A stretch of DNA of 64,000 nt from positions 1,674,001 through 1,738,000 of the forward strand of contig NZ_JBCJKP010000001.1 in NCBI RefSeq assembly GCF_039503195.1. The letters run 5' to 3'. This stretch comes from Streptomyces mirabilis (GTDB taxonomy: Bacteria; Actinomycetota; Actinomycetes; Streptomycetales; Streptomycetaceae). Positions within the stretch are counted from its first letter, which is position 1; each line of letters opens with the position of its first letter. The notes beneath the pieces were generated by a model. That model worked only from the letters and a program-made list of their open reading frames with translations. It had not been told where the DNA came from and searched no databases. Below are positions 1-64,000 of this stretch, piece after piece. Both the position numbers and the translations under genes were made by a program.

Positions 1-1434
1 GCGCCGGTCGCTGAGCTTGAGGACGTCGAAGCCCTTGGCGATGTCGTTCGAGTAGATGTAGCCGTTGTAGTAGTACGCCGACCAGGAGCCGCCGACCGTG
101 AGCTTGTCGGTGGTCAGCGGTCCGCGCTCGAAGTAGGCGATCTCCTTGGGGTTCGAGGAGTCGGTGAAGTCCCAGACGGAGACACCGCCCTGATACCAGG
201 CCTGGACCATGAGGTCCTTGCCCTTGACGGGGATCAGCGAGCCGTTGTGGGCCACGCAGTTCTCGGTGTCGGCCTGGTGGCGGGGGATCTTGAAGTAGTT
301 CTTGAAGACGAGCTTGCGCTGGTCGCCCTTGCCGACGATGTCGTAGATGCCGTCGGCGCCGCGGTTCGGACCGATGGCCGCGTTGCAGGTGGCCGCCCCA
401 CCACCGCCCAACTCGTCGGTGAACACGACCTTGTTCGCCTTCTGGTTGAAGGTCGCCGAGTGCCAGAACGCGAAGTTGACGTTGTCCTCGACCTGGTCGA
501 TGACCTTCGGGTGCTCCGGGTCCTTGATGGAGAACAGGATGCCGTCGCCCATGCAGGCACCGGCGGCCAGGTCCTTGGAGGGCAGGACCGTGATGTCGTG
601 GCAGCCGGTGGTCTTGGAGACGCCCGGGTTGGTGGGCGCGCCCGGGTTGCCGCCGCCGTCCGGTCCCTCGCCCGGGAACAGCACCGGGAAGTTCACCACC
701 GCGGCCTTCTCAGGGGCTTTGCGCGGCACCTTGATGACCGAGATGCCGTCGTGCGGGGGCTGGCAGTCGGGGAAGGTGGCGCTCGGCGAGTACGAGGCGA
801 CGTAGATGTAGACGTTCTTGCGCTCGGGCACCAGCGTGTGGGTGTGCGAGCCGCAGGCGGTCTCCACGGCGGCGACGTACTTCGGGTTCGCCTTGTCGGT
901 GATGTCGAAGACCTTCATGCCCTCCCACGAGGACTTCTCGGTCGCGGGCTGCGTGGTGCTGTTGCAGGAGTTGTCGCTGCGCGAGGAGTCGGTGGACAGG
1001 AAGAGCAGGTTGCCGGAGACGGAGACGTCGTTCTGCGAGCCCGGGCAGAGCACCTGCGCCACCGTCCTGGGCGCCTTCGGGTTGCTGATGTCGAAGATGC
1101 GGAAGCCGTCGTAGTTGCCGGCGAAGGCGTACTCGCCCTGGAAGGCGAGGTCGGAATTGGTGCCGGGCAGCGCGTCCTTGGGGATGTTGGTGAGGTGTTC
1201 GATGTTGTCGGAGTGGACGATCTCGTCCTGCCCGGGTATCTCGCCGTTCGCGATCGCCGTTCTGGTCTCGACGGCGTCACTGCGGGACACCTTCTCCGGA
1301 ACGGCGGGGCCGTCCCCGGGATCGGGGGTCGCGGCCGCCGGGCCGGCCGTGAGCAGCGCGGCCAGGAGTCCGGCCGCGGCTGCGGCAACTCCCAGGCGTC
1401 TGCGCCGCGTTCGGGGATCGATCAACAGGGTCAC
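1..1434 (-). CDS. Secreted LVIVD repeat protein, 3' end beyond the window
   Basis: The visible part is 478 codons with no stop before base 1. The N-terminus has an arginine-rich head and a long alanine/leucine core ending in a GPAAAA-type cleavage site, so it is probably secreted. The rest carries repeats of the LVIVD beta-propeller kind, for example FRIFDISNP and MKVFDITDKANP, where a strand leading to 'DI' is followed by 'NP'. GTG at 1434 is chosen because GGGAGGA lies just upstream (about 1439-1445) and the signal peptide starts there. Function is unknown; such propellers usually act extracellularly in binding. The dyad CCGTTC (1452-1457) / GAACGG (1464-1469) lies in its leader. Confidence 0.85.
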   Translation of the reverse strand, partial: MTLLIDPRTRRRRLGVAAAAAGLLAALLTAGPAAATPDPGDGPAVPEKVSRSDAVETRTAIANGEIPGQDEIVHSDNIEHLTNIPKDALPGTNSDLAFQGEYAFAGNYDGFRIFDISNPKAPRTVAQVLCPGSQNDVSVSGNLLFLSTDSSRSDNSCNSTTQPATEKSSWEGMKVFDITDKANPKYVAAVETACGSHTHTLVPERKNVYIYVASYSPSATFPDCQPPHDGISVIKVPRKAPEKAAVVNFPVLFPGEGPDGGGNPGAPTNPGVSKTTGCHDITVLPSKDLAAGACMGDGILFSIKDPEHPKVIDQVEDNVNFAFWHSATFNQKANKVVFTDELGGGGAATCNAAIGPNRGADGIYDIVGKGDQRKLVFKNYFKIPRHQADTENCVAHNGSLIPVKGKDLMVQAWYQGGVSVWDFTDSSNPKEIAYFERGPLTTDKLTVGGSWSAYYYNGYIYSNDIAKGFDVLKLSDRR

Positions 1435-1628
1435 TGCGTCCTCCCTTGTAGCCGTTCGCAGTTGAACGGTTCACGGACCCCAGAAGTATCGTCCGACCCA
1501 TGCGCTGATCAACAGATGGCAACGCACTCGTAATGAAGGTTTTCGATCAGTAACGTTCACCGGCGTGCTAGGACGGTCATGAAACACCCGTGAGGTGTCC
1601 GGCGATTCATGTGCCCCTGGAGGTCGAT

Positions 1629-2312
1629 GTGTTGCTCCGTCGTACGTCCCGCGCGTCCCGTACGCCCCGCACATGCCGTGCGCTCCTGGGCGCGGTCTCG
1701 CTGGCGGTCGCCGCGCTCGCGCTCGGGGGCTGCGACTCCGGCTCGGCTTCCGCGCCCAAGTCCGCGGGGACGAGCGGGCCTTCGGTGATCGCCCCCGGCA
1801 AGCCGGGCGAGGCGGCCGAGACACTCTCGGCCGCGGACGCCGCGAAGCAGCGCAACGAGGACGACTCCCCCAACACGGCGGACTTCGCCTACGCGCGGAT
1901 GATGATCGAACATCACACCCAGGCCCTGGAGATGACCGCGCTCGCCCCCCAGCAGGCAGCGTCGGGTCAGGTGAAGCGGCTCGCGGCGCGGATCGCGGCC
2001 GCGCAGGGGCCGGAGATCACCACGATGAAGGGCTGGCTCACGGCCCACCACGGCGACGAGCGGGCAACGGAGCACCGGCACGAGGCGATGCCCGGCATGG
2101 CGACCGAGGCACAGCTGAGGGAGTTGCGCGCGGCGCGGGGCAAGACCTTCGACACGCTCTTCCTGAAGCTGATGATCACACATCACGACGGGGCGATCAC
2201 CATGGCCACGGAGGTGAAGGCCCAGGGCAACAACATCCAGGTCGAGGAGATGGCCGACGACGTGATCGCCCAGCAGACGAGCGAGATCAGCAGGATGCGC
2301 GCGTTGCGGTGA
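1629..2312 (+). CDS. DUF305 lipoprotein
   Basis: A 227-residue exported protein. After a basic head, a hydrophobic core ends in the lipobox LALGGC, so it should be a lipoprotein. The mature part has the two His-His motifs of DUF305: MMIEHHTQALEM in the first half and LMITHHDGAITM in the second. The fold is ferritin-like and related proteins are often linked with metal handling, but no substrate is established. GTG at 1629 is preferred because GGAGG (1619-1623) sits five bases before it; an in-frame GTG at 1590 would add 13 residues in front of the signal peptide. It is divergent from the LVIVD gene, with a 194-bp gap. Confidence 0.87.
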   Translation: MLLRRTSRASRTPRTCRALLGAVSLAVAALALGGCDSGSASAPKSAGTSGPSVIAPGKPGEAAETLSAADAAKQRNEDDSPNTADFAYARMMIEHHTQALEMTALAPQQAASGQVKRLAARIAAAQGPEITTMKGWLTAHHGDERATEHRHEAMPGMATEAQLRELRAARGKTFDTLFLKLMITHHDGAITMATEVKAQGNNIQVEEMADDVIAQQTSEISRMRALR

Positions 2313-2499
2313 CACTCGGAGACACCTCTGACGACCGCCGGAACGATCACCACATGTATTCATGTCATGACTTTCCGTGCGGAGGAACCCGTACGCGTAT
2401 GCCGCGCGCCGCACCCTGTCAGCGGAGCGTCGGTGGTGCGATGCTGGAGCCATCAGCGATCTCCTCGAGCTGTTCGGGTTTCGGATTGGGAGTTCCGCC

Positions 2500-3858
2500 G
2501 TGCTGCATGTCGCCGTCGTCGGCTCGGGGCCCAGCGGGGTCTACACCGCTCAGAGCCTCGTCCAGAGCGGGCTGTCCGAGGTCCGGGTGGACGTCCTGGA
2601 CCGGCTGCCGTGCCCGTACGGCCTGGTGCGCTACGGCGTGGCGCCGGACCACGAGAAGATCAAGTCGCTGCAGAACAATCTGCGGGCGGTCCTGGAGGAC
2701 GAGCGGGTGCGGTTCCTGGGCGGTGTCCAGGTCGGCCCGGGCGGGGTGCCCGTGACCCGGCTGCGGGAGCTGTACCACGCGGTGGTCTACTGCGTGGGCG
2801 CCGCCACCGACCGCCATCTCGGAGTGCCGGGCGAGGAGCTGTCGGGCAGCTGGTCGGCGACCGAGTTCGTGTCCTGGTACAGCGCGCACCCCGACTCCGC
2901 CACCGACGGCTTCGTGCTCGGCGCGCGCTCGGCGGTGGTCGTCGGCGTCGGGAACGTCGCCGTGGACGTGACCCGAATGCTGGCCCGCGGCGCGTCCGAG
3001 CTGAGCCCCACGGACGTGCCGCAGGCGGCGCTGAGCGCGCTGGCCGCGAGCAAGGTGACCGAGATCAGCATGATCGGGCGGCGCGGTCCCTCGCAGGCCC
3101 GGTTCACCACCAAGGAACTGCGCGAGCTCGGCTCACTACCGGATACCGAAGTCGTGGTGGATCCCGAGGAGTTGGCGCTCGATCCGCAGTACGCCGACCC
3201 GTCGGACCTGCCCGCCGCGCAGCGCCGCAACGTGGAGGTGCTGCGGGGGTGGGCCGCCACGCCGGCGCAGGACCGGGCCCGCCGGATCCGGCTGCGCTTC
3301 TTCCTGCGCCCGGTCGAGCTGCTTCCCGACGAGGGCGACCGCACCCGGGTGGGCGCGGTGCGCTTCGAGCGCACGGCGCCCGACGGGCACGGCGGGGTGA
3401 CGGGCACGGGACGGTACGAGGACATCGAGGCGCAGTTGGTGCTGCGCTCGGTCGGCTATCGGGGCGTCCCGCTCGAAGGACTGCCCTTCGACACGGACCA
3501 CGGCACGGTGCCGCACCGCGCGGGCCGGGTGCTGCGGGACGGCGTGGTCGCGCCGGGCGAGTATGTGGCGGGCTGGATCAAGCGGGGCCCGACCGGTGTC
3601 ATCGGCACCAACCGCCCGTGCGCCAAGGAGACGGTGACCTCGCTCGTCGAGGACGCTCCCGAACTCATGCGACGGGAGCTGGCCGAGGATCCCCTCGCGG
3701 CGCTGCGGGCGGCCGGGGCCACACCGGTTCCGTGGGCCGGATGGGAGGCGATCGAGCGGGCGGAGGCGGAGCTCGGGGCCTCGCTCGGACGGGGTGTGGT
3801 CAAGCTGCCCGACTGGACGTCGCTGCTGGCGGCGGCGCGGACGGCGACTTCGCACTAG
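2500..3858 (+). CDS. fprA: Ferredoxin/flavodoxin-NADP+ reductase, FprA type
   Basis: A 452-residue FAD- and NADPH-binding flavoprotein that moves electrons between NADPH and ferredoxin, for example to supply cytochrome P450s. The FAD-binding GSGPSGVYTA is at the N-terminus, the NADP-binding GVGNVAVDVTRML follows near residue 150, and the C-terminal GWIKRGPTGVIGTNR is characteristic of the adrenodoxin-reductase-like FprA family. Length fits the family (about 450-460). GTG at 2500 is chosen because GGGAG lies at 2488-2492 and the Rossmann strand begins directly after it; a longer frame from 2377 adds residues of no family likeness. No ferredoxin or P450 gene is adjacent. Confidence 0.9.
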   Translation: MLHVAVVGSGPSGVYTAQSLVQSGLSEVRVDVLDRLPCPYGLVRYGVAPDHEKIKSLQNNLRAVLEDERVRFLGGVQVGPGGVPVTRLRELYHAVVYCVGAATDRHLGVPGEELSGSWSATEFVSWYSAHPDSATDGFVLGARSAVVVGVGNVAVDVTRMLARGASELSPTDVPQAALSALAASKVTEISMIGRRGPSQARFTTKELRELGSLPDTEVVVDPEELALDPQYADPSDLPAAQRRNVEVLRGWAATPAQDRARRIRLRFFLRPVELLPDEGDRTRVGAVRFERTAPDGHGGVTGTGRYEDIEAQLVLRSVGYRGVPLEGLPFDTDHGTVPHRAGRVLRDGVVAPGEYVAGWIKRGPTGVIGTNRPCAKETVTSLVEDAPELMRRELAEDPLAALRAAGATPVPWAGWEAIERAEAELGASLGRGVVKLPDWTSLLAAARTATSH

Positions 3859-4020
3859 CGCGTCTCCGGCGGGGTCGGGCGCGACTCGGTGGGCATGACA
3901 CATAGCGGCAACGGGCCGGAAATCAACAAACTGTTCAAGCCCCTTACGGTCTCGTGCTGTTCGGACGTTGCTCGCGTCGTCCGGCCGTCCCCGTCCCCAC
4001 CCGCCGCTCCTGGAGTGCCC

Positions 4021-5379
4021 ATGACGACCACCGCACCCGCGCATCCCGTGCATCCCGTCGACGAGGTCCCACCCGTACGCCACCTGGCCGCCTTCGGGCT
4101 CCAGCATGTGCTCGCGATGTACGCGGGCGCGGTGGCCGTGCCGCTGATCGTGGGCGGGGCGATGAAGCTCTCGCCTGCCGACCTCGCGTATCTGATCACC
4201 GCGGACCTGCTGGTGTGCGGTATCGCGACCCTCATCCAGTGCGTGGGCTTCTGGCGGTTCGGTGTACGACTGCCGATCATGCAGGGCTGCACCTTCGCGG
4301 CGGTCTCGCCGATGGTCCTGATCGGGACGACGGGCGGCGGGCTGCCCGCGATCTACGGATCGGTGATCGTCGCGGGGCTCGCGATCGTGTTGCTGGCGCC
4401 GGTCTTCGGCAGGCTGCTGCGCTTCTTCCCGCCACTGGTCACGGGCACCGTCATCCTGATCATCGGGGTCTCGCTGCTGCCGGTCGCGGGCAACTGGGCG
4501 GCGGGCGGAGTGGGCGCGAAGGACTTCGGGGAACCGAAGAACCTGGCGCTCGCGGGCTTCGTCCTGGCCGTGGTGCTGGCTGTGCAACGGTTCGCGCCGC
4601 CCTTCCTGGGCCGGGTCGCGGTGCTCGTCGGCATCGCGGTGGGCCTCGCCGTGGCGGTGCCGTTCGGGTTCACGGACTTCGGCGGGGTCGGGGACGCCGA
4701 CTGGCTCGGGATCAGCACGCCGTTCCACTTCGGCACTCCCACGTTCCACGTCTCCGCGATCGTGTCGATGCTGGTCGTGGCGCTGGTGACGATGACGGAG
4801 ACGACCGGTGACCTCATCGCGGTCGGCGAGATGACCGACCGGAAGGTCGAGCCGCGCACGCTGGCCGACGGTCTGCGCGCCGACGGTCTCTCCACGGTGC
4901 TCGGCGGTGTGTTCAACACCTTCCCCTACACGGCGTTCGCGCAGAACGTGGGTCTGGTCGGCATGACCCGGGTGCGCAGCCGCTGGGTGGTGGCGACCGC
5001 GGGCGGCATTCTCGTCCTGCTCGGTCTGCTGCCCAAGCTGGGCGCGGTGGTCGCGGCGGTACCGGCACCGGTCCTTGGCGGCGCGGGTCTGGTGATGTTC
5101 GGGACGGTCGCCGCGAGCGGGCTGCGGACGCTGGCCGAGGTGGACTTCAAGGGCAACAACAACCTGACGGTGGTGGCCGTCTCGGTCGCCGTGGGCATGC
5201 TCCCCGTCGGCGTGCCGACGGTCTACGCGAAGTTCCCCGACTGGTTCCAGACGGTGATGAACAGCGGGATCAGCGCCGGGTGCCTGACGGCGATCGTCCT
5301 GAACCTGCTCTTCAACCACCTGCCGGGGAAGGCGGGTTCGGCCGGGTCCGCCGCCGAACCGAAGGCCGCCTCGGTCTGA
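4021..5379 (+). CDS. NCS2 family purine (urate/xanthine) permease
   Basis: A 452-residue integral membrane protein with about 12-14 hydrophobic segments. The NCS2/NAT signature QNVGLVGMTR is present, as is TMTETTGDLIAVGEM, where acidic residues bind the nucleobase. The family couples uptake of uracil, xanthine or urate to protons or sodium; the sequence is closer to the urate/xanthine branch than to UraA, which is an inference. ATG at 4021 follows TGGAG at 4011-4015. A xanthine dehydrogenase operon lies at the other end of the window, so a joint role in purine use is possible. The gene runs tail to tail with the ArsR-like gene, 22 bp apart. Confidence 0.9.
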   Translation: MTTTAPAHPVHPVDEVPPVRHLAAFGLQHVLAMYAGAVAVPLIVGGAMKLSPADLAYLITADLLVCGIATLIQCVGFWRFGVRLPIMQGCTFAAVSPMVLIGTTGGGLPAIYGSVIVAGLAIVLLAPVFGRLLRFFPPLVTGTVILIIGVSLLPVAGNWAAGGVGAKDFGEPKNLALAGFVLAVVLAVQRFAPPFLGRVAVLVGIAVGLAVAVPFGFTDFGGVGDADWLGISTPFHFGTPTFHVSAIVSMLVVALVTMTETTGDLIAVGEMTDRKVEPRTLADGLRADGLSTVLGGVFNTFPYTAFAQNVGLVGMTRVRSRWVVATAGGILVLLGLLPKLGAVVAAVPAPVLGGAGLVMFGTVAASGLRTLAEVDFKGNNNLTVVAVSVAVGMLPVGVPTVYAKFPDWFQTVMNSGISAGCLTAIVLNLLFNHLPGKAGSAGSAAEPKAASV

Positions 5380-5401
5380 TCCCCACCGGTCGCCCGGCCG
5401 G

Positions 5402-5776
5402 TCACCCAGCCGTGCGCCGAGGTTCACCGAGCCGCTCACCCTGCCGCTCGATCGCGGCGAGGACGCTGTCGAGGAACCCGGGGAACAGCGCGTCCAGGTC
5501 GGCTCCGCGCAGGGCGTTCATCTTGGCCGTTCCCCGGTAGACCTGCCGGATCACCCCGCTCTCACGGAGCACCCGGAAGTGGTGCGTGGTGGTGGACTTG
5601 GTGACCGGCAGGTCGAAGTGCGAACAGGAGAGCTCGTCGCCGACGGCGGCGAGCTCGCGCACGATCCGAAGCCGCATGGGGTCGGAGAGCGCGTGCAGCA
5701 CCGACTCCAGGCGGATCTCCGCACGTACGGGGTGCGGCAGGTCACGGCTGCTGCCGGCGGGGTCTGCGGTCGTCAC
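5402..5776 (-). CDS. ArsR-like winged-helix repressor
   Basis: A 124-residue regulator. The ALSDPMRLRIVREL stretch followed by TKSTTTHHFRVLRESGV is the ArsR-type winged helix with its recognition helix. No CxCxxC metal site is visible, so the ligand is more likely a small molecule or redox state than arsenite. GTG at 5776 has GGAG a few bases upstream; an ATG at 5846 would add 23 residues and would read through the 18-bp direct repeat, so it is disfavoured. It is divergent from the old yellow enzyme gene, and the shared intergenic region has an inverted repeat over a likely -35 element. The usual arrangement is that the repressor controls its neighbour. Confidence 0.85.
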   Translation of the reverse strand: MTTADPAGSSRDLPHPVRAEIRLESVLHALSDPMRLRIVRELAAVGDELSCSHFDLPVTKSTTTHHFRVLRESGVIRQVYRGTAKMNALRGADLDALFPGFLDSVLAAIERQGERLGEPRRTAG

Positions 5777-5786
5777 GGTGGCTCCA

Positions 5787-5823
5787 CTTCGTCCAGGAAC
5801 CTCATCTTCGTCCAGGAACCTCA
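5787..5823. repeat. 18-bp direct repeat, period 19
   Basis: CTTCGTCCAGGAACCTCA occurs at 5787-5804 and again at 5806-5823, identical and separated by one T. It lies just upstream of the GTG start of the ArsR-like gene, within its leader. Confidence 0.9.
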
Positions 5824-5848
5824 GTCTACGAGGATTGTTCGACATCTC

Positions 5849-5886
5849 TCGTAGTTTGACACATGCCGTACTACGATGCCTATCGT
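5849..5886 (+). promoter_or_regulatory. Inverted-repeat operator and likely promoter of the old yellow enzyme gene
   Basis: TCGTAGT (5849-5855) and ACTACGA (5870-5876) form perfect 7-bp arms 14 bp apart. Between them is TTGACA (5856-5861), a consensus -35 hexamer, with TATCGT (5881-5886) 19 bp downstream as a possible -10. Binding to the arms would cover the -35. The size suits a dimeric winged-helix repressor; the ArsR-like protein encoded next door is the obvious candidate by position. Confidence 0.6.
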
Positions 5887-5926
5887 ACGAGGAGCAGCTC
5901 GGCACCCTCGACGAACGGAGTCCGCC

Positions 5927-7006
5927 GTGAGCACGCTCTTCGAGCCCTTGACCCTGCGCGAGGTGACCATCCCGAACCGGGTGTGGATGCCCCCGATGTG
6001 CCAGTACTCGGCCGCGCCGGAGGGACCCTCGACGGGCGCGCCGAACGACTGGCACTTCGCCCACTACGCCGCCCGCGCCACCGGCGGCACGGGGCTGATC
6101 GTCGTCGAGGCCACCGCCGTCTCCCCCGAGGGCCGGATCAGCCCCTACGACCTGGGCATCTGGAACGACACCCAGGTCGAGGCCTTCCGCAGGATCACGC
6201 GCTTCCTCCGGAGCCAGGGCACCGTGCCCGCGATCCAGCTCGTGCACAGCGGCCGCAAGGCCTCCACCGACCGTCCCTGGAAGGGCGGCGCGCCGGTCGG
6301 CGAGGACGCGTACGGCTGGCAGCCGCTCGCTCCGAGCGCGCTGGCCTTCGACGAGCGGCACCCGGTGCCGACCGAGCTGACCGTGGCCGGGATCCGGGAG
6401 ATCGTGGGCCAGTTCGCGGACGCGGCGCGGCGCGCGCTGGACGCCGGTTTCGAGATCGCCGAGATCCACGGCGCCCACGGATACCTCGTCAACGAGTTCC
6501 TCTCCCCGCACTCCAACCGCCGCACCGACGCGTACGGCGGCTCGTACGAGAACCGTGTCCGCTTCGCCCTCGAGGTCGTGGACGCCGTGCGGGAGGTGTG
6601 GCCCGACGACAAGCCGCTGTTCTTCCGGATCTCCGCCACCGACTGGCTGGAGGAGGGCGGCTGGAGCGCCGACGACACCGTCCGCTTCGCGGGCGAGCTG
6701 CGCGCACACGGCATCGACCTGCTCGACGTCTCCACCGGCGGCAACGTCTCGGGCGTACGCATTCCGGTCGGGCCGGGTTACCAAGTCCCCTTCGCCGCCC
6801 GGGTCAAGGCGGAGACCTCGCTGCCCGTCGCCGCCGTCGGTCTCATCACCGACGCCGAGCAGGCCGCGAAGATCCTCGCCAACGACGAGGCCGACGCCGT
6901 GCTGCTGGGACGCGAGTTGTTGCGCAACCCCTCGTTCGCGCGCCTGGCGGCCCGTGAACTGGGCGCGGAGGTCCACGTCCCCGACCAGTACCACCGCTCC
7001 GTGTAG
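5927..7006 (+). CDS. Old yellow enzyme, YqjM-type NADPH:flavin oxidoreductase / ene-reductase
   Basis: A 359-residue FMN enzyme that reduces activated C=C bonds of enones and similar electrophiles with NAD(P)H. Family signs are PPMCQYS near the N-terminus (the YqjM-class cysteine), LVHSGRKAS, and EIHGAHGYLVNEFLSP followed by RTDAYGGSYENR. Length matches YqjM-type enzymes. GTG at 5927 is chosen because CGGAG (5916-5920) is six bases upstream and the protein then begins with the typical LFEPLTLREVTIPNR. It is divergent from the ArsR-like gene and probably controlled by it, perhaps in response to electrophiles or quinones. Confidence 0.92.
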   Translation: MSTLFEPLTLREVTIPNRVWMPPMCQYSAAPEGPSTGAPNDWHFAHYAARATGGTGLIVVEATAVSPEGRISPYDLGIWNDTQVEAFRRITRFLRSQGTVPAIQLVHSGRKASTDRPWKGGAPVGEDAYGWQPLAPSALAFDERHPVPTELTVAGIREIVGQFADAARRALDAGFEIAEIHGAHGYLVNEFLSPHSNRRTDAYGGSYENRVRFALEVVDAVREVWPDDKPLFFRISATDWLEEGGWSADDTVRFAGELRAHGIDLLDVSTGGNVSGVRIPVGPGYQVPFAARVKAETSLPVAAVGLITDAEQAAKILANDEADAVLLGRELLRNPSFARLAARELGAEVHVPDQYHRSV

Positions 7007-7053
7007 AGGTACCGCCACCCCGCCGTACCACCACCCCGCGCGGCCGTTCCGGA

Positions 7054-7069
7054 GCACGCCCTAGCGTGC
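7054..7069. terminator. Small hairpin between convergent genes
   Basis: GCACGC (7054-7059) and GCGTGC (7064-7069) form a 6-bp stem with a CCTA loop. The loop contains the stop codon of the PucR-type gene. It could stop transcription from both sides; there is no T tract. Confidence 0.4.
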
Positions 7070-8089
7070 CGCGTTCCGGTGCAACCGTCTTAGGACCAGC
7101 GCCAGTTGGAGGCGGAGCCGGCCGTGCGGGTCCTGGACCGGCCAGTCGAGCCAGTGCTCGGCCTGGACGAGGCGGTCCTGGAGTGTGGAGTGGTGCACGT
7201 TCAGCTCCGCCGCGGCGGCGCGCAGACTCGTGCTGAAGGCGACCGCGTTCAGCGTGCTCGCCGCCCAGGGGGCCGTCGCGACGGCGTGTTCGAGGGCGCG
7301 GACGTCGGGGACGGGTTCCGTGGTCGGGCCGACCGTGTCCGCGAGCAGCGCGAGGCCGCCCAGCTCGTCCGCGTACACCGTGCGGGGGCCGGGGTCCTGG
7401 TCGGTGCCCTCCGCGGTGAACCGCAGGGCGGTACGGGCGGCGGCCCACGAGGCCGGAAGGTCCCGTACGGGCACCGCGGGGCCGATGCCCGCGCGACGGC
7501 CACCGGTGGTGGGCGTGCTGTCGCCGGTGGCGGGCACCGCTTCGACGAGCGGGCCACCCTCGGCGGTCGCCACCACACGGGCGGCGGAGACGTTCCGCAG
7601 GCCGAGCCGGACGGCCGCCTGACGCCGGGCGTGCTCGGTGGCGGCGGCGTCCAGGAGCACCTCGACCGAGGCGGGGTCGGCCTGGCGGGCCTCCGCCGGC
7701 GCCCGCCCGCGGGTCCTGTCCAGCACCGCCCGGGCGGCGGCCGCGGCGCGCTCGAGGACCATCGCGTGGACCCCGTCGGAGACTCCTGTGCGCTCCAGCC
7801 AGACGGCAGGCGGTCCGTCCGGCGTCAAGGGGGCCGAGGGCCAGGCCGGGTCGAGCGGGCCGCCGTCGTCCCGGCGCGTTCCTTCGGCCTCGACCCGGAC
7901 ACGGACCCCGCGCTCCTCGTCGACGAGCCGAGCCGGGCAGCCGGACAGCACCGCCGCGCCCCGCACCAACGACTCCAGACCCGCCCGGCCCTCGATCAGC
8001 CGGTCGAAGTAGGCGATCACCTGGAGTGCGGCACCCGCGTCGGGGTCGAGCGCCGCGAGCCTGCCCGCCAGCTCCTTCACCGAACTCAC
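7061..8089 (-). CDS. PucR/CdaR-type helix-turn-helix regulator
   Basis: A 342-residue cytoplasmic regulator. The C-terminal part SLRAAAAELNVHHSTLQDRL is the PucR/CdaR helix-turn-helix, which in this family closes the protein. The upstream part has a GGDEF-like region without catalytic signature, and the N-terminus (about 20-120) looks like a small sensory domain. The start is uncertain: GTG at 8089 gives the longest frame but leaves only three bases after GAGG, while GTG at 8080 lies 12 bases from it. Targets are not evident; the esterase gene upstream on the same strand is about 100 bp away. PucR controls purine use in Bacillus, but nothing here ties this protein to the xdh operon. Confidence 0.8.
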   Translation of the reverse strand: MSSVKELAGRLAALDPDAGAALQVIAYFDRLIEGRAGLESLVRGAAVLSGCPARLVDEERGVRVRVEAEGTRRDDGGPLDPAWPSAPLTPDGPPAVWLERTGVSDGVHAMVLERAAAAARAVLDRTRGRAPAEARQADPASVEVLLDAAATEHARRQAAVRLGLRNVSAARVVATAEGGPLVEAVPATGDSTPTTGGRRAGIGPAVPVRDLPASWAAARTALRFTAEGTDQDPGPRTVYADELGGLALLADTVGPTTEPVPDVRALEHAVATAPWAASTLNAVAFSTSLRAAAAELNVHHSTLQDRLVQAEHWLDWPVQDPHGRLRLQLALVLRRLHRNAAR

Positions 8090-8187
8090 TCACCTCGCAC
8101 GGGCCACCGGAAAGCGTCGCCCCCTCATGCTCCGTCCTCCGGCGCCCGGTGCCAAGCCGTCACCGGCAGGAGGCCCGGTGGACGGGG

Positions 8188-9192
8188 TCAGTTCTCCAGG
8201 AGCCGGCGCAGCCAGCGCAGACGTGCGGCCTTGGTGTCCTGGGACAGGGCGGCCTGCGGCGCCATCAGGTCGTATCCGTGGAAGCCACCGGGCCACACGT
8301 GGAGTTCGGCCCGGCCGCCCGCCTGCCACAGGCCGCTCGCGTAGGCGACGGCCTCGTCCCGGAAGGTCTCGGCCGAGCCGACGTCGATGAAGGCCGGAGG
8401 CAGCCCGGAGAGGTCGTCGGCGCGGGCCGGGGCGGCGTAGGGAGAGACGTCCGGGCCGCCGCGGGCGTCACCGAGCAGGGCCGTCCACCCCATGTGGTTC
8501 GCCGCGCGGTCCCACACTCCGAGACCGGCCATCTGATGGCTGGAGGGGGTGTCGTTGCGGTCGTCGAGCATCGGGCACAGCAGCACCTGCCCCAGGAGCA
8601 CCGGTGTGCCGCGGTCCCGGGCGAGCAGGGCGACCGCCGCGGTCAGACCGCCCCCGGCGCTCGCGCCCGCGACGATGATCCGCTCGGGGTCGAACCCCAA
8701 TTCCCCGGCATGCTCGGCCGTCCACTTCAGTCCGGCGTAGCAGTCCTCGACGAGGGCCGGATGCGGGTGTTCGGGCGCGAGGCGGTACTCCACCGACACC
8801 ACGGCCGTGCCCAGCTCCTCGGCCCAGTCGAGCATTTCCCCGACACCGGTGCGGTTGTCGCCGATCACCATGCCGCCGCCGTGCACGTTGTAGACGACGG
8901 GCACGGCCGCGGCGGCCCGGGTCGGCCGGCAGATGAGCAGGGAGATGTCCGGTGCGCCCTGCGGCCCGGGCACCGTGCGCTCCTCCACCTCGAAGGCGCC
9001 GTCCCGGGTCAGGTCCAGGTCCGCCCCCTCGGACAGTGCGATGCCCTCGCGCAGCGCCGGGATCATCTCGATGCTGAACGAGGACGGCAGCTGTTCGCGG
9101 ATGATCTCGAGGGCGGCGGCGAGCTCCGGGTCGAACGGCGGGGGCGGCCCGATCCGGGAGCCCTGTGCCTCGGCGGACGGATTGGTGGTCAT
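8188..9192 (-). CDS. Alpha/beta hydrolase, hormone-sensitive-lipase-like esterase
   Basis: A 334-residue carboxylesterase. The oxyanion-hole motif HGGGMVIGD, the nucleophile elbow GASAGG (family GDSAGG), the acid region DVGSAETFRDE and the late histidine in GGFHGYD make up the catalytic set of the bacterial hormone-sensitive lipase family. There is no signal peptide, so it acts in the cytoplasm, probably on short acyl esters. ATG at 9192 follows GGGAGA; upstream in-frame starts lack a ribosome site. It lies 180 bp downstream of the response-regulator gene on the same strand, so co-transcription is possible but not clear. Confidence 0.9.
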   Translation of the reverse strand: MTTNPSAEAQGSRIGPPPPFDPELAAALEIIREQLPSSFSIEMIPALREGIALSEGADLDLTRDGAFEVEERTVPGPQGAPDISLLICRPTRAAAAVPVVYNVHGGGMVIGDNRTGVGEMLDWAEELGTAVVSVEYRLAPEHPHPALVEDCYAGLKWTAEHAGELGFDPERIIVAGASAGGGLTAAVALLARDRGTPVLLGQVLLCPMLDDRNDTPSSHQMAGLGVWDRAANHMGWTALLGDARGGPDVSPYAAPARADDLSGLPPAFIDVGSAETFRDEAVAYASGLWQAGGRAELHVWPGGFHGYDLMAPQAALSQDTKAARLRWLRRLLEN

Positions 9193-9372
9193 CGGCTCTC
9201 CCTGCGTCCGGGCCACGTCCCTGTGACCGTGACCACTGACTGTCATCGTGCCGCGCGCCCGCGGTCCCACGGCAGCGCCGGACGGCGGAGAAGTCCCGCC
9301 GGACGGCGGGATGCCTGCCGCCGCTCAGTTCTGTCGCCGTTCCCCTCTGTCGGCGCTCACCCCTTTCGGCGC

Positions 9373-10089
9373 TCAGTCCCCGACCCGTAGCAGCCCGCTC
9401 TCGTAGGCGAAGATCACCGCGTGGATACGGTCCCGGAGTCCGAGCTTGGTCAGGATGCGCCCGAGGTGGGTCTTGACGGTCGTCTCGCCGACGAAGAGGC
9501 GGCCCGCGATCTCGCCGTTGGCCAGTCCCCGGGCGACCAGGGCGAGGACTTCCCGTTCCCGCTCGGTGAGGGCGGCGAGGCGGCGGCGCTGGTCGGGCGT
9601 GGACGCGGACGCGGGCCCGTGCAGGACGAAGCGTTCGACCAGGCGCCGGGTGAGCGAGGGCGCCACCATGACCTCGCCCCGCAGTACCGCCCGTACGGTC
9701 ACCAGGATCTCCTCGGCCGGGGCGTCCTTGACGAGGAAGCCGTTCGCGCCGGCACGCAGGGCGGCGTAGGCGTACTCGTCGAGGTCGAAGGTGGTGACGA
9801 CGAGGATCCGGGGCCCGTGGGGCTGCGCGCAGAGGTGCTCGGTGGCGGCGAGGCCGTCCAGACCGGGCATGCGTACGTCCATCAGGACGAGGTCCGGCTC
9901 CAGGGCGGCGGCGCCCGCGATCGCCGCGTCGCCGTCGGCGGCCTCGCCCACCACGGTGAGGTCGGGCTGGCTGTCGACGACCATGCGCAGCCCCATCCGG
10001 ATCAGCTCCTGGTCGTCGCAGATCAGCACGCGGGACGGGGACGACATAGGGGGTGGGGTCGAGGCCGGGATCGGGGTCGGGCCGGTCAT
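9373..10089 (-). CDS. NarL/LuxR-family response regulator
   Basis: A 238-residue two-component regulator. The receiver has the acidic pair in LICDDQE, phospho-acceptor Asp71 in LVLMDVRMP, and the lysine in FLVKDA. The C-terminal LTEREREVLALVARGLANGEIA plus TTVKTHLGRILTKL is a LuxR-type helix-turn-helix. ATG at 10089 overlaps the stop of the upstream kinase gene in the ATGA arrangement, so translation is coupled. An internal ATG at residue 15 (MSSPSRVLICDD) has no clear ribosome site. The kinase 5' of it is the likely cognate partner; the signal is unknown. Confidence 0.93.
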   Translation of the reverse strand: MTGPTPIPASTPPPMSSPSRVLICDDQELIRMGLRMVVDSQPDLTVVGEAADGDAAIAGAAALEPDLVLMDVRMPGLDGLAATEHLCAQPHGPRILVVTTFDLDEYAYAALRAGANGFLVKDAPAEEILVTVRAVLRGEVMVAPSLTRRLVERFVLHGPASASTPDQRRRLAALTEREREVLALVARGLANGEIAGRLFVGETTVKTHLGRILTKLGLRDRIHAVIFAYESGLLRVGD

Positions 10090-11384
10090 GGGGCCGCCCC
10101 GGTGGGCTCGGGCTCGGCGACGCGCAGGGTGGCGACGACCTGGTAACCGCCGTCGGGTGTGGGCCCGGCATCGACACTCCCGCCGTACAGGGCGGTGCGT
10201 TCGCGCATGCCGGTGAGACCGCGACCGGACGAGGGCAGCGGGGCGGGGCGCCCGGCGACGGCGCCCCCTGCGGCTGCTGCGTGTCCGGCTCCGGCTCCGG
10301 CTGAGTTCTCCACCCGCACGCGGACCAGCCGCCCGGGCCCCTGAGTGCCCGTGTCGACCCGTACGTGGATCGTGGCGTCCTGCGGCGCGTGCTTGACGAT
10401 GTTCGTGAGCGCTTCCTGCACGATGCGGTACGTCTGCACGGTGAGGTCCGCAGGAAGACCGCGCTGCTCGCCGCGCACGTCCAGCCGGGCGCGCGTGCCG
10501 CTGGTGTTGAGGCGTCCGATCAGCCGGCGCAGATCGGCCGAGAGGGGCTCGGGAGTCGCACGGGGGTCGGAATCGGGGTGGTGGTCGGGATCCGCCGAGG
10601 CGTCCGCGTCGGGCGTACGCAGCACCTCCAGCAGCCTGCGCAGTTCACCGAGGGCCTCGCGGCCGGTCGCACTGATGACGCCGAGGGTGCGGTCGACGAC
10701 GGCGGGGTCGACATGCCGCATCAGCCTGCCGCCCTCGGCGTTCACCACCATCACGCTGACGCTGTGCGCGAGGACGTCGTGGATCTCGCGGGCGATGCGC
10801 GCCCGTTCCTCGGCGACGGCGACCCGGGCCAGGGCGAGGCGCTCCGACTCGACGAGTACGGCCCGCCGCTCGAACTCGGCGAGGTAGGCGCGCCGGGCAC
10901 GGACGTACTCGCCGAACACCCAGGCCCCGGCCAGCAGCAGCCCCACCGCGAGCGGGGTGAGCCAGGCGCCTCGGGCACCCGGACCCACGTACTCCCGCTG
11001 CCACGCGGGAATCCACAGCAGTACGCAGACGGCGGCACACACCACGGTCAGCGCGGCGGCTCGGCGCAGACCGCGCACGGTGAGGGTGGCCAGGACCGCG
11101 GCCAGGGCGACGGCGCCGCGCCCCGGCTCCTGTCCCCACACGTGTCCGAGGTACTGCGCCCAGAAGGCCGCCGTCACCAGGGCCGCGACGAGCACCGGCC
11201 GACGGCGGCGCCACAACAGGGGCAACACCAGGGCGACGTACACGCCCGCCTGCACCCAGACCGGCCGCCAGCCCGGCTCCGGGCGGATGACCGGGGGCAC
11301 GGCCACCAGCACGACCAGCAGGACGTCCGTCAGCCACGGGTGGCCGCGCCGCCGGCGGGACAGGGTCTCGATCAGCCGATGCAC
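10086..11384 (-). CDS. Sensor histidine kinase, HisKA_3 type
   Basis: A 432-residue membrane kinase. The first 165 residues hold about five hydrophobic segments with short loops, so the sensing part is membrane-embedded. The dimerisation region has His202 in AREIHDVLAHS, and the ATPase domain has QEALTNIVKHA and SSGRGLTGMRERTALYGG. About 25 residues rich in Asp, Pro and His separate the two, and another Ala/Gly-rich insert precedes the last glycine box. GTG at 11384 has GTGAGG close upstream. It is the first gene of a kinase-regulator operon with an ATGA junction. Confidence 0.92.
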   Translation of the reverse strand: MHRLIETLSRRRRGHPWLTDVLLVVLVAVPPVIRPEPGWRPVWVQAGVYVALVLPLLWRRRRPVLVAALVTAAFWAQYLGHVWGQEPGRGAVALAAVLATLTVRGLRRAAALTVVCAAVCVLLWIPAWQREYVGPGARGAWLTPLAVGLLLAGAWVFGEYVRARRAYLAEFERRAVLVESERLALARVAVAEERARIAREIHDVLAHSVSVMVVNAEGGRLMRHVDPAVVDRTLGVISATGREALGELRRLLEVLRTPDADASADPDHHPDSDPRATPEPLSADLRRLIGRLNTSGTRARLDVRGEQRGLPADLTVQTYRIVQEALTNIVKHAPQDATIHVRVDTGTQGPGRLVRVRVENSAGAGAGHAAAAGGAVAGRPAPLPSSGRGLTGMRERTALYGGSVDAGPTPDGGYQVVATLRVAEPEPTGAAP

Positions 11385-11507
11385 CGCCTCACGCTATGAC
11401 CGGGGCCCGCTCCGCCGCATCGTCCTGCGGGGCGTCACGGGGTCCTCCCGCGGTCGTACGCGCACCGACCGGGGATACGACGTGCGGCCACCCGGCGCGC
11501 TTCCAGC

Positions 11508-12083
11508 ATGGCGGCCATGTCGATCACCACCGAGTTCCTCAGACGGCCCCTCATGACCGGTGCCGTGGCGGCCAGTTCACGTCGGCTGGCCCACGCGATG
11601 ACCGAGGGCATCGATCTGGAGCGAGCCCGGCTCGTCGTCGAACTGGGTCCGGGGACCGGGGTGTTCACCGACGCGATCCTCGCCCGGCTGGCACCCGAGG
11701 CGCGGCTCGTCGCGGTCGAGCTCAATGCGGTGCTCGCGGCACGACTGTCGGCCGCGCGGCACGACGAACGGCTGACGGTGGTGCGGGGTTCGGCCGCCGA
11801 GCTGCCCGCCGCGGTGAGCGGACCGGTCGACGTGGTGGTGTCCGGGCTGCCGTGGACGGTCATGTCGCGGGATCGGCGTGGACACATCCTGGACGCCGTG
11901 AGCGAAGTCCTGGCGCCCGGCGGCCGGTTCACCACCTTCGCGTATCTGCACGCGGCCTGGACTCCGCCCGCCCGTGACTTCACCGCTGAACTGGCTTACC
12001 GCTTCGACCGGTTGGAACGCTCGCCCGTGGTGTGGCCGAACCTCCCGCCCGCCTTCGTGCACCGGGCCACCAGGAGGCCGTGA
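11508..12083 (+). CDS. SAM-dependent methyltransferase, phospholipid N-methyltransferase / KsgA-like
   Basis: A 191-residue class I methyltransferase. VVELGPGTGVFTDAIL is the SAM-binding glycine motif, VAVELN carries the acidic residue for the ribose, and SGLPWTVM is the NPPY-like motif at the active site. This layout and length match PmtA-like phosphatidylethanolamine N-methyltransferases, with KsgA-type rRNA dimethylases as relatives. The N-terminal FLRRPLMTGAVAASSRRL is typical of that group. No convincing ribosome site precedes ATG 11508 or the nearby ATG 11517, so the exact start and the translation signal are uncertain. Confidence 0.8.
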   Translation: MAAMSITTEFLRRPLMTGAVAASSRRLAHAMTEGIDLERARLVVELGPGTGVFTDAILARLAPEARLVAVELNAVLAARLSAARHDERLTVVRGSAAELPAAVSGPVDVVVSGLPWTVMSRDRRGHILDAVSEVLAPGGRFTTFAYLHAAWTPPARDFTAELAYRFDRLERSPVVWPNLPPAFVHRATRRP

Positions 12084-12175
12084 CGCCCGGCGCAGGTCGA
12101 CGTATCCCATGCCGAAGAGTCCGCGAAGATCCCACGACCCGACGGAGACCCGACACCGAAGCGGTTGACGAGCGG

Positions 12176-12198
12176 AAACCCTACATACTGTAGGGTTT
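12176..12198. promoter_or_regulatory. 23-bp perfect inverted repeat upstream of the membrane-protein gene
   Basis: AAACCCTACA (12176-12185) and TGTAGGGTTT (12189-12198) are perfect 10-bp arms around TAC. It lies 40 bp upstream of the ATG at 12238, with TTGACG at 12165-12170 just before it. The inner part, CCTACA-N3-TGTAGG, recurs with one mismatch at 17259-17275. This looks like an operator for a dimeric repressor; TACA/TGTA half-sites recall BlaI/CopY-type operators, but no such regulator is encoded here. Confidence 0.6.
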
Positions 12199-12237
12199 GC
12201 CTCATCGTGAGCCTCTTACGTCTCGGGGGACCCCCAA

Positions 12238-12945
12238 ATGAAGGAACGTGACGACGGTCCGGCGGCGCCGAGCGACGGCACTTTCGAGCGGATCCTGGAG
12301 CGGGCCCTCCACTCTCCCGAGATCATGGCAGCCGTGGAACGCTTCGGCGTGGCGGACACGCGCGAGCGCCTGCGCGCCGAAGCTCTTCAGGCGCGCCCCT
12401 CGCTCTCCCTGACCGCCGCGGTCGAGTACGACCGGTACCTCCGACTGCGGGCGTCCGGGCGACACGAGGGACCCGCGAAGGCCGCCGTACGTGTCGGGGA
12501 CGGCTCCGTGTCCGTCTCGGCACTGCTCGTGCCGAGTCTCGGTGTCGTCGCCGCGGGTGTGTACGTCCTGAGCGGGTTCGACCTGCACGCCCTCGACGTC
12601 CGCCCGCATCTGAACGACGGACTGATCATGGTGGTGGTGATCCTGGCCGCGGTGACGGCGGGCGCGGCGCTGGGCGACCTCCTCTGGTCACTGGCGACGC
12701 GCGACCGCCCCACCTCGGAGGACCGCGATACCGAGGTGAGGCGTGCTCACGAGGAGTGGCAACTGGCCCTGTTGGAGCGGGGGGTGATGCCGTTTCTGCT
12801 CGGTACGCTGGACGGGGCGGCCTCCTGCCCGGCTCCGCTGCCGACCCCGGCCCAACCCCCTGTTCACCCTTCGCTTCAGCCCTCCACGAGGGAGCGGCCC
12901 AGCCAGTCGGACTTGTCCTTCACCCCGGGCAGCGCGAAGAAGTAG
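12238..12945 (+). CDS. Hypothetical membrane protein
   Basis: A 235-residue protein I do not recognise. Residues 1-90 are charged and predicted soluble; two hydrophobic segments follow, [17 protein letters not shown] and [18 protein letters not shown], then a charged stretch and a Pro/Ser-rich tail. It is probably a two-pass inner-membrane protein with both ends inside. ATG at 12238 follows GGGGGA by a few bases. The last 70 bp overlap the 3' end of efeB in the opposite direction, so its final 23 residues are antisense to the peroxidase. A perfect inverted repeat in its promoter suggests specific control. Confidence 0.65.
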
Positions 12946-14159
12946 CCGCCCCCGGTCGGGCTGATGTAGTCGACGAGCGGCTCGTCGATCAGACGCGTCT
13001 GGGTCGCCTCGAACTGACGGACCACGTCCTGCTGGTAGGAGCAGAAGGCCAGGCCCATGTCGAGGTTGCCCGCCTTGTCGACGCCCCGGTCGTAGTTGTA
13101 GCCGCGGCGCAGGATCCGGGTGGTGTCGGTCTTCGCCGTACGGGGGTTGGCGAGCCGTATGTGGGCGTCCAGCGGGATCGCCTCGCCCTTGGGGTCCTTG
13201 GTGTAGCGCGGGAGGTCGGTCTCCTGGACGCCGTCCAGCGGTGCGCCGGTGTCACGGCGGCGGCCTATCATCTTCTCCTGCTCGGTGAGCGAGACCCGGT
13301 CCCAGAACTCGACCAGCATGCGGATGATCCGGATGACCTGGTAGCTGCCGCCGACCGCCCAGGACGGTTCGCCGTCGGCCGCGGTGACCCAGACGAGCTT
13401 GTCCATCTCGCGGGACGAGGCCGTGTCGGGGTTGGCGATGCCGTCCTTGAACCCGAGGAAGTTGCGCTGCGCGCCGGTGGGACGGGACGGGTTCTGGAAG
13501 CCGTCGATGCGCCACTTGATCTGCATCGCGCCGCGGGTGTGCCGGGTGATGTCGCGCAGGGCGTGCAGCACCGTGTCGGAGTTGGCGGCGCACAGCTGCA
13601 ACGACAGGTCGCCGTGGCACTCGGCGGCGTCGAGGCTGTCGTTGGGGAAGGTGCGCATCGGCTTGAGGTGGCGCGGCATGCGGCCGGCGAGGCCGTAGCG
13701 GTCGTCGAAGAGCGAGGCGCCGACGCCCACGGTGACGGTGAGGTCGTCCGCGGGCAGGTCCGGTCCCAGCAGACCGCTGTCGGAGGGCGGTGCGCCCACG
13801 CCGAGGTCGACCGGGGTGCCACCGGTGGTCAGGAAGCGGGCCCGTTCGGTGATCGTGCGCAGCAGGGCGGCCAGTTGGGTGCGGTCCTCGGCGATGACGT
13901 CGAAGGAGACGAAGACGGCTGCCGTGGGCGCGGGGGTGGTGATGCCGGCCTGGTGGGCGCCGTGGAAGGACACCTTGCCGCTGCCCGAGTCGGCCGCCGC
14001 GGCGGGAGTGCTGCCCGCGGCCACCTGGGCCCCGACGAGCCCGGCGCCCGCCAGGGCGGCTCCTGCCGCGCCGACGCCGAGGGCGGTCTTGGTGAACGTA
14101 CGGCGGCCGAAGGGGCAGCCGCCCTGCGCGGCCTGGTCGTCCTGGCTCGGGGTCGTCAT
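12876..14159 (-). CDS. efeB: Deferrochelatase/peroxidase EfeB, Tat-exported DyP-type
   Basis: A 427-residue heme peroxidase of the dye-decolorising family. The N-terminus has the twin-arginine signal [19 protein letters not shown], so it is exported folded with heme by the Tat system. The catalytic GxxDG motif appears as GFKDG with Asp239. EfeB is thought to oxidise ferrous iron or release iron from heme for the EfeU permease. ATG at 14159 opens the Tat signal. It lies downstream of the efeUO fusion on the same strand, across a 181-bp gap partly filled by a tandem repeat. A tatA gene is about 7 kb away. Confidence 0.93.
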
Positions 14160-14262
14160 CGGGGGAGGTCCTCTCCTGTGGGCACATGGTCCCGGTACTG
14201 CGGGGTCGGTGGTTCGACACGGGTGGCCGACGGTCTCGGGGCCGGCGCCGCCGGGCCGCCGG

Positions 14263-14343
14263 CGCGACCTCGGGGCTGCTCACGCGGCCTTGGGGTCGCT
14301 CAGGCAGGCATTGCGGTCGCTCAAGCTGGCGTTGGGCTGCTCA
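14263..14343 (-). repeat. Degenerate 20-21-bp tandem repeat beginning at the efeO stop codon
   Basis: Read on the minus strand, four units each begin with TGAGC: 14343-14324, 14323-14303, 14302-14283 and 14282-14263. The first TGA is the stop codon of the efeUO gene. As a consequence a 20-bp stretch is exactly duplicated at 14273-14292 and 14334-14353. The repeat occupies nearly half of the efeUO-efeB gap. Confidence 0.8.
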
Positions 14344-16806
14344 CGCGGCCTTGCGGATCTCCAGGAGGTCCGGGATCGGGGCGAGCTCTTCCAGCAACTG
14401 GCCGACCGCGCCGTCGACGCGCTGCCGGTCGGTGTCGGACAGCTTGTCCAGCGGCGTCCAGGTGCCGTCCTCGGCCCGCTGGGCGAGCACCAGTTGCTCG
14501 GTGCGCCGCATCCACGTGTCGACGGCCGGGATCACCTTGGCGTTGCGCTTGTCGATCAGCGGTCGGAGCAGGGTGAGCAGTTCTCGGGTGCCGTCGAGGT
14601 TGGCCTCGGTGGTGGCCAGCTCGGTGCCGCTGCCGTAGTCGGCGTTGCCGCTCAGTTCGCGGTGCAGGGTGTTCTCGAGGATCTCGTGGGTGCGCAGCGG
14701 GAGGTCGGCCGGGTCGAAGTCCTGCTTCGGGAAGTCCTTGCGCAGGGCGTCCACATCGGCGGCGAGCTGCTTGGCGTACGGCGCGAGGGTGGCGGCGGAC
14801 CGGCCGTGCCACAGGCCGTACTCGATGCGGCGGAAGCCGGTGAAGGCCGGGTCGTCGACCCCGCCCGCGAGTCCGGCCGTACGGCCGTTGATCTTCGCGT
14901 CGAAGTCGGCGAACGTTCCATAGGCGGCGCCGAGCGAGGCGTACCGCGTGTGCGCGGGCAGCCAGTCCTTGCGCGCCTGGTCGAGTTTGTCGGCGTCGAG
15001 GTCGCTCTGGAGGGTGCGCGTCTTCGTCTGCAGGTCGGCCAGACCCTGGTCGACGTACGTCCGGTAGGCGGCCAGCGGTGCGGCGAGATCCTTCTCGGAG
15101 ACCGGAAGTACGGCCTGGACGGAGCCGCCGCCCGCGCTGACGCGCACGGCCGCCGAGGTGACGGCCTTCCCGCCGTTGGGCACACAGCGCCAGGCGTACG
15201 AGCCCGTCCCGACGGTGGCGATCAGGGCGCGGGTGGTGCCGGGAGCGATGCCCTCGACCTCGCCGTAGACGGCGTTGCTGACCGGGTCGATCAGATAGAT
15301 CTCGGACGTACGGGAGCCGGTGTTGCGCACCTGGAAGGTCTGCCGACCCGGCTTGGGCGCGCTGAAGCCCTTGCCGCAGTCGGCCGCGGACACCTCGACG
15401 ACGGGCGTCCCGGACGCGGGCTTTCCCCCACTGGCGGCGACGGTGATCCCCGCGATGAGCGCGGGCACGCCGACGAGAGCGGCGGGAACCGTCCAGCGGG
15501 GGAAGCGACGGGGGGTGGACGGCGTGGACACCGGGGGCTCGGCGTTGTCGGCGGGAGCGGACGCCTTCTCGGGGCTGGACGAAGCAGGCTCGGAGGCATG
15601 CTCCCCTTCGGAGGCGGACGTCACGGACGGGCCGGCCTCGATCGCGGCCGACGTGGCGGCCTTGTCGGCGTCGGCGGAAACCGAGCCGGCCTCACCCCCG
15701 GCCGGAGCGGGCGCGGCGGACCGCTCGGCCTCGACGGCGGTCGACGCGACGGCACTCCCGGCGCCCGGATCGGGGTCGGGGTCGGCGGGACTCCCGGCCC
15801 GCGTGGCGGCGGGCGTCGCGGGCTGCTCCGCCTCGGCGGAGTCGAGCGGCACGGACACGCGCTCGGCTGCCCCCGCGACGTCCGTCGCGGCGAGCACCGC
15901 GGGCTTCGCGCCCTCGGCGGGTGCGGACGCCCCGGCCGTCGGCTCGGCGGCCACCGCGGCGCCGGGCGCCACGGGCACCGGCTTCGCCGGGGCCGCCCCG
16001 CGGACGCCGCGTACGAACAGCGTCATCACGATCGCCAGGTACGAGCCGTAGACACCGACCTGGAGCCAGGTCATCTGCGGGGTGAGGTTGAGCGTGCCCT
16101 GGACGACGGTGACGTACCAGGAGGCCGGGTCGAGATGCGCCGACAGATCGAAGGCGTACGACGTGCCGCCCGGGATCACCGTGGCTTCCTGGAGGTCGCG
16201 CATGCCGTAACCGAGGACGCCCGCGGCAATGACGATGAGCACGGCACCGGTGATGCTGAAGAACCGCGTGAGGTTGATGTGCAGGACGCGCCGGTACAGG
16301 CCCCAGCACAGCGCCGCGGCGAGCAGCAGTCCGACCGCCGCTCCGGCCAGCGGACCCGACGAACTCCCCGCGGCCTGCGCGGTGGTCCACAGGAACAGCG
16401 CGGTCTCCAGGCCCTCACGGCCGACGGCGAGGAACGACGTGGCGATCAGTACGCCCGCGCCCATGCCCAGCGCGGCGGTGACCTTCTGCTTGATCTCGCC
16501 GGAGAACGTACGGGCCGAGCGCCGCATCCAGAACACCATGGCGGTGACGAACACGACCGCGACCAGACTCAGCGTGCCCCCGAACGCCTCCTGCGACTTC
16601 CCCGGCAGGTTCGCCGCCGTGAACGTGAGGACCGCGCCGAAGCTCATCGACAACCCGATGGCGGCGGCAACTCCCGTCCACACGTGGGGCAGTCTGCCGC
16701 GCTGGTCGGACCGTACGAGCGTGGCGACCAGAACCGAGACGATCAGTCCCGCTTCCAACCCCTCACGCAGACCGATCAGACAGCTGGGAAACGCGTCGTC
16801 CCACAC
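14341..16806 (-). CDS. EfeU-EfeO fusion: FTR1 iron permease joined to the periplasmic iron-binding component
   Basis: One 821-residue frame holds two parts usually encoded separately. Residues 1-270 are a seven-segment FTR1 permease with both iron-passage motifs, LREGLEAG near residue 14 and GREGLETALF near 127. Residues about 271-430 form a linker rich in Ala, Pro, Glu and Ser. A hydrophobic segment, WTVPAALVGVPALIAGI, at about 434-456 then anchors an EfeO part: a cupredoxin-like domain (about 463-560, including SYAWRC) and an M75 domain to the end. In the M75 part GFRRIEYGLW stands where I recall GFHxxE, so the histidine may be replaced. GTG at 16806 is chosen because GGAGAGAGG precedes it and FTR1 proteins start at about this point; a TTG at 16851 is possible. 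An iron box lies upstream. Confidence 0.88.
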   Translation of the reverse strand: MWDDAFPSCLIGLREGLEAGLIVSVLVATLVRSDQRGRLPHVWTGVAAAIGLSMSFGAVLTFTAANLPGKSQEAFGGTLSLVAVVFVTAMVFWMRRSARTFSGEIKQKVTAALGMGAGVLIATSFLAVGREGLETALFLWTTAQAAGSSSGPLAGAAVGLLLAAALCWGLYRRVLHINLTRFFSITGAVLIVIAAGVLGYGMRDLQEATVIPGGTSYAFDLSAHLDPASWYVTVVQGTLNLTPQMTWLQVGVYGSYLAIVMTLFVRGVRGAAPAKPVPVAPGAAVAAEPTAGASAPAEGAKPAVLAATDVAGAAERVSVPLDSAEAEQPATPAATRAGSPADPDPDPGAGSAVASTAVEAERSAAPAPAGGEAGSVSADADKAATSAAIEAGPSVTSASEGEHASEPASSSPEKASAPADNAEPPVSTPSTPRRFPRWTVPAALVGVPALIAGITVAASGGKPASGTPVVEVSAADCGKGFSAPKPGRQTFQVRNTGSRTSEIYLIDPVSNAVYGEVEGIAPGTTRALIATVGTGSYAWRCVPNGGKAVTSAAVRVSAGGGSVQAVLPVSEKDLAAPLAAYRTYVDQGLADLQTKTRTLQSDLDADKLDQARKDWLPAHTRYASLGAAYGTFADFDAKINGRTAGLAGGVDDPAFTGFRRIEYGLWHGRSAATLAPYAKQLAADVDALRKDFPKQDFDPADLPLRTHEILENTLHRELSGNADYGSGTELATTEANLDGTRELLTLLRPLIDKRNAKVIPAVDTWMRRTEQLVLAQRAEDGTWTPLDKLSDTDRQRVDGAVGQLLEELAPIPDLLEIRKAA

Positions 16807-16860
16807 CTCGGGCCTCTCTCCGATGCAGCAAATACCAGGCCGGACGGCCAAGGGCGGGGC

Positions 16861-16882
16861 TTAGTGTAGGCATGCCTAACTA
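16861..16882 (-). promoter_or_regulatory. DmdR1/IdeR-like iron box upstream of efeUO
   Basis: The core TAGGCATGCCTA (16867-16878) is a perfect 12-bp palindrome, with flanks extending the likeness to the DtxR-family consensus TTAGGTTAGGCTAACCTAA. It sits about 55-75 bp upstream of the GTG at 16806. DmdR1 is the DtxR-type iron repressor of streptomycetes. The spacing suits repression of the efe genes when iron is plentiful. Confidence 0.7.
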
Positions 16883-17258
16883 GGGGGCAAGAGGGCGCGC
16901 AAATCGCGACACAGCGGACGCGGATCGCACGCGGTGCCCGGGTCGGCCGCATCGAGCGCGGATCGGCCGATATGTCGTCGCGGGGGCCACGCTGGGCGGG
17001 CATCACGTCTCTGAGCTGCGGTAACACCAGAGTGGCAGGCAAGAGGCCCGGCCTCCGCGCCCATGCGCGCAGCGTAGTGCGACAGCCCGGCGGCGCGGTC
17101 GCTCCCCCGCCACGGACGTTCCGTCCGCGCTTCGATTCTTACCAGTTACTTACCCCGCGGCACCGCCGGGACCAGGCAGTCTTTCCCCGCAACACCGCTG
17201 ACCGCCACTCGTTAAGACCCCCGGCGGCAATCCTCACCGCGACCACAACTCACCTTTT

Positions 17259-17275
17259 CCTTACAGCATGTAGGG
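17259..17275. promoter_or_regulatory. Inverted repeat upstream of the lysyltransferase-like gene
   Basis: CCTTACA (17259-17265) and TGTAGGG (17269-17275) are 7-bp arms with one mismatch around GCA. Geometry and sequence match the site at 12176-12198, including the following TTT. It lies about 100 bp upstream of the GTG at 17373. Confidence 0.5.
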
Positions 17276-17372
17276 TTTCCCCGCTCTGCCCCACTCAGGG
17301 AACACACAGAGTTCGCCGCCCCCGCTCTCACAGCTCTCCCCCACCACCCTCTCCCCAAGGTGATGCTCCACG

Positions 17373-19256
17373 GTGTCTGCACAACAGCCAGTACTCGTCC
17401 CGGAACAGAGGAACTCGAAATCCCGCCGGACGGCCCCGACCGGACGGCCGGCCATGGTCGACCGGCTACGACCACGGGCGGCCGCGGCCACGGTCTGGTA
17501 CCTGCGGCTGCTCGCGCTGCTCAACCTGGTGGCGGTCACGTCGCTGCCGTTCCGGGAAGAGGTGCACGAGCACAACGGAGGTGAGTTCTTCACCCCGTAC
17601 CTGGCCACCGCCGGGCTGGTCTCGGCCGCGCTGGCGCTGTTCCTGGCCCTCGTGATGCGGCGCCGCAAACGGGCCGCGTGGATCTTCAACATGCTGCTGG
17701 CCGGACCGCTCTTCGGCCTGTACGTCCTGGCCCTCACGCAGGAGCAGTACCGACAGCACGGCTTCAACTGGTTCTCGACCGTGTTCACCGGGCTCTTCGT
17801 CGTCGCGCTGCTGGTGGGGCGCAAGGAGTTCCAGGCCGTCGGGGACCGCTCCAACCCCCGGCTGGCGCTGGCCGTCGGTGCCGGGGGCTTCCTGGTCAGC
17901 GGCACCCTCGGAACGCTGCTGGTGAGCGCCACCAACAAGGTGTCCGGGGCGCCGCTGAGCGACCGGATCGCGTACACGCTGCTGCGCGGGGTCAGCGTCG
18001 GCCCGCTCGCCGACCGCCTCGACTCGGTGATCGCGCCCCGCTGGGTGGACGTGATCGTCAACATCCTGATCGCGGCCTCCTTCCTGCTCGTGCTCTACGC
18101 CTGCTTCCGCGCCCCGCGCGGGCGGGAACTCCTCGGCGAGGACGACGAGCGACGTCTGCGCGACCTTCTCGCCAAGCACGGTGAGCGGGACTCGCTGGGC
18201 TACTTCGCGTTGCGCCGCGACAAGGCCGTCATGTGGTCCCCGAGCGGCAAGGCGGCGATCGCCTACCGGGTGGTCGGCGGTGTGACCCTTGCCTCCGGCG
18301 ACCCGATCGGCGACCCCGAGGCCTGGCCCGGCGCGATCGAGGCATGGCTGCACGAGGCGCGGCGGCACGCCTGGACGCCGGCCGTGATGGGCGCCGGCGA
18401 GGAGGCCGGCACGATCTACGCCCGGCACGGCCTCGACGCCCTCGAACTCGGCGACGAAGCCATCGTGGACCGTGCCGACTTCACCCTCGAAGGACGCGCG
18501 ATGCGCGGAGTGCGCCAGGCGCACAACCGCATCCGCCGGGCCGGTTACACCGTCGGCATCCGCCGCCACGAGGACATCCCCGAGGCCGACATGGCCACCC
18601 TCATCGACAAGGCGGACCACTGGCGGGACGGCGAGACCGAGCGCGGGTTCTCCATGGCGCTCGGCCGGCTCGGCGACCCGGGCGACGGCCGGTGCGTGAT
18701 GCTGGAGTGCCGCGACAGTCAGGACGAACCGCGGGCCGTGCTGAGCTTCGTACCGTGGGGCGACAAGGGGCTGTCGCTCGACCTGATGCGCCGGGACCGT
18801 GACTCCGAGAACGGCCTCATGGAGTTCATGGTCATCGAACTCCTGCTGCGCGCCGAGGAGATCGGGGTGCAGCGGGTCTCGCTGAACTTCGCCATGTTCC
18901 GTTCCGTCTTCGAGCGCGGCTCCCGGCTGGGCGCCGGACCGGTGCTGCGTCTGTGGTGCGCGGTGCTGACGTTCCTCTCCCGCTGGTGGCAACTCGAGTC
19001 CCTCTACCGGGCCAACGCCAAGTACCGGCCCATCTGGGAGCCCCGTTACCTCCTGTTCGAGAAGAGCAGCGACCTCCCCCGCATCGGGATCGCCGCCGCC
19101 CGCGCGGAGGGCTTCCTCACCCCGCCCGCGCTGCCCGCGCTCGGCCGGCGTCCACTCCTACGGGCGCCGCGGGGACGGTCCCAGCCCCCGCACGGCAGCG
19201 GGCAGGTCCCCGGACAGCAGCGCGGTTCCTCGACCGACACCTCGTCAGCCAGGTAA
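17373..19256 (+). CDS. Phosphatidylglycerol lysyltransferase-domain membrane protein (MprF/LysX-like)
   Basis: A 627-residue protein with two parts. The first 260 residues contain about six hydrophobic segments in the style of the LysX/MprF membrane domain. Residues about 270-570 form the cytosolic aminoacyl-phosphatidylglycerol transferase domain (DUF2156); RVVGGVTLASGDPIG, the GEEAGTIY region and LSLDLMRRD are in the expected order. Such enzymes move lysine or alanine from tRNA to phosphatidylglycerol and lower membrane negative charge. No lysyl-tRNA synthetase domain follows, unlike mycobacterial LysX. The C-terminal 60 residues are a Pro/Arg/Ser-rich tail. GTG at 17373 follows AAGGTGA. 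The promoter region has the TACA-N3-TGTA repeat. Confidence 0.82.
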   Translation: MSAQQPVLVPEQRNSKSRRTAPTGRPAMVDRLRPRAAAATVWYLRLLALLNLVAVTSLPFREEVHEHNGGEFFTPYLATAGLVSAALALFLALVMRRRKRAAWIFNMLLAGPLFGLYVLALTQEQYRQHGFNWFSTVFTGLFVVALLVGRKEFQAVGDRSNPRLALAVGAGGFLVSGTLGTLLVSATNKVSGAPLSDRIAYTLLRGVSVGPLADRLDSVIAPRWVDVIVNILIAASFLLVLYACFRAPRGRELLGEDDERRLRDLLAKHGERDSLGYFALRRDKAVMWSPSGKAAIAYRVVGGVTLASGDPIGDPEAWPGAIEAWLHEARRHAWTPAVMGAGEEAGTIYARHGLDALELGDEAIVDRADFTLEGRAMRGVRQAHNRIRRAGYTVGIRRHEDIPEADMATLIDKADHWRDGETERGFSMALGRLGDPGDGRCVMLECRDSQDEPRAVLSFVPWGDKGLSLDLMRRDRDSENGLMEFMVIELLLRAEEIGVQRVSLNFAMFRSVFERGSRLGAGPVLRLWCAVLTFLSRWWQLESLYRANAKYRPIWEPRYLLFEKSSDLPRIGIAAARAEGFLTPPALPALGRRPLLRAPRGRSQPPHGSGQVPGQQRGSSTDTSSAR

Positions 19257-19670
19257 CTCCTCGCGCCTGTTCGAGGCACGGGCGCCGGGGCACGCGCACC
19301 CGGCGCCCGCCACGTCACAGTCATCCGACGTTCACGTCGTCCGGAAACGATGCGGCCGATTCACCGCGCCCGCCCCGGACGAATCGACGCCCTCATGAAA
19401 CGCATCGCGGCCACCCCCCGCCCTGGCCCTCACCCTGTCCGCGCTCTCCGTCCTCCTCCTGTCCCCGCTCCCGGCGCGGGCGGGACCCAGGGCACGGCGG
19501 CCCGCACGGCGCAGCGGCTGCCCGGACTGTTCGCGCGGATCGCCGAAGGCTCCGTCCAGGTGACTTGGGAACTTCTTTACCGATGCCGTCAGTTCTGATC
19601 ACACCGGCTCGGGGCACGCTCCGAGCCGGTTCGGAACGATGAGTGCGATCAGTGAAGGAGCCACACCGAC
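19257..19670. other. 414-bp gap before spo0M
   Basis: No intact gene is supported here. The middle holds a possible broken coding sequence for a small exported protein (19395-19598). Otherwise I see no clear promoter or hairpin. Confidence 0.5.
19395..19598 (+). pseudogene. Possible frameshifted small secreted protein
   Basis: ATG at 19395 encodes MKRIAATP, after which the frame turns to unlikely Pro/Arg-rich residues. If one C is removed from the six-C run at 19414-19419, the frame continues as LALTLSALSVLLLSPLPARA, a good signal-peptide core with a cleavage site. The shifted frame then stops at 19561-19563 and the unshifted one at 19598. So either a small exported protein has been lost by a one-base insertion, or the base count in the run is wrong. 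No clear ribosome site precedes the ATG. The product beyond the signal peptide is not recognisable. Confidence 0.35.
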
Positions 19671-20717
19671 ATGGTGTTCAAACGGCTGCTCGGGGCGATG
19701 GGCGCAGGCGGCCCCTCGGTGGACACGGTTCTCGACGGCGGCGCGGTGGCGCCCGGCGGGATCCTGTCCGGACAGGTCCATCTCCAGGGTGGCAGCGCGA
19801 ACGTGGAGATCGAGCACATCGGGCTCGAACTGATCGCCCGGGTGGAGGCCGAGCACGAGGACGGGGAGAGCGAGGGCGCCGTCGTCTTCGAGCGGTTCAC
19901 GGTCGGCGGCGGTTTCCGCCTCGCCGAGCAGGAACGCCACAGCGTTCCGTTCAGCGTGTCCCTGCCGTGGGAGACACCGGTCAGCGAGCTGTACGGGCAG
20001 CCGCTGGGCATCGTCCTCGGTGTGCGCACCGAGCTCGCGGTGGCCGGTGCGAGGGACAAGGGCGACCTGGATCCGCTCGCGGTGCGTCTGCTGCCGGTCC
20101 AGGAAGCGGTCCTGGAGGCGCTGGGGCAGCTGGGCTTCGGCTTCAAGTCCGCCGACCTCGAACACGGCCACATCGGGGGTACGGGGCAGCAGTTGCCCTT
20201 CTACCAGGAGATCGAGCTGACGCCCGCGCCGCAGTACGCGCACGTGGTGAACGAGATCGAGCTGACCTTCCTCGCCACCCCGGCCGGCATGGAGATCGTC
20301 CTGGAGGCCGACAAGCGCGGCGGGCTCTTCGAGTCGGGGCAGGACGCCCTCACCCGCTTCACGGTGAGCCATCACGATGTCGGGGCCCGCGACTGGAACA
20401 GCGAAGTCGACGGCTGGATCAGGCAGTTGGTCGAACACCGGGCGTCGTACGGCTCCCACGCCACGTACGGCCACGCCGATCCGTATGCCGCCGGAAGCGG
20501 GTACGGGCACCCCTCGGCCCATAGGTCCGGCCATGCGTCCGGCCATGGGTCCGGTCATGAGGGCCACCGCTCCGGGCCCGGCCTCGGCACCGTGGTCGCG
20601 GCCGGCGCGGCGGGACTCGCGGTGGGGGTGGTCGGCGGACTGGTCGCGGCCGAAGTCGTGGACGAGGTGGGCGACTTCTTCGAGGGCGATGACGACGAAG
20701 GCGGCGAAGAGGACTGA
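19671..20717 (+). CDS. Sporulation-control protein Spo0M family
   Basis: A 348-residue arrestin-fold protein. The opening MVFKRLLGAMGAGGPSVDTVL and the run of beta-strands with HIGLELIARVE are typical of Spo0M, which in Bacillus affects entry into sporulation; the role in streptomycetes is less clear. Residues about 1-255 cover the family domain. A tail follows with repeated SGH triplets (SGHASGHGSGH), a glycine-rich hydrophobic stretch (VVAAGAAGLAVGVVGGLVAA) that may insert in or lie on a membrane, and an acidic end (GDDDEGGEED). ATG at 19671 follows AAGGAG (19655-19660). Confidence 0.9.
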   Translation: MVFKRLLGAMGAGGPSVDTVLDGGAVAPGGILSGQVHLQGGSANVEIEHIGLELIARVEAEHEDGESEGAVVFERFTVGGGFRLAEQERHSVPFSVSLPWETPVSELYGQPLGIVLGVRTELAVAGARDKGDLDPLAVRLLPVQEAVLEALGQLGFGFKSADLEHGHIGGTGQQLPFYQEIELTPAPQYAHVVNEIELTFLATPAGMEIVLEADKRGGLFESGQDALTRFTVSHHDVGARDWNSEVDGWIRQLVEHRASYGSHATYGHADPYAAGSGYGHPSAHRSGHASGHGSGHEGHRSGPGLGTVVAAGAAGLAVGVVGGLVAAEVVDEVGDFFEGDDDEGGEED

Positions 20718-20729
20718 GTCCTCAGACGT

Positions 20730-20771
20730 GTCCGTGTCCGGGGGCGGTGTGCGCCGCCCCCGGACACGGAC
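20730..20771. terminator. Strong bidirectional terminator between spo0M and tatA
   Basis: An 18-bp perfect stem (20730-20747 with 20754-20771) encloses a 6-base loop. It sits in the 63 bp between two converging genes, so it can serve both. The stem is GC-rich and has no T tract, the usual form in streptomycetes. Confidence 0.85.
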
Positions 20772-20780
20772 CACATGGGC

Positions 20781-21059
20781 TCAGTGCGCGGCGCTCGGAG
20801 CCTCGGTCGTCGCCCGCGGGGCGGCCTGCTCGGCGGAGTTCTTGATGACCGCCGTGGGGGTCACCGGAGCCGTGCCCTGTTCGGCGGTGGCGGCGGACGC
20901 GGGGTTCTCGTCCTTCATCGCCTTGGTCTCACTCTTGAGGATGCGCATCGACTTGCCCAGCGCACGGGCGGTGTCCGGCAGCTTCTTCGAGCCGAACAGC
21001 ACGATGAGCACGATCGCCACGATCAGCAGGTGCCAGGGTTCCAGTCCGTTGCGGAGCAT
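20781..21059 (-). CDS. tatA: Sec-independent translocase subunit TatA
   Basis: A 92-residue protein with the TatA plan: one N-terminal membrane helix ([18 protein letters not shown]), the FGSKKLP hinge, then an amphipathic helix ([16 protein letters not shown]) and a polar Ala/Thr/Glu-rich tail. TatA oligomers form the passage for folded proteins with twin-arginine signals, such as EfeB in this window. ATG at 21059 follows a weak AAAGGCGGG site. No tatB or tatC is adjacent, so it may be a second TatA copy working with a translocase encoded elsewhere. Confidence 0.9.
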
Positions 21060-21223
21060 CGCGCGCCCGCCTTTCTTCGCCTCGGTCGAGGGCACGCCCC
21101 ACTGGCCGCCACCCACTTGATGATTGCTGCTTTGCGCAACAGTACAACCATGGGTGCGGATCGGACGGCTCCCGGCTCCCCCTTCCGCCCGCCTTCCGTT
21201 CCGGTTCCGCTCCTGTTCCACTG

Positions 21224-21330
21224 CTATTCCGTGCGCAGGGCGACGGCACTGCGGGTCCGGGCGGCCCAGCCGACGGCCGGCAGCGCACCCAGGGCAGCGA
21301 AGCCGTCGGGGGCGATCCGGCCGCGTACCG
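21224..21330 (-). pseudogene. Possible C-terminal remnant of an FtsX-type ABC permease
   Basis: The minus strand encodes [18 protein letters not shown] then SAVALRTE and a stop at 21224-21226. The pattern 'AAR...ALR.E' at the very C-terminus is what FtsX-family permeases usually show. Nothing of the membrane domain is left upstream, where the plus strand enters the kinase/regulator remnant. I rate this as suggestive only; the stretch is about 35 residues. Confidence 0.3.
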
Positions 21331-22003
21331 GGTGGTGCAGGAGCCGTTGACGGACACGGTGAAGCACACGGTCGGCGCCATGGCGACAGTGATGGTCGAG
21401 TACGGCATCGACGTGGTCGCGGAGACGGCCGACGACGCCGAAGCCGTGGCAGCGGTCCGCCGCACCCGCCCCCGACGTGGTGCTGATGGACATCCGGATG
21501 CCCGAACCGGACGGCCTGGAGGCGACCCGCCGTATCCTGACCGGCGCGTCCGACCCGCCCCGCCTGATCATCCTGACGACCTTCGATCTCGACGACCTGG
21601 TGTACGCGGCGCTGTCCGCCGGGGCCAGCGGGTTCCTCCTCAAGGACGTCACCCCCGAACACCTTGTCTCCGCCGTGCGCCTGGTCCGCTCCGGCGACGC
21701 ACTCCTGGCCCCGGCGATCACCCGCCGCCTGGTCGAACGTCACGCCCGCCGGTCCCCGGAGACGACCGCACTCCCTCCCGACCTGGCCCGTCGACCCCGC
21801 GCGGACTCGAAGTCCCGCGTCCGCTCGCCCAGGGCCCGAGCAACACCGAACTCGCCACCCACCTTCACCTGAACGAGGCGACGGACAAGACCCGTGTCGC
21901 CCGCATCCTCGCCGAACTCGGCCTCCGCGACCGCGTCCAGGCGGTCATCACGGCGGACGAAGCGGGCCTGGTCACGTCCGGCACCGCGGCGAGGAACACG
22001 TAG
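21305..22003 (+). pseudogene. Decayed two-component system: kinase ATPase fragment fused to a frameshifted LuxR response regulator
   Basis: The first part reads [18 protein letters not shown], the N-box of a HisKA_3 kinase. It runs directly into [20 protein letters not shown], the second helix of a receiver domain, so the kinase C-terminus and receiver N-terminus are deleted. The frame then shifts at the C run near 21470, and [20 protein letters not shown] through [11 protein letters not shown] continues the receiver. Near 21790 it shifts back, giving [16 protein letters not shown] and [15 protein letters not shown], a LuxR helix-turn-helix. Residues in conserved places are changed (TDKTRVAR for the usual TVKTHVAR). 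Three independent lesions make a functional product very unlikely. Confidence 0.8.
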
Positions 22004-22040
22004 GACCGACGGGTTCCGGCCGGCAACTCCCGCTTTGTTT

Positions 22041-22054
22041 CTACAGTGATGTAG
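22041..22054. promoter_or_regulatory. CTACA/TGTAG inverted repeat upstream of terD
   Basis: CTACA (22041-22045) and TGTAG (22050-22054) flank GTGA in an unusually AT-rich stretch (22034-22061), 72 bp before the terD start. The half-site equals that of the repeats at 12176 and 17259, but the spacer is one base longer. Confidence 0.45.
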
Positions 22055-22125
22055 TTTTTTGATGTCGATCCATCCAGTGCCGGGCGTCCACTCGCCCGGC
22101 CGCCGGCAGCACGGAGGAGAGCAGC

Positions 22126-22701
22126 GTGGGAGTTTCCCTGTCCAAAGGCGGCAATGTCTCGCTCAGCAAGGAGGCACCGGGCCTGACCGCGGTCCTGGTC
22201 GGTCTGGGCTGGGACGTGCGGACCACGACGGGCACCGACTACGACCTCGACGCGTCCGCGCTGCTGGTCGACGAGTCGGGCAAGGTCCTCTCGGACCAGC
22301 ACTTCGTCTTCTACAACAACCTGAAGAGCCCGGACGGTTCGGTCGAGCACACCGGCGACAACCTGACCGGTGAGGGCGAGGGCGACGACGAGTCGATCAA
22401 GGTGAACCTGGCCGGCGTACCGGCCGAGGTCGCCAAGATCGTGTTCCCGGTCTCGATCCACGACGCCGACGCGCGCGGACAGAGCTTCGGCCAGGTCCGC
22501 AACGCGTTCATCCGTGTCGTCAACCAGGCCGGCGGCACCGAACTCGCGCGCTACGACCTGTCGGAGGACGCCGCGTCCGAAACCGCGATGATCTTCGGCG
22601 AGCTGTATCGCAACGGCGCGGAGTGGAAGTTCCGCGCGGTGGGCCAGGGGTACGCCTCGGGTCTGTCCGGGATCGCCTCCGACTTCGGCGTCGGGGTCTG
22701 A
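22126..22701 (+). CDS. terD: TerD-family stress/tellurium-resistance protein
   Basis: A 191-residue cytosolic protein with the TerD start [14 protein letters not shown] and the calcium-binding [10 protein letters not shown]. Further family blocks are [10 protein letters not shown] and [14 protein letters not shown]. TerD proteins bind calcium and belong to stress systems that often also contain VWA and ATPase proteins. GTG at 22126 follows GGAGGAG. The next genes on the same strand are a HEAT-repeat protein (174 bp away) and the MoxR/VWA cassette, so a functional link is possible though not shown by overlap. Confidence 0.93.
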
Positions 22702-22875
22702 CGCGTCCCACCGGTTCCCCGCCGTTCCCGCCGCCTCCGTCTCAAGGCGCATCCCCTGGGCGCGGGCGGCGGGCCCCTGCCACCCCTGTCGCCGGAACAC
22801 CCCACAAGGCACACGTGACTGTCAGTGCCTTGGTGCACACTCACGATGAGTTGTCGTACGCCTGGGGAGGATGCC

Positions 22876-24903
22876 GTGTTCACGGGGATGGACGAGGTCG
22901 GCTGGGCCTCGATGAAACATGCCTACGGAAGCGCCGAGGACGTCCCGGAGTTGCTCCGGGGACTGGCCTCCGCATGCCCTCAGGAGCGTGAGAGAGCGCT
23001 CGACGGGATGTACGGAGCCGTGCACCACCAGGGCGATGTCTACGACTCGACGCTCGCGTGCATCCCGTTCCTGTTCGAACTCGTCGGGCATACGGAACTC
23101 CACGACCGGGGCGGCGTCGTGGAGCTGCTCGTCAGCATCGGCGGTGGGGACGCCTTCGACGACGGTCCGCTCGAAGACGGGGACGGCGCCGAGGGCAACT
23201 ACGCCATGGCACGCACGGCGGTACGGTCGGGCGCCGCGGCCTTCATCGGCCTGCTCGCGGACCGGGACCCGGAGGTGCGCCGGACGGCACCGACGGCGCT
23301 GGTGCGGTTCCTCGGCCAACCGGAGCACGTCCTTGGGCTGTTGACGGGACGACTCGAGGAGGAAGAGGAAGAACAGGTCCGGCCGGCCCTGGCCGAGGGC
23401 CTGGGGCTGTTCGCGCGCCTGCACCCCGCGTCCGCCGCTCCCGCGGTGGAGTACCTGGTCGAACTCGGTGCCGCTCCGCACGACCCCGGGCTGCGGCTCG
23501 CCGCCCTCGGCCAACTCGCCGGCTGCGCACCCGATCGCCTTCCAGCCGACCTCGTGCCCACGGTCATCGCACTGCTTCGGGCCAGATCACGACGACCCCG
23601 GGTGCCGGACCAACCCGAGCGGCCCGACACCGACACCCTCATCGGCCACCTGCGACGCCTGCGCCCCGCCGACGAGGAGGGGGGGCATCTCCTGCAAACC
23701 CTGCACACCGCGCTCGGCGGCCGGACCGCCGACCGGATCGCCCTGCTCAAGGGGCAGTTGAGCAGCGACGAGACGGCCGACCGGTGCAACGGCGTGTGGA
23801 TGGCGGCGGGGCTGTTGCGTGAATGGCGGGGCTCCTACGAAGAGCTGGTCGCGTCGATCGGCGAACAGGTCGTCGCCGAGGAGCAGCGGCTGCGCGATGC
23901 CGCGGCCTCCGTCCTGGAGACACTCTTCGGTCTGGCCGCCCCGGCCGCCGACCACCTGGCCGCCCTGGTGGCGACGGGCCCCGAGCACCGGATACGCCAG
24001 TGGGAGCGCGGGGCGCCGACCCTCGGCGCCCCGCTCAAGGCGCTCGCCAGAGCCGGCGATCCGCGCGCGGTGGCGGCGCTCGCCGAGGTGCTGGACGGGC
24101 CGGTCGTGCCTCCCGAAACCGGTTACGAAGCCGAGCACTTGGGCCCGGCCGCGGCCACACTCGCTCCACTGCTGCGCGAGCGGCTCCGCGAGGTCCCCCT
24201 CGACGCACTCGACACCTACGACCGTGCGGCGCCGCTGCTGTTCGCGCTCGGCAGGCTGGGACACGCGCCTGCGGTGCCGGAGATGCTGCGGCTGCTGCAC
24301 GGGGCGCCGGAGGGGCTGCGGAGCCGGGAGTGGCTCGTGCGGGCGATCGCCGACGCGCTCGGCAGGTGCGGCCCGGACGCGCGAGAGGCGATACCGGCCC
24401 TGCGTGAACTGCTGGACGGGGGGTGCGCGGTGGCGGCGGCCGGCGCGCTCTGGTCGCTGGAGGGCGACGCGGAGGCCGTACTGCCGACGCTGCGAAGAGA
24501 ATTGGTGGAGGAACCGCTCCACGCACGCAACGCGGCCGAGGCACTGGGCCGACTGGGACCCGCGGCCCGGCCCGCCCTGCCGGCACTGCGCGCCATGGCC
24601 GACTCCGGGAAGGTGTGGCTGCGTGCGAGCGCCACGGGCGCCCTGTGGGACATCGCCGGGGATCCAGGACCGGTTCTCCCCACGCTCCGCTCCGTCTGGG
24701 AACAGAACGCGCACACCCGCGCCCTCCTCGCCGGCTGTCTGACCCGGATGGGGCCGGCGGGCGCGCCCGCCCACGATCTTCTCCGTACAGAACTCGCCAC
24801 GCCGCGGCGGCACCAGGCACGCGCCGGCGGATACGGCAGCCATGACATCGCCGAGGACGAACAGCTGCTGCGTGCCTGCCGCGCCGCCCTGGACGCCGCG
24901 TAG
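22876..24903 (+). CDS. HEAT-repeat scaffold protein
   Basis: A 675-residue, almost all-helical protein. Repeats of about 30-40 residues with the HEAT pattern run through most of it, for example RDPEVRRTAPTALVRFLG, AGDPRAVAALAEVL and ARNAAEALGRLGPAARPALP. Such solenoids bind other proteins or nucleic acid and rarely have enzymatic sites; none is visible here. GTG at 22876 is chosen for GGGGAGG (22864-22870) five bases upstream; a frame from 22825 adds unlikely residues. A small hairpin after the stop (24912-24929) separates it from the DUF4132 gene. Partners are unknown. Confidence 0.82.
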   Translation: MFTGMDEVGWASMKHAYGSAEDVPELLRGLASACPQERERALDGMYGAVHHQGDVYDSTLACIPFLFELVGHTELHDRGGVVELLVSIGGGDAFDDGPLEDGDGAEGNYAMARTAVRSGAAAFIGLLADRDPEVRRTAPTALVRFLGQPEHVLGLLTGRLEEEEEEQVRPALAEGLGLFARLHPASAAPAVEYLVELGAAPHDPGLRLAALGQLAGCAPDRLPADLVPTVIALLRARSRRPRVPDQPERPDTDTLIGHLRRLRPADEEGGHLLQTLHTALGGRTADRIALLKGQLSSDETADRCNGVWMAAGLLREWRGSYEELVASIGEQVVAEEQRLRDAAASVLETLFGLAAPAADHLAALVATGPEHRIRQWERGAPTLGAPLKALARAGDPRAVAALAEVLDGPVVPPETGYEAEHLGPAAATLAPLLRERLREVPLDALDTYDRAAPLLFALGRLGHAPAVPEMLRLLHGAPEGLRSREWLVRAIADALGRCGPDAREAIPALRELLDGGCAVAAAGALWSLEGDAEAVLPTLRRELVEEPLHARNAAEALGRLGPAARPALPALRAMADSGKVWLRASATGALWDIAGDPGPVLPTLRSVWEQNAHTRALLAGCLTRMGPAGAPAHDLLRTELATPRRHQARAGGYGSHDIAEDEQLLRACRAALDAA

Positions 24904-24911
24904 AAACCGCA

Positions 24912-24929
24912 GCTCAAGGCCGCTTGAGC
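24912..24929. terminator. Short hairpin after the HEAT-repeat gene
   Basis: GCTCAAG (24912-24918) and CTTGAGC (24923-24929) pair perfectly around GCCG. The 7-bp stem with no T tract would be a weak terminator, so some read-through into the next gene is plausible. Confidence 0.4.
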
Positions 24930-25009
24930 ACAGCCCTTCGGGGCATTGTCAGACCCCTCCCCTACTGTGATCACCATCGCCGACAGGTGGGTTCGGGAGG
25001 GGTCCTGTC

Positions 25010-25891
25010 ATGGGTTGGATCGAGACATCCAGTGGGTACGCCGTCACGTTGGACGGCGCACAGGTGCGGTGCCGTAACGCGGCCGGACGCATGTTGAAGC
25101 AGGTGCCCGCGAAGCTGCGGGACGACGTGGAGGTCGTCCGGCTGCGGCAGCTGGCCGAGTGGCTGGAGCGGCATGAGCGGGAGTGCCGCTCCCAGGTGGA
25201 CACCTGGATCGTCCGCTCCCTGCCCGTGCCGACGGACCTGCTGGCCCGGGTGTGGCCCGACGCCGCCTGGCAGGCGGCGCTGCGGGACCTGGTGGTGGCG
25301 CCGGTGGACACGGACGGCACGGTCGCGCTGGAGCTCGCCGGATTCCTGCGGGACGCGGATCCGGAGCAGGGCCTCGGCGTGGTGGACCTGGACGGCGACT
25401 CGGTCCGGCTCGCCGCGCGGACGGTGGTGATACCGCATCCGGTGCTCCTCGAAGACCTGGAGGAGCTGCGGGAGTTCGCGGCGGAGCTCGGTGTCGAGCA
25501 AGGCGCGGGCCAGTTGTTCCGGGAGGTCTGGCCCCGGCCGGACGAGAGGGACGGCGCCGCCTTCGAGTGGAGTGCCTACGCGGGCGGGAAGTTCGAGGAA
25601 CTGCGGCACGCGACCGCGCGGGCGGGTTCGTACGGCTATCGGGTACGCGGCGGGTACGCGGTGTGCCCGCTGATCGAGAACGGGGTCGCGGTGGAGGCGG
25701 CCTACTGGATCGGCGCCGACTACCCGGAGTCCGAGACCCGCACCGGCGGCCTGGAGTGGCGGGCCGCGGGCGGGCGCCGGCTGCCGTTGCGGGAGGTGGG
25801 GCCGGTCGCCTGGTCGGAGGGGGTTCGGATGGCGGCTTTGGTGTACGCGGGGCGTGTGGTGAACGGCGAGGACGAGGAGGGGGAGCTGTGA
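25010..25891 (+). CDS. DUF4132-domain protein, first gene of the MoxR/VWA cassette
   Basis: A 293-residue protein. The opening, VTLDGAQVRCRNAAGRMLKQV followed by LRQLAEWLERHERECR, is the pattern I associate with DUF4132, the domain of E. coli YehI (MolR). The rest is mixed alpha/beta with IPHPVLLEDLEELREFAAELG and SYGYRVRGGYAVCP, and has no recognisable catalytic motif. The function of the domain is not known. ATG at 25010 follows GGGAGGGG. The stop overlaps the next gene's start in a GTGA arrangement (25888-25891), so the two are translated together. Confidence 0.75.
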   Translation: MGWIETSSGYAVTLDGAQVRCRNAAGRMLKQVPAKLRDDVEVVRLRQLAEWLERHERECRSQVDTWIVRSLPVPTDLLARVWPDAAWQAALRDLVVAPVDTDGTVALELAGFLRDADPEQGLGVVDLDGDSVRLAARTVVIPHPVLLEDLEELREFAAELGVEQGAGQLFREVWPRPDERDGAAFEWSAYAGGKFEELRHATARAGSYGYRVRGGYAVCPLIENGVAVEAAYWIGADYPESETRTGGLEWRAAGGRRLPLREVGPVAWSEGVRMAALVYAGRVVNGEDEEGEL

Positions 25892-28800
25892 GCGGGGATC
25901 AGCTGCTGGAGTCGGGAGCGGTACTGCCGCTGGGCGAGGGTGCCGGCGATGTGCTGACGGCGCGGACGTACGGGCATCCCGTACTGGAGGGGCGCACGGT
26001 GGTGCGGCTGGTGCCCGAGGCGACCGGGCCCGCCGAGGACCTCGCTCTGGAGTACCTGGGCTTCGGTACCGCCCACGCGGCGCCGGTGGGCCGGGTGAGG
26101 CGGCAGTCGCTGGGTTTCCCCGCCTGGGCGCTGGTCAACGACCCGGTGAACGGGCACCATGCGCTCGCCGTGGTCAAGGAGATGGAGCGGCTCACCCGGA
26201 TGGTGTCGAGCAAGCCGGGCCACGCCAAGGACGGCTTCGACGAGATCGGCGCCCGGCTGGACCGGTCGGTGCCGCACTTCCTGCCGACGTACTACGAGCA
26301 GGTGGCCCGGTTGTTCCTGGCGGCGGAGTCGCGCCAGCACGCCGCGTCGTTCTTCGGCAAGGCCCGGGCCGCCGAGCAGCGGCACGCCCTCGACGTGGAC
26401 GAGGACCGGCTGCGGGAGGTGTTCCTGGAGTTCGCCGGAGCGGGCGCGCTGAGCGGGAAGGCACTGCGCGAGCACGCCAAGGGCCTGGCGGCACGACTGT
26501 CCGGCACGGATGCGTACGAGCAGTTCAGGACGCTGTCGTCGCAGCGCTGCGCGGCCGGGATCGCTCCCTACGCGGGCATGCTGGAGGATCTGCGGCGGCT
26601 GGCGAAGGGGGCGGGACTCGACCCGCGCGCCGAGGAGCGGGCGCTGCTCGCCGAGATCCTCCCCTCGGGGGCCATGAACCGCGCGGCCGGGAGCTTCTGG
26701 AAGTCCGCGCTGCCCGCTCTGGCGGAGCTGGCGCACGAGGATCCGGCGGTACGGGAGCGGTTGTTGACGCTGATGCCGTCCACGGGCGGTGATCAGCGCG
26801 AGGAGTTCGACGCGGCGTGGCTGGCGCTGCTCGACGCCTGCGGGGCGATCGGTCTGCTGCTCGACGGCACGGTCGACGCGGCCGACTGGCTGAGCTCCTG
26901 GGACCGGCACCGTCAGCGCGGCTGGCGGCAGCGCAAGCGGCTCGTCGAGGAGCTCGCCCTGGTGGAGCGGCTGGCGCCCCGGCTGATCGCCGACGGCAAG
27001 CCGGTGCGGCTGCTGCGCGAGCAGGGCTGGAACTCCTCTGTGGATCTCGACCTGCTGGACACCGCCCTCGCGGCGGGTGTGCCGGTCGCCGACCCGTCCC
27101 CTGAGACCGAGGGTCTGGAGCTGCGCTACTGGACGGACGACGAGCGCCCGGGCCGCCGGGACCTGGCCGCGGTCACCGCCGACCCGCGCTTCACTCCCCT
27201 GTTGCGCAGGGCGGTGGAGAGCCTCTCGCTCGTGGACGGACCCGCGTCCGGACCGTCGGCCCGCGTGCGGCGGCTCGCGGACCATCCGGCGCTGCGCACG
27301 GCCGTGGCGGGCTGGCTGCGGGACCGTGCCGACGCACTGGCCGAGCCGGTCGGCCTGCCGGGGCTCGACGAGCTGCTGGCCAAGGTCTCCCGCTTCTCGG
27401 CACCCGCCGTACTGGCGACGGCACCGGAGGCCGTCCGTCGGATCGTCGGATTCGATCCCGCCCCGGTCCTGGGCCGCACCCTGCGTGCGGGCATCCTCGA
27501 CGAACTGGGCTGGCCCGCCCTCGAAGAGGCCCTGGACACCCTCGGCAAGGTCACTCCTCCGGCGAGTGGACCACACCCGTGGCAGCGTCAGCACGGCCGG
27601 TCGTACCAGTACGCGGACGCCTGGCCCGCGCTGATCGTCCGTGTCGAGACCCAGGTCGCGCTGGCCGGCCCCGACGCGCTGCTCGACGCGCGGACGCTCA
27701 CCCTGCCGTCCCAGGGACGCCAGTACGGCGAGCCGACGGTGCGTCACGTGGACGGCCAGTGGCTCATCGCGTCGGGGTACGGGAACGAGCAGCGGGCCGT
27801 CTGGTCCGGGCGCCCCGCCGACGTGTTCAAGCCGACGGGCCTGCCGGGCGGCTGGTACGGCGGCCACCCGGTGTCGCTCGCGCTGCCCGACGGCGGTCGC
27901 TGTTTCGGCGGCCGGCCCGTGCACGCCGGGGACACCACGTTCGCCGAGCAGCACCGCGAGATCGCCTCGGACGGCATCTCGTACTGGGTGCTGCACGAGA
28001 ACCGCTGGCACGAGTACGACCCCGCCTCCGCCAGGCGCGGCCGGATGTCGGTGCCTGCGTTCTTCGACTCGGCGCTCGCCGACGCCCGCCCGGGCATCGT
28101 CCTCACACAGACGGACTGCCGGCTGCTGCCGGTCCAGCCGGGTCTGGAGGGCTCGCCGTTCGGCAGCAAGGACGGGCTGCTCGGCTGGTGGGTGACGCAC
28201 GACCAGAACTCCGGTGCCTGGACGGCCTGTTCGGTCGACGGGAACCGCAGCCCGGCGACCACCAAGGGCGTTCCGGCCCCGCCCCTGCGCCTGCCGCGCG
28301 GCGCCGTCCTGCACCCCGTGCAGACGGGCTGGAACCGCACGATCGTCGAGCTGTGCGACAGCGACGGCCTGTCGCTGGCCCGCGTCCAGCTGGGCGACCG
28401 CGGCAGCGCACATGCGGCGGGCACCCGCTTCCTGCCGCCGCTGTGGTACTGGCACGCGCTGCGCCCGCGCGACGAGCACGGCTCGGCCGCGCTGCGGGCC
28501 GTGACCGACGCGGACGCCACCGCGCTGTTGGCCGCCGTCCGGGACGGCGAGAGCCCGCGGGAGGCCGTGGCCCGGCTGCTGCCCGCCGTCACCGACGAGC
28601 GGCTCGCCCTCGGGGTGGCCGGGTTGGTCGAGGAGACGGCCCGCTGCGCCAAGCGAATCGCCACGCTTGGCGAGCGGGCCGAGCGGCCGGTCGCCGCGCC
28701 GCAGGACGAGGAGGAAGTCCGGCACGCGTACGACCACGTCCTGCGCGAGGCGCTGCGGGAGCTCACCGCTCCCGGACACTTCTACGGTTACTACGGCAAC

Positions 28801-30777
28801 GAGCAACACGCCACCACCGCGGTCGACCAGCTCAGGGCGCTGCGCTCACTGTTGGCCCCGGGCACACCGCCCTCGAAGTTCCCGTTCGTCGGCACCGGAG
28901 TCGCCTGGCTCTCGCTGATCGGTCCCGGCACGGCGGCGGCGGCCCTGCGCGCCGCCGCGCCCACCACGCCGGAGAGCCGGCGCACCGGGCTGCTGGAATT
29001 CCTCGACGTCGTTCTGTCGGTCGGCGACGGGGTGCTCGTCGATCCCCGCGGACGACTGCGGGTCGTGCAGCTCAAGGCCTCCCGGTCGGAGCGGCCGGAG
29101 CGCGTCGGGGAGGTGCTGGCCTCGGGCGACCGGCGGCTGCTGATCCTGTCCTGCCAGAAGGTCGACGCGGGCGACGCGTACTGGAACGCCGTCGAGTACG
29201 CCCCGGCGGGCGAGTTCGGCCCCTGGGAGGGCTTCGCACTCGTCGCGTCCGAGATCCGGGGTACGCCCGGGGACGAGGCCCTGGCGCCCGCCGTACGGCG
29301 GTTGGTGGCGCTCGTGCGGGAGCGGGGACCGCTGCCCTACCGGCCGGAGCAGGCGCGGGAGTTCGCCGAGCGAGTGGGTGTCAGCGCGGTGGCCGGAGCG
29401 CTGCTGCTCCTCGGGCTGCCCGGGCTCAACTCCTACGGCAAGGACGGACTGCTGCCCGCGGAGCACCTCCAGCCACTGGGCGCGAAGAGCGCGCAGGCGC
29501 AGGCCGCCCGGACCGCTCTCGATGAACTCTCCATCGCGGAACGGCAGTTGTTCACCGCCACGCTGATCCCCACGGATCCCGGACGCATGGAACGGCTGTG
29601 GACCGACGGTTTCGACCTGGAGCCTGTCGTACGGATCTGGATCGAGCGGCGGGGGCAGCGGCGGGCGGCGCCGCCCGAGCTGATCGCGCGGATGGTGAGC
29701 GAGATCGGACCGGGCCGGATGCTGGACGCGGTCCTCAACCCCCAGGCGCGCCCCGAGCTGACCGGTCGCACCGAGCAGCGGATGCGGGGCAACGGACTCG
29801 AACCGCTGGACGCCCAGTCCCTGTTCACCGGCTCCACCCTGGCCGCGTACGTCGGCATGCTGCGCTGGCTCGCCTATCGGCTGCCGTACGGCGATCCGCT
29901 GCGCGCGACGCTGCCCGAGACCCTGCGCATGCTCCGCGAGCGCCTCACCGACCCCGGGCTGCTGCTCGACCTCGGGGTGACCTGGGGCCATGACGGCAAC
30001 ACGGTGTCGACCGGGGTACGGGAGACGTTCGGGCTGCCCGCCCAGGGAGGCGGGGACGCGGAGGGCCTGCTGCGGGCGGGCCCGGCGATCGTGCTGGCGC
30101 CGATGCGGCACCGCTCGGAGTGGGACACCGTATGGCTGCGGCCGTCGGCCGTGCTGCCGCAGGCGGGCGAGGACGGCGGACCCGATCACCCGGCGCTGAA
30201 GCTGCTCGCGGCGCTGAGCCGGGACAGCGGGCAACTGCAGTCGCTGCGCACGCTGTTGAGCGAGGAGTTCACCGTCCTGGTCACGGCGGACGGCCCTCCC
30301 GGAGCCGCCCAGCACCCGGCCCACAGCGTGCCGGAGCTGGTGGCCGAGGCAGTGCAGCGGTGCGGGCTCTCCGAGGACGCGGCCGGGCTCTATCTGATGC
30401 TGCTCGCGCTCCCGGACCCCACGGACCGCAACCAGGCGGCCTGGACCGGCTGGAAGCCCGCGCGGCTGAAGCGGGCCAGGGTCGAACTGGCCGCCACCGG
30501 GCTGGTGGTGGAGGCGAAGCGGTCCCGGGCCGGGCGAGCGCAGTTCCTGCCCGGCGGCTGGCTGGAGCACAAGGCGCCGCGGCTGCCCGTCGAGAGCTGG
30601 AAAACGCCGCTGCTGCCGGAGACGGCCCACGGTTTCGTGGTGCCGGACCGCCCGGTGCCGGAGTTGTTCGCGCGGGCCTGGCGGCGGGTCGTCGAGGGTG
30701 ACGCGCCCGGGTTCGAGGAGTTCGCCGGGCGCGGTGGCCGGGGCGGCAGAGGCGGCCGGAGCGGAGGCAGGGCATGA
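25888..30777 (+). CDS. Very large (1629 aa) cassette protein of unknown function, possible nucleic-acid binder
   Basis: I recognise no catalytic family. Residues 1-570 are mainly helical. Residues about 570-860 are rich in aromatic residues, glycine and short strands (for instance SGYGNEQRAVWSGRP), like a beta-propeller or beta-sandwich. A second helical region follows. Near residues 1495-1580, DRNQAAWTGWKPARLKRARVEL and the strand pair after it resemble a winged helix. The last 18 residues are a Gly/Arg tail (GRGGRGGRGGRSGGRA), as seen in RNA-binding proteins. GTG at 25888 overlaps the previous stop and ATG of the ATPase gene overlaps this stop (30774-30777). Its place between DUF4132 and the ATPase marks it as a core part of the system. 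Confidence 0.8.
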   Translation: MSGDQLLESGAVLPLGEGAGDVLTARTYGHPVLEGRTVVRLVPEATGPAEDLALEYLGFGTAHAAPVGRVRRQSLGFPAWALVNDPVNGHHALAVVKEMERLTRMVSSKPGHAKDGFDEIGARLDRSVPHFLPTYYEQVARLFLAAESRQHAASFFGKARAAEQRHALDVDEDRLREVFLEFAGAGALSGKALREHAKGLAARLSGTDAYEQFRTLSSQRCAAGIAPYAGMLEDLRRLAKGAGLDPRAEERALLAEILPSGAMNRAAGSFWKSALPALAELAHEDPAVRERLLTLMPSTGGDQREEFDAAWLALLDACGAIGLLLDGTVDAADWLSSWDRHRQRGWRQRKRLVEELALVERLAPRLIADGKPVRLLREQGWNSSVDLDLLDTALAAGVPVADPSPETEGLELRYWTDDERPGRRDLAAVTADPRFTPLLRRAVESLSLVDGPASGPSARVRRLADHPALRTAVAGWLRDRADALAEPVGLPGLDELLAKVSRFSAPAVLATAPEAVRRIVGFDPAPVLGRTLRAGILDELGWPALEEALDTLGKVTPPASGPHPWQRQHGRSYQYADAWPALIVRVETQVALAGPDALLDARTLTLPSQGRQYGEPTVRHVDGQWLIASGYGNEQRAVWSGRPADVFKPTGLPGGWYGGHPVSLALPDGGRCFGGRPVHAGDTTFAEQHREIASDGISYWVLHENRWHEYDPASARRGRMSVPAFFDSALADARPGIVLTQTDCRLLPVQPGLEGSPFGSKDGLLGWWVTHDQNSGAWTACSVDGNRSPATTKGVPAPPLRLPRGAVLHPVQTGWNRTIVELCDSDGLSLARVQLGDRGSAHAAGTRFLPPLWYWHALRPRDEHGSAALRAVTDADATALLAAVRDGESPREAVARLLPAVTDERLALGVAGLVEETARCAKRIATLGERAERPVAAPQDEEEVRHAYDHVLREALRELTAPGHFYGYYGNEQHATTAVDQLRALRSLLAPGTPPSKFPFVGTGVAWLSLIGPGTAAAALRAAAPTTPESRRTGLLEFLDVVLSVGDGVLVDPRGRLRVVQLKASRSERPERVGEVLASGDRRLLILSCQKVDAGDAYWNAVEYAPAGEFGPWEGFALVASEIRGTPGDEALAPAVRRLVALVRERGPLPYRPEQAREFAERVGVSAVAGALLLLGLPGLNSYGKDGLLPAEHLQPLGAKSAQAQAARTALDELSIAERQLFTATLIPTDPGRMERLWTDGFDLEPVVRIWIERRGQRRAAPPELIARMVSEIGPGRMLDAVLNPQARPELTGRTEQRMRGNGLEPLDAQSLFTGSTLAAYVGMLRWLAYRLPYGDPLRATLPETLRMLRERLTDPGLLLDLGVTWGHDGNTVSTGVRETFGLPAQGGGDAEGLLRAGPAIVLAPMRHRSEWDTVWLRPSAVLPQAGEDGGPDHPALKLLAALSRDSGQLQSLRTLLSEEFTVLVTADGPPGAAQHPAHSVPELVAEAVQRCGLSEDAAGLYLMLLALPDPTDRNQAAWTGWKPARLKRARVELAATGLVVEAKRSRAGRAQFLPGGWLEHKAPRLPVESWKTPLLPETAHGFVVPDRPVPELFARAWRRVVEGDAPGFEEFAGRGGRGGRGGRSGGRA

Positions 30778-32012
30778 GCGGCGGACAGAGCACGGCGAGC
30801 GGGACGACGGCATCGGGTGAGACGGCAAGGACGGACGTGACGGAGGCGATGGGCGTAACGGGTGTGCCGGACGTGTCGAGCGTGACGGGCGCGCGGCAGA
30901 TCGAGCTGCCCGAGGACCGTCATGCCGAGGAGCTGGCGTTTCTCGCGGCGTACGACGAGGGGCCGCGACCGCCGGGCTGGCGCCTGACCCCGCGCGCCGT
31001 GGTGACGTTCGTGTGCGGTTCGGACGGCGAGGCGCTGAGCGGCGCGGACGGGCGACGGCTCGTCGTGTCACGGAAGTTCGTGGGCGACCGGGGACTCGTC
31101 GAGCGGTGCGTGGTGACGCTCGCGGGCGAGCGGGGTCTCCTGCTGGTCGGCGAGCCCGGCACCGCCAAGTCGATGCTCTCCGAGCTGCTGGCCGCCGCCG
31201 TGTGCGGCACCAGCGCGCTCACCGTGCAGGGCACCGCGGGCACCACGGAGGACCAGCTCAGATACGGCTGGAACTACGCGATGCTGCTCGCCGCGGGGCC
31301 GAGCCGAGCGGCCATGGTGCCCTCACCCGTGCTCACGGCCATGACCCGGGGAGCCGTCGCCCGGATCGAGGAGGTCACGCGTTGTCTGCCCGAGGTGCAG
31401 GACGCCCTGGTGTCCCTGCTGTCCGAACGACGCATCGCGGTACCGGAGTTGGCCGGCGGCCCGGAGGGGGACGGCACGGTGCACGCCGTGCCGGGGTTCA
31501 CGCTGATCGCCACGGCCAACCTCCGTGACCGCGGTGTCTCCGAGATGTCCGCCGCCCTCAAGCGCCGCTTCAACTTCGAGACCGTCGGACCGATCGACGA
31601 CCTCGACGCCGAGACGGAGCTGGTCCGAGGCCAGGCCACGGCCGCGCTCGCCCGCTCGGGTGCCCGTTTCTCCGTCGACGACGCGGTGCTGGAGGCGCTG
31701 GTCACGGCCTTCCGGGAGCTGCGCTCGGGCCGCAGCGCGGAGGGCTGGGAGGTCGAGCGGCCCACCACGGTGATGTCGACGGCGGAGGCGGTGCAGGTCG
31801 CCACGTCCATGGGCCTGGGCGCCGCGTATCTCGGGGACGGCAGGGATGTCGTGCGCACCCTGCCCGGCCATCTGCTCGGCACGGTACGCAAGGACGACCC
31901 GGCCGATCACGCACGGCTGCTGGGCTACTGGGACGGTCCGGTGCGGCGGCGCGCGGAGCAGGGCGCCGCGCTGTGGCGGACGCTGTGGGAGCTGCGCGAT
32001 GACCTCGTGTGA
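30774..32012 (+). CDS. MoxR-type AAA+ ATPase of the VWA/SWIM cassette
   Basis: A 412-residue ATPase. Residues 1-80 are a low-complexity Ser/Thr/Gly/Val head and then a basic region. The P-loop is GEPGTAKS with Lys132. The Walker B strand reads AVARIEEVTR, so the usual Asp-Glu is Glu-Glu. Sensor 1 is IATANLRDRG, and SAALKRRFNFE has the arginine finger region. MoxR ATPases act as chaperone-like remodelers and usually pair with a VWA protein, which is encoded next. The start overlaps the upstream stop (ATGA), and the stop lies 14 bp inside the next gene. It corresponds in position and type to E. coli YehL. Confidence 0.9.
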   Translation: MSGGQSTASGTTASGETARTDVTEAMGVTGVPDVSSVTGARQIELPEDRHAEELAFLAAYDEGPRPPGWRLTPRAVVTFVCGSDGEALSGADGRRLVVSRKFVGDRGLVERCVVTLAGERGLLLVGEPGTAKSMLSELLAAAVCGTSALTVQGTAGTTEDQLRYGWNYAMLLAAGPSRAAMVPSPVLTAMTRGAVARIEEVTRCLPEVQDALVSLLSERRIAVPELAGGPEGDGTVHAVPGFTLIATANLRDRGVSEMSAALKRRFNFETVGPIDDLDAETELVRGQATAALARSGARFSVDDAVLEALVTAFRELRSGRSAEGWEVERPTTVMSTAEAVQVATSMGLGAAYLGDGRDVVRTLPGHLLGTVRKDDPADHARLLGYWDGPVRRRAEQGAALWRTLWELRDDLV

Positions 32013-35000
32013 GGCGGCGCCCGACTCGGCGGGGTCGCCCGAGGTGGCTCTGGAGGCGCTGGCCGAGTGTCGGGAACCGTTCCTGATCGGCGTGCGGCAC
32101 CATTCACCGGCGCTCGCGGCGGCCGTGCCGGGCATGCTGTCGGCGGCGGCGCCGGAGGTGCTCCTCATCGAGCTTCCGGAGGAGTTCGCGCCGTGGCTGG
32201 AGTACCTGGGGGACGCGGCGACGGTGCCGCCGGTGGCGCTGGCGGGGAGCCGGGAGCACGGCGGGGTGGTCTTTCTGCCCTTCGCCGAGTTCTCCCCGGA
32301 GCTCGCGGCGATTCGGTGGGCGAGGGGGGCAGGGGTGCCGGTCGTGCCGTTCGACCTGCCCCTGGCAGCGCGGGACGCGGAGGAGCGGACGCGGGAGGTG
32401 GCGGAGGAGCCGGGTGCGGGCCGAGCGGGTGGCGGACGTGGGCGGCTGGCGGCCGCCCTGCGAGCGCGCGCCGGAGGCCGGACGGAGGACGACCTGTGGG
32501 CGCGGTTGGTGGAGTCGGGCGCGCCGGGCGCCGCGCCGGAGGAGTTGCGGCGCGCCGCGCTGCTCGTCGGCTGGGCGTTGCGGGCGGACACCGGAGAGGA
32601 CGCCGTGGACCCGTACGACCTGCGGCGCGAGGCCAATATGCGGGATCGACTGGCCGAGTGTTCGGGGCGGCGTACGGCAGCGGTGATCGGGGCGTTTCAC
32701 GCGCCCGCGCTGCTGCGGGCTGGTTCCGGGCCGGTGGGTTCGGGTTCCGGCCCGGTGGATTCGGGTGCCGGGCAGGTGGGTTCGGGTGCCGGGCAGGTGG
32801 GTTCGGGTGCCGGATCCGCGGAGGGCGTCCCCTCGGTCATCACCTCCCTCGTGCCCTACTCGTACCCGCTGCTCGACGAGCGCTCCGGGTATCCGGCCGG
32901 TATCCGTGATCCGGAGTGGCAGCGAGGGGTGTTCCGGGCGGCCGGGGAGCCGGGACGACTGGACGACTTGCTGACGGCGACGGCTGTGCGGATCTGCGCC
33001 GCCGTCCGCGAGGCGGGACATCCCAGTGGCCCCGCCGACGCCCGGGAGGTGGTGCGGGTGGCGCGGGACTTGGCCACGCTGCGCGGGTTGCCCGCCGCGG
33101 GCCGGGGCGAGCTGGTCGAGGCTGTGCAGACCGTGCTCACGCAGGGCCAGTTGCTGGGTCGGGGGCGGGTGGTGGCCACTGCCATGGAGCGGGTGCTCGT
33201 CGGTGACCGGCAGGGGAGACTCGCTCCTGGCACGCCACGCTCCGGCCTCGGCCCGGCGGTCGAGGGCCTCCTCGCGGAACTCTCGCTGCCCTCCCCCACC
33301 GCTCCCGCCCGTCGTGAGCTGCGGCTCGACGCACTGCGGTCCGAGCTCGACCGCCGACGCGAGATCTGTCTGCGCAGGATGGCGGTCTGCCGTGTCCCCT
33401 ACGGCGAGGAGGCCGACGTCGCCCGGGTCGGCGACGGCGCCGCGCTCACCACCCGGTGGACGGTGACCTGGACGCCCTCGACCGCGGCGATGCTGGAGGT
33501 GACCGGCGTTCACGGAGTGACGTTGGAACAGGCGGCCGGCGGCGTACTGGCGCGGCGACGGGCGGCGGAGCGGCGTGACGGCGGTCCGACCGCGGCCCAG
33601 GTGCTCGCCGGGCTCGAGGACGCGGCCCGCTGCGCCCTCCCGAAGCTCGCCTCGGAGCGCCTCACGGAAGTCGCCGAACTGCTGCCCGCGTCCGGTACCC
33701 TGCCCGAACTCCTCAGCGGGCTCGACCTGTTGAGCCGGATCGGCGCGGGACATGTGCCGGGGCTGCCCGCCCTCTGGGAGAAGGAGCGGATCGAGGCCGC
33801 GTACGAGGAGCTGGGGGCCGCCGGTGTCCGCGCGCTCCACGGGCTGACCGGCTCCACCGACACCGCCGACGCCCGCGCTCTGGTGGACCTCGCCACCCGG
33901 GTGGACGGCGCGGGCGGCGGACTCCGGCTCGCGGACGCCCTCGGCCGCCTGGACGAGGACGCTACGCCGCTGATCCGCGGCGCCGCGGGAGCCGCCCGGG
34001 TGCTGCTGGGGCTGCGGGAGGCGACGGAGTTCGGCACCCGGCTGGCCTCCCGTGTCGACGGTGCCGTGACTCCCGAACTCCGTTCCGACCTCACCGCGTT
34101 CCTGCGCGGCACATTGCTCGCCGCCGGTCCGCTGCTCGAGACGGGCGAGGCCGTGGACCCGCTCCTGGAGCGCGTCGAGTCCCTCACCGACCGGGCTTTC
34201 CTCGACCGCCTGCCGGCCCTGCGCGCCGGCTTCGACGTGCTGGCGCCGGCGGCCCGGTCCCGGATGCTCGCCGCGGTGGAGGACCGCACCGGCCGCGCGG
34301 TGGGCGCGTTGCCGGACGCGGTGGCGGAGCCGGGGTTCCTGGCCCGGATGGCGGCGGCGGATCTGGCGGGGCGGACGGCGTTGGCGGCGGCGGGGTTGGA
34401 CCCCTTGGGCACGGACGCGACGCCTGCCTCGATTCAGACCCCGCACGACAACCCCGGCGTGCCCCACGGTCCTGCCGTATCCCACAGTCCGGTGCCCAAC
34501 AGCCCTGCCGTACCCGGCAGTCGCGCCGTGTCCGACCTTCTCGGCCCCGGAGATCGCTGGCGGCTCCTGCTGGGCAGGGCACGGCAGTTGACGGGGCGGG
34601 CCGGCCGGATCGCCCGCGCACTCGACGAGTTGTACGGCAGCGGACGCGGCGAGGGGGTGGGAGAGCCCGGCGACGACGGTGCCGGCGGCGGGAGCGAGGC
34701 GTCGTTCCCGGATGTGCGGAGCTGGTCCGAGGAGCTGGCGGCGCTCTTCGGGCCCGGGGTACGAGAAGAGGTGCTGGCCGCGGCGGCCGACGCCGGACGC
34801 GTCGACGCCCTGCAGGAACTCGACCCTGCCTCGGCCCGCCCCTCGGTCGAGCTCCTGCGGACGGTCCTCTCGTACGCGGGAGGCATGCCCGAGCAGCAAC
34901 TGGCGCGGCTTCGGCCCCTGGTGGCCCGGCTCGTCAAGGAGCTCACGGACGCCCTCGCCCACAGGCTGCGGCCCGCCCTCGCAGGTCTCGCGCATCCGCG

Positions 35001-35652
35001 GCCCACCCGCAGACCGGGCGGCCCCCTCGATCTCGCCCGCACCGTGCGCGCGAACCTCGCGACGGCGCGCCGCGATCCGGCGACGGGAGCGGTGACGGTG
35101 CTGCCCGAGCGGCCGGTCTTCCGTACCCGGGCCCGCAAGGCGGCCGACTGGCGGCTCGTGCTGGTCGTCGATGTGTCCGGGTCCATGGAGGCGTCGACGA
35201 TCTGGGCGGCGCTCACCGCGTCCGTGGTCGCCGGGGTCCCGGCACTGAGCACGCACTTCGTGGCGTTCTCGACGGAGGTCGTGGACCTCACCGATCAGGT
35301 GGACGATCCCCTCGGGCTGCTCCTCGAGGTGCGGGTCGGCGGCGGGACGAGCATCGCCCGGGGTCTGCGGCACGCGCGCTCACTGGTGACGGTTCCCTCC
35401 CGCACCCTGGTCGTCCTGGTCAGCGACTTCGAGGAGGGGGGTCCGGTGGGCCCGCTGCTGTCCGAGGTGCGGGCACTCGTCGACTCGGGGTGCCACGTTC
35501 TCGGCTGCGCCTCGCTGGACGACGCGGGCCGACCGCGCTACTCGGCCGGTGTGGCGGGGCAGTTGGTGGCCGCGGGCATGCCGGTGGCGGCCCTCAGCCC
35601 GCTGGAACTGGCCCGCTGGGTGGGCGAACGCATGGGAGGTACACACCGATGA
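31999..35652 (+). CDS. DUF5682-VWA fusion protein
   Basis: A 1217-residue frame with two parts. Residues 1 to about 800 match DUF5682, opening with FLIGVRHHSPALAAAVPGML and VLLIELPEEF. Residues about 850-1217 match the VWA partner; the MIDAS metal site is complete, with Asp1058, Ser1060 and Ser1062 in DVSGS, GGGTS, and SDFEEG. A Pro/Ser/His-rich linker (about 814-850) joins them, and a second low-complexity insert of 7-residue repeats (GSGAGQV type) lies at 242-274. In E. coli the same families are two proteins, YehM and YehP, of about the two lengths seen here. ATG at 31999 follows GGGAG and overlaps the ATPase gene by 14 bp. Confidence 0.88.
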   Translation: MTSCEAAPDSAGSPEVALEALAECREPFLIGVRHHSPALAAAVPGMLSAAAPEVLLIELPEEFAPWLEYLGDAATVPPVALAGSREHGGVVFLPFAEFSPELAAIRWARGAGVPVVPFDLPLAARDAEERTREVAEEPGAGRAGGGRGRLAAALRARAGGRTEDDLWARLVESGAPGAAPEELRRAALLVGWALRADTGEDAVDPYDLRREANMRDRLAECSGRRTAAVIGAFHAPALLRAGSGPVGSGSGPVDSGAGQVGSGAGQVGSGAGSAEGVPSVITSLVPYSYPLLDERSGYPAGIRDPEWQRGVFRAAGEPGRLDDLLTATAVRICAAVREAGHPSGPADAREVVRVARDLATLRGLPAAGRGELVEAVQTVLTQGQLLGRGRVVATAMERVLVGDRQGRLAPGTPRSGLGPAVEGLLAELSLPSPTAPARRELRLDALRSELDRRREICLRRMAVCRVPYGEEADVARVGDGAALTTRWTVTWTPSTAAMLEVTGVHGVTLEQAAGGVLARRRAAERRDGGPTAAQVLAGLEDAARCALPKLASERLTEVAELLPASGTLPELLSGLDLLSRIGAGHVPGLPALWEKERIEAAYEELGAAGVRALHGLTGSTDTADARALVDLATRVDGAGGGLRLADALGRLDEDATPLIRGAAGAARVLLGLREATEFGTRLASRVDGAVTPELRSDLTAFLRGTLLAAGPLLETGEAVDPLLERVESLTDRAFLDRLPALRAGFDVLAPAARSRMLAAVEDRTGRAVGALPDAVAEPGFLARMAAADLAGRTALAAAGLDPLGTDATPASIQTPHDNPGVPHGPAVSHSPVPNSPAVPGSRAVSDLLGPGDRWRLLLGRARQLTGRAGRIARALDELYGSGRGEGVGEPGDDGAGGGSEASFPDVRSWSEELAALFGPGVREEVLAAAADAGRVDALQELDPASARPSVELLRTVLSYAGGMPEQQLARLRPLVARLVKELTDALAHRLRPALAGLAHPRPTRRPGGPLDLARTVRANLATARRDPATGAVTVLPERPVFRTRARKAADWRLVLVVDVSGSMEASTIWAALTASVVAGVPALSTHFVAFSTEVVDLTDQVDDPLGLLLEVRVGGGTSIARGLRHARSLVTVPSRTLVVLVSDFEEGGPVGPLLSEVRALVDSGCHVLGCASLDDAGRPRYSAGVAGQLVAAGMPVAALSPLELARWVGERMGGTHR
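32722..32817 (+). repeat. 21-bp tandem repeat inside the DUF5682-VWA gene
   Basis: About four and a half in-frame 21-bp units encode GSGSGPV, DSGAGQV, GSGAGQV and GSGAGSA. Units at 32758-32778 and 32779-32799 differ in one base. The repeat forms a flexible loop within the DUF5682 part and could vary in length between strains. Confidence 0.85.
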
Positions 35653-37400
35653 CCACGCTTCCCCCGGTGACGGCCGAAGTGGCGGCCGGCGCGCTGGAGT
35701 CGCTCCCGACCCGGCTGCGCACACGTGCCGACTCGGCCGCGACCAAGGCGGCCAACTGGCCCGTCGCCGTCACGGACGCGACGGTCGTGGTGCGGGTCGA
35801 CGACTCGACGACGGTCACTCTCACCACCACGGCCGGGGTGGTGACGTCCGCCGAGGATGCCGTGTGCAGCTGTCTGCTCGCGCCGGCGTGTCTGCATCGT
35901 GCGGCGGTCCTGACGCTGGCGCCGCTGGCGGAGGAGACGGACCAACCGGCGGCGACGGCTGTCGTGCCGTCGGACGCCGGGGACTCCACCCCTGTCGTCC
36001 CTCCGGAGACCGGGGCCTTCGACCTCACTCCCCCGCAGTCCGCGGCGGTGGACGCCCTCCGGGTGGCCGCGACCGCCGTACTGGCGGCCGGAGTGACCGG
36101 CTCCGGTGCCGTGCTCCGCGCCACGCTCCTCCATGCCGCCCACTCGGCGCGCGTCGCCGGACTCCACCGCGCCGCGGCCGCGGCCGTCCGGGTGGCGCGG
36201 CGGCTCTCCGAGGCGGGCACCGGGGACCCCGCGTTCCGACTGCCCGAACTGGCTTCGGAGCTGGCGGAGTTGCTGACCGTCGCCGCCGGGCTGCGCCGGG
36301 CGCCGGACCCGGGTCTGCTCGGCACCGCGCGTCGGGCTTATACGGCGAACGGTTCGCTGCGAGTGCACGGTCTGTTCACCGAGCCGGTGGTGACCGCTTC
36401 GGGGTACGCGGGGGCGGTCACGTACGCCCTCGCGCAGGACGGCCGGCTCCGCTCGCTGTCCGACGTGGCGCCGGGCGACGCCGACCGCGCTCGACAGGCC
36501 GCGGGCTCCGCGGTCCCCGGCGGCAGCGCCCTCACCCTGCGGGAACTGGGCGACCACGGCGGGGCGATCCTCACCGACGCGACCGTCTCGCCGGACGGGC
36601 GGATCGGCGGTGGCGGCGTGATCCGTTCCGTACGGGCGTCGGGGGCCCGTTGGCACGAGGAGCCGCTCGACACGCTCTGGCGGCGTTCCCCGGCCGACCA
36701 GGTGGCCTCCGCGCTGCGGTGGTCGGCCGAGCCCGCGGACGAACGGGACGTGGGTGGTGACCTGCTCTTCCTCACCGGGACGATCACCGGCGGAGGGTTC
36801 GCCGTGGACGGTGGTCCCACGGTGCGCCTCCTGGCGCCGGACGAGCGTCCCGGACTCCCCTACGTCGAGAATCTCCGGCTTCTGGCGGGGGCCCACGGTC
36901 TGTCCCTGCGGCTCGTCGCACGGCTCGCGGCGGACCGGCCGAGCGGTGTACGCGCCCTCGCCGCGGCCTGGCAGGGCACGGACGGCGACCCGGTCCGCGC
37001 GGACCTCGGCCTGCGCCGCCTCAACCGCACCCACCTGCCCAGGACCGCAACGGCCGTCATCCCTTCCACCTCAGCGCCCGCGCTTCCCACGGAACTCGAC
37101 CTCCTGCGGCGGGCCGTGGACCGCGCGGTCGCGGGAGGCCGCGCCGTCACCGCCACCGTGGCCGACGGCGCACTCCCCCGTCGGCTCGCCGCGGTGGGTC
37201 TGACCACGGGGGCCGCGTGCGCGCGAGCGCTGGTGGACACCGCGTCGGACCGGCGCCATGACGCGCTGGGCCGACTGCGGCCGGCCGACCCGGAGGCGTA
37301 CGCCCGCGCCTGGCTCGCGTCGTCCACATACGCCTCGGCCGCGACGGCGTCCCTCCTCACGGCCGCGTGGGCACCGGAGGGGGCCCACGATCCGGCCTGA
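35649..37400 (+). CDS. SWIM zinc-finger protein, last gene of the cassette
   Basis: A 583-residue protein. The SWIM zinc site is CSCLLAPACLH, with Cys73, Cys75, Cys81 and His83 in a CxCx5CxH pattern; SWIM fingers bind DNA or proteins. The remaining 480 residues are mostly helical and Ala/Leu/Arg-rich, with stretches such as GRIGGGGVIRSVRASG that suggest an oligosaccharide/nucleic-acid-binding-like beta region, though I cannot name it. ATG at 35649 overlaps the VWA stop (ATGA). It corresponds to E. coli YehQ. Only 13 bp separate it from the convergent Rv1733c-family gene, which ends the cassette. Confidence 0.88.
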   Translation: MTTLPPVTAEVAAGALESLPTRLRTRADSAATKAANWPVAVTDATVVVRVDDSTTVTLTTTAGVVTSAEDAVCSCLLAPACLHRAAVLTLAPLAEETDQPAATAVVPSDAGDSTPVVPPETGAFDLTPPQSAAVDALRVAATAVLAAGVTGSGAVLRATLLHAAHSARVAGLHRAAAAAVRVARRLSEAGTGDPAFRLPELASELAELLTVAAGLRRAPDPGLLGTARRAYTANGSLRVHGLFTEPVVTASGYAGAVTYALAQDGRLRSLSDVAPGDADRARQAAGSAVPGGSALTLRELGDHGGAILTDATVSPDGRIGGGGVIRSVRASGARWHEEPLDTLWRRSPADQVASALRWSAEPADERDVGGDLLFLTGTITGGGFAVDGGPTVRLLAPDERPGLPYVENLRLLAGAHGLSLRLVARLAADRPSGVRALAAAWQGTDGDPVRADLGLRRLNRTHLPRTATAVIPSTSAPALPTELDLLRRAVDRAVAGGRAVTATVADGALPRRLAAVGLTTGAACARALVDTASDRRHDALGRLRPADPEAYARAWLASSTYASAATASLLTAAWAPEGAHDPA

Positions 37401-37413
37401 CCCCGGGGTCTCC

Positions 37414-38001
37414 TCAGCCCGTCTTCCGCCCCCACAGGGGTCCGACCCGTTGCCAGTCCTCGTCCCACTGCGCCATGCGCCGTCGTTCCATTCGTCCGCG
37501 TACCAGCCGTCCGCCGATGAACGGCACACCCGCGACGCTCACCCCCACCAGGACGCCCACCAGCGCGGCACGCAGGTGGGCCTGGGAGGGCGTGGGGGGC
37601 TTGGTGACGAGGCGACCGTCGGCGTCCGTCCACACCGTCGCCGGGGTGCCCGCGGGGCTGCCGACGGACACCCGGGCCTGGCCGGTGTGCGGCGAGCCGT
37701 CCGGCGCGGTCCAGTGGACCTTCGCCCAGACCGTGTCGGCGTCGTTGGCCGGCGCGGTCGACTTCGGCACGTCGTCGTCGAGCAACGCCTGAACGGAGTG
37801 CCACTCGGCCCGCTGCCTGGCAAGGCCGTTCTCCACGGACTGCGTCGCCAGCAGACCGGTGAGCACCCCGCCGAGCGCGGTGAGCGCCCAGGCGACGAGC
37901 ACGATCCAGGCCTCCAGCGCGTCACTGCGACGCCGCAGCGGATTGCGACGCCATCGCCACAGCCACACCTTCGGAGCCTTCGGACCACGGAATGCCGCCA
38001 T
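37414..38001 (-). CDS. Rv1733c-family membrane protein
   Basis: A 195-residue protein with two membrane segments. RRNPLRRRSDALEAWIVLVAW at the N-terminus is the hallmark of the family of mycobacterial Rv1733c; a roughly 100-residue external region between the segments contains the usual VWTDADGRLVTKPP. The second segment (ALVGVLVGVSVAGVPFIG) is followed by a basic tail (RMERRRMAQWDEDWQRVGPLW). The function is unknown; Rv1733c itself is a dormancy-induced antigen. ATG at 38001 is chosen because GGAGG lies nine bases upstream; ATG at 38010 abuts that ribosome site. Confidence 0.87.
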   Translation of the reverse strand: MAAFRGPKAPKVWLWRWRRNPLRRRSDALEAWIVLVAWALTALGGVLTGLLATQSVENGLARQRAEWHSVQALLDDDVPKSTAPANDADTVWAKVHWTAPDGSPHTGQARVSVGSPAGTPATVWTDADGRLVTKPPTPSQAHLRAALVGVLVGVSVAGVPFIGGRLVRGRMERRRMAQWDEDWQRVGPLWGRKTG

Positions 38002-38271
38002 CGCTGGCATCCTCCTCACGACCGCACGGACATGCCACATCGCCCTCCCATACGGGATCGGTCCCTGCGATGCTCACAACGAGTCCCACGACCCGTGCGT
38101 TCCAGGGATCCGGCCATCCCTCGCCCGCAGGCGCGTCGGCCGGGACGAGACGTCGCCGATGACCGACGCCACCCGGCTGACCTGCGGAAATTCGACGTAC
38201 AGAGGAGACTGTCAGTGCCGGGGTGCAGACTGGCCGATGTCTGAGACGACGTCGTCGCGGAGGTGGTCGGC

Positions 38272-39357
38272 ATGGCCGAAGTACTGCTCACCGTCGGTAC
38301 ACGCAAAGGGCTGTTCATCGGACGGCGGCGCGGCGCCGCCTGGGAGTTCGACGAGAGTCCCTACTTCAACGCGCAGGCCGTGTACTCGGTCGCGATCGAC
38401 ACCCGCGGCGAGACACCACGACTGCTGGCCGGAGGGGACAGCGCGCACTGGGGTCCGTCCGTCTTCCACTCCGACGACCTGGGACGGACATGGACCGAAC
38501 CGGCACAGCCGGCCGTCAAGTTCCCTAAGGACACCGGGGCTTCGCTGGAGCGGGTGTGGCAGTTGCACCCGGCGGCGGCCGAGCCGGACGTGGTGTACGC
38601 GGGCACGGAGCCGGCCGCGCTGTACCGCTCCGAGGACAGAGGCGAGTCCTTCGAGTTGGTACGGCCCCTGTGGGAGCACCCCACCCGGTCACAGTGGGTG
38701 CCGGGCGGCGGTGGCGAGGGGCTGCACACCGTCCTCACCGACCAGCGCGCCCCCGGGGCCGTCACGGTCGCCGTCTCCACGGCGGGGGTGTTCCGCACGC
38801 ATGACGGCGGAGCCAGCTGGGAACCGTCCAACTCCGGTGTCTCCGCGGTGTTCCTGCCGGATCCGAACCCGGAGTTCGGTCAGTGCGTGCACAAGATCGC
38901 ACAGGACGCGTCGACCCCGGACCGGCTCTACCTCCAGAACCATTGGGGTGTGTACCGCAGCGACGACGCGGGCGGCGCGTGGACCGACATCGGCGCGGGC
39001 CTGCCGTCCACCTTCGGGTTCGCGGTGGCCGCGCATCCGCACCGCGGCGACACAGCGTACGTCTTCCCGATCAACGCGGACGCGGACCGCGTCCCGGCCG
39101 ACCGGCGCTGTCGTGTCTTTCGCACACAGGACGCCGGCAGGACCTGGGATCCGCTGACCGCGGGTCTGCCCACGGAGGACCACTACGGCACGGTGCTGCG
39201 CGACGCGCTCTGCACGGACGGCGCGGACCCGGCGGGTGTGTACTTCGGCAATCGCAACGGCGAGGTGTACGCGTCGGCGGACGACGGGGACAGCTGGCGG
39301 CAACTGGCCTCACATCTGCCGGACGTGCTGTGCGTACGCGCCGCGGTCGTCGGCTGA
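38272..39357 (+). CDS. BNR/Asp-box beta-propeller protein (exo-sialidase-like)
   Basis: A 361-residue protein with no signal peptide. Six Asp-box-like motifs are visible: LGRTWTEPAQ, RGESFELVRP, GGASWEPSNSG, AGGAWTDIGAG, AGRTWDPLTAG and DGDSWRQLAS, which places it among the BNR/VPS10-like propellers that databases often label glycosyl hydrolase or exo-sialidase. The arginine triad of real sialidases is not evident, so enzyme activity is doubtful. ATG at 38272 follows GGAGG (38259-38263) by eight bases. The 270 bp upstream contain no supported gene. Confidence 0.8.
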   Translation: MAEVLLTVGTRKGLFIGRRRGAAWEFDESPYFNAQAVYSVAIDTRGETPRLLAGGDSAHWGPSVFHSDDLGRTWTEPAQPAVKFPKDTGASLERVWQLHPAAAEPDVVYAGTEPAALYRSEDRGESFELVRPLWEHPTRSQWVPGGGGEGLHTVLTDQRAPGAVTVAVSTAGVFRTHDGGASWEPSNSGVSAVFLPDPNPEFGQCVHKIAQDASTPDRLYLQNHWGVYRSDDAGGAWTDIGAGLPSTFGFAVAAHPHRGDTAYVFPINADADRVPADRRCRVFRTQDAGRTWDPLTAGLPTEDHYGTVLRDALCTDGADPAGVYFGNRNGEVYASADDGDSWRQLASHLPDVLCVRAAVVG

Positions 39358-39518
39358 GGCCCGGGAGCCGCCGCTGGGACGACATCCGGCACCGGTCACC
39401 CGGCGTGGTGATGCCGACCCGACCGGTAGCGAATTCACCGCGTCGAACGGTCCCTTGCGCCGCTGGCGCGCCGCTGCGGGAGGCGCGAGCATGGAGGTAT
39501 GGGGATGGCGGTGAAGAC

Positions 39519-41978
39519 GTGACACCTGCGATTCCGGAATCGGGCGAAGGTCCCGGCACAGAGCCCTATATCGGTGCGGAAGAAGCAGCCTCGGACGCGG
39601 CGGCGATCGTCACCCCGGCCGGCATGGTGATCGGCTGGACCAGAAGCGCGGAAGAACTCCTCGGTCGTTCGGCCCGCGAGGTCGTCGGAGGCTCCGTCGG
39701 CCGTCTGCTCGCCGTGCCCGAAGACCCCCGCCGTGTAGCGGCGATCATGGAACGCTGTCGTGAGGGCCAGCCCTGGAGCGGAGTGGTCACGCTGTCGCAT
39801 CGCGACGGCCGTCGTGTCGAAGTGAATCTGCGGATTTCCGCGTCCTTCCAGGTCGGCGACGACGAGTGTTTTCTTCTCTCGGCACGGGAGCGCGTCACGC
39901 GCTGGGCCATGGGGCAGTCCGTGCTGGACGGGTTCCTGACCCGCTCGCCCGTGGGAATGGCCATCGTGGACATGGACCTGCGCTGCACCTGGGTCAACAA
40001 CACCCTGGAGAGCATCGGCGGCATACCGCGTGAGCAGCGTCTTGGCCGGCGCCTGACCGACCTCTTCCCGGGCCTCCATGCGGAGACCCTCGAGGACGTG
40101 ATGCGCAAGGTACTGCGGACCGGCGAGCCGGTCAGCGACTTCGAGTACCTGGGCTGGAGCTGGGCCGACCCGCATCGGCAGCACGCCTACTCCACGTCGT
40201 TCTTCCCCCTGGTGGACGTCGAGGGCGCCGTCACGGACATCTGCTACATGGTGCTCGACGTCACCGACCGGTGGAACGCCCGCCAACTGATCTCCATGGT
40301 CAATGAAGCCGGCGCCTGTGTGGGCAGCACCCTGGACGTCATGGAGACCGCCCAGGAACTGGCCGACTTCGCCGTGCCCCGGTTCGCCGACTTCGCCATC
40401 GTGGATCTGCTGGAGCCGGTCCTCAGCACCGAGGGGCACGGACCCTGGCTGTCCGACACGGGTCCGGCGGTGACGGGGCCGGTGATGCGGCGGGCGGGCA
40501 TGAGTTCCGTACGGAAGGGGTGTCCGGAGGCGGTCGCCCGGGTCGGCGATCCGGTGGACTTCATCCCTCCCCCGCACGATCTCGACCTCCTCGTGAGCGG
40601 CGAGCCCGTCCTCATACCGGTGCTGAACCCCGACAACCCCCAATGGGTCGTCGAACAGCCGTCCAGGACCTCGAGCATGCGCGAGTTCGGACTTCACTCA
40701 CTCATCTCCGTGCCGATGCGGGCACGGGACACCATCCTCGGCCTCACCACCTTCGTCCGCTCCCAGAACCCGGCTCCCTTCACCCCGGACGACGTACTGC
40801 TCGCCCGGGAACTGGTCGCACGGGCGGCCGTCTGCGTCGACAACGCCCGCCGCTACACACGGGAGCACCACGCCACGCTGACGCTCCAGCGCAGCCTTCT
40901 GCCCCATACGCTGGAGGGCGGCATGGCCGTGGACGTGGCCTCCATGTATCTGCCCGCGGACGCCAAGGACGGAGTGGGCGGGGACTGGTTCGATGTCATC
41001 CCGTTGTCCGGAGCCCGAGTCGGCCTCGTCGTGGGCGATGTGGTCGGCCACGGTCTGAGTGCGGCCGCCACGATGGGCCGGCTGCGTACCGCGGTGCAGA
41101 CGCTCGCCGACATGGATCTGCCGCCCGACGAGCTCCTGGCCCACCTCGACGACCTGGTGCTCCGCCTCAGCGAGGAGGAGTCGCACGACGCGTCGGCCGA
41201 CCTGATCCGGACCACGGTGATGGGTGCCACCTGCCTGTACGCCATCTACGACCCGGTCACACGGAACTGCACGCTCGCCCGGGCCGGCCATCCGCCGCCG
41301 GTCCTCGTGACCCCGGAGGGCCGGGTCAGCTTCCCGGAACTGCCGGCCGGTCCGCCCCTGGGGCTGGGTGGACTCCCGTTCGAGGCGGTCGACATCGAAC
41401 TCGCCGAGAACAGCCTGATCGGCCTCTACACCGACGGCCTCATCGAAGGCGGCGAGCGGGACGTCGAGGTCGGAATGGCCCACCTCAGGGACGCCCTGTG
41501 TCCTTGCGACCTCCCGCTCGAGACGCTCTGCGCCAACGTTCGGGGGATGACCTCCACGCCGCAGTCCGACGACGTCGCGTTCCTCGTGGCGCGCACGCAC
41601 GCGCTCAGCGCCGACCACGTCGCGTCGTGGGACGTGGCCTCCGATCCCGCCGCCGTGGCGGGGGCCCGCGCCCTCGCCACCCGCCAACTCCGTGCATGGG
41701 GACTGGAAGAGCTGACGATGGCGACCGAACTCGTCGTCAGCGAGTTGGTCACCAACGCGGTGCGCTACGCCCCGGGCCCGGTGCGACTGCGACTGTTGCG
41801 CGCATCCCGTCTGATCTGCGAGGTCACCGACACCAGCAACAGCTCCCCGCGACTACGGCACGCCCGGACCACCGACGAAGGGGGACGCGGCCTCTTCCTC
41901 GTCGCCCAGCTCACCCACCGCTGGGGCACCCGCTACACACACGAGGGAAAGATCATCTGGGCGGAACTGGACTCGTAG
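39519..41978 (+). CDS. PAS-PAS-GAF-SpoIIE phosphatase with C-terminal anti-sigma-type kinase domain
   Basis: An 819-residue cytosolic signalling protein. In order: a PAS domain (about 20-115), a second PAS (about 130-260), a GAF domain (about 265-460), a PP2C/SpoIIE phosphatase (about 485-690; GGDWFDVIPL and VGDVVGHGLSAAATMG carry the metal-binding aspartates), and a HATPase_c domain of the RsbW type (about 710-815; ELVVSELVTNAVRYA). Phosphatase and kinase-like ends in one chain would set the phosphorylation of an anti-sigma antagonist and so the activity of a SigB-type sigma factor. GTG at 39519 has only a short GGTGA site. The last 26 bp overlap the convergent SARP gene. Confidence 0.9.
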   Translation: MTPAIPESGEGPGTEPYIGAEEAASDAAAIVTPAGMVIGWTRSAEELLGRSAREVVGGSVGRLLAVPEDPRRVAAIMERCREGQPWSGVVTLSHRDGRRVEVNLRISASFQVGDDECFLLSARERVTRWAMGQSVLDGFLTRSPVGMAIVDMDLRCTWVNNTLESIGGIPREQRLGRRLTDLFPGLHAETLEDVMRKVLRTGEPVSDFEYLGWSWADPHRQHAYSTSFFPLVDVEGAVTDICYMVLDVTDRWNARQLISMVNEAGACVGSTLDVMETAQELADFAVPRFADFAIVDLLEPVLSTEGHGPWLSDTGPAVTGPVMRRAGMSSVRKGCPEAVARVGDPVDFIPPPHDLDLLVSGEPVLIPVLNPDNPQWVVEQPSRTSSMREFGLHSLISVPMRARDTILGLTTFVRSQNPAPFTPDDVLLARELVARAAVCVDNARRYTREHHATLTLQRSLLPHTLEGGMAVDVASMYLPADAKDGVGGDWFDVIPLSGARVGLVVGDVVGHGLSAAATMGRLRTAVQTLADMDLPPDELLAHLDDLVLRLSEEESHDASADLIRTTVMGATCLYAIYDPVTRNCTLARAGHPPPVLVTPEGRVSFPELPAGPPLGLGGLPFEAVDIELAENSLIGLYTDGLIEGGERDVEVGMAHLRDALCPCDLPLETLCANVRGMTSTPQSDDVAFLVARTHALSADHVASWDVASDPAAVAGARALATRQLRAWGLEELTMATELVVSELVTNAVRYAPGPVRLRLLRASRLICEVTDTSNSSPRLRHARTTDEGGRGLFLVAQLTHRWGTRYTHEGKIIWAELDS

Positions 41979-44007
41979 GCGCCCGCAGCGCGGTGGTGAT
42001 GTCGGCGAGGTGGTCCTCCACACGGCCGAGGGTGATCAGACCGCTGCCCGCGCCGGCGAGTTCCCCGGCGGCCGGCAGCAGGCGGGCGCGGGCCCGCTCC
42101 AGGACGTCCCGGTCACCGACCTCCAGCGCGACCACGGACTCCAGGCAGCAGCACACCTCGTACATCAGGTCGCGCGGCGGTTCCGGGAGCGCGCGCAGTG
42201 CCGCCCGGGCCTCGGCCCGGCGTCCGGATGCCAGCAAGGCGAAGGGCGTGGCCCAGGGACGGTACGGGCCCCAGTCCGCCCCCGGGTCGATCTCGACCGG
42301 CCCTGGACCGGAACCTCGTGGACCGGTACCCCCTGGGCCAGTTTCCCTTGAATCGGTGTCGGACCACGTCCTCCTGCGCTGCACCCGCAGGCACAGCAGG
42401 GCGAGCGGAAGAAGTCCACGCTCCAGGCCCGGCATCCCGGCGCCGTCCAGCCGTGCGGCGGCGTCCCGGTAGGCGGTCTCGGCCCCCGCCGGTTGCCCGG
42501 ACGCGGCCAGCCGCAACGCCCGGTACCACTGGGTGAAGACGCTCGCGAGCGGCAGCTCGTGGCGCTCGGCCAGCCGGTCCACGGCGGCGGCATGGCGGTC
42601 GGCCGCGGCGAAGTCGGCCAGCGCGCCGCGTGCCTGGAGCCGGATGAGGTGACCGAGTACCTCATAGGTCACCAGGTCGTGCCGCGCGGCCAGTTCGACC
42701 AGCTCCCCGCCGATCTCGTCACGCCGCGGGGCCAGCCCCGCGCGGGTGAAGGACTGCATGAACGCCCCGTTCAGCGCGAACGCCAGCAGCGCGGGATCGT
42801 CGAGACGACGGGCGATCTCCTCCGCCTCGCGGGCGGCCTGGAGACCGCGCGGCGCCCGGCTGCCGCGCGTCTCCAGGGCGATCGTGGCCAGCAGGCGGCA
42901 CCGCGCGGCCTCGTGCGCGTCGCCCGGCAAAGCGGTGAGGGCGCGCTCGGCGGCCTCGACGATCCGTCGGGCCAGCTCCGGATCGTCGCTGCGGGTCCAG
43001 ATCGCGGGGACGTCGTAGGCGCCGATCACCCGGGCGGTCAGGTCCGGGTCGCCGAACTCCTCCGCCGCCGCGATGGCCTCCATACGGTGCTGCCTGGCGG
43101 CCGCGAGCCCACCGCCCCCGGTGACCGCGAGGTTGCGGATCAGACTCACCGTCGTCTCCAACCGGGCCCGGGCACCGGCGGCGACCGTACGGTCGTAGGC
43201 CGCCGCCGTCCGTGTCCACAGCCGGGCCGCGGTCGCCGTCGGCCCGGCCGGGGGATCGAGCCCGGGGTCCTGGGCGAGGATGTCCGCCTCCAGGCGGCGC
43301 AGCCGAAGCCCGGGGTCCACTCCCAGCTGGTCGGCCAGAACCGCCCGGGCTCTGCGCAGCACGCCCAGCGCATCCCCCTGACGGTCCTGCCGGTACAGCG
43401 CCAGCGCCAGCAGCCGCCAAGCGTCCTCGCGCCAGGGGTGAGCGGTGAGGTGTACGTCCAGGTCGGGCACCGCCTCGGCGGCCAGGCCGAGGTCCAGCTG
43501 CGTCCGGGCCCGCTGCTCCACCGCCTGGAGCCGCAGCTCGGCGAGGCGGGAGCGCTCGCCCCGGGCCCAGTCCTCCTCCTCGAACTCGGCGTAGGCGGGC
43601 CCGCGCCACAGGGCCAGCGCCTCCTCCAGTCGCGGCAGCGCTTGCGTGGCCGGCAACCGCGCGGCGGCGCCGACGGCCGTCTCGAAGCACCAGGCGTCCA
43701 CGGCGTCCGGCTCCGGGCGCAACGCGTACCCGGGGCCGTCTGTGACCAGCAGCCGGGCGGGGGCCCGGGACGGACGGTCCGGCTCCAGGACGCGTCGCAG
43801 CGCGGCGACAAAGGTCTGTACGGCGCCCACGGCGCCGGGCGGGGGATCCGTCCACAGGTCGCCGACCAGGTGGGTGACAGGGACGACCCGGCGGCGGGCC
43901 ACCACCAGCCGGGCCAGCACGGCCCGGTGCCTCGGTCCCTTCAGCGCGAGCGCGCGGCCGTCGCTCTCGGCCACGGTCGGTCCGAGCACACCGAACGTGA
44001 CCCGCAC
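41953..44007 (-). CDS. SARP/AfsR-type transcriptional activator with BTAD and TPR-like region
   Basis: A 684-residue regulator. Residues 1-95 form the OmpR-like DNA-binding domain (FGVLGPTVAESDGRALALKG), residues about 95-240 the bacterial transcriptional activator domain (EDWARGERSRLAELRLQAVE; HPWREDAWRLLALALYRQ). The remaining 440 residues are helical TPR-like repeats; no P-loop NTPase is present, unlike AfsR. GTG at 44007 is preferred for GGAGAGG upstream; ATG at 44058 would add 17 residues and overlap direct repeats. SARPs activate secondary metabolite or other genes by binding 7-bp direct repeats; such an array lies in its divergent promoter region, so autoregulation or control of the hydrolase gene is likely. 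Confidence 0.88.
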   Translation of the reverse strand: MRVTFGVLGPTVAESDGRALALKGPRHRAVLARLVVARRRVVPVTHLVGDLWTDPPPGAVGAVQTFVAALRRVLEPDRPSRAPARLLVTDGPGYALRPEPDAVDAWCFETAVGAAARLPATQALPRLEEALALWRGPAYAEFEEEDWARGERSRLAELRLQAVEQRARTQLDLGLAAEAVPDLDVHLTAHPWREDAWRLLALALYRQDRQGDALGVLRRARAVLADQLGVDPGLRLRRLEADILAQDPGLDPPAGPTATAARLWTRTAAAYDRTVAAGARARLETTVSLIRNLAVTGGGGLAAARQHRMEAIAAAEEFGDPDLTARVIGAYDVPAIWTRSDDPELARRIVEAAERALTALPGDAHEAARCRLLATIALETRGSRAPRGLQAAREAEEIARRLDDPALLAFALNGAFMQSFTRAGLAPRRDEIGGELVELAARHDLVTYEVLGHLIRLQARGALADFAAADRHAAAVDRLAERHELPLASVFTQWYRALRLAASGQPAGAETAYRDAAARLDGAGMPGLERGLLPLALLCLRVQRRRTWSDTDSRETGPGGTGPRGSGPGPVEIDPGADWGPYRPWATPFALLASGRRAEARAALRALPEPPRDLMYEVCCCLESVVALEVGDRDVLERARARLLPAAGELAGAGSGLITLGRVEDHLADITTALRAPTSPVPPR

Positions 44008-44031
44008 CCTGCTCGCCTCTCCCGACACCTT

Positions 44032-44070
44032 CGCCACGGTACTGCGCCGATGCGCCACGGTACTGCGCCG
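44032..44070. repeat. 18-bp direct repeat, period 21, next to the SARP start
   Basis: CGCCACGGTACTGCGCCG is present at 44032-44049 and 44053-44070. It lies just upstream of the preferred SARP start at 44007 and beside the heptamer array. Confidence 0.85.
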
Positions 44071-44077
44071 CCGACCT

Positions 44078-44117
44078 GCTGATCACGTACTGAGCACGCG
44101 CTGATCACCTGCTGATT
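44078..44117. promoter_or_regulatory. Four heptamers at exact 11-bp spacing: probable SARP operator
   Basis: GCTGATC (44078), ACTGAGC (44089), GCTGATC (44100) and GCTGATT (44111) start exactly 11 bp apart, that is, on one face of the helix. SARP activators bind heptameric direct repeats with 11- or 22-bp spacing. The array is in the divergent region between the SARP gene and the hydrolase gene. Confidence 0.75.
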
Positions 44118-44179
44118 CGCGCCCGGCAGGCTCGTCGCGTCCGTCACCTTCCGCTTCCGCCTCCCAGAAAGGGCGAACC

Positions 44180-45067
44180 ATGGCACCGACCATCCCCGGC
44201 TTCGACCACCGGCGGGTCCCCGTCGCCGACCATGTCGCGCTCCACGTCGCCGTCGCCGGATCCGGCAGCCCGATCGTGCTGCTGCACGGATTCCCGCAGA
44301 CGCACCTGATGTGGCGGCACGTGGCCACCGACCTCGCGGCCGACCACACCGTCATCTGTCCCGACCTGCGGGGCTACGGCGCCAGCGACAAGCCCGTCGA
44401 CACCGGCGCCGACGGGAACGCGTACGCCAAGCGCACCATGGCCGCCGACGTCGTCTCGCTCGCCCGCGCTCTGGGCCACGAGCGTTTCGCCCTGGCGGGG
44501 CACGACCGGGGCGCACTGGTCGCCATCCGCGCGGGCCTCGACCACCCCGAGGCGATCACCCATCTCGCCTCGCTCGACGTGCTGCCCACGCTGGACATGT
44601 GGGACGTGATGCACGGCACCGGCGCGGCCGTCGGCTTCCACCTCTACCTGATGGCACAGCCGCCGGGTCTGCCCGAGCGGATGATCCACGCCGCCGCGGA
44701 CGTCTTCTTCGGCCATTTCCTCGACATCTGGACGCGGGACCCGCGGGCGATCCCGGACGAGATCCGCGCCGCCTACCTGGCGGCTTCCCGCGCGGCCGTC
44801 CCCTCCATCGTCGCCGACTACCGCGCCTCGGCCGGCATCGACGTCGAGCACGACCGGGCCGACCGTGCTGCCGGGAACCGGCTGCGGATGCCTGTGGCCG
44901 TTCTCCAGCAGGACTGGGGCGCGGCTCTCGGCTTCGACGCCGCCGCGCGGTGGCGCGCCTGGGCGCCCGACCTGCGGCACACGACCGTCTCCTGCGGGCA
45001 CTTCATGGCCGAGGAGGCCCCCGCCGATGTCGTCAAGGCCATCAGGGACCTCGTCGCCGGCCACTGA
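44180..45067 (+). CDS. Alpha/beta hydrolase, haloacetate-dehalogenase-like
   Basis: A 295-residue hydrolase. [10 protein letters not shown] holds the oxyanion site, GHDRGA carries the nucleophile Asp109 (aspartate rather than serine), and [10 protein letters not shown] near residue 274 has the catalytic histidine. An Asp nucleophile with [11 protein letters not shown] puts it with haloalkane/fluoroacetate dehalogenases and epoxide hydrolases; substrate cannot be told. ATG at 44180 follows AAAGGG. It is divergent from the SARP gene and the heptamer array lies 63-102 bp upstream, so it may be a direct target. Its stop codon lies inside a 24-bp tandem repeat. Confidence 0.9.
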
Positions 45068-45152
45068 GCGGACCTCTTCCCCGGCCACTGAGCGGATCTC
45101 CTCACCGGCCACTGAGCGGATCTCCTCACCGAGCACCGCGCGGATCTCCTCC
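45057..45152 (+). repeat. 24-bp tandem repeat, four units, spanning a stop codon
   Basis: Units occupy 45057-45080, 45081-45104, 45105-45128 and 45129-45152. Units two and three are identical, the first differs at its 3' part and the fourth has several changes. The hydrolase stop (45065-45067) is in unit one. The repeat ends about 50 bp before nhaA. Confidence 0.9.
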
Positions 45153-45203
45153 CCGACACCGTTTCGCCGCGTGCCGGACCACGCGCGGGGCGAGAATCAG
45201 GGG

Positions 45204-47108
45204 GTGACTGTGCCAGCCGAGACCTCGCCCATGTCGGGGCAGACCGTGTGCGGCAAGGACGGGCGCGGTCCGCTGCGCTCCTTCCTGCAGACCGAGACCG
45301 GCAGTGCCGCGGTTCTGCTGGTCGCCACGCTCGCGGCCCTCGCCTGGGCCAACATGGGGCCAGGCACGTACGAGGCCTTCTGGAGCACCGAGCTGTCGGT
45401 CCGCCTCGGGGCGCGCGAAGTCTCCCTCGGCCTGCGGGAGTGGGTGAACAGCGGGCTGATGACGCTGTTCTTCTTCGTCGTGGGACTCGAGGCGCGCCGG
45501 GAGTTCGACCTGGGCGAGTTGCGGGAGCGCAGAAGGGTCACGCTGCCGCTGCTCGCCGGGCTCAGCGGCATGGTCGTGCCGATCGCGATCTACCTGGCTC
45601 TCAACGCGGGCCACGACTCCCTGCACGGCTGGGGCGCCGCCATGTCGACGGACACGGCCTTCGCCCTGGGCATGCTCGCCCTCTTCGGGGCACGGCTGCC
45701 CGACAGTCTCCGGGTCTTCATCCTCACCCTCTCCGTCGTGGACGACTTCCTGGCCCTGGCCGTGATCGCCGTCGCCTACAGCGGCGCCCTGGCCCTGCCC
45801 GCGCTGCTGACGGCGCTCGGCCTCTTCGCGGCCGTCGTGCTGGTGCGGCGCACCCTCGGGGTACGGGTTCCCGCGCTGTACGCGGTGCTGGGCGCGGCGG
45901 TGTGGGTCGCGCTGCTCAAGTCGGGGGTTGACCCGGTCGTGACCGGGCTCGCGATGGGCCTGCTCACCTACGCCTACCCCGCCGAGCGCGTCGACCTGGA
46001 ACGAGCCAGCCGTCTCTTCCGGCGCTTCCGTGAACAGCCGACGCCGGAACTGGAGCGCTCCGTACGGCGGGGGATCGCCTCGACGCTCTCGCCCAACGAG
46101 CGGCTCACGCGAATGTTCCACCCCTGGACGAGCTACGTGATCGTGCCGCTGTTCGCCCTCGCCAACGCCGGCATCACCATCAGCGCCGCCCAGTTGGCCC
46201 ATGCCTTCACCTCACCGATCGCCCTCGGCATCCTCCTCGGCTACGTGCTCGGCAAGCCGCTCGGCATCATCGGCGCCACCTGGCTCACCACACGCGCCAG
46301 CCGCGGGCGGCTGCACCCGCCGGTCGGCTGGGGCGCCATCACCGCGGGCGGCACCCTGGCGGGAGTGGGGTTCACCGTGTCCCTGCTGATCGCGACCCTC
46401 GCCTTCGACGGGGCCCGGCTGGCGGAGGCGAAGATCGGCATCCTCGCCGCCGTGGTGGGCGCGTTCCTCCTCACCTGGCTGGTCACCTCGGTGATCGGCG
46501 CCCTTCCCAAGCGTTCCCGTGTCCGGGCCCTCCTCGGTACGGGCACCACCATCGTCGACCTCAGCGACCCCGTGGACGTGGACCGCGACCACGTGCGCGG
46601 CCCGCTGGAGGCGCCCGTGACGCTCGTCGAGTACGGGGACTTCGAGTGCACGTACTGCGGCCTGGCCGAGCCCGTGGTGCGCGAGCTGCTCGCCGACTTC
46701 GGCGACGTGCGCTACGTGTGGCGGCATCTGCCGCTGACCGATGTCCATCCGAACGCCCAGTTCGCCGCCGAGGCCGCCGAGGCCGCGGCCCACCAGGACG
46801 GGTACTGGGAGATGCACGATCTGCTGATGCAGCACCAGGGTGACCTGCGGCCGAAGGACCTGCTCCGCTACGCCGAGGAGATCGGCCTCGACATCGAACG
46901 CTTCCGCAAGGATCTCCGCGAAGGCACGGGGACGGCCAGGGTCGCGGCGGACGTGGAGTCCGCCGACCTCAGCGGTGTCTCGGGCACCCCGACGTTCTTC
47001 GTCAACGGCCGCCGCCACTACGGCGCCTACGACATCGCCTCGCTGTCGGCGGCGGTGCGCGCCGCGCGGCAACGGGCGGCGCTTCAAGGGGTCGGCCGGC
47101 AGGACTGA
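45204..47108 (+). CDS. nhaA: NhaA Na+/H+ antiporter fused to a DsbA-like thioredoxin domain
   Basis: A 634-residue membrane protein. Residues 1-430 are NhaA with about 11-12 segments; the ion-binding pair Asp180-Asp181 is in [13 protein letters not shown], and the assembly-helix block [17 protein letters not shown] is present. Residues about 455-634 form a DsbA-type thioredoxin fold with the redox motif CTYC (Cys482, Cys485) and the cis-proline loop [10 protein letters not shown]. The antiporter exchanges sodium for protons; the role of the redox domain is unknown. Such fusions occur in other actinobacteria. GTG at 45204 is used, with GTG at 45210 equally possible behind AGGGGGTGA. Confidence 0.92.
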
Positions 47109-47112
47109 GCCC

Positions 47113-47292
47113 CGATTGGTACGAGAACCCGTTGGGCGGATACGCCACGATCACATCCGGCCGGTACTCCCGCATGAGCGCCTCGAGCCGCCGGACGACC
47201 GGTTCGCCCTCCCTCCTGCTGAACGCGCGCGGATCGATGTCGTCCGCCGGGTCGGGCACGCCGGAGTCGGGGTGACCGGGTCTGCGGTGCGG
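47113..47292 (-). pseudogene. Remnant of a PIG-L/LmbE-type deacetylase (mycothiol amidase-like)
   Basis: The minus strand encodes GHPDSGVPDPADDIDPRAFS and then VVRRLEALMREYRPDVIVAYPP, closely like the middle of Mca/MshB-type enzymes, where 'GYxDSG...NADPRAF' and 'LxREhRPDVVVTYxxNG' precede the zinc-binding HPDH. Here the family likeness ends at NGFS and the expected HPDH is missing. Upstream, a stop at 47293-47295 closes the frame, so the N-terminal zinc motif is gone too. Both ends are lost and the fragment abuts nhaA, which suggests an old deletion. Confidence 0.6.
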
Positions 47293-47391
47293 TCATGACA
47301 TGGACCCTTCCGTCGGCGGCCCACCCTGCCCAAGGCCGCCTCCCTCGGGCCGGCCGCTGTGCCGCTCAAGACGCGCTCCTCGGCCCGCTCT

Positions 47392-48297
47392 TCAGCGCCC
47401 CGTCGAGGGACCGGCGGAGCCCTGGGAGGTTCGCCCGCCCGCCTCGATACTTCCCTTGATGCCGAGTTTTCTGCGTGCTCGCTGGTAGAACGTCGTACCG
47501 CCCAGGCGCACGACATGAGCCGCCGCGGGGCACGCCGACACGGTGACCCGGTCGCCCGCGTCGAGGTAGCCGAGCACCTCGCCGTCGACCTCGACCGCCA
47601 GTCGCCCGGTCGTGGGGAGCAGTTCGAGGGTGACGTCCTCGTCCGCGGGCAGGACGAGCGCCCGGTCGAACGACGAGTGCGCGCTGGCGGGGACGACCAG
47701 GATGGCTTCCACCCGGGGCGAGAGGATCGGGCCGCCCGCGGCGAAGCTGTACGCCGTGGATCCGGTCGAGGTGGAGACCACGACGGCGTCGGCGGCGTAG
47801 CGGATGAACTCCTCGTCCTGGAGCCGGATCGCGATGGCGGCCATGCCGCTGCCGGGTACCCGTACGAGGGCGATGTCGTTGAACGCACGGACCTCGCGCC
47901 CGTCCGGGAGGCGCGTTCGTACGGCCATCCGGGCCTCGGTGGTGAACTGGCCGCTGTCGATCCGGTCCAGCGCCGGCTGGAGCTCGTCGACATCGATCTC
48001 CGCGAGGAAGCCCAGCCGGCCCAGGTTGACGCCGAGCACCGGAGTGGCGCTTCCGGACAGCAGCCTCATGGAACGGAGCATGGTCCCGTCCCCGCCGAGA
48101 CTGACGATCAGATCGGCCCGGGCGACGAGGTCCTGATCCGGTACGGCCACGGCGCTGCAGGCGATACGGCCCACCTCGTCAGGCAGCCCCAGCACCTCGG
48201 CATCGTTCTTGCGGGCCCACTGCACGACCGACTCGATGACCGGCCCCGGATTGCGCCGGGGATGCAGGATCAGGCCGATCGATCCGATCAGACCCAT
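47392..48297 (-). CDS. nadK: NAD kinase
   Basis: A 301-residue enzyme that phosphorylates NAD to NADP with ATP or polyphosphate. The diagnostic GGDGT is at residues 68-72 in SLGGDGTMLRS, LGVNLGRLGFLAEI follows, then FNDIALVR and STSTGSTAYSFAAGGPI, all in the order of the family. ATG at 48297 begins MGLIGSIGLILHPRR, as expected for the first strand, and has AAGGG upstream; longer frames upstream have no family likeness. The Ser/Gly-rich C-terminal tail is extra. Streptomycetes often encode more than one NAD kinase, so this may be a paralogue. Confidence 0.93.
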   Translation of the reverse strand: MGLIGSIGLILHPRRNPGPVIESVVQWARKNDAEVLGLPDEVGRIACSAVAVPDQDLVARADLIVSLGGDGTMLRSMRLLSGSATPVLGVNLGRLGFLAEIDVDELQPALDRIDSGQFTTEARMAVRTRLPDGREVRAFNDIALVRVPGSGMAAIAIRLQDEEFIRYAADAVVVSTSTGSTAYSFAAGGPILSPRVEAILVVPASAHSSFDRALVLPADEDVTLELLPTTGRLAVEVDGEVLGYLDAGDRVTVSACPAAAHVVRLGGTTFYQRARRKLGIKGSIEAGGRTSQGSAGPSTGR

Positions 48298-48418
48298 GAG
48301 AGGGTTCCCTTCCGTCGAGACGCCATGTCCAAGTAGTCCATCATTGCCCGACGAGGGGCATTTCCGACCGATGCGGCACGGGATGCAGCCTGGACGACTC
48401 GTACGGAAGGGGTGAGCG

Positions 48419-48437
48419 GCGGACCGGCGCCGTCCGC
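48419..48437. terminator. GC-rich hairpin downstream of the zinc-ribbon gene
   Basis: GCGGAC (48419-48424) pairs with GTCCGC (48432-48437) around a 7-base loop, within the 190 bp between the zinc-ribbon stop and the NAD kinase start. Confidence 0.4.
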
Positions 48438-48487
48438 GGGGAGCGCGGCGTCGTCGACGTACCGCCGCGCCGGACCCCGCCCCCGGC

Positions 48488-48784
48488 TCAGGCCTGGTAC
48501 GGCTGCTGGGGCTGCTGCGGCTGACCGTACTGCTGGGCGGCGTGCGCGCTCGCGGCCTGCGCCTGCAGCTGCTCCGCCTGCTCCTTGGTCGCCTTCTGCT
48601 CCGCGCCACAGAAGGTGCACTGCGTCGCGTACTTCGACGAGATCGGGAACAGTGGCACGAAGAACAGCGTGAACTTCGTGACACGCTTGCGGAGCGTGTG
48701 CGCCGAGGGATTGCCACAGCGGCCACACACCAGCGTCATTATCGCGAGCTGGTACAGGTATCCCCTGGTGCCAAAAATGATCAT
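48488..48784 (-). CDS. Small zinc-ribbon protein
   Basis: A 98-residue protein. MIIFGTRGYLYQLA opens a short strand region; CGRCGN and CTFCGA form a four-cysteine zinc ribbon with the intervening segment FTLFFVPLFPISSKY, which could touch the membrane. The tail is Gln/Ala/Pro-rich (GQPQQPQQPYQA). Proteins of this family are widespread in streptomycetes and have no known function. ATG at 48784 follows GGGAGGG by about nine bases. It is followed by the NAD kinase gene on the same strand after a hairpin. Confidence 0.85.
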   Translation of the reverse strand: MIIFGTRGYLYQLAIMTLVCGRCGNPSAHTLRKRVTKFTLFFVPLFPISSKYATQCTFCGAEQKATKEQAEQLQAQAASAHAAQQYGQPQQPQQPYQA

Positions 48785-49032
48785 GCTGTTGGTCCCTCCC
48801 GGGTCGGTGCGGACGATCTGCGGAATGCAGTCGCGGAGCACAGTCTCGTGCACGTCGACGGGCTCGGCGCTGGCGGGGTTGCACGACACCGCCCGGAAGT
48901 CCGGCGGGAGTTCGAACGGTCGGTCCCGGGCCACGGAGCCGACGGGCACCGCCTCGCGCCGGTGCCCCGCCCACGCCGCCCGCCCACGCGCCCCGGAACC
49001 CGTGCCGGGTGGCACGAGATCCGGTGACCGCT

Positions 49033-49710
49033 CTACGGCAGGCGCCAGTCCACCGGCTCGACGCCCTGCCTCTCCAACAGCTCGTTGGCCCGGCTGAACG
49101 GACGCGAGCCGAAGAAACCGCGGTCGGCCGACATCGGTGAGGGGTGCGCGGACTCGATCGCCGGGAGATCCCCGAGCAGCGGCCGCAGATTGCGGGCGTC
49201 CCGCCCCCACAGGATCGACACCAGCGGCTTCTCCCGCGCGACCAGCGCCCGGATCGCCTGCTCCGTGACCTCTTCCCAGCCCTTGCCCCGGTGCGCCGCG
49301 GGCTGGCGGGGCGCCGTCGTCAGCGCCCTGTTGAGCAGCAGCACCCCCTGCTCGGTCCAGGGTGTCAGATCGCCGTTGGACGGCCTGGGCAGCCCCAGGT
49401 CCGTGTGCAGTTCCCGGAAGATGTTCTCCAGGCTGCCCGGCAGCGAACGCACCTCGGGCGACACGGCGAAACTCAGCCCGATGGCCATCCCCGGTGTGGG
49501 GTAGGGATCCTGGCCGACGATCAACACCCGGACGTCGTCGAAGGGCTGCTGGAAGGCCCGCAGGACATTCGCCCCGGCCGGGAGATAGGTCCGGCCCGCC
49601 GCTATCTCGGCCCGGAGGAAGTCCCCCATGGCGGCGATGCGTTCGGCCGCAGGTTCCAGAGCCTTCGCCCAGCCTGCTTCGATGAGTTCATGCAAGGGTC
49701 GTGGTGCCAC
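49033..49710 (-). CDS. ung: Uracil-DNA glycosylase, family 1
   Basis: A 225-residue DNA repair enzyme that removes uracil from DNA. The water-activating loop GQDPYP carries Asp68, and the minor-groove loop [18 protein letters not shown] carries His189; [11 protein letters not shown] is the uracil-recognition block. Length fits Ung. GTG at 49710 gives the usual [10 protein letters not shown] start; an ATG at 49749 would add 13 residues and has no better ribosome site. Streptomycetes commonly have two Ung proteins; this type, with PTPGMA after the GQDPYP motif, is probably the second one. Confidence 0.92.
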
Positions 49711-49889
49711 GACGTGCCACTCTACTGGCACACGCCGTGACGCCTTCATACGGATTCATACGGACGAGCGCCGCGCGCGGACCCGCCTCTCGGCGCTAGT
49801 CTTCCACCGCGCCGAGATCATCGAGCCGGTCCAGCCGATCACCCGACCGATCGCCCAGGCGGCCGGTCAGCAAAGAGGAGGGGAGCCTG

Positions 49890-50936
49890 TTGCGTCCCTC
49901 CCACGCGTCGGTCGGTGTGCTGGCGGTGGACTCGGGTGGCTCGGGGCTGCGGGCGGCACTGGCCGTGCACGGGCATGTCGTCGGCGTTCCACTGACCTCC
50001 AAGGAGCCGGTCCGCACCGGCCCGCGCGGCATCGACGCCGGACATCTGCTGGATCAACTGCTCCCGATGGCCCGGGAGTTGATGACGGTCACCGGGACGG
50101 AGGAACTGGGGGCCGTGGCCGTCGGAGCGGCGGGGCTCGCCACCCTCGGCGACGCACTGCGGGCCGAGCTGCCCTCCGCGCTGGAGCGCGAACTCGGCGT
50201 GCGGCGGATCGCGTTGGCCGCGGACGCGGTGACCGCGTACGTGGGCGCGCTCGGCCCCCGGCCGGGCGCGGTGATCGCCGCAGGCACCGGGATGATCGCG
50301 GTCGGCACCGATCTGGGCGGCTGGCACAGGGCGGACGGCTGGGGCCATCTGCTCGGTGACTGCGGCGGTGGGGCGTGGATCGGCCGCGCCGGGCTCGAGG
50401 CGGCCCTGCGGGCCTTCGACGGACGCCCGGGCGGGTCGGCGGAGTTGCTGGCGCGGGCCGAGGAGATGTTCGGGCCGGTGGCCGGGTTGCCGGGCAAGCT
50501 GTATCCACGCACCGACCGGCCCGCCGTACTCGCCTCCTTCGCGCCCGAAGTGGCCGCGTGCGCCGCGTCCACCGTCGGCGACCCCGTCGCGCGCGACCTG
50601 ATGCGCGCCGCCGCCAGGCACCTGGCCGACTCCGCGGCCGCCGTCTGCCCGGACACCGGGGAGGACCGGATCGCCCTCACCGGGGGCCTGTTCAAGATGG
50701 GCGACCCCCTCCTCGTACCACTGCGCGCGGAGTTGACGCAGCGGGTGCCGCACGCCCGGCAGGTACCGGCCGCGGGCACTCCGTTGGACGGCGCCGTACG
50801 TATCGCCGTCGACCTGGCGGGCGACCGGCTCACGCTCCCCCGCGACGAACACATGCTTTACGTGATGACCGAAAAGGGCACAACCTCGCCATCCGTCCTC
50901 CGAAAGGGGGATTCATCCACCCTGTCGGACAAGTGA
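49890..50936 (+). CDS. BadF/N-acetylglucosamine-kinase-like ATPase
   Basis: A 348-residue sugar-kinase fold protein. VLAVDSGGSGLRAAL is the phosphate-1 loop, GTGMIAVG the phosphate-2 loop, and ALTGGLFKMG the adenosine motif. This set fits the BadF/BadG/BcrA/BcrD family, whose closest characterised members here are N-acetylglucosamine kinases; the true substrate is open. The start is TTG at 49890, chosen because a long purine-rich GAGGAGGGGAG precedes it and family members start just before the DxGG strand. The region between 50937 and 51103 holds no gene. Confidence 0.82.
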   Translation: MRPSHASVGVLAVDSGGSGLRAALAVHGHVVGVPLTSKEPVRTGPRGIDAGHLLDQLLPMARELMTVTGTEELGAVAVGAAGLATLGDALRAELPSALERELGVRRIALAADAVTAYVGALGPRPGAVIAAGTGMIAVGTDLGGWHRADGWGHLLGDCGGGAWIGRAGLEAALRAFDGRPGGSAELLARAEEMFGPVAGLPGKLYPRTDRPAVLASFAPEVAACAASTVGDPVARDLMRAAARHLADSAAAVCPDTGEDRIALTGGLFKMGDPLLVPLRAELTQRVPHARQVPAAGTPLDGAVRIAVDLAGDRLTLPRDEHMLYVMTEKGTTSPSVLRKGDSSTLSDK

Positions 50937-51103
50937 AGTTGACTCCTGCACCGGTCGCCACAGGAGCACCACAGCACCGGCGAGTCCAGCCACACCGATC
51001 ATTTCTGATCCACACGTAACTCATCAGACAAAAGGGGACGGATACCGCTCACCTGCACCCTCCCCGAACAGGGGAGCCCAAGAAACCAGTAACATGCGTC
51101 GCC

Positions 51104-52027
51104 ATGAGCTCCCCCACTGGGCCCGCGTCCGGCCTGCCAGTACGAATGCCGCGACCTCGCCAGCCCGGGCGGCACCGCCGACCCGAGCCGCTGGCGGCTC
51201 CCGAGGGCGCGCCTGCGCTCGTCCTCGCGGTGCCGGGCACCTCCAGCGCGGCCACGCGCAGCCTCGCCGAGGAGGTCGTGAGCATCGCGCGCTCCGAGCT
51301 GCCCGGCCTCGACGCCCGGATCGGGTACCTCGACGGGGACGACGCCGAGTTCCCCACGCTGCAGTCCGTGCTCACGCGTGCCGCCGAGGAGCGCACCGCC
51401 CGCTATGAGCAGGCCCGTGCCGCCGGTGCGGACGTGACCGAGCCCGACGGCCCCGTCGCCGTCGTGGTGCCCCTGCTCGCCGGCCCGGACAACGCGTTGC
51501 TGCGCCGGGTCCGCCAGGCCGTCATGGAGAGCCGGATCGCGGCCGACCTGACCGACGTTCTCGGCCCCCACCCGCTGCTCGCGGAGGCGCTGCACGTGCG
51601 CCTGTCCGAGGCGGGTCTGGCGCGCGCCGACCGTGCCCGGCTGTTCACCGTGGCCACGGCCGCCGACGGCATCATCCTCGCCTCCGTGGGCGGCGAGGAG
51701 GCCGTACAGGCGGCCGGGATCACCGGCATGCTGCTCGCCGCGCGGCTCGCCGTGCCGGTGATGGCGGCAGCGCTGGACGAGGAGGGCGCGATCGCGGCCA
51801 CCGCCGAGCAGCTGCGCGGCTCGGGTTCCCAGCAGCTCGCCCTGGCTCCGTACCTGATCGGACCGGAGATCGACGCCGGCCTGCTGGACGCGGCCGCCAA
51901 GGAAGCGGGCTGCTCCGCCGCCGAGGCGCTCGGCCCGTATCCGGCGATCGGCAAGCTCGCGCTGGCCAAGTACACGACGGCGCTGGGCATCGCCCCGCAG
52001 CAGCCGCAGGGCGCGCCGGTCCGCTGA
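51104..52027 (+). CDS. CbiX/SirB-fold protein lacking the chelatase histidines
   Basis: A 307-residue protein with two chelatase-like halves, as in sirohydrochlorin chelatases. In real chelatases the first strand ends in HGSR and the second half has GxH; here these places read VPGTSSAATR and PLLAGPDNALLRRV, with no histidine. So binding or chelation of iron or cobalt in the usual way is unlikely, and the protein may be a structural or regulatory relative. The N-terminal 35 residues are Arg/Pro-rich and look disordered. ATG at 51104 is the natural start. It appears alone and is closed by a strong terminator. Confidence 0.78.
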   Translation: MSSPTGPASGLPVRMPRPRQPGRHRRPEPLAAPEGAPALVLAVPGTSSAATRSLAEEVVSIARSELPGLDARIGYLDGDDAEFPTLQSVLTRAAEERTARYEQARAAGADVTEPDGPVAVVVPLLAGPDNALLRRVRQAVMESRIAADLTDVLGPHPLLAEALHVRLSEAGLARADRARLFTVATAADGIILASVGGEEAVQAAGITGMLLAARLAVPVMAAALDEEGAIAATAEQLRGSGSQQLALAPYLIGPEIDAGLLDAAAKEAGCSAAEALGPYPAIGKLALAKYTTALGIAPQQPQGAPVR

Positions 52028-52055
52028 CCGCCCAGGCACCACCCCTCGCACGTCG

Positions 52056-52088
52056 AAGGGCCCGCTCCTCTCACAGGAGCGGGCCCTT
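52056..52088. terminator. Strong hairpin terminator between convergent genes
   Basis: A 14-bp perfect stem (52056-52069 with 52075-52088) encloses CTCAC. It begins with AA and ends with TT on the + strand, so it can act in both directions: for the CbiX-like gene and for the lactonase gene. Confidence 0.88.
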
Positions 52089-52166
52089 CTCTCGTCGGCC
52101 CTCTCGCATGTCTGCGGCTCGTACGTAGGCGGTTCGCGCCTCGGCAGCGGGGCACCGCCGGTCGGC

Positions 52167-53213
52167 TCAGCCGAAGACCACGCAGGACGCCGCCGGAACC
52201 TCCACCGAGCCGCCCCGTCGCGGCACCCCCGTGTCCGGGTCGACCGCGAACCAGGTCACGTCCCCGGAGCGCTCGTTGGCGGCGTACAGGAAGCGCCCCG
52301 AGGGGTCGAGGGCCAGCGCGCGCGGCCAGGTGCCGCCGCAGGGCACCGTGGCGACCAGCCGCAGCCCTTCGCCCACCGCGTCGGGCGTGAGCACGGAGAC
52401 GACGTCCTGGCCGCGGGTGGCGGTCCACACGAAGCGCCCGTCGGGCGACACCACGATGCCCGAGGGGTACGCGTCACCGTCCGGGACCCCCGAGAGCACC
52501 GGTGTCTCCCCGACGGGGCGCAGAGAGCCTTCCTGGGCGCTCCAGCGGCAGACGGCGACCGTGGGGGCGAGTTCGTTGAGCACGTACGCGTGTTCGCCAC
52601 GGGGGTGGAAGACCAGGTGGCGGGGCCCGGAGCCGGGGCGCAGCGCGATCTCGCGGTGCAGCGTGAGCCGGCCGCCGTCCAGCGCGCACACCCGCACGGA
52701 GTCCGTGCCGAGGTCGACGCTGACGGCCCAGCGCCCGCTCGGGTCGGGCTGTACCTGGTGGGCGTGCGGGCTCTGCTGGCGCGGGGTGTGCGGGCCGCGG
52801 CCCTTGTGCTGGAGCACGCTGGAGGCGGCGCCGACGAGCGTGCCGTCGTCGCGTACGGGCAGGGCGGTGACGCTGCCGGAGCCGTAGTTGGCGGTCAGGA
52901 CGTGTCCCGCGAACACGCTGAGGTGCGTGGGGCCGCTGCCTCCGACGGAGACCAACGGCCCGGCGGGCTTCGGTTCGTCGCCGTCCACGCGGTACGCGGC
53001 CACCGCGCCGTCGGCCGTCTCGCTGACCGCGTAGAGCATGTCGTGGGCGGGCGACAGAGCGAGGTACGAGGGATCGGGTACGCCGTCCACCGCGCTCAGG
53101 AGGGTCAGCGCGCCGCTGCCGCGGTCCACGGCCGCGGTGAGGACGCCGGGGCCTCCCGCCGCCGTGAACGAGCCGATGAACGCCCGCTGTTCCCGCGTGC
53201 CGCCGTCTGCCAC
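52167..53213 (-). CDS. Lactonase-family seven-bladed propeller (6-phosphogluconolactonase-like)
   Basis: A 348-residue cytosolic beta-propeller of the YbhE/Pgl type. Repeating blades show the pattern 'hhhsPDGRFVWTATRGQD', for example SPDGRFVWTA and DPSGRFLYAANERSGD, and RHLVFHPRGEHAYVLNEL is a family block. Members hydrolyse 6-phosphogluconolactone or other lactones. GTG at 53213 follows GAGAGGGGAA and starts MADGGTREQRAFIGSF; the longer frame is antisense to the nos gene. It is the gene downstream of nos on the same strand, with a 62-bp gap, so both may share a transcript. Confidence 0.87.
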   Translation of the reverse strand: MADGGTREQRAFIGSFTAAGGPGVLTAAVDRGSGALTLLSAVDGVPDPSYLALSPAHDMLYAVSETADGAVAAYRVDGDEPKPAGPLVSVGGSGPTHLSVFAGHVLTANYGSGSVTALPVRDDGTLVGAASSVLQHKGRGPHTPRQQSPHAHQVQPDPSGRWAVSVDLGTDSVRVCALDGGRLTLHREIALRPGSGPRHLVFHPRGEHAYVLNELAPTVAVCRWSAQEGSLRPVGETPVLSGVPDGDAYPSGIVVSPDGRFVWTATRGQDVVSVLTPDAVGEGLRLVATVPCGGTWPRALALDPSGRFLYAANERSGDVTWFAVDPDTGVPRRGGSVEVPAASCVVFG

Positions 53214-53275
53214 TGCCGTTCCCCTCTCGGTCCCGCGCTCTCCCGGGCCGACGGTAGCAGTCGGCGACCAACGGT

Positions 53276-54667
53276 CTAGACCAAGGGTCCGCCCGCCTCC
53301 CCTAGCGCCCGTGCGCGCGCCTCCGGGTGGTGGACGTAGGCCGGATGCCGTTCCACGGTCTCGTAGGTGCGGTGGAAGACGGGGGTGGCGCTGCCGGAGA
53401 TGGGCGGCACGATCCACGACCAGTCCGCGCCGACCCGGCGGCCCTTGCGCTCCTCGCGGCCGAGGTGGGTGAGGAAGCGCCGGGACTCGGTGTGGTGGTC
53501 GGTGACGGTGACGCCCGCGTGGTCGAAGGAGTGCAGGACGGAGCGGTTGAGTTCGACGAGCGCGCGGTCCTTCCACAGCGAGCGGTCGGTGCGGGTGTCG
53601 AGGCCCAGGCGGTCGGCGAGGTAGGGCAGGAGGTTGTAGCGGTCGGTGTCGGCGAGATTGCGGGCGCCTATCTCGGTGCCCATGTACCAGCCGTTGAACG
53701 GGGCCGCCGGATAACAGATGCCGCCGATCTCCAGGCACATGTTGGCGAGCGCGGGCACCGCGTGCCAGCGCAGTCCGAGCGAGCGCCACCAGGTGTATTC
53801 GGGGTGGGCGAGCTCCACTTCGAGCACCGCGTCCTGCGGCAGCGTGAACCAGCGGGGTCGCTCGTCGGGCTTGCCGTCGGCGCCCTGGACCACCAGCGGC
53901 AGGACGTCGAACGGGGTGCCGGGGCCGCCGGGCCAGCCGAGCCGCCGGGCCAGCGCGGTGAGGCCCGCGTTGCGCGGATCGCCGGTCACGCCACCGTCCG
54001 GGCGGGCGTAACCGGCGTAGCGGATGAGCTGTTCGTTCCAGATCCGTGGCCCCGGGCGCCCCGGCCGGTCGGGCGCGAAGACGGTGATGAGCGCCCTGAT
54101 CCGGCCCTCGCCCGCGGCCTCCCGCAGATGGTCGGCCGAGGCCTCGGCGACGTCCTCGGCCGTCCGCACGTCCCTGCGGTCACGGACGCACAGGGAGCGC
54201 CAGTACAGGCGCCCGATGCAGCGGTTGGCGTTGCGCCAGGCGACGCGGGCACCGAAGGTGAGTTCCTCGGTGGTGTGGCGGTAGGTGCCGGTCTCCGCGA
54301 TCTCGGCCCGCGCGGCGGCGATGCGCCGGGCCGGGTCGCCGAGGCGCTCCTCGGTGTGGCGGAGGGTGAGGAACTCGGCGGCGGCGCGCAGGAGTACGTA
54401 CGGCGGGGAGTCGTCGCGCGACGTCGGGGCGGCGGAACGGCCCGGCACGGGTATCAGGCGCCCGCCGAGACCCGGGACGGACGGCTCCGCCCGCCGGGAA
54501 CCGATGGCGTGCGGCAGTGCCGTCGGGGTCGCGCCGTGCGTCCTGCGACCTGCCGGAACACGGTCCAGCCAGCCGCCCGGCCCCTCGGCCCACGGCGTCG
54601 GGTGCCGCGCGCTCCCGTCGTCGCCGAAGCGCTCTTCCTGTCCGGTTCCTCGCGGGAAGTCCCGCAT
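53276..54667 (-). CDS. nos: Bacterial nitric oxide synthase, oxygenase domain
   Basis: A 463-residue heme enzyme that makes nitric oxide and citrulline from arginine. WRNANRCIGRLYW contains the heme-ligating Cys150, PFNGWYMGTEIGARN has the arginine-binding glutamate, and DTDRYNLLPYLADRLGL follows. No reductase domain is attached, as in other bacteria, so electrons must come from another flavoprotein; FprA at 2.5 kb would be a candidate by type only. About 85 extra N-terminal residues precede the conserved core compared with Bacillus NOS. ATG at 54667 follows GGGGGTGG. In plant-pathogenic streptomycetes a NOS (TxtD) supplies NO for thaxtomin nitration; no thaxtomin genes are present here. Confidence 0.93.
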   Translation of the reverse strand: MRDFPRGTGQEERFGDDGSARHPTPWAEGPGGWLDRVPAGRRTHGATPTALPHAIGSRRAEPSVPGLGGRLIPVPGRSAAPTSRDDSPPYVLLRAAAEFLTLRHTEERLGDPARRIAAARAEIAETGTYRHTTEELTFGARVAWRNANRCIGRLYWRSLCVRDRRDVRTAEDVAEASADHLREAAGEGRIRALITVFAPDRPGRPGPRIWNEQLIRYAGYARPDGGVTGDPRNAGLTALARRLGWPGGPGTPFDVLPLVVQGADGKPDERPRWFTLPQDAVLEVELAHPEYTWWRSLGLRWHAVPALANMCLEIGGICYPAAPFNGWYMGTEIGARNLADTDRYNLLPYLADRLGLDTRTDRSLWKDRALVELNRSVLHSFDHAGVTVTDHHTESRRFLTHLGREERKGRRVGADWSWIVPPISGSATPVFHRTYETVERHPAYVHHPEARARALGEAGGPLV

Positions 54668-54802
54668 GGTGCCACCCCCAAGCGGCTTGGCCCGCGGGCC
54701 GCTCCCGCACGGTCCGCGGGTTCCGTGCGTCCGATAGCCGCGGGGTTACCCCGCCCGGGCGGTGATCCACCCTCTACGTGGCCCGTGCACGTGACTCGCG
54801 TG

Positions 54803-56299
54803 TCAGACGCGAACGGGGTTCGAAACGCGGGGGTGCAGGAGGGGCGCGGCGAGTTCGGCGAGTGCCCGCTCGAGCCCGTGCAGGTGTGCGAGTACCGGCT
54901 CTTCCAGGGGAGGTGTTCCGGCCTGGACCGTGATCCGCCGCGGTTCGGGCGAGGTGAGTGCCTCGACGGCCCTCTCGACGCGCTCGCACGCGAGGGTGAG
55001 GCGGTGGTCGCTGGAGGCCACGGGGTCCGACGCGATGGCGGCGAGCCCCCGTACCTCCCGCGCGCAGGTGTTCAGCGCCGCGAGTACCTGGCGCGCCCTG
55101 CGGCCACGGGCGCGCAGGGGATTGAGGGGGTGCAGAAGGGGCGTGAGCGAGAGCCGCACCTTGTTCAGCACCGTCTCCAGCTCCGCGACGCGCGCCGCGG
55201 GGTCGGCGGCGCAGGAGCCGTTCAGACGGGCCGCCGCCTCGGTCGTGCAGGCGTGGACGCACTGGATCGCCCGCACGATCCAGGCGTCCGTCGTGGCGTG
55301 CGTGGTGATCGGCAGTACGAGCAGGACCGCCAGCGCGGCGCCGATCGCCCCGATGCCGGTCTCCGCCAGACGCAGCACGACCAGATGCTGGTCCAGCACG
55401 CCGAACATCCCGTACAGCAGTTCGGCCATCACCGTCACCGCGAGCATCATCCAGGTGTACGAGACCGCGGCACTGTAGAAGATGACGAACACACAGACGG
55501 CGAGCAGGGCCACGGTCGGTACGGGCGCACCGTGCAGGGGGACGACGACCGAGGCCCCGAGGGCGATGCCGATCACCGTTCCGAGGACCCGGCGGTAGCC
55601 GCGAATCAGGGTCTCGCCGCGCGAGGTGGTGTTGACGAAGATCCACCACGCGGCGCCGACGGCCCAGTACCAGCGCTCCTGGGACAGCAGGCTTCCGACG
55701 CCCAGGGCGAAGGCGGCGGCCACGACGGCCTGGACCGCCTGGCGGGTGGTGGGACGGGCGAGGCCCCGGCCGGCCGACGGGGCGGGCGCCCCGGCGGGCG
55801 GCATCCGGCGCTCGAAGCACCACAGTCCGAATCGGACCGCCGAGGAGGCGAGGAGGGCGAGCAGTACGGCGCCGTACAGCTCGGGCAGTCGCGCCGGCAC
55901 GGTGTGCAGGAACTGCGCCATGAAGAAGGCCATGAACCCGAAGACGCCGAGGGCATGGCCGCGCGCGCCCCAGCGCCGGGCGTACACACCGGCGCCGACG
56001 ACGGCGAGGAAGGCCGCGCCGCGCGCCGTCGGGTGGTCGTGCAGGGTGGCCGCGAGAGCCAGGACCGGCAGGCCCACCGCGGGCAGCAGCGCCGTCGTCG
56101 CCAGCTGTCCGCGCACCGTGGCGTCGGTGACCGTGAAGAGGGCGAGCAGCGCCGCGAGTCCTCCCGCGACCGCGCCCGCGAGGGAGGAGCCGGTCGCACC
56201 GCACAGGGCCACCGCCAGGCCGATGCCGAGGACGGCCCGGAGGGCGCCGCGCAGCCGCAGCCGGCCCGGGTCCGGTGCCACGAACACCCTCTTCAGCAC
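54803..56299 (-). CDS. FUSC-family membrane exporter (aromatic acid exporter type)
   Basis: A 498-residue membrane protein. Hydrophobic segments come in two groups, about residues 15-150 and 195-330, and the second ends in TRGETLIRGYRR-like family sequence (NTTSRGETLIRGYRRVLGT). This double set is the FUSC/YccS/AaeB plan. The C-terminal 150 residues are cytosolic helices. Relatives export aromatic carboxylic acids or fusaric acid. GTG at 56299 has GGGGCGGGGAAA upstream. A hairpin (56346-56370) and a TGAGCCATTGGCAC motif lie in its upstream region; the latter is shared with the Lrp gene. Confidence 0.85.
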   Translation of the reverse strand: MLKRVFVAPDPGRLRLRGALRAVLGIGLAVALCGATGSSLAGAVAGGLAALLALFTVTDATVRGQLATTALLPAVGLPVLALAATLHDHPTARGAAFLAVVGAGVYARRWGARGHALGVFGFMAFFMAQFLHTVPARLPELYGAVLLALLASSAVRFGLWCFERRMPPAGAPAPSAGRGLARPTTRQAVQAVVAAAFALGVGSLLSQERWYWAVGAAWWIFVNTTSRGETLIRGYRRVLGTVIGIALGASVVVPLHGAPVPTVALLAVCVFVIFYSAAVSYTWMMLAVTVMAELLYGMFGVLDQHLVVLRLAETGIGAIGAALAVLLVLPITTHATTDAWIVRAIQCVHACTTEAAARLNGSCAADPAARVAELETVLNKVRLSLTPLLHPLNPLRARGRRARQVLAALNTCAREVRGLAAIASDPVASSDHRLTLACERVERAVEALTSPEPRRITVQAGTPPLEEPVLAHLHGLERALAELAAPLLHPRVSNPVRV

Positions 56300-56345
56300 T
56301 GTTTCCCCGCCCCTTGAGCTCAGCCTGTACTTCAGGCATGCAAAA

Positions 56346-56370
56346 GGCGCCGCGGGGGTCCCGCAGCGCC
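56346..56370. terminator. Hairpin between the BaeRF and FUSC genes
   Basis: GGCGC and GCGGG (56346-56356) pair with CCCGC and GCGCC (56360-56370), with one mismatched pair and a GGT loop. It may end the BaeRF transcript or attenuate read-through into the FUSC gene, which follows on the same strand. Confidence 0.5.
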
Positions 56371-56428
56371 ATCGACCTGCCCATCACAGCATCATCGGGG
56401 CTGTTGGCTCAAGTGGACTCCCGAGCAC

Positions 56429-56442
56429 TGAGCCATTGGCAC
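56429..56442. promoter_or_regulatory. TGAGCCATTGGCAC motif upstream of the FUSC gene
   Basis: This 14-mer differs in one base from the one at 57774-57787 upstream of the Lrp gene. A related palindrome, ATGCCA-T-TGGCAT, lies at 56473-56485. Lrp-family regulators usually control their own gene and neighbours, so an Lrp site is a reasonable guess. Confidence 0.45.
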
Positions 56443-56484
56443 AGCCACCAGGCGGAGAGGGGAGCCATGTGGATGCCATTGGCA

Positions 56485-57636
56485 TCACTCCGGGTCGCCC
56501 GGGCGCGGGGGGAGCTCGAAGCGCAGCAGGGCCCCGGTCAGGTGCGTGCGCAGGTCCGTCTCCCTCTCGATGTGGCGGACCTCGCCGCCGTCCTCGATGA
56601 CGGTCCTCACCAGTTCCTCGATGACGTCGGGGACCTCGCGCAGGGCCTCCTGGCAGAGGGGGCACTGCTCCCCGGTGCGGGCGAGCAGCCCGTCACGGTC
56701 GCACACGACTCCCGGGGCGACGGCCTCCGCGTCCACGGCCAGCGTCCGGATCGCGGCCAGCGAGCCCGCCCACAGGGTGTCGTCGAGTCCGACCGTCGCG
56801 TGATGCTTGGTCGCGACGGCTTCGAGGATCTCGCCGACCAGCCGCTCCTGCTCCTGGTACGCGCGGTCGGTGACAAGGACGCGTACCTTGTCCCGGATGT
56901 CGACGGCGGTCGCGCTGTCGCGGTCGACGGTGAAGCGGCCGACGAGCCGGTCGTGCAGGTCACGGGGGAGGTACTCGATGAAGGCCGGCACCTGATAGGG
57001 GTGCCCGCCGACGGCCAGCAGGTCGAAGCCCCCCTCCTTGAACAGGCGCTTGAGCTCGCCGATGAGCCGCCGGTAGTGCCTTTTGCTCAGCTCGTCGGCC
57101 CTGTTGCGGACCCGGACCTCGTCGAGCCCCGCGGCGTGCTCGGGCACCCGCAGCGTCCGGTCGCGGATCGCCTCCAGCTCCCGGACCTCGTCGAGGTGGT
57201 ACTCCCAGACCTGTGCGGTGGCCTCGTCCACGACGACCGCGCAGGTGCGGTCGTACTCGTCGAGCACCGCCAGCATCGGTCGGACGTAGGGGTCCGCGTC
57301 CACCACGACGCGTTCGTGGGTGGCGCGCGGCAGCCACACCTCCTCGTAGACACCGTGGCCAGTGCAGGAGAAGACGACGACGGTCCCGGGCCGTTGGGGT
57401 TCCTCGCCGAGCCTCCGCTCGATCTTCGCGATGTCGTCGCCCAGCGAGAGCCGTGCGGCGTGCTCCAGCGAGCGGTCGCCCGCGAGCGGCCTGATGCCTT
57501 CCAGCAGACTGGCCAGCCGGGCCCGGTACGTACGACGGCCGGGCCGGTCCGGTTCCACCGGAAGGTAGAGGGAGACGAACGGGAGCCCGTTCCCGGCGAG
57601 CCGGAGAATTCGGTCGACCTGCTCCTGCGTGATCAT
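56485..57636 (-). CDS. BaeRF family protein (bacterial archaeo-eukaryotic release factor-like)
   Basis: A 383-residue protein of the eRF1/Vms1-like BaeRF superfamily. FVSLYLPVEPDRPGRRTYRARL opens the first domain, DRTCAVVVDEATAQVWEYHL the second with its central strand, and DLLAVGGHPYQVPAFIEYLP plus RDLHDRLVGRFTVDRDSA the third. CPLCQEALREVPD near the C-terminus contains two cysteines that could bind zinc. Relatives are thought to act on stalled ribosomes or peptidyl-tRNA, but most bacterial members are untested. ATG at 57636 is the natural start. It is divergent from the Lrp gene. Confidence 0.78.
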   Translation of the reverse strand: MITQEQVDRILRLAGNGLPFVSLYLPVEPDRPGRRTYRARLASLLEGIRPLAGDRSLEHAARLSLGDDIAKIERRLGEEPQRPGTVVVFSCTGHGVYEEVWLPRATHERVVVDADPYVRPMLAVLDEYDRTCAVVVDEATAQVWEYHLDEVRELEAIRDRTLRVPEHAAGLDEVRVRNRADELSKRHYRRLIGELKRLFKEGGFDLLAVGGHPYQVPAFIEYLPRDLHDRLVGRFTVDRDSATAVDIRDKVRVLVTDRAYQEQERLVGEILEAVATKHHATVGLDDTLWAGSLAAIRTLAVDAEAVAPGVVCDRDGLLARTGEQCPLCQEALREVPDVIEELVRTVIEDGGEVRHIERETDLRTHLTGALLRFELPPRPGDPE

Positions 57637-57773
57637 CGTCGCTCCTCGCCGCTCCTCGAGCCCTGCGCCACCCCTCCAGGTAACGCGGTGGGCGGCGCAC
57701 CGGCAAACGCGGCGCGGCGGACACAGTGAGCGGGAGGGGTGAACCGGCCCACCCCACCGGGCTCCCGGCGGGC

Positions 57774-57787
57774 TGAGCCATTGGTAC
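57774..57787 (+). promoter_or_regulatory. TGAGCCATTGGTAC motif upstream of the Lrp gene
   Basis: It lies 43 bp before the ATG at 57831, in the divergent region with the BaeRF gene, and matches the site at 56429-56442 in 13 of 14 bases. Confidence 0.45.
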
Positions 57788-57830
57788 GGTCGAAGAAGAT
57801 CAGCCCAGGCGGCAGGGAGGCCGGTGGATC

Positions 57831-58307
57831 ATGGCCGTGGACGAACTCGACACCCGCATCCTGCGGCTGCTGCTGGAGCAACCGCGTACCAGCGTGCGCG
57901 AGTACGCCCGCATGCTCGGTGTCGCCCGCGGCACGCTCCAGGCCCGCCTCGACCGGCTGGAACGGGACGGGGTGATCACCGGTACGGGCCCCTCGCTGTC
58001 CCCCGCGGCGCTCGGCCACCCCGTCCTCGCCTTCGTACACATCGAGGTCACGCAGGGCCACCTCGACGAGGTCGGCGACGCGCTGGCCGCCGTACCTGAG
58101 ATCATCGAGGCGTTCTCGATCACGGGCGGCGGCGATCTGCTCACCCGGGTCGTGGCGCGCGACAACGCCCACCTGGAGGACGTGATCCAGGCGCTCATCA
58201 GCATGCCCGGCGTCGTCCGCACCCGCACCGAGGTGGCACTGCGCGAGCGGGTTCCGCACCGGGTGCTGCCGCTGGTGGAGTCGATCGGGCGAGCGGCGAG
58301 AAGCTGA
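57831..58307 (+). CDS. Lrp/AsnC-family transcriptional regulator
   Basis: A 158-residue regulator. The helix-turn-helix spans DELDTRILRLLLEQPRTS and ARMLGVARGTLQARLDRLERDG, and the rest is the RAM ligand-binding domain (AFVHIEVTQGHLDEVGDAL; SITGGGDLLTRVVARD). Family members form octamers and respond to amino acids or aromatic acids. ATG at 57831 starts directly before the first helix. The divergent BaeRF and the FUSC exporter beyond it are candidate targets, since a near-identical motif stands upstream of the FUSC gene and of this one. The HAD gene follows 54 bp downstream on the same strand. Confidence 0.92.
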   Translation: MAVDELDTRILRLLLEQPRTSVREYARMLGVARGTLQARLDRLERDGVITGTGPSLSPAALGHPVLAFVHIEVTQGHLDEVGDALAAVPEIIEAFSITGGGDLLTRVVARDNAHLEDVIQALISMPGVVRTRTEVALRERVPHRVLPLVESIGRAARS

Positions 58308-58361
58308 CGGTGGCACGGGGGTGATCGGCCGCGCTCGGCCTCGCTTGGCATCCTGGACCCC

Positions 58362-59057
58362 ATGAGCACGCTCGGCCGCACTTCGGTCATCTTCGATCTC
58401 GACGGCACACTCGTGGACAGCGAGCCGAACTATTTCGAGGCCGGCCGCCAGACGCTCGCCGAGCAGGGCATCACCGACTTCACCTGGGCCGAGCACGAGC
58501 GCTACGTCGGCATCAGCACCCGGGAGACGGTGGTGCTCTGGAAGGAGCGCTACGGCTTGCGGTCCCCACTGGACGCCCTGCTCGCCGACATGAACCGCCG
58601 CTATCTGGAGCTGGCCCGCGCCGCCACGCACGTGTACCCGGAGATGCGGAAGTTCGTGGAACTGCTGGCCGCCGAGGGCGCCTCGATGGCCGTGGCCTCG
58701 GGCTCCGCACCCGCCGCCATCGAGGCGATCCTGACGGGCACCGGCCTGGCCGCCCATCTGACGACCGTCGTGTCGGCCGACGAGGTCGCGCACGGCAAGC
58801 CCGCCCCGGACGTCTTCCTCGAAGCGGCGCGCCGTCTGGAGGCCGACCCGGCGGACTGCGTGGTCCTGGAGGACGCCGCTCCGGGCGCCGCCGCCGCACA
58901 CGCGGCCGGGATGCGCTGCATCGCCGTCCCGTACGTCGCCGCACAGGCCGACGACCCGGCGTTCGCCACGGCGGGTCTGCTGCTGCGCGGCGGTCAGCGC
59001 GAGTTCACCGCACAGACCGCGTACGACTGGCTCGCGCGAGCGGCCTCGGCTTCCTGA
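58362..59057 (+). CDS. HAD-superfamily phosphatase, beta-phosphoglucomutase-like
   Basis: A 231-residue hydrolase. The catalytic FDLDGTLVDSEPNYFE has nucleophile Asp12 and acid/base Asp14; VASGSAPAAIEAIL is motif II, GKPAPDVFLEAARRL motif III, and VLEDAAPGAAAAHAAGM motif IV. A helical cap lies between motifs I and II. These fit phosphoglucomutase or small sugar-phosphate phosphatases. ATG at 58362 opens the Rossmann strand. It is probably in one transcript with the Lrp gene. Its stop lies within the left arm of an inverted repeat shared with the converging reductase gene. Confidence 0.9.
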   Translation: MSTLGRTSVIFDLDGTLVDSEPNYFEAGRQTLAEQGITDFTWAEHERYVGISTRETVVLWKERYGLRSPLDALLADMNRRYLELARAATHVYPEMRKFVELLAAEGASMAVASGSAPAAIEAILTGTGLAAHLTTVVSADEVAHGKPAPDVFLEAARRLEADPADCVVLEDAAPGAAAAHAAGMRCIAVPYVAAQADDPAFATAGLLLRGGQREFTAQTAYDWLARAASAS

Positions 59058-59106
59058 GCCACGGCCACACCGCGACGACGTGCGGTCTCCGGCGCCGGCT
59101 CAGGAA
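59051..59106. terminator. Inverted repeat containing both stop codons of a convergent pair
   Basis: TTCCTGAGCC (59051-59060) and GGCTCAGGAA (59097-59106) are perfect 10-bp arms, 36 bases apart, with a smaller ACCGC/GCGGT pair inside. The HAD stop lies in the left arm and the reductase stop in the right arm. It should fold in both transcripts and end them. Confidence 0.65.
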
Positions 59107-60032
59107 ACATGCAGCACGATCTTGCCCCGGCGGTGGCCCTGTTCCAGTGCCGCGTACGCCTGCGCGGTCTCGGCGAGGGGGAAGACGCGGTCGACGGGCG
59201 GAGTCAGTTCGCCGTCCGCGACCAGGCGGGACAGCTCCTCCAGCCCGGAGCGGTCCGGTTCCACGACGAAGAACCTGCCGCCCTCCTTCGTGGCGTCGGG
59301 CGGGGCGACGATGCTCACCAGACGACCGCCGGGACGCAACACCTGCCAGGAGCGCTCCTGGGTGTCGCCGCCGACGGTGTCGAAGACCAGGTCGACGTCC
59401 TTGACCTGCTCCTCGAAGCGCCCGCTCCGGTAGTCGACGACCTGCTCGGCGCCCAGCCCGCGTACGAAATCGGCGGCTTCGGCGCCGGCCGTCGCGGTGA
59501 CCGCGGCACCGAGCGCGACCGCGACCTGCACCGCGAAGGAGCCCACCCCGCCCGCACCGCCCTGCACCAGCACCCGGGCACCGGGGCGCAGGCCGCCGTG
59601 CACGACCAGGCCCTGCCAGGCCGTCAGCCCGGCCAGCGGCAGCGCCGCCGCGTGGTCGTGGTCGAGCCGGGCCGGCTTGGCGGCGAGTACGGCCGCGGGG
59701 ACGGCGACGAACTCCGCCGCGGCCCCGTCCCGGGTGAACGGGATCAGCCCGTACACCTCGTCGCCGACCTTCCAGTCCGACACCTCGGGGCCGAGCTCGG
59801 CGACGACACCCGACACCTCCTTGGACGGCACGATGGGCACCCGCTCGCTGCCGCTGCCGTCGAGGCTGTCGGTCCAGGTCGCGTCCCAGACCAGTTCGTC
59901 CGGCGTGATGGACGCGGACCGTACCCCGACCAGGACCTCTCCGGGGCCCGGCACCGGGCGCGGGGCGAGCTCGTACGTCAGCTGCTCGGGGCCGCCCCGT
60001 CGGTGGCCGCGCACCGCGTGCATGGTGTCCAT
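59100..60032 (-). CDS. Zinc-independent NADPH:quinone oxidoreductase (medium-chain reductase)
   Basis: A 310-residue reductase. RPVPGPGEVLVGVRSASI is the N-terminal GroES-like part, VLVQGGAGGVGSFAVQVA the NADPH-binding Rossmann motif, and VDLVFDTVGGDTQERSW follows. The catalytic zinc residues are absent, as in quinone oxidoreductases. It would reduce quinones or enones with NADPH. ATG at 60032 has GGGAGG upstream; a GTG at 60122 would add 30 unlikely residues. Upstream on the same strand is xdhC, 99 bp away, so it may be at the end of that operon. Confidence 0.9.
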   Translation of the reverse strand: MDTMHAVRGHRRGGPEQLTYELAPRPVPGPGEVLVGVRSASITPDELVWDATWTDSLDGSGSERVPIVPSKEVSGVVAELGPEVSDWKVGDEVYGLIPFTRDGAAAEFVAVPAAVLAAKPARLDHDHAAALPLAGLTAWQGLVVHGGLRPGARVLVQGGAGGVGSFAVQVAVALGAAVTATAGAEAADFVRGLGAEQVVDYRSGRFEEQVKDVDLVFDTVGGDTQERSWQVLRPGGRLVSIVAPPDATKEGGRFFVVEPDRSGLEELSRLVADGELTPPVDRVFPLAETAQAYAALEQGHRRGKIVLHVS

Positions 60033-60131
60033 TCCAACCTCCCAGGTCGCGCCGGCCGGGCACCGGCGGTACCTCCAGGGTGGTCGACCCGTGCACCTCG
60101 CGCTTGAGTTGTCGGACTTCATGCGCCGTTC

Positions 60132-61358
60132 TCAGGCAGCCTCCCGCGCCCCGGCCGCGCCGGTCCCCCGCCCGCCCCCGTCGCGGTGGATCGGTGTCCT
60201 GGAGCCGGTCAGAGGAGCGCCTGTCCCACCCTCCCGGGCTGCGACGATCTCCGCCGCGATGGACAGCGCGGTCTCCTCGGGCGTACGGGCCCCGAGGTCG
60301 AGCCCGATCGGGGATCTCAGGCGGGCCAACTCCCGCTCGCCGAGGCCGACTTCGCGCAGCCGCCGCTCACGGTCCTCGTGCGTGCGGCGTGACCCCATGG
60401 CGCCGACGAACGCCACCGGCATGCGCAAGGCCGCCTCCAGCAGCGGTACGTCGAACTTGGCGTCGTGAGTGAGCACGCACAGCACCGTGCGGTCGTCGGT
60501 CACGGTCCGCCGGAGGTAGCGGTGCGGCCAGTCGACCACGATCTCGTCGGCGTCGGGGAAGCGGACCCGGGTGGCGAAGACCGGGCGGGCGTCGCACACG
60601 GTCACGTGATAGCCGAGGAACCTGCCCACCCGTACCAGCGCCGTCGCGAAGTCCACGGCGCCGAAGACGATCATTCGGGGCGGCGGCACGCTCGACTCGA
60701 CGAGCAGGGTCACGCCACCCGGGCAGCGCGCGCCGTCCTCCGACAGTTCGAGGGTGCCGGTGCGGCCCGCCGACAGCAGGGCCCGTGCCTCGGCCACCGC
60801 CGTGCGGTCCAGCTCCGGACGACCGCCGAGGCTCCCCTCGTGGGAGACGCCCGGGCCTCCCGCGTACGACGTGGACAACCGGGACGGGTCGGATGCCCCG
60901 AAGGAGTCGGACGAGCCGTCGGGGCGGACGAGCAGCACCCTCCCCAGCAGTTCCACCGGTCCCCGGGCCACCCGGGCGACGGCCGCCGCCTCACCCCGGG
61001 ACGCCGCCGCCAGCGCCGCCGCGTACACCGGCCGCTCAGGCGCGTCCGCGCGCACCGGGGTGACCAGGACCTCGATCACCCCGCCGCAGGTCAGCCCCAC
61101 CGCGAAGGCGTCCTCGTCGCTGTAGCCGAACCGTTCCAGCACCGTCCGGCCGTCCTGGAGCGCCTGAACGCACAGGTCGTACACGGCGCCTTCCACACAG
61201 CCGCCGGAGACCGAGCCGACGGCCGTGCCGCCGCTGTCGACCGCGAGGGCGGCGCCGGGGCCGCGCGGGGCGCTGCCGCCGACGCTCACGACGGTGGCGA
61301 CGGCGAAGTCCCGTCCCTCCTCGGCCCACCGGTTCAGCTCGTCGGCGATGTCAAGCAT
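60132..61358 (-). CDS. xdhC: XdhC-family molybdenum cofactor sulfurase/insertion protein
   Basis: A 408-residue maturation factor for xanthine dehydrogenase-type enzymes. The N-terminal XdhC/CoxI domain shows VVSVGGSAPRGPGAALAV and VGSVSGGCVEGAV, where the cysteine is conserved. The C-terminal Rossmann domain shows PPRMIVFGAVDFATALVRVG and YVGAMGSRRTH-like FVGAMGSRRTHEDR. XdhC holds the sulfurated cofactor and delivers it to the large subunit. ATG at 61358 overlaps the xdhA stop by eight bases, so translation is coupled. A Gly/Arg-rich tail of about 25 residues closes the protein. Confidence 0.9.
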   Translation of the reverse strand: MLDIADELNRWAEEGRDFAVATVVSVGGSAPRGPGAALAVDSGGTAVGSVSGGCVEGAVYDLCVQALQDGRTVLERFGYSDEDAFAVGLTCGGVIEVLVTPVRADAPERPVYAAALAAASRGEAAAVARVARGPVELLGRVLLVRPDGSSDSFGASDPSRLSTSYAGGPGVSHEGSLGGRPELDRTAVAEARALLSAGRTGTLELSEDGARCPGGVTLLVESSVPPPRMIVFGAVDFATALVRVGRFLGYHVTVCDARPVFATRVRFPDADEIVVDWPHRYLRRTVTDDRTVLCVLTHDAKFDVPLLEAALRMPVAFVGAMGSRRTHEDRERRLREVGLGERELARLRSPIGLDLGARTPEETALSIAAEIVAAREGGTGAPLTGSRTPIHRDGGGRGTGAAGAREAA

Positions 61359-63501
61359 CCCGGTCCTCTCCCGTGCCCGCCAGCAGCACCCGGTCCGGGC
61401 GGATCGGCAGATTCCGGTGACGTACACCCGTCGCGTGCCAGACCGCGTTGGCGATCGCCGCCGCCGCTCCGACGACCCCGATCTCGCCGATGCCCTTGAT
61501 GCCGACCGGGTCCCCGGGGTCGGGGTCGTCCACCCAGTCCGCCTCGATGTCGGGCACGTCGGCGTGCGCGGAGAAGTGGTAGCCGGCGAGATCGGCGCCG
61601 ACGTGACCGCCGCTTGCCCGGTCGCGGTGAGCCTCCTCGTGCAGGGCCATGGACAGGCCCCAGATCATGCCTCCGACGAACTGACCGCGCGCGGTCAGCG
61701 GGTTGACGATCCGGCCGGCCGCGAAGATGCCGAGCATCCGCCGCACCCGCACCTCCCCGCTGGTGACATCCACGGCGACCTCGGCGAACTGGGCACCGAA
61801 GGAGTGCCGTTCCTTCTGCTCCAGCGCGCCGACCGCCTGTGAGGTGTCCGAGCGTGCGGTGATCCCCTCCGGCGGAATGCCGCCGCCCAGGGCCAGCCGC
61901 TCGCGCAGCTCGTCCGCCGCGACCCTGATCGCCCAGGCCCAGGAGCGGGTGCCCATCGAGCCGCCGGCGATCATCGCGAAGCCGAAGTCGCTGTCCGCGA
62001 TGCGCATCCGGATGCGCTCCGGCGCCACCTCCAGCGCGTCCGCGGCGATCAGGGTGAGGGCGGTGCGGGCCCCGGTCCCGATGTCGGACGCGGTGATCCG
62101 TACGGTGAAGCTGCCGTCCGGCTCGGCCGTCACGGCCGCCGTGGACGGGGCGGACAGCACGGGGAACGTGGACGCGGCCGTGCCGGTCCCGAGCAGCCAG
62201 CGGCCCTCGCGGCGGACACCGGGACGCGGGTCACGGTCCGCCCAGCCGAACCGGCGGGCCCCCTCCTCGAAGCACGCGAGCAGGTTGCGGCCGCTGAACG
62301 GCAGCCCGGAGACGGGGCCGACGGCCGGTTCGTTGCGGGCGCGCAGCGCGATCGGGTCGAGTCCGCACTTCTCGGCGAGTTCGTCGAGCGCGGACTCCAG
62401 CGCGAACGAGCCCGGCGCCTCGCCGGGCGCCCGCATCCAGCTCGGGGTCGGCACGTCGAGCGGTACGACACGGGTCTGCGAGTGGTGCGCGTCGGAGTCG
62501 TACATCGCGCGCCCGAACTCGGCGCACCGCTCGACGAACTCGTACACGGTCGAGGTGAGGCACTCGGCCCGGTGGTCGAACGCGCGCAGCCGGCCGTCCG
62601 CGTCGGCGCCGAGCCTGACCCGCTGGGCCGTGGGGCTGCGGTAGCCGACCAGCGAGAACATCTGGCGGCGGGTCAGTACGACGCGTACGGGGCGCTGGAG
62701 GACGGTCGCGGCCATCGCGGCGGCGACCGAGTGCGGGCGGGTGCCCTTGGAGCCGAAGCCGCCGCCGACGTGTTCCGAGCGCACCCGCACCGACTGGGGG
62801 TCGAGCGAGAAGAGCTTCGCGAGCTCGTCCGCCACGAACCTGCTGCCCTGGTTGGAGTCGATGACCTCGAGCCGGCCGCCGTCCCAGCGCGCGATCGCCG
62901 CGTGCGGCTCCATGGGGCTGTGGTGCTCCTCCGGAGTGCTGTACTCGGCGTCCACGACGACGGCGGACGCGGCGAGCTCGGCCTCCAGGTCGCCCTTGTC
63001 GGCGGCGGGGGCGCTCTCCGGCGCGTACACCCCGGGGAGCCCGGCGGCGAACACGACGTCGTGCGGCTCCTCGTCGTACGTGACGACGAGGGCCTCGGCG
63101 GCCTCCCTGGCCTGCTCGGGCGTCTCGGCGACGACCAGCGCCACCGGCCAGCCGACGAACGGGACCCGGTCGTGCTGGAAGATCTGGGCGATCGGGTCGG
63201 GCGCCCCGAAGGCGTTCGTGTAGTCGCCGTTGAGACGCGGGGCGTTCTCGTGGTGCAGGACGGCGACGACGCCCGGCATCGCGAGGACGGGCGCGGACTC
63301 CACCACGCGAATCCGGCCACGGGCCACGGTGGACAACACCAGCCAGCCGTGGGCGAGTTCGGGATACGGGACCTCGCCCGCGTAGCGCGCCGCCCCGGTG
63401 ACCTTGGCCACGCCCTCGACGCGGGTGTGCGCGGCACCGACGGCCCCGAACGTCGCGGTCGCCGCCGCCGTCGCGGTCGTGGTGGCGGTCGTGCCGGTCA
63501 T
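61351..63501 (-). CDS. xdhA: Xanthine dehydrogenase-family molybdenum-binding subunit
   Basis: A 716-residue catalytic subunit of the YagR/CoxL type. RVEGVAKVTGAARYAGEV opens the first domain; EEHHSPMEPHAAIARW, then IDSNQGSRFVADELAK and VGGGFGSKGTRPHS contact the molybdopterin; TASDIGTGARTALT and GIKGIGEIGVVGAAAAIANAV close the active site, with the final Gly-Glu giving the base. Hypoxanthine/xanthine are the usual substrates, but aldehydes are possible in this branch. ATG at 63501 shares an ATGA with the upstream subunit's stop. An Ala/Thr-rich run follows the start. The FAD subunit gene lies upstream and xdhC downstream. Confidence 0.9.
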   Translation of the reverse strand: MTGTTATTTATAAATATFGAVGAAHTRVEGVAKVTGAARYAGEVPYPELAHGWLVLSTVARGRIRVVESAPVLAMPGVVAVLHHENAPRLNGDYTNAFGAPDPIAQIFQHDRVPFVGWPVALVVAETPEQAREAAEALVVTYDEEPHDVVFAAGLPGVYAPESAPAADKGDLEAELAASAVVVDAEYSTPEEHHSPMEPHAAIARWDGGRLEVIDSNQGSRFVADELAKLFSLDPQSVRVRSEHVGGGFGSKGTRPHSVAAAMAATVLQRPVRVVLTRRQMFSLVGYRSPTAQRVRLGADADGRLRAFDHRAECLTSTVYEFVERCAEFGRAMYDSDAHHSQTRVVPLDVPTPSWMRAPGEAPGSFALESALDELAEKCGLDPIALRARNEPAVGPVSGLPFSGRNLLACFEEGARRFGWADRDPRPGVRREGRWLLGTGTAASTFPVLSAPSTAAVTAEPDGSFTVRITASDIGTGARTALTLIAADALEVAPERIRMRIADSDFGFAMIAGGSMGTRSWAWAIRVAADELRERLALGGGIPPEGITARSDTSQAVGALEQKERHSFGAQFAEVAVDVTSGEVRVRRMLGIFAAGRIVNPLTARGQFVGGMIWGLSMALHEEAHRDRASGGHVGADLAGYHFSAHADVPDIEADWVDDPDPGDPVGIKGIGEIGVVGAAAAIANAVWHATGVRHRNLPIRPDRVLLAGTGEDRDA

Positions 63502-64000
63502 CGGGCCACCTCCTCGGTGAGTTCGGTCAGCATCGCCACGACGAGATTGCGCATCAGGGGCACCTTGTATCCGTTGTGGGGCAGCGTCCGGGCGGCCGCG
63601 AGCTCGGCGTCCGCGGCGGCGGCGAAGGCCTCGGCGCTCGCCGGTCCCCCGGTCAGCGCCCGTTCGGCCGCACGGGCCCGCCACGGCCGGGAGGCCACCG
63701 CCCCGAACGCGAGGCGCACTTCGCGCACGACACCGTCGTGGACGTCGAGTGCGGCGGCGATCGAGCCGATCGCGAACGCGTACGAGGCGCGCTCGCGCAC
63801 CTTGCGATAGCGGGAGCGGGCGGCGACCGGGGCGGCCGGCAGGGTGACGCCGGTGATCAGTGCGCCGGGCGGCAGGGCGGTCTCCAGGTGCGGGGTGTCA
63901 CCCACCGGCAGATAGAACTCCGCGAGCGGCAACTCCCCCGACCCGTCCGCCGTTTCGTACGAGACGACGGCGTCGAAGGCGGAGAGGGCCACGGCCATGT
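63498..64000 (-). CDS. xdhB: Xanthine dehydrogenase FAD-binding subunit, N-terminal part beyond the window
   Basis: The C-terminal 166-167 residues of a subunit usually about 330 long. MAVALSAFDAVVSYET follows the FAD-binding part, and YRKVRERASYAFAIGSIAAAL plus LAFGAVASRPWRARAAERAL are the CO dehydrogenase flavoprotein C-terminal domain. The open frame runs off the window at 64000, and the ATG at 63998 is an internal methionine rather than the true start, judging by family length. The stop overlaps xdhA (ATGA). The [2Fe-2S] subunit is expected further upstream, outside the window. Confidence 0.88.
   Translation of the reverse strand, partial: MAVALSAFDAVVSYETADGSGELPLAEFYLPVGDTPHLETALPPGALITGVTLPAAPVAARSRYRKVRERASYAFAIGSIAAALDVHDGVVREVRLAFGAVASRPWRARAAERALTGGPASAEAFAAAADAELAAARTLPHNGYKVPLMRNLVVAMLTELTEEVAR

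Follow-up and report, generated by a model that had tools for sequence, protein, structure and literature searches.

The yehI-yehL-yehM-yehP-yehQ locus of E. coli encodes a MoxR ATPase, a DUF5682 protein, a VWA protein, a SWIM protein and a DUF4132 protein on one strand, with DUF5682 directly before VWA. YehL is one of seven named MoxR subfamilies according to PMC3893208, and our literature search found no function for it. A core of MoxR, DUF5682, VWA and SWIM is also present in SWIM-DUF5691-MoxR-DUF5682-VWA loci on plasmids of Deinococcus, Rhizobium and Methylosinus (the VWA is not annotated in the Methylosinus record) and at the sucCD side of the genome studied here. MoxR and VWA proteins recur in ternary conflict systems, where a MoxR-vWA core is joined by a further component (Kaur et al. 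2020, PMC7159879; its main text names neither SWIM, DUF4132 nor YehL), and in NorQD and CoxDE, since metal insertion is driven by MoxR-VWA pairs (PMC13036017). Here we compare these systems with a five-gene cassette of Streptomyces mirabilis.

A variant of the yeh-type cassette

Within the window, a 64-kb stretch of DNA, five overlapping open reading frames fill positions 25010-37400 of the + strand, as an earlier note on this sequence had claimed. Gene 1 encodes a DUF4132 protein of 293 aa (25010-25891; PF13569, 95 bits) and is preceded by a purine-rich, Shine-Dalgarno-like GGGAGGGG (24995-25002). It is followed by a giant protein of 1629 aa that homologue and family searches assigned to no known family (25888-30777), a YehL-type MoxR AAA+ ATPase of 412 aa (30774-32012; AAA_5, 128 bits), a 1217-aa DUF5682-VWA fusion that combines YehM and YehP in a single chain (31999-35652; PF18934, 616 bits; PF05762, 218 bits) and a SWIM zinc-finger protein of 583 aa (35649-37400), recognized by its sequence and a profile match to other SWIM proteins. 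Every junction overlaps, and the letters match the earlier description exactly: GTGA at 25888, ATGA at 30774 and 35649, and a 14-base overlap, ATGACCTCGTGTGA, between genes 3 and 4 (31999-32012). The P-loop, MIDAS and CxCx5CxH motifs described there are likewise all present, as GEPGTAKS (31149-31172), DVSGSM (35170-35187) and CSCLLAPACLH (35865-35897), respectively. This Walker A sequence is kept in 121/121 MoxR homologues longer than 330 aa, D.SGSM in all 73 fused homologues longer than 1000 aa, and CxCx5CxH in 61 of the 63 SWIM homologues longer than 400 aa.

The similarity to the E. coli yeh genes stated in the earlier note was borne out for YehL, YehM and YehP, which are homologous, and for the presence of DUF4132 in YehI and of SWIM in YehQ. 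The MoxR protein shares 46.7% identity with YehL across 366 columns (287 bits); paralogues in its own genome, which holds two further MoxR-DUF5682-VWA copies, score 296 and 252 bits. The alignments of YehM and YehP fall on successive stretches of the gene 4 product, their domains being fused in the cassette. The SWIM protein scores 15.5 bits against Pfam, below the 19.6 cut-off; its profile matches a group of three other SWIM proteins, YehQ among them (94.8%, E 5e-8), vs. 0.3% for YehQ alone. The similarity did not hold for YehI as a whole, a single 1210-aa protein: in the cassette, DUF4132 is a small separate protein rather than the C-terminal part of a large YehI-like one, and the giant has no detectable yeh counterpart. 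The cassette is therefore a variant of the yeh-type MoxR cassette and not a plain member. It also differs from the SWIM-DUF5691 loci, which have DUF5691 in place of the DUF4132-giant pair and encode DUF5682 and VWA as separate genes.

Of the candidates scored, 1005 are homologues of the giant at E 0.001, and a DUF4132 gene lies upstream of it in 85/85 loci with room. No match was listed for it in Pfam, NCBIfam or PADLOC at E 0.1, nor was a credible Pfam or PDB relative found. We considered it as a split-off body of YehI, or as a relative of DUF5691, and rejected both ideas (hhalign 0.2% against the YehI family profile and 0.7%, respectively); comparison with seven intact yeh proteins revealed no relation. 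DUF4132-giant pairs and fusions also occur without MoxR.

The gene-neighbourhood survey proposed in the earlier note showed that the five genes stay together, in the same order, in 59/63 loci with room on both sides. Since dN/dS values across the five genes were also 0.10-0.34 (vs. two close relatives), the cassette is conserved beyond chance. Among ten window neighbours scanned, one gene about 8 kb away encodes an FTR1 iron permease that carries an imelysin domain and is not a metalloenzyme target.

A TraB/TIKI-like domain in DUF5682

Profile comparisons support the view that DUF5682 starts with a putative, remote domain of the TraB/TIKI superfamily, placed approximately at 32056-32853 (+ strand) by hhalign via the N-termini of stand-alone DUF5682 proteins. 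These N-termini match TraB/PrgY at 96.2% (E 2.1e-9, 227 columns), vs. at most 0.7% in 12 control pairs. The window-type group alone reached 50.7%, over just 48 columns, and its link to TraB runs through the stand-alone relatives, to which it is about 28% identical with a profile match of 100% (E 3.9e-55). Single DUF5682 members touch the Pfam families TraB_PrgY_gumN (8/48) and ChaN/Tiki (3/48), all below cut-off (best E 0.016). Searching PDB sequences with DUF5682 yielded no credible match, and our literature search found no paper mentioning this family.

The GxxH, E, RE..M and GxxH motifs of the TraB/PrgY, GumN, ChaN and TIKI superfamily are collinear with those of DUF5682, which in gene 4 read GVRHH (32089-32103), LIE (32164-32172), REANM (32626-32640) and GAFH (32689-32700). 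In contrast to that superfamily, the domain here continues into a long second part and a fused VWA_CoxE domain (34954-35622; PF05762). Because the domain is TraB/TIKI-like and carries conserved His/Glu motifs, DUF5682 may cut peptide or ester bonds.

A DNA-damage motif upstream of the cassette

A PafBC/RecA-NDp-type DNA-damage motif, TGTCAG-N10-TA-N3-T, is found at 24947-24968 of the + strand, with its first base 63 bases from the ATG of gene 1. It matches the motif printed in PMC8151990 exactly, is the sole exact copy on either strand of the window, and sets the cassette apart from the yeh locus. A leader hairpin over the Shine-Dalgarno sequence was considered and rejected: its arms, GACCCCTCCC and GGGAGGGGTC, pair perfectly, but the left one falls within the promoter motif and probably does not enter the transcript.

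The motif occurs within 160 bp upstream of 67/85 sister cassettes vs. 6/583 control upstream regions (shuffles gave a mean of 0.03 of 85). Allowing the published TGTCAC variant and 200 bp, these numbers rise to 81/85 vs. 8/583, and, when no more than one mismatch is tolerated over 200 bp, to 84/85 vs. 32/583. Most Streptomyces loci seen with three other machine architectures also have the motif upstream: it is found at the sucCD-side copy in 7/8 Streptomyces genomes, upstream of L038 (a yeh-like locus with WGR-DUF4132) and in front of three (L006, L046, L052) of the four loci with a further architecture. Two of the 18 giant loci without MoxR have it (L162, L164) and 16 do not. It is absent from eight actinobacterial loci of other families (L044, L045, L047-L051, L056) and from L053.

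The genome encodes PafBC as two adjacent WYL genes, one of which matches PDB 6sj9 (PafBC) at 6.8e-49. A longer motif, TTGTCRGTG-N8-TANNNT, has 41 sites in the genome vs. none for a reversed-pattern control. We inspected 30 of these and scanned ten downstream genes with NCBIfam: RecA, UvrB, RuvC, uracil-DNA glycosylase (ung), DnaX, ThyX and S6 scored above cut-off, and PcrA, a RarA-like ATPase and a DNA helicase below it. Many of the 30 sites do not precede a named repair gene; for six of them, no gene is called within 350 bp. The cassette shares its promoter motif with repair genes of the same genome, as in the PafBC/RecA-NDp regulon of actinobacteria. In our literature search, no paper containing both 'RecA-NDp' and 'MoxR' was found.

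LexA control was considered and rejected, a box of the CGAAC-N4-GTTCG type, the Streptomyces SOS box, being present within 300 bp of 1/85 cassettes. The E. coli LexA box CTGGATAAAATTACAG, 9 bases before yehF, was likewise discarded, as one-mismatch sites are at chance level in that stretch (13 found, 10.6 expected); MolR is described as LexA-regulated, according to one paper. In plasmid loci from alphaproteobacteria (four), Iodobacter (one) and Hymenobacter (one), no LexA-type box immediately precedes the first gene. A Deinococcus plasmid cassette has an RDRM-like site immediately ahead of its first gene (2/15 mismatches), the best one across 19.5 kb, and in D. radiodurans the DUF4132 protein DRA0166 and the WGR protein DR2173 are reported to go up on mitomycin C in the wild type but not without irrE (PMC8533742).

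Candidate functions of the cassette

The DNA-damage promoter signature, together with the hidden hydrolase-like domain, makes it fairly probable that the cassette encodes a YehL-type protein-remodelling machine that is induced by DNA damage. Once activated by such damage, PafBC would switch on the operon through the RecA-NDp-type promoter at 24947-24968. By analogy with MoxR/VWA biochemistry, the MoxR protein would form an AAA+ ring and the VWA domain an adaptor gripping the target, while the TraB/TIKI-superfamily domain fused to it may be the cutting activity. The SWIM protein and the DUF4132-giant pair would select what is acted on, most likely DNA that is damaged or blocked by proteins, or repair complexes, and the machine would pull these complexes apart and may cleave them. 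The domains and the tight gene order agree with the earlier proposal of an ATPase-VWA remodelling machine that acts with a zinc-finger partner, whose binding of nucleic acid is putative. The stress or conflict function that this proposal left broad can be narrowed to DNA-damage stress, to which the actinobacterial motif in the promoter points. The motif, the TIKI/TraB-like domain, the two additional MoxR-DUF5682-VWA copies and the MoxR-less DUF4132-giant pairs and fusions go beyond that note.

A machine for immunity or conflict that DNA damage (e.g. phage attack) turns on, and that harms invader or host complexes via the TIKI-like domain, seems unlikely to us. It would fit the patchy presence of the giant (a homologue in 58/121 Streptomyces genomes), the variable flanks (413 flanking genes in 254 clusters, the largest common to 12 loci), the presence of cassettes on plasmids, one of which adjoins restriction-modification genes, the faster evolution of the giant and SWIM proteins than of the MoxR protein, and the MoxR-vWA cores used by conflict systems (PMC7159879). 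However, no exchangeable effector domain was seen: the five genes are constant in the surveyed loci, the DUF5682-VWA fusion recurs there and the VWA ends its chain, unlike the vWA with a variable effector in the ternary systems. The cassette is also without a VMAP, iSTAND, FtsH-pair or bpMoxR assignment over the Pfam threshold (bpMoxR, 20.3 bits vs. a cut-off of 27), which may miss remoter folds. In PADLOC, four of the five proteins had no match and the MoxR protein had just weak, partial AAA ones (best E 5e-4). All 8 same-genus genomes listed carry a stand-alone DUF5682 of 973-1005 bits, like that of the sucCD-side locus, and the promoter is of the repair-regulon type. The motif could also belong to a general chaperone for stress-damaged proteins whose TIKI-like domain binds peptides as a scaffold but is catalytically dead, consistent with the usual chaperone-like nature of MoxR proteins (PMC3893208) and the sub-threshold SWIM score. 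We judge this improbable given the retention of G[VI]RHH[SA]P in 70/73 fused homologues and of RE..M and G[AS][FWY]H in 73/73; in seven plasmid relatives, the first motif is kept in six and the other two in all.

Least credible, and in our estimation very improbable, is a metallochaperone like NorQD/CoxDE, supplying some target enzyme with its metal or cofactor and perhaps linked to molybdate as in the old MolR work. Metal insertion by MoxR-VWA pairs, the VWA_CoxE family membership of the VWA and the previous linking of DUF4132 to molybdate use (PMC8533742) speak for it. Against it, a Pfam scan of the five genes revealed neither a metalloenzyme nor a cofactor gene, so that they lack the linked target of NorQD/CoxDE, and the flanking genes are variable, leaving no fixed target gene linked. 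The promoter is a DNA-damage one, and moeA and moeB of D. radiodurans are reported as not differentially expressed when the DUF4132/WGR genes were (PMC8533742).

Extending the damage-induced remodelling machine beyond Streptomyces is more tentative. It is conceivable, if somewhat doubtful, that bacteria of several phyla possess an unrecognised DNA-damage machine coupling a MoxR-VWA AAA+ ring to a TIKI-type protease to extract and destroy proteins stuck on DNA, represented by the yeh locus in Proteobacteria, the SWIM-DUF5691 type in Deinococcus and several types in Streptomyces, and placed under damage regulators that differ between them (PafBC, DdrO/IrrE, perhaps LexA). The eukaryotic p97-SPRTN route is an analogue in logic for such extraction and destruction.

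The promoter evidence makes an unexplained YehL-type cassette directly testable through DNA damage, PafBC and mitomycin C, and the TIKI assignment provides an enzymatic hypothesis for DUF5682. In S. venezuelae, an initial search described in a 2022 paper found no conserved motif of the M. smegmatis type (PMC9380542). The 41 motif sites, including those before recA, uvrB and ruvC, bear on the existence of a Streptomyces PafBC regulon, which that paper left open.

The cassette and its conservation

The earlier note described five overlapping genes on one strand, here the plus strand, and both the coordinates and the junctions agree with its description: a DUF4132 gene (25010-25891; Pfam DUF4132), a giant gene without a Pfam match (25888-30777), a MoxR-type ATPase gene (30774-32012; Pfam AAA_5), a DUF5682-VWA fusion (31999-35652; Pfam DUF5682 plus VWA_CoxE) and a SWIM protein gene (35649-37400; SWIM in Pfam, sub-threshold). 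In the 11.1 Mb genome the window occupies 1.67-1.74 Mb, and the giant has its best protein match in a Streptomyces mirabilis protein (97%). NCBIfam and PADLOC scans of the five proteins gave only sub-threshold or weak partial matches. A HEAT-repeat protein gene (22876-24903, plus strand) lies directly upstream and adjoins the cassette in only four surveyed loci, the window counted; a relative, 30% identical, is found at 1320-3500 (minus strand) of L006, near the paralogous cassette at 10.0 Mb. The second gene upstream of the cassette encodes a TerD-domain protein (22126-22701, plus strand).

A profile search with the giant in the GTDB species collection gave 348 loci, and the best 80 of these 348, with flanks of up to 10 kb, were taken with the window and six further loci (n = 87), the surveys being conditional on the giant having been found. 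All five genes were present in order in 59 of the 63 loci with room on both sides. In the exceptions (L064, L068, L109 and L114) no recognised SWIM gene came directly next or DUF5682 was called in two pieces; errors of frame or of gene calling may account for this. DUF4132 was upstream of the giant wherever there was room (85/85). Over the 63 loci in which all five genes were found, 4-base overlaps joined DUF4132 to the giant in 62, the giant to MoxR in 41 and the fusion to SWIM in 60; the 14-base overlap of MoxR seen in the window was present in 5/63, with 2-5 bases between the genes in 49/63.

The 413 flanking genes fell into 254 clusters, the largest common to 12 loci, a pattern that would fit movement of the whole cassette together. 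A linear Streptomyces plasmid carries a complete copy, whose first gene is preceded at 107 bases by an exact PafBC (RecA-NDp) DNA-damage promoter motif. A giant homologue was found in 58 of 121 Streptomyces genomes; among the matches listed, 47 of the 58 covered most of the giant at 39% identity or higher, while the remaining 11 were only partial or more distant. Ratios of dN/dS were 0.10-0.34 against two close relatives, lowest for DUF4132 and MoxR. Comparison with two more distant relatives gave 0.46-0.81 for the giant, 0.34-0.55 for SWIM and 0.16-0.25 for MoxR, as expected if the giant and SWIM proteins both meet changing partners.

Related loci and the DUF5682 domain

The genome carries three MoxR-DUF5682-VWA loci: the window, L005 and L006. 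In L005, the sucCD-side locus, the opposite strand encodes DUF5691 and a SWIM-type protein; its neighbours have ATP-grasp_2 and CoA-ligase domains, which we would read as sucC/sucD. The DUF5682 of L006 is divergent (97 bits in one profile search, unreported by hmmscan), and the first protein of L006-type loci is Cys-rich, not canonical SWIM. In another Streptomyces, the locus L038 is yeh-like and encodes a WGR-DUF4132 protein. Of 31 plasmid matches to YehM, eight were opened (seven non-actinobacterial, one Streptomyces). An AAA ATPase was beside DUF5682 or one small gene off in all eight, a VWA gene or fused VWA was present in seven, an annotated SWIM protein in six, DUF4132 in four and DUF5691 in four. 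From these loci and the contents of the paralogues, the core for most types is MoxR, DUF5682, VWA and SWIM plus one large DUF4132- or DUF5691-type partner.

The giant and DUF4132 also occur together without MoxR (L157, L164, L170), and an N-terminal piece of DUF4132 is fused to parts of the giant in L162, L163 and L173, likewise without MoxR; both patterns favour genes 1 and 2 forming one functional unit. In L174, an otherwise similar cassette with DUF4132, the giant and DUF5682-VWA, the SWIM gene was split into two calls and no MoxR gene was called. A tblastn search with YehL (E 1e-5) of 50,697 phage records gave a sole match, at 12858-13931 of MT835988.1 (40% identity), a record from a human faecal sample without annotation.

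DUF5682 would contain a TIKI-like domain: its conserved motifs GVRHHSP, (L)IE, RE..M and GA[FW]H resemble TraB/PrgY. A set of 17 stand-alone DUF5682 N-termini, YehM included, aligned with 43 TraB-family sequences at 96.2% in hhalign (E 2.1e-9, 227 columns). With the window-type group alone the value was 50.7% (48 columns); pooling the groups gave 73.8%, with the motifs in register in the printed alignment. The two DUF5682 groups matched each other at 100% (E 3.9e-55); against six unrelated profiles they reached at most 0.7% (12 pairs) and TraB at most 0.6% (six pairs). A Pfam scan of 48 DUF5682 members found sub-threshold TraB_PrgY_gumN in 8 and ChaN in 3, the matches (coordinates from three proteins) falling in the last part of the profiles, around the second GxxH. 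Among fused homologues, G[VI]RHH[SA]P was kept in 70/73, and RE..M and G[AS][FWY]H in 73/73. TIKI enzymes are described as using 2His/2Glu chemistry (PMC6254334).

Damage-type promoter motifs

The block common to the upstream regions of sister cassettes equals the PafBC motif reported as TGTC[GA]G-N10-TA-N3-T (PMC8151990). The window copy, TGTCAGACCCCTCCCCTACTGT (24947-24968, plus strand), is exact and unique in the 64 kb. The exact motif preceded 67 of 85 cassettes vs. 6 of 583 controls (further genes from these loci that have over 60 bp in front of them), and shuffled cassette upstreams gave a mean of 0.03 per 85 (maximum 1). With the TGTCAC variant allowed within 200 bp the counts were 81/85 vs. 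8/583, and with up to one mismatch 84/85 vs. 32/583. The loci are related and these counts are thus not independent events; the flanks, however, are mostly not shared. In 56 of the 67 cassettes, 58-63 bases separate the first base of the motif from the ATG. A perfect 10-base inverted repeat, GACCCCTCCC / GGGAGGGGTC (24952-24961 and 24995-25004), has one arm within the motif and the other as the ribosome-binding site; the closest sister cassettes have a similar repeat upstream.

Elsewhere, correctly oriented copies of the motif precede the first gene by about 50-125 bases in L038, L006, L052, L046, L162, L164 and L174; L162 and L164 are DUF4132-giant loci without MoxR. L053 lacks it, as do 16 of the 18 giant loci that have no MoxR gene, and no motif was found at the cassette in eight actinobacterial loci of other families (L044, L045, L047-L051, L056), L051 having one variant site away from it. 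The sucCD-side locus bears it in 7 of 8 Streptomyces genomes, with none found in the 5.4 kb examined of the eighth (G128). By layout it precedes the divergent SWIM-DUF5691 arm in L005, L054 and L055; the other four copies point away from MoxR, the gene lying beyond the examined stretch.

Six proteobacterial or bacteroidete plasmid loci had no LexA-type box within 300 bp of the start (in the Iodobacter locus, of the first DUF4132 gene only), except L219, with a one-mismatch site 280 bp upstream, at chance level. In a cassette on a Deinococcus plasmid, the best RDRM-like palindrome of the 19.5 kb (4724-4738; two mismatches) precedes the start of the SWIM gene by about 20 bases; 6% of shuffles yield such a site with up to three mismatches. 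In D. radiodurans, mitomycin C is reported to induce DUF4132 and WGR proteins via IrrE (PMC8533742). In the E. coli yeh stretch (L001), where the count of LexA-like sites is at chance level, a LexA-like CTGGATAAAATTACAG (6450-6465) lies nine bases before yehF, which encodes a WGR protein.

A proposed damage-induced machine and candidate PafBC targets

The MoxR ring would drive a target bound by the VWA part, as described for NorQD (PMC13036017) and RavA-ViaA (PMC3893208). DUF5682 is a probable hydrolase head carried by the VWA, which makes damage-induced extraction with cleavage the most economical reading of the cassette. In PARPs the WGR domain reads DNA breaks, and SWIM proteins act as partners in recombination (Shu2/SWS1); these roles would point the same way.

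The longer form TTGTCRGTG-N8-TANNNT occurs 41 times in the genome vs. 0 for the reversed pattern. Thirty of the 41 sites were opened, six of them, the sucCD-side site included, having no called gene within 350 bp. NCBIfam scans of ten downstream genes, several of whose proteins were incomplete at the locus end, gave RecA, UvrB, RuvC, uracil-DNA glycosylase, DnaX (its called start overlapping the motif), ThyX and S6 over cut-off, and PcrA, a RarA-like AAA protein and a helicase below it. The genome also has two adjacent WYL genes, one matching the PafBC structure 6sj9, and a UV-inducible Streptomyces gene with a RecA-NDp-type promoter has been described (PMC5087735). The 41 RecA-NDp sites, before recA, uvrB, ruvC, ung, dnaX, thyX and others, are candidate PafBC targets in Streptomyces.
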